Source: Accumulibacter sp. (GTDB taxonomy: Bacteria; Pseudomonadota; Gammaproteobacteria; Burkholderiales; Rhodocyclaceae). From it: a stretch of DNA of 18,879 nucleotides. Each line of letters starts with the position of its first letter. Positions within the stretch are counted from its first letter, which is position 1. A program made the position numbers and the translations under genes. The DNA is taken from NCBI GenBank assembly GCA_003538495.1, contig DPSD01000150.1, positions 1-18,879 on the forward strand. The letters run 5' to 3'. Under the pieces are notes generated by a model. The model made no database searches and was not told the DNA's origin. It was given only the letters and a program-made list of their open reading frames with translations. Below are positions 1 to 18,879 of the stretch, piece after piece.

Positions 1-528
1 GGTCACCCCTTGCTGCGTATCGTGTTCATCGACACCAATCAACTGACCCCAGAGAGTCTGGACCGGCAGGCACGTTTTATCGAGCAGGCTTTTGCGCCGT
101 CCGGTGGGCGACCGACATGGCGAGTTGTCGTGGCGCACCACCCGATTCGTAACTTCGGTAAACATGGCGAAACACCGCAGCTGGTTTCTGCCTTGCTCCC
201 GGTGCTGCAGAAAGCCCATGTCGACCTCTACCTGACGGGTCATGACCACGATCAGCAGCTCATTGCGCGCGATGGTGAGCCCTATTACGTGATTTCCGGT
301 GGTGGAGGCCAGGGGCTCTACCGAGTTGCACGCGACCACGAAGGACTTGTGTTTGGAGAGTCGCAACACGGGTTCGCGAAAATTGTTGTCGATCCCGAAC
401 GGATGGCGATCAGTTTCTACGCCGAAGGTGCTGAACTGGCAGGCCAGTATGCCGTTAACCGGATTTGCGCTGGATTGGCAGTCGGCTGTTTGCAACAGAC
501 ATCGGAACCCGGCAATGCCAAGAAATGA
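1..528 (+). CDS. Metallophosphoesterase, purple acid phosphatase type (5'-truncated)
   Basis: The reading frame is open from the first base and ends at TGA 526-528, so only the C-terminal 175 codons are present. Two metal-ligand blocks of the calcineurin-like phosphoesterase fold are visible: AHHP at about codons 45-48 and GHDHD at codons 80-84, followed by a glycine-rich YYVISGGGGQG stretch. The spacing, and the phrase KHGETPQLV between the two blocks, resemble the mammalian-type tartrate-resistant (purple) acid phosphatases, which hydrolyse phosphomonoesters with a binuclear metal centre. The substrate cannot be told. The N-terminal metal-binding half and any signal peptide lie outside the window. 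It is separated by about 400 bases from the next gene and shows no operon link. Confidence 0.85.
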   Translation, partial: GHPLLRIVFIDTNQLTPESLDRQARFIEQAFAPSGGRPTWRVVVAHHPIRNFGKHGETPQLVSALLPVLQKAHVDLYLTGHDHDQQLIARDGEPYYVISGGGGQGLYRVARDHEGLVFGESQHGFAKIVVDPERMAISFYAEGAELAGQYAVNRICAGLAVGCLQQTSEPGNAKK

Positions 529-925
529 CTGATCTGCCGCTGGATCTGGAAACCATAGCCGATTGCTCACCTTCCTTCGAAAAGCCGCGGCCCGGAGGTT
601 TTCCGGGTAGCTGCCGAAGACCTCCAAGTCGAATCCGATACTTCGACACCGTTCAACCCTCGGGATCGCCCGCCGCTGCTCTTTGCCGAGGCACCACTGG
701 CGTGTTGGGTAGCAGGAAAGCTCCGTTACAAGCTCGGCAAAGTCGCTGTTCAGGCGCAATGACTTCGGTTGTTGGCGCGTCCGGGAAATCGAGTATTTGA
801 CCAACACGGGTTTAACTCCGAGCTAATTTTTTGACCGGATGATGTCGCACGGTACCCGGATCTCCTTCGGGCACTGCGCGGCCGTCACAGGTCAGGAATC
901 AGCTTGTCAGGTGAGGGGCGAACCA
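529..925. other. Gene-poor spacer with short broken frames
   Basis: No convincing gene is visible between the phosphatase and the methyltransferase. The frame that continues the phosphatase is stopped at 556 but then stays open from 559 to a TGA at about 760, encoding a plausible-looking stretch that includes PRDRPPLLFAEAPLACW. It has no good start and resembles no family I know. A small inverted repeat, CCCGGA (591-596) and TCCGGG (602-607), could form a hairpin, and a T6 run lies near 827-832. The region could be decayed coding DNA; this is inference. Confidence 0.4.
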
Positions 926-1543
926 ATGATTCAGGTCAGTCCGGATCGACAGCCGGAACGTTACCGGGCGCTCGCGGATGCCGAGAAGTACGACGCCAAG
1001 ATCACGCAGCCAAAGGGTGTACCCCGGCTTTCGCATTGGCTGGAAGCGCATGCCGTCGAGCGGGCACTGAACGATGTCAGCGGTCGGAGTGTGCTCGACT
1101 GCCCGTGCGGGACGGGTCGCATCGACAATCTGTTGCGCGCCAGGTTTGGCAGGATAGTCGGACTCGACAGTTCAGAGGCGATGTTGACCGTGTATCGCCA
1201 GGGCCACCCCGAACGGATCGGCCAACAAGGAGACGCGTTCGCGCTGCCGTTTGCCGACGGTGACTTTGACTGGGTCGTGTGTCACCGGCTGCTGCACCAT
1301 TTTTCGCGGGACGACGATCGTATCCGACTGCTGAAGAGCCTGGCGCGAGTCGCCAGCATCGGTCTGGTCGTCTATGGATGGCTGGACACGCCGTTCAACA
1401 GCCGCCGGAATTCGCGCCGGCAGACGCTGGCCCGCGATCAGCTGCTGCCGTTGCTTGACGCCGCCGGGTTGACGCTGGAAAGGATCTGCTTTGCTGCCTG
1501 GCCATTCCAGCCAAAAGCCGAGCTGGTGTGCCGGAAGAAATGA
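926..1543 (+). CDS. Class I SAM-dependent methyltransferase
   Basis: The 205-residue product has the Rossmann-type methyltransferase signature. Motif I is VLDCPCGTGR (residues 56-65), the strand-2 acidic residue sits in GLDSS (79-83), and a motif IV-like block DFDWVVCHRLLHHF lies at 113-126. These are the methyltransferase type 11 hallmarks; the methyl acceptor cannot be predicted. I chose ATG 926 because GAGGGG lies about 8 bases upstream (912-917) and the protein then begins at the usual distance from motif I. An upstream in-frame ATG at 839 would add 29 residues that do not look like part of the fold. It is a single gene facing the MFS transporter gene tail to tail. Confidence 0.85.
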   Translation: MIQVSPDRQPERYRALADAEKYDAKITQPKGVPRLSHWLEAHAVERALNDVSGRSVLDCPCGTGRIDNLLRARFGRIVGLDSSEAMLTVYRQGHPERIGQQGDAFALPFADGDFDWVVCHRLLHHFSRDDDRIRLLKSLARVASIGLVVYGWLDTPFNSRRNSRRQTLARDQLLPLLDAAGLTLERICFAAWPFQPKAELVCRKK

Positions 1544-1819
1544 CACCGCCTCCCTCGTGTCGAACGCCTGCCAGGGGCTTGCGGCGGGATGTCGAGGGTC
1601 AGGCCGATCAGCAGTGGTCGCGGGCGATGAGCCCGGCTGCGGTGGCGCCGATCAGCGTCCCACCGTCTGGTGGCTGCGTTTCCCATCAGCGAAGCATCCG
1701 AGCCGAGCCTGCGAGCAGCAGGCCAACGACGGGTGCCACCCGAGGAAGGGCAGTGACCGAAGCGAACGGACGGCGAATCCGATGGCGCCGCTCGACGGAC
1801 CGCAGGGTTGGCTCGCCTG

Positions 1820-1846
1820 GAGTTCTCGCTACTGCATTCGATGTTG
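1820..1846 (+). pseudogene. Possible scrap of an OmpR-family response regulator gene
   Basis: In one frame the DNA encodes EFSLLHSML. The QseB-like regulator in this window has EFSLLHAML in its C-terminal winged helix (complement of about 5350-5376). By eye the two 27-base stretches agree at about 23 positions, and the differences lie mostly at third codon positions, which suggests a protein-coding origin. The similarity fades quickly on both sides. It may be a decayed remnant or chance. Confidence 0.2.
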
Positions 1847-1850
1847 TCCA

Positions 1851-1885
1851 GGACCGGAGCGCTGGATTCGCCTGTGCTCCGGTCC
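1851..1885. terminator. Inverted repeat, possible bidirectional terminator
   Basis: GGACCGGAGC (1851-1860) is matched perfectly by GCTCCGGTCC (1876-1885) across a 15-base loop. It sits about 40 bases past the stop of the minus-strand MFS gene and about 300 past the methyltransferase stop. No T-run follows on either strand, so it is not a classic intrinsic terminator, but its place between convergent genes fits transcription stopping. Confidence 0.4.
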
Positions 1886-1923
1886 CGACCGCGGCTCGCT
1901 CAGAAGACGGCGAAGACGTCACG

Positions 1924-3135
1924 TCAGGCGTCGGTCATTCGGACCCTTGGCCGCCAGGCCAGTCCCACGAGTGCGACGCAGCAAAAAGCCGCGCCCGCAT
2001 GGAAGGTGAATGACGGTCCGAGTCGGTCCCACAGCAACCCCGCCAGGACGCTTGCCAGCAGCATCGCCAGTCCGCTCGCCAGGCTGAAGAACCCATAAGC
2101 AGTGCCGCGCAGGTCGGCGGGTGCGGCGTCGGCAACCATCGTCGCCAGCAGGCCCTGAGTGATGCCCATGTGGATGCCCCAGAGCGAGACGCCGGTCAGG
2201 ACCACGGCCCAGTGGTCGCTGCTGGCCAGGACGATGTCTGCCAGGATCAGCACGAACAGGCCGAGGGCCAGCAGTTTCTGGTGGCTGACGCTGTCCGACA
2301 GCTTGCCGAATGGGTACGCTGACAGCGCATAGACCAGGTTCATCGCCACCATCACCAGCGGCACCAAGGCCAACGAAACGCCAGCCTGTTGCGCACGCAG
2401 GACCAGAAACGCCTCGCTGAAGCGAGCCAGCGTGAATACCGCACCGATCCCCACTATCCACCAATACGGGCCACCAAGACGTTTCAGGTTCTCCCGTTCG
2501 ATCGGATTGCTGCGCTTGGTCGACTGCTGGTGTTCTGGCTCGCGCAGACCAAAGAACAGCAGCGCGACCGCCATCAGGCCCGGAATCGCTGCCACCCAAA
2601 AGACCGCCCGGAAGTCGTTGGCCCATAGCAGCATCAAGCCGACCGCCAGCAGCGGACCAAGAAACGCGCCGACAGTGTCGAGCGATTGCCGCAGGCCGAA
2701 TGCGGCACCGCGCAGGCGCGGCGGTGCGATGTCCGCGACCAGCGCATCGCGTGGAGCGCCGCGGATGCCCTTGCCGACTCGATCGAGCAGGCGAGCGCCG
2801 AGCACCATGCCGGTCGTCGACGCCACGGCAAACAGCGGCTTGGTTAGCGCGCCCAGCGCGTAGCCGAGCACGGCCAGACCCTTGCGCTTGCCAAAGTAGT
2901 CGCTGAGCGCGCCGGAAAACACCTTGACGATCAGCGCCGTCGATTCGGCCAGTCCTTCCACCAGGCCGACCGCCAGCGCCCCGGCCCCCAGGGTGGTGAC
3001 CATGAACAGCGGCAGCAGGCTGTGGATCATCTCCGAGGAGATGTCCATCAGCATGCTGACCAGGCCGAGAATCCATACCCCGCTCGGCATTTGCCGCAAG
3101 GTGTCCACTGCTGGGGCGCCAGTCTTCGATTTCAT
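1924..3135 (-). CDS. MFS transporter
   Basis: The 403-residue protein is mostly hydrophobic, with about twelve predicted membrane segments, as usual for the major facilitator superfamily. Motif A between helices 2 and 3 is visible as GALSDYFGKR (residues 75-84). A second block, RVGKGIRGAPRDAL (119-132), follows helix 4, and the second half repeats motif A as GKLSDSVSHQK. These are inner-membrane proton- or solute-driven transporters. The substrate cannot be told, although drug or metabolite efflux is common for such standalone members. It lies 161 bases after the DedA gene on the same strand and may be the last gene of that operon, but two hairpins in the gap could separate it. No strong Shine-Dalgarno sequence precedes the start, and a later ATG (residue 16) is possible. 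Confidence 0.85.
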   Translation of the reverse strand: MKSKTGAPAVDTLRQMPSGVWILGLVSMLMDISSEMIHSLLPLFMVTTLGAGALAVGLVEGLAESTALIVKVFSGALSDYFGKRKGLAVLGYALGALTKPLFAVASTTGMVLGARLLDRVGKGIRGAPRDALVADIAPPRLRGAAFGLRQSLDTVGAFLGPLLAVGLMLLWANDFRAVFWVAAIPGLMAVALLFFGLREPEHQQSTKRSNPIERENLKRLGGPYWWIVGIGAVFTLARFSEAFLVLRAQQAGVSLALVPLVMVAMNLVYALSAYPFGKLSDSVSHQKLLALGLFVLILADIVLASSDHWAVVLTGVSLWGIHMGITQGLLATMVADAAPADLRGTAYGFFSLASGLAMLLASVLAGLLWDRLGPSFTFHAGAAFCCVALVGLAWRPRVRMTDA

Positions 3136-3243
3136 CGTGCCGCTGGGCCTATCAGTTCGCGTTGCCTTGCGGGTCGCTGCCGATCGTCAACTTGCTGACC
3201 GTGCAGGCGACAAAGTGTCCGGTAAGCAGGGATCATCAGGCTG

Positions 3244-3278
3244 GGCCGTCACGACGGCCGAGCGGAGCGCGAGCGCTC
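3244..3278 (-). terminator. Two adjacent hairpins after the DedA gene
   Basis: GGCCGTC (3244-3250) pairs with GACGGCC (3253-3259), and GAGCGC (3265-3270) pairs with GCGCTC (3273-3278). Both lie within 55 bases downstream of the minus-strand DedA stop and upstream of the MFS gene. There is no T-run, so they may weaken rather than end read-through, or protect mRNA ends. Confidence 0.35.
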
Positions 3279-3296
3279 TTCTCGACCCTGACGCCT

Positions 3297-3866
3297 TCAT
3301 TGTTCAACACCGGCCCGCTTCCGAACGCGCGCGCGAAACATGCGCCACAGCCAGAAAGCCAGGCCAGACGCCACAATACCCACCAGCACAACCTCCTCGA
3401 CGGTCCGCAGGTCGGCAGCGCTGATCGCGGCGCCGAAGCCGTATCCGGCGCCGGTGATCAGCGCCGCCCAGAGCGCTGCTCCGATGGTGTTGAGCAGCGC
3501 GAAGCGCAGCAAGGGCAGCCGACTTGATCCGAGCAGCAGCGGACCAGCGATGCGCAGTCCGTAGAGGAAGCGGATGCTGAGGATGAAAATGATGCTGTAG
3601 CGTTGCAACAGATCGTCGATGCGCGGCTTGCGGCGCGCCAGGGCCGGAAAACGTTCGATCAGCGCCTGGCCCTTCCAGCGACCGAGCAGAAAGGCCAACT
3701 GGTCGCCCAGGGTGGCACCGATCGTCGCCACCAGGGTCACCAGGCGCCAGTCCAGCAAGCCGCGATGGGCGGCAAAGCCGGCGGCGATGAGCAGGGTCTC
3801 GCCTTCGATGAGCGTGCCGACGAAGACCGCCAGGTAGCCGTAGGTGGCGACGAAGGCGCTGATCAT
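3297..3866 (-). CDS. DedA family membrane protein
   Basis: The 189-residue protein has the DedA (VTT/SNARE-associated) layout: a hydrophobic start with EGETLL (residues 21-26), then GATLGDQLAFLLGRWKG (50-66), and the arginine-containing re-entrant block RFLYGLRIAGPLLLGSS (99-115) followed by RFALLNTIGAALWA. DedA proteins are inner-membrane proteins tied to lipid-carrier (undecaprenyl phosphate or phospholipid) flipping and membrane homeostasis; the exact substrate here is unknown. The start ATG overlaps the stop of the sensor kinase gene by 4 bases (tcat at 3863-3866 on the plus strand), so translation is probably coupled to the kinase. Placement behind a QseBC-like system suggests a link to envelope stress or lipid modification, which is inference. 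Confidence 0.88.
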   Translation of the reverse strand: MISAFVATYGYLAVFVGTLIEGETLLIAAGFAAHRGLLDWRLVTLVATIGATLGDQLAFLLGRWKGQALIERFPALARRKPRIDDLLQRYSIIFILSIRFLYGLRIAGPLLLGSSRLPLLRFALLNTIGAALWAALITGAGYGFGAAISAADLRTVEEVVLVGIVASGLAFWLWRMFRARVRKRAGVEQ

Positions 3867-5176
3867 TCTGGTGGCCGGCCTTGCCGGTAGCGGAAGAGCA
3901 GACCACTGCCCTCGTGCCGCGCATGCAGGCTCACGGTTCCGCCCAGACGGGTAGCCGCTTCGCGAGCGATGGTCAGTCCGAGGCCACTGCCTTCGCTGCC
4001 GTTACCCGGTATCCGGTAGAAGGAATCGAACACGCGTTCACGTTCCAAGGCAGGAATCCCCGGGCCGTTATCGACGACCTCGATGGTGGTGCATTGGTCG
4101 CCCGAGCGCAGTCGAAGCGTCACCTCGCCCCCCTCGGGCGTGTACTTCAGCGCATTCTCGAGGGCGTTCCTGATGATCAGTCGAAACGCTTCAGGGGCGC
4201 CGCGAATGCGCAGCCGCGTGATTTCGTCCAGCCCCAGGTCGATTCCTTTGTCCTCGGCGCAGGGCAGGAGGTCGGCGATCAGTTCGCGAGCCAGCAGCGA
4301 AACGTCGACCTCGGTTTGGCCGTTGCTTCCGGCTTGCGTCCTGGCGAGATTCAACAACTGCTCGGTCAACTGGCGCGCGCGCTCGATACCCGCCTGGAGA
4401 GGCCGCACGCGCTCACCAACGGCGTCGAGCGATCCGGCGTGCGCGAGATTCTGGATCTGTACCGACAGCGCAGTGAGCGGGCTGCGCAGTTCATGGGCGG
4501 CATCGGCGACGAAACGTCGCTGTTGCCCGAGCAGGTGATTGACCCGTTCCAGCAAGCGGTTGATGGCGTGCACGAAAGGCGTGATCTCCTCTGGCAGGCC
4601 ATCGGCGGCGATCGCTTGCGGATGATCTGCGGGCTGTTCGTCCAGACCCCGGGAGAGCCTGGTGATCGGCGCCAGTTCACGGCGGACGACGCGCACGATC
4701 AGGACAGTCAACACCGGAATCAGCAGCAACAACGGGATCAGGGTGTGCAGAGCACTGTTGACGGCGACTTCGTCACGCGCTTCGGTAGGCTGCATGACGA
4801 CCGTTCGTTTTCCTGACGCGCCGTCCAGGATGAACACCCGCAATCGCTCGGTGCCCGCGCGCACGGTGCGAAAGCCGCTCCGCAGATCGGCTGCGAGCCA
4901 GTCGGGTCGTTCGTCGCGCGGGAGATGGATGATCGTGATTCGCGATTCGGGGTCGTTGAGCTTGATCTTCGGGGAGCTTTGCGGCGACCCTTCCGGCAAC
5001 CAACTGGCGACGCCCGCGCTGGCGTTCAGCGAAGCGATCTGCCGCAGCATGTCGTCCTGGAATTCCTTGGCTTCCGAATAGCCAAGCGCAAACGAGGCGA
5101 TGGCCGCCACCAGGCCGGCGATCACGATCACGCTGCCCAGCATCAGCGACAGCTGAAGTTGCAAGGATCGCTTCAT
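3863..5176 (-). CDS. Sensor histidine kinase, QseC/PmrB type
   Basis: The 437-residue protein starts with a membrane helix (about residues 9-31), has a roughly 110-residue periplasmic region and a second helix (about 146-165), then a HAMP-like linker. The H-box FVADAAHELRSPLTALS carries the phosphorylated His228. The N-box asparagine is Asn341 in NALENALKYTPEGG, the G1 box is DNGPGIP (369-375) and the G2 box is GSGLGL (396-401). All catalytic elements are intact. It phosphorylates the partner regulator encoded just upstream. The start overlaps the regulator stop by 4 bases (ATGA), and GGTGGA lies about 8 bases before the ATG. The family is usually QseC/PmrB/TctE-like; the signal sensed cannot be read from the sequence. 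Confidence 0.9.
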   Translation of the reverse strand: MKRSLQLQLSLMLGSVIVIAGLVAAIASFALGYSEAKEFQDDMLRQIASLNASAGVASWLPEGSPQSSPKIKLNDPESRITIIHLPRDERPDWLAADLRSGFRTVRAGTERLRVFILDGASGKRTVVMQPTEARDEVAVNSALHTLIPLLLLIPVLTVLIVRVVRRELAPITRLSRGLDEQPADHPQAIAADGLPEEITPFVHAINRLLERVNHLLGQQRRFVADAAHELRSPLTALSVQIQNLAHAGSLDAVGERVRPLQAGIERARQLTEQLLNLARTQAGSNGQTEVDVSLLARELIADLLPCAEDKGIDLGLDEITRLRIRGAPEAFRLIIRNALENALKYTPEGGEVTLRLRSGDQCTTIEVVDNGPGIPALERERVFDSFYRIPGNGSEGSGLGLTIAREAATRLGGTVSLHARHEGSGLLFRYRQGRPPE

Positions 5177-5835
5177 GCGGATTTGTCCACCATCCAGCCG
5201 GCTCCGCGGACGTTCTTGATGATCGCCGCTCCGAGCTTGCGGCGCAGGCCGTGGATCAGAACGTCGATGACGTTGCTTTCCACTTCCTCATTCCAGCCGT
5301 AGATGCGTTCTTCGAGTTCGTCGCGAGTGAGAATCGCGCCGGGACGGAGCAACATGGCATGCAGCAGCGAAAACTCGCGCGCGCTCAGCCGTTCCACCAC
5401 CTCGCCACAGCGAACTTCGTGGCTGGCGGGGTCGAGACTGAGCTTGCCGTTGCTCAGCAGCGGTGCGGCGTGTCCGCCCTGGCGGCGGATGATCGCCCGC
5501 AGGCGGGCGAGCAGCTCGTCGACAGCGAAGGGTTTGACCAGGTAGTCATCGGCGCCGAAATCGAGTCCCTTGATCCGATCGTCGACCCCGTCGCGAGCGG
5601 TGATGACGAGAACCGGCACGGCGTTTCCGGCTTGCCGCAGGCGCCGCAACACTTCCAGGCCATCGCGCCCGGGCAGCCCGAGATCGAGCAGCACCGCCTG
5701 GTGTTCGCCGTTCTGGAGCACCTTGCCGGCTGTTGCGCCGTCCCTTACCCAGTCGACTGCATAGGCGGCATCCTTGAGGGCGATCGATGTCGCCTCGCCG
5801 ATCATTGCGTCGTCTTCGACCAGCAGGATGCGCAT
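5173..5835 (-). CDS. OmpR-family response regulator, QseB/PmrA type
   Basis: The 220-residue product has a receiver domain with the acidic pocket in LLVEDD, the phosphoacceptor Asp51 (in VLLDLGLPGRDG) and the conserved lysine Lys101 (in DYLVKPF). It is followed by a winged-helix DNA-binding domain with EFSLLHAML and VIDVLIHGLRRKLG. This is the standard OmpR/PhoB layout. I start at the ATG at 5835 because MRILLVEDD is the usual N-terminus. An upstream in-frame ATG at 5856 would add seven residues, and neither has a strong ribosome site. It is co-translated with the kinase and follows the PepSY gene by 235 bases. It probably controls that PepSY gene and its own operon through the repeats upstream of PepSY, by family analogy. 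Confidence 0.9.
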   Translation of the reverse strand: MRILLVEDDAMIGEATSIALKDAAYAVDWVRDGATAGKVLQNGEHQAVLLDLGLPGRDGLEVLRRLRQAGNAVPVLVITARDGVDDRIKGLDFGADDYLVKPFAVDELLARLRAIIRRQGGHAAPLLSNGKLSLDPASHEVRCGEVVERLSAREFSLLHAMLLRPGAILTRDELEERIYGWNEEVESNVIDVLIHGLRRKLGAAIIKNVRGAGWMVDKSA

Positions 5836-6070
5836 CACGATGGCCAGCATTCTCAATGCTTCATTGTCTCACCCGGCCGCTTCGGAGCAAACCGGCAAAG
5901 ACGTTTCGCTGCGTTGGCAAGCATACTGCCAGAGGCGTCCTGCCTGACTTTGGGGCAGAGAAGCCGCGTCCTTCCAATGTTCCACAGCGGTTCCTGGCCA
6001 CGGCATTCAGCGAGCCTCATCTGCCGTTTGCCGCGGCGCTGCCGCCCCGGCATTGACCTGGAGTGGACGA
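5836..6070. other. Spacer between the PepSY gene and the regulator, with small palindromes
   Basis: Just upstream of the regulator start are two overlapping short inverted repeats, GCATT-ctc-AATGC and CAATG-ctt-CATTG, around 5848-5868. CTGCC (5940-5944) and GGCAG (5954-5958) could form a weak hairpin. No clear promoter or terminator is seen, so read-through from the PepSY gene is possible. Confidence 0.3.
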
Positions 6071-6403
6071 TCAATCGTCGCGGTGGTGGTCGTCGTCGCG
6101 ATCGGTCTGATCCTCGACCGCAGCGATGATCGCGCCGCTGGTCGAGTTGACCGCCACATCGATGACCTGCTTTCCCTTGATGACTTCCACCTCGTATACC
6201 CACCGCCCCTGGTGGTGTTCGTATTCGGCACGGGAAGCCTTGCCGCCGACGTGCTGCTCCGCGGCACGGATCGCTTGCGTCAGGCTGATCCTGGCGTCGG
6301 CGCCGGCCAGGGCATCGTTGTCGGCGGAGCTGTTCGCGTAGACGCCGCCCACGGCAGTGGCAGACAGCACGGCAACTGCTGCCAGATGGAAGTTGCGTTT
6401 CAT
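6071..6403 (-). CDS. PepSY domain periplasmic protein
   Basis: The 110-residue protein begins with a clear signal peptide (MKRNFHLAAVAVLSATAVGG, cut near VYA) and then a single PepSY domain, about residues 38-97, with ISLTQAIRAAEQHVGGKAS and the closing pattern VIDVAVNSTSGAII. PepSY domains are small periplasmic modules thought to inhibit or modulate peptidases or sense ligands. The last 14 residues are very acidic and His-containing (DRDDDHHRDD), which looks suited to metal binding. The start is well supported by GGAGAAATCGCC directly before the ATG. Small PepSY genes next to QseBC-type systems are common in proteobacteria and are often targets of the regulator. Confidence 0.85.
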   Translation of the reverse strand: MKRNFHLAAVAVLSATAVGGVYANSSADNDALAGADARISLTQAIRAAEQHVGGKASRAEYEHHQGRWVYEVEVIKGKQVIDVAVNSTSGAIIAAVEDQTDRDDDHHRDD

Positions 6404-6423
6404 GGCGATTTCTCCTTCAAGTC

Positions 6424-6439
6424 ACGCGGATATACGCGT
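6424..6439. promoter_or_regulatory. ACGCG repeat flanking a TATA-like core
   Basis: ACGCG (6424-6428) recurs as ACGCGT (6434-6439), giving both a direct and an inverted (CGCG) arrangement around GATAT. Read on the minus strand the core gives TATATC about 30 bases before the PepSY start, at the place expected of a -10 element. It has no good -35 hexamer, which fits a promoter needing an activator bound at the adjacent TTCACC repeats. Confidence 0.3.
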
Positions 6440-6442
6440 CAG

Positions 6443-6473
6443 GGTGAAGATAGCGGTGAAGAATTAGCGGTGA
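6443..6473 (-). promoter_or_regulatory. Three direct repeats, candidate response-regulator operator
   Basis: GGTGAAGA at 6443-6450 and 6455-6462, and GGTGA at 6469-6473, repeat with 12- and 14-base spacing. On the minus strand they read TTCACC and lie 40-70 bases upstream of the PepSY ATG. OmpR-family regulators bind as head-to-tail dimers on direct repeats close to the -35 position, so this is a natural site for the regulator encoded next door. That link is inferred from position and repeat type. Confidence 0.5.
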
Positions 6474-6509
6474 CTTAGTCGCTCTTGCTGCGGCCGGTCG
6501 AGTGCGACC

Positions 6510-6619
6510 GCTGGTGCCGGGCAACCGATGTCCGCGGATGTCCGCACGCTCGCGCGCGCGCCAGTGGGTCGTTCTTGCCCGGCCTTCACAGCAGTCGTGC
6601 GCGAATGCCCGGCACCGGC
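6510..6619. repeat. 14-bp inverted repeat in the divergent promoter region
   Basis: GGTGCCGGGCA (6513-6523) is perfectly complementary to TGCCCGGCACC (6606-6616), and three more pairs (one G-T) extend the arms to 6510 and 6619. The 90-base interior carries a 10-base tandem repeat (GATGTCCGC at 6527 and again at 6537) and a CG-alternating run at 6551-6560. A smaller hairpin, CGGTCG and CGACCG (6495-6510), lies beside it. It may fold as RNA, act as paired operators or be fortuitous. Confidence 0.4.
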
Positions 6620-6625
6620 TATGAT
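6620..6625 (+). promoter_or_regulatory. Possible -10 element for the synthetase operon
   Basis: TATGAT, a five-of-six match to the sigma-70 -10 consensus, lies 30 bases upstream of the synthetase ATG. No matching -35 hexamer is seen 17 bases before it, and the right arm of the inverted repeat falls in the spacer, so repressor or activator control is plausible. Confidence 0.3.
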
Positions 6626-6654
6626 CCGCATCCGCTGCCACCCGATGCACTGCC

Positions 6655-9600
6655 ATGTCCGCTACCCTCACCCCCCGCCTTGATATCCTGAGTGGCCCCG
6701 CGCGGCCTGATCTGATTCGCAGCGAAGTGCTCGCTGACCTGTTCGAGGCCAGTGCCCGCCGCGCCCCCGAGCAGGTCGCCCTGATCCACGGATCGCGACA
6801 GCTGCGCTACGGCGAACTCGATGCTGCCGCCGATCGTGCCGCGTCGCGGCTGATCGAGGACGGTGTGCGACCGGGCCAGATCGTCGGCCTGTTCCTGCCG
6901 CGGGGGATTGACCTGCTGGTGATGCAACTGGCGGTCGCCAAGACCGGGGCGGCCTGGCTGCCGAGTGACGCCGACACGCCGGTCGAGCGCATCGCCAGCT
7001 GTCTGGACGATGCCCGGGCGGTGGGCATCGTCAGCTGCGACGAGTTCGCACCGCGCCTGACGACCCTGGGGCGCCCGGTGTGGACCGCCGAAACGCTGCT
7101 TTCTGAAGCTGCCTTTACGCCGCAGCGGCGCCAGGGCGCGGCGCCGCAGCACCCGGCCTACGTGATCTATACCTCGGGGTCTACCGGCCAACCGAAAGGC
7201 ATCCCGATCAGCCAGGGCAGCATCTGTCACTTCCTGCGCAGCGAGAACGCGGTTCTCGGGGTGCGCGCGGACGACCGCGTGTACCAGGGCTTCTCGGTCG
7301 CTTTCGACATGTCTTTCGAAGAGATCTGGATCAGCTATCTGGTCGGCGCGACGCTGTGGATCGCTCCGAAGGAGATCGCCGCCGACCCCGAGGCGCTGCC
7401 CCGGGCGTTGATCGACAACGGCATCACCGTATTGCACGCGGTGCCGACGCTGCTGGCGCTGTTCGCGCACGATGTCCCCGGTCTGCGTCTGATCAACCTC
7501 GGTGGCGAGATGTGCCCGGAAGCGCTGGTGGCGCGCTGGGCGCGGCCGGGCCGGCAACTGTTCAATACCTACGGCCCGACCGAGGCGACCGTTTCCGCCA
7601 GCGTCGCCGAGTTGCATGCCGGCGACCCGGTGACCATCGGCACGCCGCTCCCCAACTACGGTTTGCTGGTGATCGACAGCGAGCCGAGCCGGGGCCTGCG
7701 CCTGCTGGCGCGCGGCGAAACCGGCGAGCTCTGCATCAGCGGGCCGGGAGTCGCCGCTGGCTACCTCGGGCGGCCGGAGCTGACCGCCGAGAAGTTCATC
7801 ACCAACCCGTGGGCGGTCGACCCGGCGGAGGCGCGGATCTACCGGACCGGCGATCTGGCGCGGATCGACGACGATGGTCGGGTGCACTGCCTGGGGCGCG
7901 CCGACGACCAGATCAAGATCCGTGGTTTTCGTGTCGAGTTGGGAGAGATCGAAGCGGTGCTCGCGGAACAGGCGGGCGTCGGCACCGTCGCGGTGCTGCT
8001 GCGCAAGGACGACGGCCTCGACCGGTTGGTCGCTTTCATGGTCGCCGACGGTGACGCCGCGCTGTCGCCGTCGGCGCTGCGGGCGGCGCTCGCCGAGCGT
8101 CTGCCATCCTACATGCTGCCCGACCGCTACGAGACGCTCGCCGAGATGCCGCGCCTGACCTCGGGCAAGATCGACCGTAAGCAACTGAACGCGCTGCCGC
8201 TTGCCGAACTGGCCGGCGCCGAGGGTTCCGAGACGCCGGAAACAGCGGCCGAGAGCGCGCTGTTCGCGGCCCTCGAACGCCTGTTTCCTGGGCAGCCATT
8301 GCGCCGCGACGCCGATTTCTTCGTCGATCTGGGCGGCCACTCGCTGCTCGCTGCACGTCTGGCGTCGGCGCTGCGAGCCGATCCGCGCTACGCGCAGCTG
8401 ACCGTCAGCACCGTTTACCAGCAGCGCACGGTGCGGCGCATTGCGGCGGTGCTCGAGGGCATGCACGCAGCGGCGCCGGCGGCAGCGCCGCGCTGGCAGC
8501 CGTCCCCGGCCTACCGTCGCTGGCGTTGCGGATTGGCGCAGGCGGTCGCGGTGCCGGTGCTGGTGATGCTGCGGATGGCGCACTGGCTGGCGCCGTTCTT
8601 CACTTACCACTACTACACCGGCGACCCCGGCGACTCGATCGCCTTTGCGGTGGCGATGTCCGTGCTGGTGTTTCTGATCGCTACCGCGCTCGAATTCCCG
8701 CTGGCGATCGCCGGCAAGTGGCTGGTCGCCGGGCGCCTCAAGGCCGGACGCTATCCGCTGTGGGGGCTGACCTATTTCCGCTGGTGGCTTGCCGATCGGC
8801 TGCTTGAGATGGCCCCGTCCTACCTTTTTGGCGGCTCGTCGCTGTACGTCTGGTGGCTGCGCGCGCAGGGGGCGCGCATCGGCCGTGACGTGGTGATCGG
8901 CTCGCTGACCCTGCGGGTGCCGGAACTGCTGACGATCGGCGACGGCGTCAGCATCGGCACCGCGGTGAACCTCGAAAACGCACGCGTCCTGCACGGCGAA
9001 CTGCTGCTCGGCCGCGTCGATCTCGAGGCCAACGCCTGCATCGGTTCCTGCGCGGTTATCGAGGGCAATACGCGGGTTGCCGAATGGGCTCATATCGAGG
9101 GCCTGTCCGCGCTGGCCGACGGCGTCAGCGTGCCGCCGCGGCGCGTCTGGTCCGGTTCGCCAGCGCGCGACGTCGGCGCTTTCGACCCGGCGACGCTGCG
9201 CCCACGACCGCAGGCGGGCGCCTGCCGGCTGGCCGGCGAAATGGCCTTCTTCGTGGTCGGCGCGCTGGTGATCGCAACCCTGTTTTTCATGCCGGTCTTC
9301 CCGACCTTCATGTTGATCGACCGCCTCGACGAAGCGCAGTGGCTGCCGTGGTTGCAGGGCGACGAACTGTGGCAGCAGCTGCCTCGCTACTTCGTGTTGG
9401 CACTGCCGGCCAGCGCCGTGCTGATCGTGCTCACCGCGCTGCTGTCGGCGGCCATCCGCTGGAGCGTCCTGCCGCGGTTGAACAGTGGCAGCTGGCCGGT
9501 GCACGGCAATGTCTACTGCGGCAAGTGGCTGGTCAGCCAGATCCAGGAATCCAGCCTGCAGGTGCTGCACGGCGTCTATGCCACTGTTTTTGCGCCGTGG

Positions 9601-10668
9601 TGGTACCGGCTGCTCGGGGCAAAGGTCGGCCGCGATGCGGAGATCTCGACCGCCATGGGGGTGGTGCCCGACATGCTCACCCTCGGTGACGACACTTTCA
9701 TCGCCGATGCGGTGTTGCTCGGCGACGAGGAAATCGACGGCGGCTGGATGAGCATGCAGCCGACGGTGGTGTCACGGCGCAGCTTCGTCGGCAACGGCGC
9801 TTACGTGCCCGACGGCACGACGATCCCTGAGAGCGTGCTGATCGGCGTGCATTCACGGGTACCACCCGGGAGCCTGATGAAGAGTGGCGATACCTGGCTT
9901 GGCAGTCCGCCAATCAACCTGCCGGCGCGCGAGAACGTCAGCGGCCATCCGGACTCGCTGACCTTTCGTCCGTCGCTGCTGCGCCGGCTGGGACGAGGGC
10001 TGGTCGAGGCTTTCCGGGTCGTCGCGCCGCACGCGCTGGTGATCGCCGCGGGTTACACCATCGTGCTGGACGTAATGCCTGACGCAGGCGCTGGCGACTG
10101 GGGCCTGGTGGTGTGGAAGCTGGCTGTGGCGGGGGTGCTTTTCGGCTTTGGCAGCTTTCTCTTCGTGGTCCTTTTCAAGTGGTCGCTGCTCGGTCGCTAC
10201 CACCAGCGCGCGGTGCCGATGTGGACGCCATTCGTGTGGCTGTCCGAAGCCGCGACCAGCCTTCATGAGGGGATTTCCGTTCCGTACCTGCTGAGCTACC
10301 TGCGCGGCACGCCGTGGCTGCCGGTCGCTTTCCGCCTGCTCGGCTGTCGCATCGGGCAGGGTGTCTACCTGGACACCACCGACATTACCGAATTCGATTG
10401 CGTCAGCATTGGCGAGCACAGCGAACTGAATGCCCTGGCCTGCCCGCAGACGCATCTCTTCGAAGACCGGGTGATGAAGATCGACGAGGTGCGGATCGGC
10501 GCGCGGGTGAACATCGGGCCGCGTAGCACGGTGCTCTACGGCGCCGTCGTTGGCGACGACGCGCGGCTGGGCCCGCTGACCCTGGTGATGAAGGGCGAGA
10601 GCATGCCGCCGGGGAGCTCCTGGTCGGGCTGCCCGGCCGCACCGAGCCGGTTCCGAGCGGGTGCCTGA
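6655..10668 (+). CDS. Pls/PosA-family nonribosomal peptide synthetase (A-T-six TM-three LbH)
   Basis: The 1337-residue protein opens with an adenylation domain: A3 YTSGSTGQPKG (172-182), A5 NTYGPTE (304-310), A7 YRTGDL (396-401) and the A10 lysine in SGKIDRKQL (Lys505). Next is a carrier domain with GGHSLL and the pantetheine-accepting Ser563. The rest has no condensation or thioesterase domain. Instead it has six predicted membrane segments in three pairs (near 625-690, 861-940 and 1120-1175) and three hexapeptide-repeat, left-handed beta-helix-like domains (about 735-845, 985-1100 and 1229-1335). That plan matches the family of epsilon-poly-lysine synthetase Pls (about 1319 residues), where the membrane part joins one amino acid to itself. 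A basic amino acid polymer is the likeliest product, but the substrate is unproven. No strong Shine-Dalgarno sequence precedes the ATG. Confidence 0.9.
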   Translation: MSATLTPRLDILSGPARPDLIRSEVLADLFEASARRAPEQVALIHGSRQLRYGELDAAADRAASRLIEDGVRPGQIVGLFLPRGIDLLVMQLAVAKTGAAWLPSDADTPVERIASCLDDARAVGIVSCDEFAPRLTTLGRPVWTAETLLSEAAFTPQRRQGAAPQHPAYVIYTSGSTGQPKGIPISQGSICHFLRSENAVLGVRADDRVYQGFSVAFDMSFEEIWISYLVGATLWIAPKEIAADPEALPRALIDNGITVLHAVPTLLALFAHDVPGLRLINLGGEMCPEALVARWARPGRQLFNTYGPTEATVSASVAELHAGDPVTIGTPLPNYGLLVIDSEPSRGLRLLARGETGELCISGPGVAAGYLGRPELTAEKFITNPWAVDPAEARIYRTGDLARIDDDGRVHCLGRADDQIKIRGFRVELGEIEAVLAEQAGVGTVAVLLRKDDGLDRLVAFMVADGDAALSPSALRAALAERLPSYMLPDRYETLAEMPRLTSGKIDRKQLNALPLAELAGAEGSETPETAAESALFAALERLFPGQPLRRDADFFVDLGGHSLLAARLASALRADPRYAQLTVSTVYQQRTVRRIAAVLEGMHAAAPAAAPRWQPSPAYRRWRCGLAQAVAVPVLVMLRMAHWLAPFFTYHYYTGDPGDSIAFAVAMSVLVFLIATALEFPLAIAGKWLVAGRLKAGRYPLWGLTYFRWWLADRLLEMAPSYLFGGSSLYVWWLRAQGARIGRDVVIGSLTLRVPELLTIGDGVSIGTAVNLENARVLHGELLLGRVDLEANACIGSCAVIEGNTRVAEWAHIEGLSALADGVSVPPRRVWSGSPARDVGAFDPATLRPRPQAGACRLAGEMAFFVVGALVIATLFFMPVFPTFMLIDRLDEAQWLPWLQGDELWQQLPRYFVLALPASAVLIVLTALLSAAIRWSVLPRLNSGSWPVHGNVYCGKWLVSQIQESSLQVLHGVYATVFAPWWYRLLGAKVGRDAEISTAMGVVPDMLTLGDDTFIADAVLLGDEEIDGGWMSMQPTVVSRRSFVGNGAYVPDGTTIPESVLIGVHSRVPPGSLMKSGDTWLGSPPINLPARENVSGHPDSLTFRPSLLRRLGRGLVEAFRVVAPHALVIAAGYTIVLDVMPDAGAGDWGLVVWKLAVAGVLFGFGSFLFVVLFKWSLLGRYHQRAVPMWTPFVWLSEAATSLHEGISVPYLLSYLRGTPWLPVAFRLLGCRIGQGVYLDTTDITEFDCVSIGEHSELNALACPQTHLFEDRVMKIDEVRIGARVNIGPRSTVLYGAVVGDDARLGPLTLVMKGESMPPGSSWSGCPAAPSRFRAGA

Positions 10669-11311
10669 GCGCCCGCCGGCGGCGCTGGCCAGCGCCGACG
10701 CCGATGCGCTGGCGCCTCCGGCGGCCATGATCCCGGTTCCGCTGTGGCCGTGCGCGGTCTACGACCAGGCGCGGCTGCTGGTGTTCGGCGTGCCGCTGCC
10801 GCCGGACACGCCACGTGAGCGGGCGCGCCTGCAATTGCGGCGGGTGCTGCGGGCCGTACTCGCGGCGCGGCTGGCCCTGGCTCCGGAGCAGCTGATGCTG
10901 CCTCGCCAGCCCGGCCGTAGACCACGCCTGGCGCCGCCCCACGACGGCATCGGCTTGTCGCTGGCGCATGCGCCGGGGCTGTCGCTGCTGGCCATCCACC
11001 TTGACGGTCCGGTCGGAATCGATCTGCTGCGCACGGCCGCGCTGCCGGCCGATTGGCAGCAGCTGGCGCGCGATTACCTCGGCCCGGCGCGCACGCGGCA
11101 ACTCGCCGCACTGCCGCCGGAGCACGCTGCCCCTGCCTTCGCAGGTCATTGGGTGGCGCTGGAAGCCTTGCTGAAGTGCCACGGGCAGCCCCTGGCCGAG
11201 TGGCGAGACGAGACCGAAAGACGGCTCGCGGCGTGCGTTCTCCGTCCACTGGCATTGCCGGGCGATTGGCTCGGAAGCGTGGTGCTGCCTGGCTCTGGCG
11301 GCTTCGGCTAG
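10661..11311 (+). CDS. 4'-phosphopantetheinyl transferase, Sfp type
   Basis: The 216-residue product carries the two family signatures: VGID (residues 118-121) and W164-V-A-L-E168-A-L-L-K172, equivalent to WxxKExxxK. Such enzymes move phosphopantetheine from CoA onto the serine of a carrier domain, here most likely Ser563 of the synthetase just upstream. The GTG start overlaps the synthetase stop by 8 bases, so the two are probably co-translated. An in-frame ATG at 10727 would give a 194-residue protein and cannot be excluded. Two oddities are visible: the second acidic metal ligand after GID is leucine (GIDLL rather than GIDxE), and the usual lysine before Glu168 is also leucine. The remaining key residues are kept, so it is probably active. 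Confidence 0.82.
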   Translation: MPERPPAALASADADALAPPAAMIPVPLWPCAVYDQARLLVFGVPLPPDTPRERARLQLRRVLRAVLAARLALAPEQLMLPRQPGRRPRLAPPHDGIGLSLAHAPGLSLLAIHLDGPVGIDLLRTAALPADWQQLARDYLGPARTRQLAALPPEHAAPAFAGHWVALEALLKCHGQPLAEWRDETERRLAACVLRPLALPGDWLGSVVLPGSGGFG

Positions 11312-11313
11312 GC

Positions 11314-11328
11314 GCCGCTTCGGGCGGC
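11314..11328 (+). terminator. Small hairpin just after the transferase stop
   Basis: GCCGC and GCGGC pair around TTCGG three bases past the stop codon. The stem is only 5 bp and no T-run follows, so it is at best a weak or Rho-dependent end. Confidence 0.25.
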
Positions 11329-11377
11329 AGGCAGCCCGGGGCGCTGCATCCGCCGCTGGCGGTGTCGCGTATCGCAT

Positions 11378-11491
11378 GTTGCAGGGTCCACCCCGATGCT
11401 CAGGCGGCAAGGGACGTGCATCGGACCCGCAGCAGGCTAGGCGCACGCGCCGGCCGGTTGCTGGCAAGCAGCCAGCAGACCACCGGCCGGC
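11378..11491 (+). ncRNA. Structured leader with two long hairpins, family unknown
   Basis: Hairpin I: GTTGC (11378), GGGT (11384) and CCGATGC (11393) pair in order with GCATCGG (11418), ACCC (11425) and GCAGC (11429), giving 16 pairs with one G-T and two bulges. Hairpin II: GCCGGCCGGT (11449-11458) pairs perfectly with ACCGGCCGGC (11482-11491), and TGCTGG (11459-11464) with CCAGCA (11472-11477) inside it. With the terminator-like hairpin that follows, the order resembles a 5' leader with attenuation. No known riboswitch consensus was recognised. Confidence 0.4.
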
Positions 11492-11503
11492 AAGCGCATT
11501 CCG

Positions 11504-11520
11504 GGGCCGAAAGCCCTTTT
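11504..11520 (+). terminator. Terminator-like hairpin in the leader
   Basis: GGGC, loop CGAAA, GCCC, then TTTT. The stem is short, but it has the T-run of an intrinsic terminator and ends ten bases before the Shine-Dalgarno sequence of the next gene. It could end the synthetase operon transcript or act as an attenuator for the PEP-CTERM-like gene. Confidence 0.4.
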
Positions 11521-11529
11521 CCTCACCGC

Positions 11530-11535
11530 AGGAGG
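11530..11535 (+). promoter_or_regulatory. Ribosome binding site that fixes the PEP-CTERM-like start
   Basis: AGGAGG lies 8 bases before ATG 11544 and is a full match to the anti-Shine-Dalgarno core. It is the best ribosome site in the window and rules out the earlier in-frame start near 11376. Confidence 0.75.
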
Positions 11536-11543
11536 TGCCAGCG

Positions 11544-12311
11544 ATGATCACACGCGAATCGAAACCCCGGCCGGCTGCGCAAAGCGCCGGCCAACCCCGA
11601 GCCAGGCGGCGAAGGTGCCGGGCGCGCGCGCTGGCGGTGGCCGCGATCGCTGGCACGATCGCGCTCGCCGGCGTTCACGACGATGCCCGGGCGACGCTGC
11701 TCAGCATCGACACCAGCGCACTTGCCGGCGTGCTGGCGCGGCTCGACTTTTCGATCATCGATGGGGACGCCGAGTTCGGCAACAACAGCTTCACGATCAC
11801 CTCGATCACCACCAACGGCTCGCTCGGGGCGGCCGATTGCAGTCTCGGCTGCGTCGGTGGCCCACCGTTTACGATCAGCGATGCGCTCGGTCTGGGGCAG
11901 TTCGTGCAGGACCTGACGCTGGCCACCACACTGTCGTTCGAGTTTACTTTCACCAGCAACTACGCCGGCAGTGGCGCGCCCGATCGAAGCGCGCTGTTGC
12001 TGCTCGACGCGGCGAGCAATTTCAGCCTGCTCGATACCGATCTTGACTTTCCGAGTGCCCCGGTACCCGTCCAGGATGCCCTGCTGGTCGTCGATCATGC
12101 TCCCGGCGCCGGGATCCGGATCGCCACGGCGTCGAATCCGAGCGTCCCGATCGCTGTCGCGGAACCAGACGCAGCGGCGCTGGTAGCGCTCGGGCTGGTG
12201 CTGCTCGGCGACCTCAGCATCCGCCGCCGCCGTGCCCGCGTATCCACCGCTACAGCGGCTGTGCCGCAGGGCAGTCGCTGGCCATCGACCGACAGCTCAC
12301 GGGGAGAATGA
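11544..12311 (+). CDS. Secreted protein with atypical PEP-CTERM-like C-terminus
   Basis: The 255-residue product begins with an arginine-rich segment and a hydrophobic signal (ARALAVAAIAGTIALAG), cleaved near DARA. The middle is a low-charge, Ser/Thr/Asn-rich beta-type region beginning LLSIDTSALAG, typical of PEP-CTERM exopolymer-associated proteins. The C-terminus has the tripartite sorting pattern: a short motif VAEP (205-208), a hydrophobic helix ALVALGLVLLGDL and an arginine cluster RRRR (227-230). In the standard signal the motif is VPEP and the protein ends soon after the arginines. Here the first proline is alanine, and about 25 further residues follow. It may be a divergent exosortase substrate or one whose signal has decayed. 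Its stop region overlaps the next gene's start region, so the two are probably co-transcribed. Confidence 0.7.
   Translation: MITRESKPRPAAQSAGQPRARRRRCRARALAVAAIAGTIALAGVHDDARATLLSIDTSALAGVLARLDFSIIDGDAEFGNNSFTITSITTNGSLGAADCSLGCVGGPPFTISDALGLGQFVQDLTLATTLSFEFTFTSNYAGSGAPDRSALLLLDAASNFSLLDTDLDFPSAPVPVQDALLVVDHAPGAGIRIATASNPSVPIAVAEPDAAALVALGLVLLGDLSIRRRRARVSTATAAVPQGSRWPSTDSSRGE
12302..12307 (+). promoter_or_regulatory. Ribosome binding site that decides the DUF4331 start
   Basis: GGGAGA lies immediately before one ATG (12308) and 6 bases before a second in-frame ATG (12314). Only the second has a workable spacing, so I start the gene at 12314. Confidence 0.55.
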
Positions 12312-12313
12312 AA

Positions 12314-13939
12314 ATGAACACATCTGCTGGATCGATCAGCCGTTTCACGGCGGCTCTGCTGCTCGCCGCCGCGTGCTTTGCCTTGCCGTCGCCGCAGGCG
12401 TTCGCTGCCAACCATCGCGAAGCGCCGCTGACCGCGCTGGACCACAAGGCCGATATCACCGACTGGTTCGCTTTCGTCAGCTACGACGACCCAACGAAAG
12501 TGACCATGATTCTCAACACCGATCCCTTGCTGGAGCCGGCGAATGGCCCCAACTACCATCCCTTCGATCCCGAGATCGCGTACGAGATGAAGGTCGACAA
12601 CAATCACGACGCACAGGAAGACGTCAGGATCGTCTTCCGATTCCAGTCCGAAACGCGGCTACCCGGCGTGTTTACCGGCTTCGTCGGCGCCGGCAGCGGG
12701 ATCGCCGCGCCGGCCAATTCACCGGCACCGGTTGCCGCCGGGACGCCGATCGTCCCGCCGGCGATCACCGCCCTGGACGGTCCCGGGTCCGCCGGCCTGA
12801 GTCTGCGACAGAGCTATACAGTGACCATTCAGAAGCGCAGCGGCAGCGTCTGGCAGACGGTGTTCTCCAGCGGCAGCCAGAAGCTGTACGCGGTGCCAGC
12901 CAACGTCGGGCCGCGCACGATGCCCGACTACCCGTACCTCGCGCGGCAGGGCATCTACAATCTCGGCGGCGGCGTCAGGGTCTTCGCCGGGACCGTCGAC
13001 GATCCGTTCTACATCGATCTCGGGGCTGCCTTCGACACCCTCAACTTCCGCCCCGGCGCGTTCGCCAGCGGCGTCCCGGCGGTGCTCACCAACGATCAGG
13101 ACGCGGTCGGCAGCGACAACTTCGCGCCCGACTCGGTCGCCGGCTACAACGTCAACAGCATTGCCATCGAATTGCCGATTGGCATGCTCACCAGCGACGG
13201 CGCCAGCCACCCGGCCAGCGACGCGAAGGCGGTGATCGGCACCTACGCCACCACCTCGAGGCCGCGCATCAAGGTGCAGCCGACGACTCCGGGCGGCAAG
13301 CCGTCCCTGTCGACCAACTTCGTGCAGATTCAGCGGATGGGCAACCCACTGATCAACGAACTGCTGATCGGCACTGGCGACAAAGACAAGTTCAGCATGG
13401 CCGAGCCGAAGAATGACAGCCAGTTTGCCAGTTACCTGCTCGATCCGCTGCTCGCCCGCGTGATCAACGCCGCCTACGCGGGCGCAGTGCCCATCCCGGC
13501 GGCCCCGCGCGTCGATCTGTTGCCGCTGGTGACCTACGCAGCGCCAATTTGCCCCGGGTGCACGCCGGCACAGGCCGGACCCGTGGCCGACCTGTTGCGG
13601 CTGAACACCGGCATTCCGCCTACAGCCCAGGCCAGCCGCAAGCGCCTGGCGGTCCTGGCCGGCGACCTTGGCGGCTTCCCCAACGGCCGTCGGGTCTCCG
13701 ACGACGTGACCGACATCGCGGCGCGGGTGGTCGTCGGCGTACTCAAGCCGGCGTTCAACGTCTTCCCGAACAACCGCATCGGCGACGGCGTCAACAGCAA
13801 CGACGTGCCCTACCAGGAGACCTTCCCCTACGTGGCCTTTGCCCAGAGCGGGCGCGACAGTCGCCATCAGAAACCCGGTACGCCGGGCTGCGTGGCGCCG
13901 ACGTCGCCCTTCGTACCGGTGCTCTGCCCGCAGAACTGA
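12314..13939 (+). CDS. DUF4331 family exported protein
   Basis: The 541-residue protein has a signal peptide (hydrophobic FTAALLLAAACFALP, cut near AFA). The mature form begins ANHREAPLTALDHKADITDW, the conserved DUF4331 opening (the family shows HREAP followed by a D-x-TD-W/F motif). The domain spans most of the chain, with FDPEIAYEMKVDNNHD and NFRPGAF among the recognisable parts. The C-terminal third has a CPGC pair (about residue 414) and two further cysteines close to the end, which could form disulfides or bind metal. DUF4331 has no assigned function; members are secreted or periplasmic and often sit near HupE-like and TPR genes, as here. An ATG two codons earlier overlaps the previous stop (ATGA) but is too close to the ribosome site. 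Confidence 0.85.
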   Translation: MNTSAGSISRFTAALLLAAACFALPSPQAFAANHREAPLTALDHKADITDWFAFVSYDDPTKVTMILNTDPLLEPANGPNYHPFDPEIAYEMKVDNNHDAQEDVRIVFRFQSETRLPGVFTGFVGAGSGIAAPANSPAPVAAGTPIVPPAITALDGPGSAGLSLRQSYTVTIQKRSGSVWQTVFSSGSQKLYAVPANVGPRTMPDYPYLARQGIYNLGGGVRVFAGTVDDPFYIDLGAAFDTLNFRPGAFASGVPAVLTNDQDAVGSDNFAPDSVAGYNVNSIAIELPIGMLTSDGASHPASDAKAVIGTYATTSRPRIKVQPTTPGGKPSLSTNFVQIQRMGNPLINELLIGTGDKDKFSMAEPKNDSQFASYLLDPLLARVINAAYAGAVPIPAAPRVDLLPLVTYAAPICPGCTPAQAGPVADLLRLNTGIPPTAQASRKRLAVLAGDLGGFPNGRRVSDDVTDIAARVVVGVLKPAFNVFPNNRIGDGVNSNDVPYQETFPYVAFAQSGRDSRHQKPGTPGCVAPTSPFVPVLCPQN

Positions 13940-13951
13940 GCGCCGGTCACA

Positions 13952-13988
13952 CCCGCCCCTGGCTCCGGCCGAGCGACCGGGGGGCGGG
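13952..13988 (+). terminator. GC-rich hairpin after the DUF4331 gene
   Basis: CCCGCCCC (13952-13959) is perfectly complementary to GGGGCGGG (13981-13988), with CCGG pairs possible inside the loop. It starts 12 bases after the stop codon. No T-run follows, so it may reduce rather than stop transcription into the TPR gene. Confidence 0.4.
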
Positions 13989-14035
13989 CGGCCAGCGTGC
14001 CGGCGGCCGATCAGTGCGTACGCGCGAGGACGACG

Positions 14036-15223
14036 ATGAACAGGACCATCGACTCTGGCCACTGCCGGCTCACCTGGCCGGCGCTGCTCGCTTCCCTGTG
14101 GCTCGTGGCGACCGGCGCGATGGCCGTTCCGTACCTGCCGACTGCCGACCAGCAGGTTCTCGAACGTTTGCCGCTGGCGCCAGCCGACCCCGTCGCCCGC
14201 GAGTTGCGCGCGCTGCGCCAGGAAGTCGCCAGGCAGCCGGAACGGCTCGACCTCGCGGTACAGCTCGCGCGCCGCTACACCGAGCTGGGCCGGGTAAGCG
14301 GTGATCCGCGCTTCGCCGGCTACGCGCAGTCCAGCCTGGCACGATGGTGGGCGCTGCCTGAACCGCCTTCCGAAGTGCTGCTGGTGCGGGCGACGCTGCG
14401 CCAGCGTACGCACCATTTCGACGCCGCCTTGTCCGACCTGGCGACGCTGGTACGGCGAAATCCCCGTGACGGCCAGGCTCGGCTGACCCGCGCAACGATC
14501 CTGCAGGTGCAAGGCGCTTTTGCCGCCGCGGCGGCCGAATGTGCGGCCTTGCGACGCCTGGCCACCGAGCTGGTGTGGGCGGCGTGCGCTTACGGGCTGG
14601 CCGGCGTCAACGGCCGTTTGCGCGAGAGCCATCAAGCGCTCGCCGGGCTGCTGGACAGACAGCCCGACGCGCCACCAGAGGTCCGCGCCTGGGTCCTGTC
14701 GATGCTGGCCGAGATGGCCGTTCGAGCCGGTCTGGACAGCCAGGCCGAGGCTCATTTCCGCCAGGCGCTGGCGATCGACCCAGGCGATCACTATCTGCTG
14801 GCCGCTCGCGCCGACTTCCTGCTCGACCGCGGCCGCGCCCCGGAGGTGGTCAGATTGCTCGCCGCGGAGCCGCGTAGCGACGCCCTGCTGCTGCGCTACG
14901 CGCTCGCCCTCAAGGCCTTGAAGGCACCCGAATGCGACGCCCGCGTCGAGCAATTGCGGGCACGCTTCGCGGCCAGCCGGATGCGCGGCGAGCGCGTGCA
15001 CCTGCGTGAAGAAGCGCGCTTCACGCTGGAATTGCTGGGCGACCCACCGGCCGCGCTGGCGCTGGCGCGGGAGAACTGGGCAGTGCAGAAGGAGTTGCCC
15101 GACCTGCGCTTGCTGCTGGAAGCTTCGCTGGCGGCTCGCGACGTGGCCGGGGTAGGCAGCGTTCGCCAATGGCTGGCGCAGTCCGGCGCCGAAGACGTTG
15201 CCGTCAACCGCCTGCTGCGTTAG
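14036..15223 (+). CDS. Exported TPR-like repeat protein
   Basis: The 395-residue product has a signal sequence (WPALLASLWLVATGAMA) and then an alanine/leucine/arginine-rich all-helical body. Several stretches fit tetratricopeptide repeats, for example LLVRATLRQRTHHFDAALSD, followed by a run ending in NPRDGQARL, and AEAHFRQALAIDPGDHYLLA. TPR proteins are scaffolds for protein-protein contacts; no catalytic motif is seen. ATG 14036 is chosen because GAGGAC lies 5 bases upstream and the signal peptide then starts at residue 1; an earlier ATG (13997) would bury the signal. It sits between the DUF4331 and HupE-like genes, 8 bases before the latter, which suggests that the three products work together at the cell envelope. 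Confidence 0.75.
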   Translation: MNRTIDSGHCRLTWPALLASLWLVATGAMAVPYLPTADQQVLERLPLAPADPVARELRALRQEVARQPERLDLAVQLARRYTELGRVSGDPRFAGYAQSSLARWWALPEPPSEVLLVRATLRQRTHHFDAALSDLATLVRRNPRDGQARLTRATILQVQGAFAAAAAECAALRRLATELVWAACAYGLAGVNGRLRESHQALAGLLDRQPDAPPEVRAWVLSMLAEMAVRAGLDSQAEAHFRQALAIDPGDHYLLAARADFLLDRGRAPEVVRLLAAEPRSDALLLRYALALKALKAPECDARVEQLRARFAASRMRGERVHLREEARFTLELLGDPPAALALARENWAVQKELPDLRLLLEASLAARDVAGVGSVRQWLAQSGAEDVAVNRLLR

Positions 15224-15231
15224 GACGACCG

Positions 15232-16383
15232 ATGGTGACCGCCGGCTTCCTCTCGATGCGCGTGCTGAGAGCGCTCGTTCTATTGTTCGTCCTGCTGGCT
15301 GTGCCGCCGGCTTTGGCACACAAGCCCAGCGACAGCTACCTCAGCCTGGAGGTCGACGACCACGGAATCCAGGGACAATGGGACATCGCCCTGCGCGACC
15401 TGGATTACGCGATCAGCCTTGACGACGATCAGGATGGGGCGATCACCTGGGGCGAACTGCGCGCTCACCACGCCGATATCGCCGCTTACGCGCTGGCGCG
15501 GCTCGAACTGTCGGCGGACGGCGACGGGTGTCCGGCGCGCGTCGTCGCGCAGCTGGTTGACGAACACACCGATGGCAGTTACGCGGTATTGCGTTTCGCC
15601 GCCACTTGCGGGCATGTCCCACAAGTCTTCACTGGCAGCTACCGGTTGTTCTTCGATCTGGATCCGCAGCACCGCGGGCTGCTGCGCCTGCAGCATGCGG
15701 GTCAGACGCGCACCGCCATCTTCAGCGACGCGACCCCGGTACAGCAGTTCCAGCTCGGCGAAACGACGCCGCTGCGCCAGTTCTTGGACTACATGGGGCA
15801 CGGTGTCCGGCACATCTGGGGCGGCTTCGACCATTTGCTGTTTCTGTTGTCGCTGCTCCTGCCGGCCGTGCTGATTCGCGTCGACCGCGCCTGGAACGGA
15901 GCCGAGCGCTTCCGGGACTGCTTCCGGGATGTGTTCAAAGTGGTTACCGCGTTCACGCTCGCCCACTCGATAACGCTGTCGCTGGCGGTGCTGGACGTCG
16001 TTCAACCGCCTTCACGGTGGGTTGAGTCGGCGATCGCCGCCTCGGTCATTGTCGCCGCGCTCAACAACCTGATTCCACTGGCGCGAAACAGCCGCTGGTT
16101 GTTGGCTTTCATCTTCGGCCTGATTCACGGCTTCGGCTTCGCCAGCGTGCTGGCTGGTTTGGGATTGCCGCACGCCGCCTTGCTGAGCGCCCTGGTGGCC
16201 TTCAACGTCGGCGTGGAGCTGGGCCAGCTGGCGGTGGTCGCGCTCTTCCTGCCGCTGGCGTGGAGCGTCCGCAAGCGCTGGATCTATCGCCGCGGCGTGC
16301 TCGCCGGCGGCTCGCTGCTGGTGATCGCGACGGCCAGTGTGTGGTTGATCGAGCGCGCCTTCGACCTGAAGCTCTTGCTCTGA
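15232..16383 (+). CDS. HupE/UreJ family membrane protein with EF-hand loop
   Basis: The 383-residue protein has a signal peptide (VLRALVLLFVLLAVPPALA), and the mature chain begins HKPSDSYL. A soluble region of about 150 residues follows, then about six or seven membrane helices with the histidine motifs GHGVRHIWGGFDHLLFLLSL, AFTLAHSITLSL and LIHGFGFASVL, typical of the HupE/UreJ type. HupE/UreJ proteins are linked to nickel or other metal uptake. This long form, with an N-terminal extracytoplasmic domain, is uncharacterised. Residues 64-75 (DDDQDGAITWGE) match a canonical EF-hand calcium loop with Asp at 1, 3 and 5, Gly at 6, Ile at 8 and Glu at 12. AGGA lies 6 bases before ATG 15232 and overlaps the previous stop. 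A start at 15256 is also possible. Confidence 0.85.
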   Translation: MVTAGFLSMRVLRALVLLFVLLAVPPALAHKPSDSYLSLEVDDHGIQGQWDIALRDLDYAISLDDDQDGAITWGELRAHHADIAAYALARLELSADGDGCPARVVAQLVDEHTDGSYAVLRFAATCGHVPQVFTGSYRLFFDLDPQHRGLLRLQHAGQTRTAIFSDATPVQQFQLGETTPLRQFLDYMGHGVRHIWGGFDHLLFLLSLLLPAVLIRVDRAWNGAERFRDCFRDVFKVVTAFTLAHSITLSLAVLDVVQPPSRWVESAIAASVIVAALNNLIPLARNSRWLLAFIFGLIHGFGFASVLAGLGLPHAALLSALVAFNVGVELGQLAVVALFLPLAWSVRKRWIYRRGVLAGGSLLVIATASVWLIERAFDLKLLL

Positions 16384-16437
16384 TATGGGCCGGCGCCGCA
16401 GCTCCCGTGCATCCAGAAGCGGCGCTCGGCCGTATCA
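16381..16437 (+). terminator. Long hairpin containing the HupE stop codon
   Basis: Starting at the TGA stop, TGATAT-GGCCG-GCGCCGC pairs with GCGGCGC-CGGCC-GTATCA, giving 18 base pairs (one G-T) with one bulged base on each side and a 19-base loop. It is the strongest hairpin in the window. No T-run follows. It could end the operon through Rho, stabilise the 3' end or affect termination of translation. Confidence 0.5.
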
Positions 16438-16449
16438 GGTGACAAATGT

Positions 16450-16530
16450 ACGGTGCCCCGCCAGGTGCCGTTTTCTGGTGTTTTCCACGGGCGGATGGTT
16501 TCTGTCGCCCGGCTAGCCGCTTGGCACCGT
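16450..16530 (+). ncRNA. Candidate three-way-junction RNA, family unknown
   Basis: ACGGTGCC (16450-16457) pairs perfectly with GGCACCGT (16523-16530) and encloses two further stems: CCAG (16461-16464) with CTGG (16475-16478), and CGGGCG (16488-16493) with CGCCCG (16506-16511). The closed-junction layout is that of many regulatory RNAs, but I recognise no consensus and have not tested it statistically. Confidence 0.3.
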
Positions 16531-16679
16531 TATCCGGAGTAAGCGCAAGATGACGCCACGAAATGCCGATGAGCTGCCTTCCCGCTTGCCGCACCCCGGC
16601 GTGCTCCTGCGTCCGTCGGGCGCCACCGACCCGGTCGACGGGTGGCGGCGAGAGCAGCAGCCGGAAACCGCGGCGTCGT

Positions 16680-16708
16680 TTGGCTGCGAGATCGTGATCG
16701 GGCACAAT
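16680..16708 (+). promoter_or_regulatory. Possible promoter of the sigma factor operon
   Basis: TTGGCT (16680-16685), 17 bases, then CACAAT (16703-16708) is a fair sigma-70-like pair that would start transcription about 25 bases before ATG 16742. TGATCG (16695-16700) lies between them; TGATC is reported as a -35 core for ChrR-linked sigma factors, but no clear partner element follows. Confidence 0.3.
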
Positions 16709-16741
16709 GGGCCGTTACCCAGCGTCGGCGAGAGCGACGAC

Positions 16742-17365
16742 ATGAGCGAGACGGATGTGTTCGATGACGGCGCGCGCGGCGGCTATCGGGCGCTGGCCGG
16801 TGAGGCGCAACTGCAGGCGTGGATCGCCGCGGTCGCTGGCCAGGACCAGCAGGCGCTGGCGAAGCTCTACGAGGCGATGGCCGGGCGGGTGTACGGTCTG
16901 GCGTTGCGCATCACGCGCCAGGTGCAGTCCGCCGAGGAGGTCGCCGAGGACGTTTTCTGGCAGGTCTGGAGGCAGGCGCCGCGCTTTGACGCGACGCGCG
17001 GCAGCGCCGTGGCGTGGATCCTGACCATTGCCCGCAGCCGTGCACTCGATGCCTTGCGCCGTCGCGACCGCGCCGAACCGCTGGCGGACGAGCGCCTGGC
17101 TGCGCTCGCCGACGACGCCGATCCGCAGGATCTGCTGGCGGCGGTGCAGCGACAGCATCGGCTGCACGCGGCGCTGCGAAGCCTCGATCCCTTGCCCCGG
17201 CAATTGCTGGCGCTGGCCTTCTTCCGGGGGCTTTCGCACGAGGAAATCGCCGCCCAGATGAGCTTGCCGCTGGGTACCGTCAAGTCCCACATCCGGCGCG
17301 CGCTGTTGCGCCTGCGCCAGTTGCTGGGCGCCGACGATTCCCCTTCCCCGATGGTGACCCGATGA
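16742..17365 (+). CDS. ECF RNA polymerase sigma factor (RpoE/ChrR-linked type)
   Basis: The 207-residue protein has the two conserved parts of a group 4 sigma factor. Region 2 (about residues 38-110) includes AEEVAEDVFWQVWRQAPRFD and the helix WILTIARSRALDALRRRDR. Region 4 (about 148-196) includes LPRQLLALAFFRGLSHEEIA and the recognition helix LPLGTVKSHIRRALLRLR. It directs RNA polymerase to a small set of promoters when its anti-sigma partner lets go. The gene downstream, overlapping by ATGA, encodes a ChrR-like cupin protein, which fits the ECF group that responds to oxidative or photooxidative stress. I chose ATG 16742 from the usual sigma factor length; the Shine-Dalgarno sequence is poor. 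Likely targets include its own operon and perhaps the envelope genes upstream, which is inference. Confidence 0.87.
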   Translation: MSETDVFDDGARGGYRALAGEAQLQAWIAAVAGQDQQALAKLYEAMAGRVYGLALRITRQVQSAEEVAEDVFWQVWRQAPRFDATRGSAVAWILTIARSRALDALRRRDRAEPLADERLAALADDADPQDLLAAVQRQHRLHAALRSLDPLPRQLLALAFFRGLSHEEIAAQMSLPLGTVKSHIRRALLRLRQLLGADDSPSPMVTR

Positions 17366-18216
17366 ATGCCGATCTCCACCCGTTTGCCGACGACGCTGGC
17401 ACACGCGACGAGCATCTCCTGAGGCAGCTGCTCTGCGAAGCGCTGGCGCCTGCGGAACTGTCTGCCGGTAGCCACGCCGGCCTGCGCCGCCGCTTGCTGC
17501 AACGCGTCGGCGAGAGTGCGCGCAAACACGCCGGCCTGCGCACCGTTCGCTCTGGCGATGGTATCTGGCGTACCGTCAGGGCCGGCATCGCGGCCAAGAT
17601 GCTGTGGCAGGGGCCGCAAGGCGCGTCGGTGCTGATCGAATTCGCACCCGGTGCGAGCCTGCCGGTTCATCGCCACCAGCACCTCGAGGAAGGCATCATT
17701 CTGCGCGGTGACCTGCACCTGGCTGACCTGCAGCTGCGTCCTGGCGACTACCACGTCTCACCGCCGGGCAGCCGGCACGGACGCATCTCGTCGCGTGCTG
17801 GCGGCCTGGCCTACCTGCGCGGGACCTCGCTCGGCCACCGCCAGGCGGCCATCGGCGAATTGCTCGGCGGCCTGCTGCCGGGCGACGGACCGGCGGTCCA
17901 CACGTGCTTCGCCAGCGAAGAAGGCTGGCTGAGCGTCGCCGATGGTGTGGACGAGAAGCTCCTCTGGCAGGACGGCGAGATGCGTTCGCGCTTCCTGCGA
18001 TGGCGCCCGGGCGGCTGCTTGCCGGCGCACGTCCATGCCGGTGACGAGGAGTGCATGATGCTCAGCGGCGATGTCTTCTTCGGCGATCTGCTGGTCCGCG
18101 CCGGCGATTTTCACCTCGCGCCGGCTGGCAGCGAGCACGGCGGGGTGTTCAGCGACAGCGGCGCGATGGCCTTCGTGCGTAGCCGAGGGGGCCCGAACAT
18201 GCGGTCAGCACGGTGA
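17362..18216 (+). CDS. ChrR-like double-cupin protein, putative anti-sigma factor
   Basis: The 284-residue protein has a helical N-terminal segment (about 1-60) and two cupin domains. Each cupin has the same metal-ligand pattern: His103, His105, Glu109, His139 in the first, and His223, His225, Glu229, His259 in the second. The spacing (2, 4 and 30 residues) is identical in both and, from memory, equals that of the zinc site of Rhodobacter ChrR. ChrR has a zinc-binding anti-sigma domain plus one cupin. Here the HxxxCxxC motif of that domain is missing (only Cys25 is nearby) and the cupin is doubled. The 4-bp overlap with the sigma gene makes a regulatory partnership likely. Alternatively it could be a metal-dependent enzyme or sensor without sigma-binding ability. 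Confidence 0.8.
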   Translation: MNADLHPFADDAGTRDEHLLRQLLCEALAPAELSAGSHAGLRRRLLQRVGESARKHAGLRTVRSGDGIWRTVRAGIAAKMLWQGPQGASVLIEFAPGASLPVHRHQHLEEGIILRGDLHLADLQLRPGDYHVSPPGSRHGRISSRAGGLAYLRGTSLGHRQAAIGELLGGLLPGDGPAVHTCFASEEGWLSVADGVDEKLLWQDGEMRSRFLRWRPGGCLPAHVHAGDEECMMLSGDVFFGDLLVRAGDFHLAPAGSEHGGVFSDSGAMAFVRSRGGPNMRSAR

Positions 18217-18752
18217 GCCGGCGCCTGCTGCTGATCAGCCGCTGGCGTCTGGAAACGACCCGCGAGCGTCTCTGGGAGCTGCTCGGCGAACCCGCCGGCT
18301 GGCCGGCCTGGTGGCCACATCTGCTCGGCGTCACCCGGCTCGCCGAAGGCGATGCCGAGGGTATCGGTGCACGGCACGCTTTCCGCTGGCGTAGCGGCCT
18401 CGGCTACCGACTGCTGATGGTGATTACCAGCGTCCGCTCGGACCCCTGCCGGGAACTCGAGGGACACGCCAGTGGCGACCTGCACGGGATCGGCCTGTGG
18501 GTGATCACCGAAGACGGGCCCGGCGCCGTCCTCCTGACCTATCGCTGGGACGTCGAGCTGCGCAAGGCATGGATGCGTCGGCTGGCATTCGTGCTGCTGC
18601 CGGTCTTCGCCTGGCGCCACTTCGCGGTGATGCGCAGCGGCGCCCGCGGGATGGCCAGAAGGCTGGGGTGCCGCCTTTCGGAAGTCGAGGAGTGGTCGGC
18701 AATCACTCCCGAGCAGGGCCTCCGCCGAGCGCGCGGCAGCCCCGCGCGGTGA
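18213..18752 (+). CDS. SRPBCC (START/polyketide-cyclase-like) family protein
   Basis: The 179-residue product has the outline of a ligand-binding SRPBCC fold: an N-terminal strand and helix with RERLWELLGEPAGWPAWWPH, a middle of alternating strands (GLWVITEDGPGAVLLTYRWD) and a long C-terminal helix region FAVMRSGARGMARRLG. Such proteins bind hydrophobic ligands or lipids. Similar small genes commonly follow ECF-ChrR pairs, but the ligand is unknown. The GTG start overlaps the previous stop by 4 bases (GTGA), so it belongs to the same operon. The stretch after helix 3 (ITPEQGLRRARGSPAR) is probably an unstructured tail. Confidence 0.72.
   Translation: MSRRLLLISRWRLETTRERLWELLGEPAGWPAWWPHLLGVTRLAEGDAEGIGARHAFRWRSGLGYRLLMVITSVRSDPCRELEGHASGDLHGIGLWVITEDGPGAVLLTYRWDVELRKAWMRRLAFVLLPVFAWRHFAVMRSGARGMARRLGCRLSEVEEWSAITPEQGLRRARGSPAR
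18730..18748 (+). terminator. Hairpin just inside the end of the SRPBCC gene
   Basis: CGCGCGG (18730-18736) and CCGCGCG (18742-18748) form a perfect 7-bp stem with a 5-base loop, ending two bases before the stop codon. A second hairpin follows after the stop. Confidence 0.3.
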
Positions 18753-18765
18753 TAGACTGAACCCT

Positions 18766-18780
18766 GCCGCGGCACGCGGC
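18766..18780 (+). terminator. Hairpin after the SRPBCC stop
   Basis: GCCGCG and CGCGGC pair around GCA, 14 bases after the stop codon. There is no T-run. Together with the preceding hairpin it could mark the end of the sigma operon. Confidence 0.3.
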
Positions 18781-18829
18781 CGCTGCTGCCCCGCCAGGGG
18801 CCTGCCAGGGCGAGGATACCCGGATCCGG

Positions 18830-18879
18830 ATGGAACCACTGCTGACCATTGTTTTCGTGGCGGTGCTGACCTTCGTCGG
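18830..18879 (+). CDS. Start of an unidentified membrane protein gene (3'-truncated)
   Basis: From ATG 18830 the frame encodes MEPLLTIVFVAVLTFV and runs off the window. The residues look like the first membrane helix or an uncleaved signal anchor. The Shine-Dalgarno sequence is weak (GAGGAT about 14 bases upstream). Too little is present to name a family. Confidence 0.45.
   Translation, partial: MEPLLTIVFVAVLTFV

Follow-up and report, generated by a model that had tools for sequence, protein, structure and literature searches.

The window analysed here (18,879 nucleotides of Accumulibacter sp. DNA, contig DPSD01000150.1) carries on its plus strand two neighbouring genes that very probably form a delta-poly-L-ornithine cassette: a synthetase of the Pls/PosA family (6655..10668) and, directly after it, a 4'-phosphopantetheinyl transferase (10661..11311, with an alternative start discussed below). 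The transferase would transfer the phosphopantetheine of CoA to serine S563 of the carrier domain of the synthetase; the adenylation domain would activate L-ornithine with ATP and then load the phosphopantetheine arm; and the membrane-set terminal domain would form repeated bonds between the delta amine of an ornithine and the carboxyl of its neighbour, yielding a short cationic isopeptide chain. The loading steps follow from the families to which the transferase and the adenylation domain belong. We infer that the bonds are formed in the terminal domain, by a hexapeptide-acyltransferase-like fold in place of a condensation domain and most likely at a single centre in its third soluble region (C3); the polymer may serve in competition, for example through antifungal activity. 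This reading rests on the match of the synthetase to TIGR02353, its identity to PosA of Acinetobacter baumannii, a substrate pocket identical to that of PosA, its placement in the PosA clade, the conserved pairing with a transferase, the motif residues of that transferase, the carrier serine, and the sole invariant histidine of the terminal domain.

Architecture and family of the synthetase

The synthetase open reading frame extends from an ATG at 6655 to a stop codon at 10668 on the plus strand (exact coordinates) and encodes 1337 amino acids. The protein belongs to the Pls/PosA family, being composed of an adenylation domain, a carrier domain and a TIGR02353 terminal domain. In a Pfam scan, AMP-binding, AMP-binding_C, PP-binding and Hexapep all scored above their own cut-offs and defined a single adenylation-carrier module: the adenylation domain occupies residues 30-512 (6742..8190; PF00501, 243.9 bits; PF13193, 32.9 bits), and the carrier domain occupies residues 545-599 (8287..8451; PF00550, 27.6 bits), with the attachment serine S563 (8341-8343) in a GGHS motif. 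The terminal domain of the Pls/PosA type (TIGR02353, NCBIfam) was matched by residues 628-1328 with 792.6 bits, against a curated cut-off of 423.1, in an alignment spanning profile positions 2-695 of 695.

Six hydropathy peaks (627-649, 657-692, 854-891, 908-940, 1119-1141, and 1149-1180) mark the terminal domain; two lesser peaks, at 76-95 and 252-270, lie inside the soluble adenylation domain. An AlphaFold2 model of residues 520-1337, made with 47 sequences (mean pLDDT 88.8, pTM 0.89), places six long helices in three pairs, each pair followed by a region rich in beta strands, and a beta-helix is present in each of these regions (C1, C2, and C3). Taken together, hydropathy and model thus give three pairs of membrane helices, six in all, and three soluble regions. 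The first pair (helix 1, residues 619-655, 8509..8619, helix 100-136 in model numbering; helix 2, residues 662-691, 8638..8727) precedes C1 (residues 698-852, 8746..9210); the second (helix 3, residues 856-893, 9220..9333, broken; helix 4, residues 905-937, 9367..9465) precedes C2 (residues 938-1104, 9466..9966); and the third (helix 5, residues 1108-1145, 9976..10089; helix 6, residues 1149-1179, 10099..10191) precedes C3 (residues 1179-1337, 10189..10665), to which the Pfam hexapeptide match belongs (PF00132, 43.0 bits). Hexapeptide or gamma-carbonic-anhydrase chains in the PDB match all three regions weakly (C1, E 1.1e-4; C2, E 7.9e-5; C3, E 0.0036), and no chain listed in the PDB sequence search is a solved structure covering the terminal domain. 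Receptor chains that matched a membrane stretch of the terminal domain in the same search were taken as spurious.

An earlier note, made from the DNA letters, had described an adenylation-carrier protein fused to six membrane segments and three hexapeptide domains, and Pfam, hydropathy and the structural model agree on that description. Its claim that condensation and thioesterase domains are lacking also holds, neither family being reported by Pfam at E <= 0.01, and the stretch that it had assigned to the Pls terminal region (residues 600-1337) is the one that TIGR02353 matches strongly. The likeness to epsilon-poly-lysine synthetase that it had proposed stands for family and architecture; the product predicted from the pocket, which is of the PosA type, is delta-poly-L-ornithine (see below).

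Substrate pocket, relatives and predicted product

The closest characterised relative of the synthetase is PosA of A. baumannii, with 53.4% identity over 99% of the length; the posA sequence was taken from plasmid-collection records, of which L001 served as PosA in later comparisons. Overall identity to PosA is thus only about half. The top PDB sequence matches (8g95-8g98, with 8g95 the best match of the adenylation domain) are all the PosA adenylation domain. The ten residues of the substrate pocket, DMEHNGTVSK, are identical in the synthetase and PosA (10/10); the first is D218 (codon 7306..7308) and the second is Met219, in place of the Ala of lysine-type enzymes. PosA activates ornithine and yields delta-poly-L-ornithine as 7-12-mers in vitro; within its pocket, activity is lost in D217A and E221A and reduced in T304A and S313A, and the use of lysine is increased in M218A (PMC10522769). 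The second pocket residue is Ala in lysine enzymes and Phe in enzymes for diaminopropionate or diaminobutyrate (PMC10522769). The product of the window synthetase is therefore predicted, by analogy with PosA, to be delta-poly-L-ornithine rather than epsilon-poly-lysine; the literature searched yielded no product for any betaproteobacterial member.

The pocket was followed through a set of 85 loci, made up of the window, four plasmid loci and, from 532 genome stretches that encode relatives, the 80 best. DMEHNGTVSK occurs in 78 of these, DMEHNGSVSK in 4, DMEHNGTVTK in 1, and DLEDIG[ST]VVK in 2, and the attachment serine of the carrier is conserved in all 85 rows. Among 31 further neighbourhoods, all 9 that are 58-77% identical to the window have the PosA code, and the 22 below 46% identity have DLED[IL]G[ST]VVK (13), DFEALGTVTK (6), DVEANGTGSK (1), DMEHNGTVTK (1), or DSECYGGVTK (1). 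Actinobacterial proteins have DFEY[VLM]GTVTK in each of 12 examined, of 120 listed. A quick maximum-likelihood tree of 53 chosen rows, in which long branches meet (the window's side among them), places the window synthetase in a 37-row clade with PosA (SH-aLRT 100); within it the window groups with Uliginosibacterium (L005) and one further genome (SH-aLRT 96), and the nearest named synthetase is from a Zoogloeaceae MAG.

Synthetases with a TIGR02353 match above cut-off are widespread but patchy: among 150 genomes of the family to which G001 belongs, 6 have one (a count that includes G001, the genome of L005), as do 26 of the 398 genomes sampled from the L005 phylum (27 at E <= 1e-60) and 1 of 14 control genomes. 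Of the 7995 candidates scored in a protein search with the synthetase, 2574 reached E <= 1e-20; a terminal half 98% identical to that of the window lies in a 26.6-kb ENA contig (P0001), and the next matches are from Paucibacter, Roseateles, and Niveibacterium, at about 75%. PosA homologs are known from fungi and archaea as well as many bacterial phyla, and Actinobacteria and Proteobacteria form major clusters among them (PMC10522769). The novelty that the earlier note had seen in a betaproteobacterial member of a mostly actinobacterial family is accordingly lower than supposed: a proteobacterial Pls-type enzyme is itself already known, and what is new here is a further, predictable member of the family.

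The adjoining transferase, its setting and alternative readings

The open reading frame at 10661-11311 (plus strand) matches PF01648 with 33.8 bits against a cut-off of 25, in keeping with the carrier-activating enzyme claimed in the earlier note. The overlap with the synthetase gene that was claimed along with it is doubtful, because it depends on a GTG start at 10661. With that start, which is also used by the database gene call of an identical protein (P0241), the transferase has 216 residues, of which residues 4-21 or so have no counterpart in 10 relatives; an ATG at 10727 gives a 194-residue protein (PF01648, 34.1 bits) after a gap of 58 nt and appears the more likely start because it fits the relatives better. 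Homologues numbered 68 at E <= 1e-5 among 7996 candidates scored. In a 68-row transferase alignment, which counts the window, L003 and L004 twice, the Asp of GxD and the W and E of W..xEA..K are present in 68/68 rows and the later Lys in 67/68. The window transferase has the Asp and Glu, whose counterparts in Sfp bind the metal, and the following Lys. At two positions that are canonical in Sfp-type enzymes, the lysine of KEA and the third acidic position of GIDIE, it has Leu in both cases; across the rows these positions hold mostly Arg/Leu and Met/Leu, respectively, with Lys at the KEA position only in L003 and L004. Both canonical residues are replaced across the betaproteobacterial transferase group.

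A transferase on the same strand lies directly downstream of the synthetase gene in 63 of the 80 genome loci (the best of 532), as detected with a domain-trimmed profile, and in 66 of the 85 loci when the window, L003 and L004 are included, these three not being independent, as their proteins seeded the profile. The profile is biased to the betaproteobacterial type, and other transferases may be missed by it. In the remaining 17 of 80 genome loci, each with 2.9-8.1 kb of downstream sequence, the profile search found no adjoining transferase. One downstream open reading frame in each of 10 of the 17 was compared with Pfam, and none was a transferase; this is a weak check because 6 of the 10 matched no family and may not be genes. 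Annotation up to 6 kb from A. baumannii posA includes no transferase, and none lies beside the synthetase gene of Azospirillum (L002); on Rhizobium and Sphingomonas plasmids a transferase again follows the synthetase. Of the 31 further neighbourhoods, 29 were judged for pairing, as L147 and L153 end at a contig end: of the 8 with the PosA code, 5 have a transferase directly downstream (L127, L128, L149, L150, L151), and one was found in 0 of the 21 with other codes (L138 has an upstream match), a count that is a lower bound because of the bias of the profile. The pairing is not essential, because A. baumannii posA lacks an adjoining transferase, being a single-gene operon, and the purified enzyme is activated by Sfp in vitro (PMC10522769).

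The genes around the pair are poorly conserved. Direct tblastn (E <= 1e-6) gave no match for 12 of the 14 non-cassette proteins of the window in the flanks of the 84 other loci; the other two, the histidine kinase and the response regulator, had matches in 6 and 4 of these loci respectively, mostly not beside the synthetase. A comparison with 35 more loci gave one match each for the sigma factor (in L149, at 29% identity) and the kinase, and two for the regulator. Greedy clustering of open reading frames produced a 36-locus cluster at the place of the transferase and no other cluster common to more than 11 loci; we relied on tblastn because this clustering picks wrong-frame reading frames in GC-rich DNA. 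With neighbours of the window mostly unmatched in the flanks of relatives, the conserved unit is the pair and not its setting. Neither method found a gene for ornithine supply, export or immunity conserved beside the cassette. Within the window no export or resistance gene directly adjoins it, as the earlier note had stated; an MFS transporter is encoded 3.5 kb upstream, on the opposite strand.

A PepSY gene (6071-6403), a response regulator and a kinase lie divergently upstream of the cassette. The same order is found in Rhizobium L003 and in L087 (the PepSY match of the small protein of L003 is weak, 17.4 bits, below the cut-off of 24), and a regulator and kinase lie upstream in L150 and downstream in L046; regulator matches total 5 of 85 loci, the window included, and 2 of 35 further loci. 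Regulation by this two-component system was set aside as a weak lead, these numbers being judged, rather than computed against a control, to be compatible with chance. Promoter-like sites numbered 0 against 0.2 expected and terminator-like sites 2 against 2.3 expected. DUF4331, searched for in plasmids, stayed below 60% everywhere.

It is unlikely that the transferase serves as a general activator, for housekeeping or for secondary metabolism, and is located here by chance. Phosphopantetheinyl transferases are often promiscuous, and posA of A. baumannii has none beside it; however, an accidental position is difficult to reconcile with a transferase that adjoins the synthetase gene in 63/80 loci of relatives (best of 532) while the surrounding genes differ, and that follows it on the Rhizobium and Sphingomonas plasmids as well. 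We infer that the window transferase acts on the carrier of the window synthetase.

The synthetase might instead build its polymer or oligomer from a different diamino acid (lysine, 2,4-diaminobutyrate, or 2,3-diaminopropionate), as do actinobacterial Pls-type enzymes, which are of the same family; the PosA adenylation domain is, moreover, modestly active with lysine (PMC10522769). We consider this quite improbable, given that Met occupies the second position of the pocket, as it does in PosA, and neither Ala nor Phe, that no lysine polymer was obtained from PosA (PMC10522769), and that the actinobacterial pocket differs in the 12 proteins examined of 120 listed. Placement in the membrane, a hexapeptide-acyltransferase fold and the lack of a directly adjoining export gene would also suit an enzyme that releases no free polymer and attaches a single ornithine, or a few, to an acceptor at the membrane such as a lipid or glycan. 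PosA, however, shares the architecture and pocket and produces free 7-12-mers in vitro (PMC10522769), and clustering and tblastn found no acceptor-pathway gene conserved beside the pair, which leaves such a role very improbable.

Chemistry of the terminal domain and comparison with known systems

The terminal-domain alignment comprises 225 rows, 219 of them distinct (6 repeats) and many of them close relatives: 92 proteobacterial rows, the window among them, 102 rows from actinobacterial protein hits and plasmid loci, another 24 from Proteobacteria, and 7 that are about 32% identical, with L148 in this last group falling below the TIGR02353 cut-off. Positions conserved to at least 95% in every group number 7 of 155 in C1, 10 of 167 in C2, 15 of 159 in C3, and one in each membrane pair. 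Those in C3 include Q1265, H1267, E1270, K1275, Y1295, K1313, and E1315; H1267 (codon 10453-10455) is His in all 223 rows that have a residue there (2 are gapped), and no other histidine of the terminal domain is invariant. Most of the 7 distant members differ at E996, R1092, D1248, and R1272, residues conserved elsewhere, and keep the seven C3 residues named above unchanged. Because the only invariant histidine sits in C3 together with invariant Q, E, K, and Y, conservation suggests one catalytic centre, in C3, rather than three; H1267 and its companions are candidate catalytic residues, and C2, with its invariant D1018 and N1047, possibly contributes at the interface of this putative centre. 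A single centre agrees with the proposal that the three soluble regions form one domain with approximate threefold symmetry (PMC10522769); in a review passage they are still termed three condensation-like domains (PMC8949500).

The best Foldseek matches are maltose, galactoside and serine acetyltransferases and the gamma-carbonic anhydrases of complex I. Searched whole, the terminal domain gave single beta-helix or carrier matches only, among the matches listed, with a best TM-score by query length of 0.15 among the 50 listed; the length of the model may have kept a whole-length match from being detected. We propose tentatively, and with rather less than even confidence, that the terminal domain is a fused hexapeptide-acyltransferase pseudo-trimer that has retained one functional centre, within C3 or where C2 and C3 meet (H1267, E1270, K1275, Y1295, K1313, E1315, and perhaps D1018 and N1047), that repeated peptide bonds would be made by an acyltransferase fold and not by three tandem condensation domains, and that the betaproteobacterial synthetase with its private, atypical-motif transferase would be a portable two-gene unit.

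These results would extend delta-poly-ornithine activity to many betaproteobacteria with an identical or near-identical pocket, so that the product prediction is directly testable outside a pathogen; the adjoining transferase makes the cassette easy to express for the production of cationic polymer, and a single conserved centre offers a concrete target for mutagenesis in a bond-forming domain that has no solved structure in the PDB sequence search. The conserved transferase pairing and the single invariant histidine of C3 go beyond PMC10522769 as far as its available parts extend; no account of the pairing or of the C3 residue set was found in a literature search covering few subscription papers and not the supplements of PMC10522769.

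Among known systems, PosA has the same domain order as the window synthetase, an identical ten-residue pocket, six membrane helices and three beta-helices (features of PosA from PMC10522769); the two differ in that the posA gene has no adjoining transferase whereas the window synthetase is directly followed by one, and in that the product here is a prediction. Pls, the epsilon-poly-L-lysine synthetase, has the three-part architecture and the family in common with the window synthetase, but its pocket has Ala where the window synthetase and PosA have Met (PMC10522769), and its adenylation domain (7wew) is matched with 269.7 bits versus 536 for that of PosA, although the PosA chain is the shorter (414 vs. 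509 residues). With the hexapeptide acyltransferases (maltose, galactoside and serine acetyltransferases) and the gamma-carbonic anhydrases, C1, C2, and C3 share the beta-helix fold. Those enzymes are single small domains that form trimers; the window synthetase, unlike them, has three beta-helices in one chain together with six membrane helices.

Divergent genes upstream of the synthetase

Upstream of the predicted delta-poly-L-ornithine synthetase, and divergent from it, genes for a PepSY protein, an OmpR-type response regulator and a histidine kinase occupy positions 3863-6403 of the reverse strand. The same order of PepSY, response regulator and histidine kinase genes is found upstream of the synthetase at two Rhizobium loci (L003 and L087; the PepSY match of L003 does not reach the cut-off), and L150 carries a regulator-kinase pair upstream of its synthetase. 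These divergent genes possibly have a regulatory role for the cassette of synthetase and 4'-phosphopantetheinyl transferase; their co-occurrence is compatible with chance.

Genes downstream of the transferase

Just 3' of the transferase lies a gene for a probable PEP-CTERM protein (11376-12311, forward strand; its match to NF038129 scores 45.2 bits, short of the 65-bit cut-off); a PEP-CTERM protein is likewise encoded downstream of the synthetase at L033. The co-directional run at 12308-18752 (forward strand), encoding DUF4331, TPR, HupE/UreJ-like membrane, ECF sigma factor, ChrR-type cupin and polyketide-cyclase-like proteins, looks like a separate sigma-factor-controlled group with no relation to the cassette.

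Variation among related synthetases

At L138, where the synthetase pocket (the ten-residue substrate code of the adenylation domain) reads DLEDIGSVVK, a transferase match lies upstream, not downstream, of the synthetase. Unusual pockets are carried by the synthetases of L132 (DVEANGTGSK) and L148 (DSECYGGVTK), the latter identical to the code given for an arginine-activating Bdellovibrionales homolog in the PosA paper (PMC10522769).
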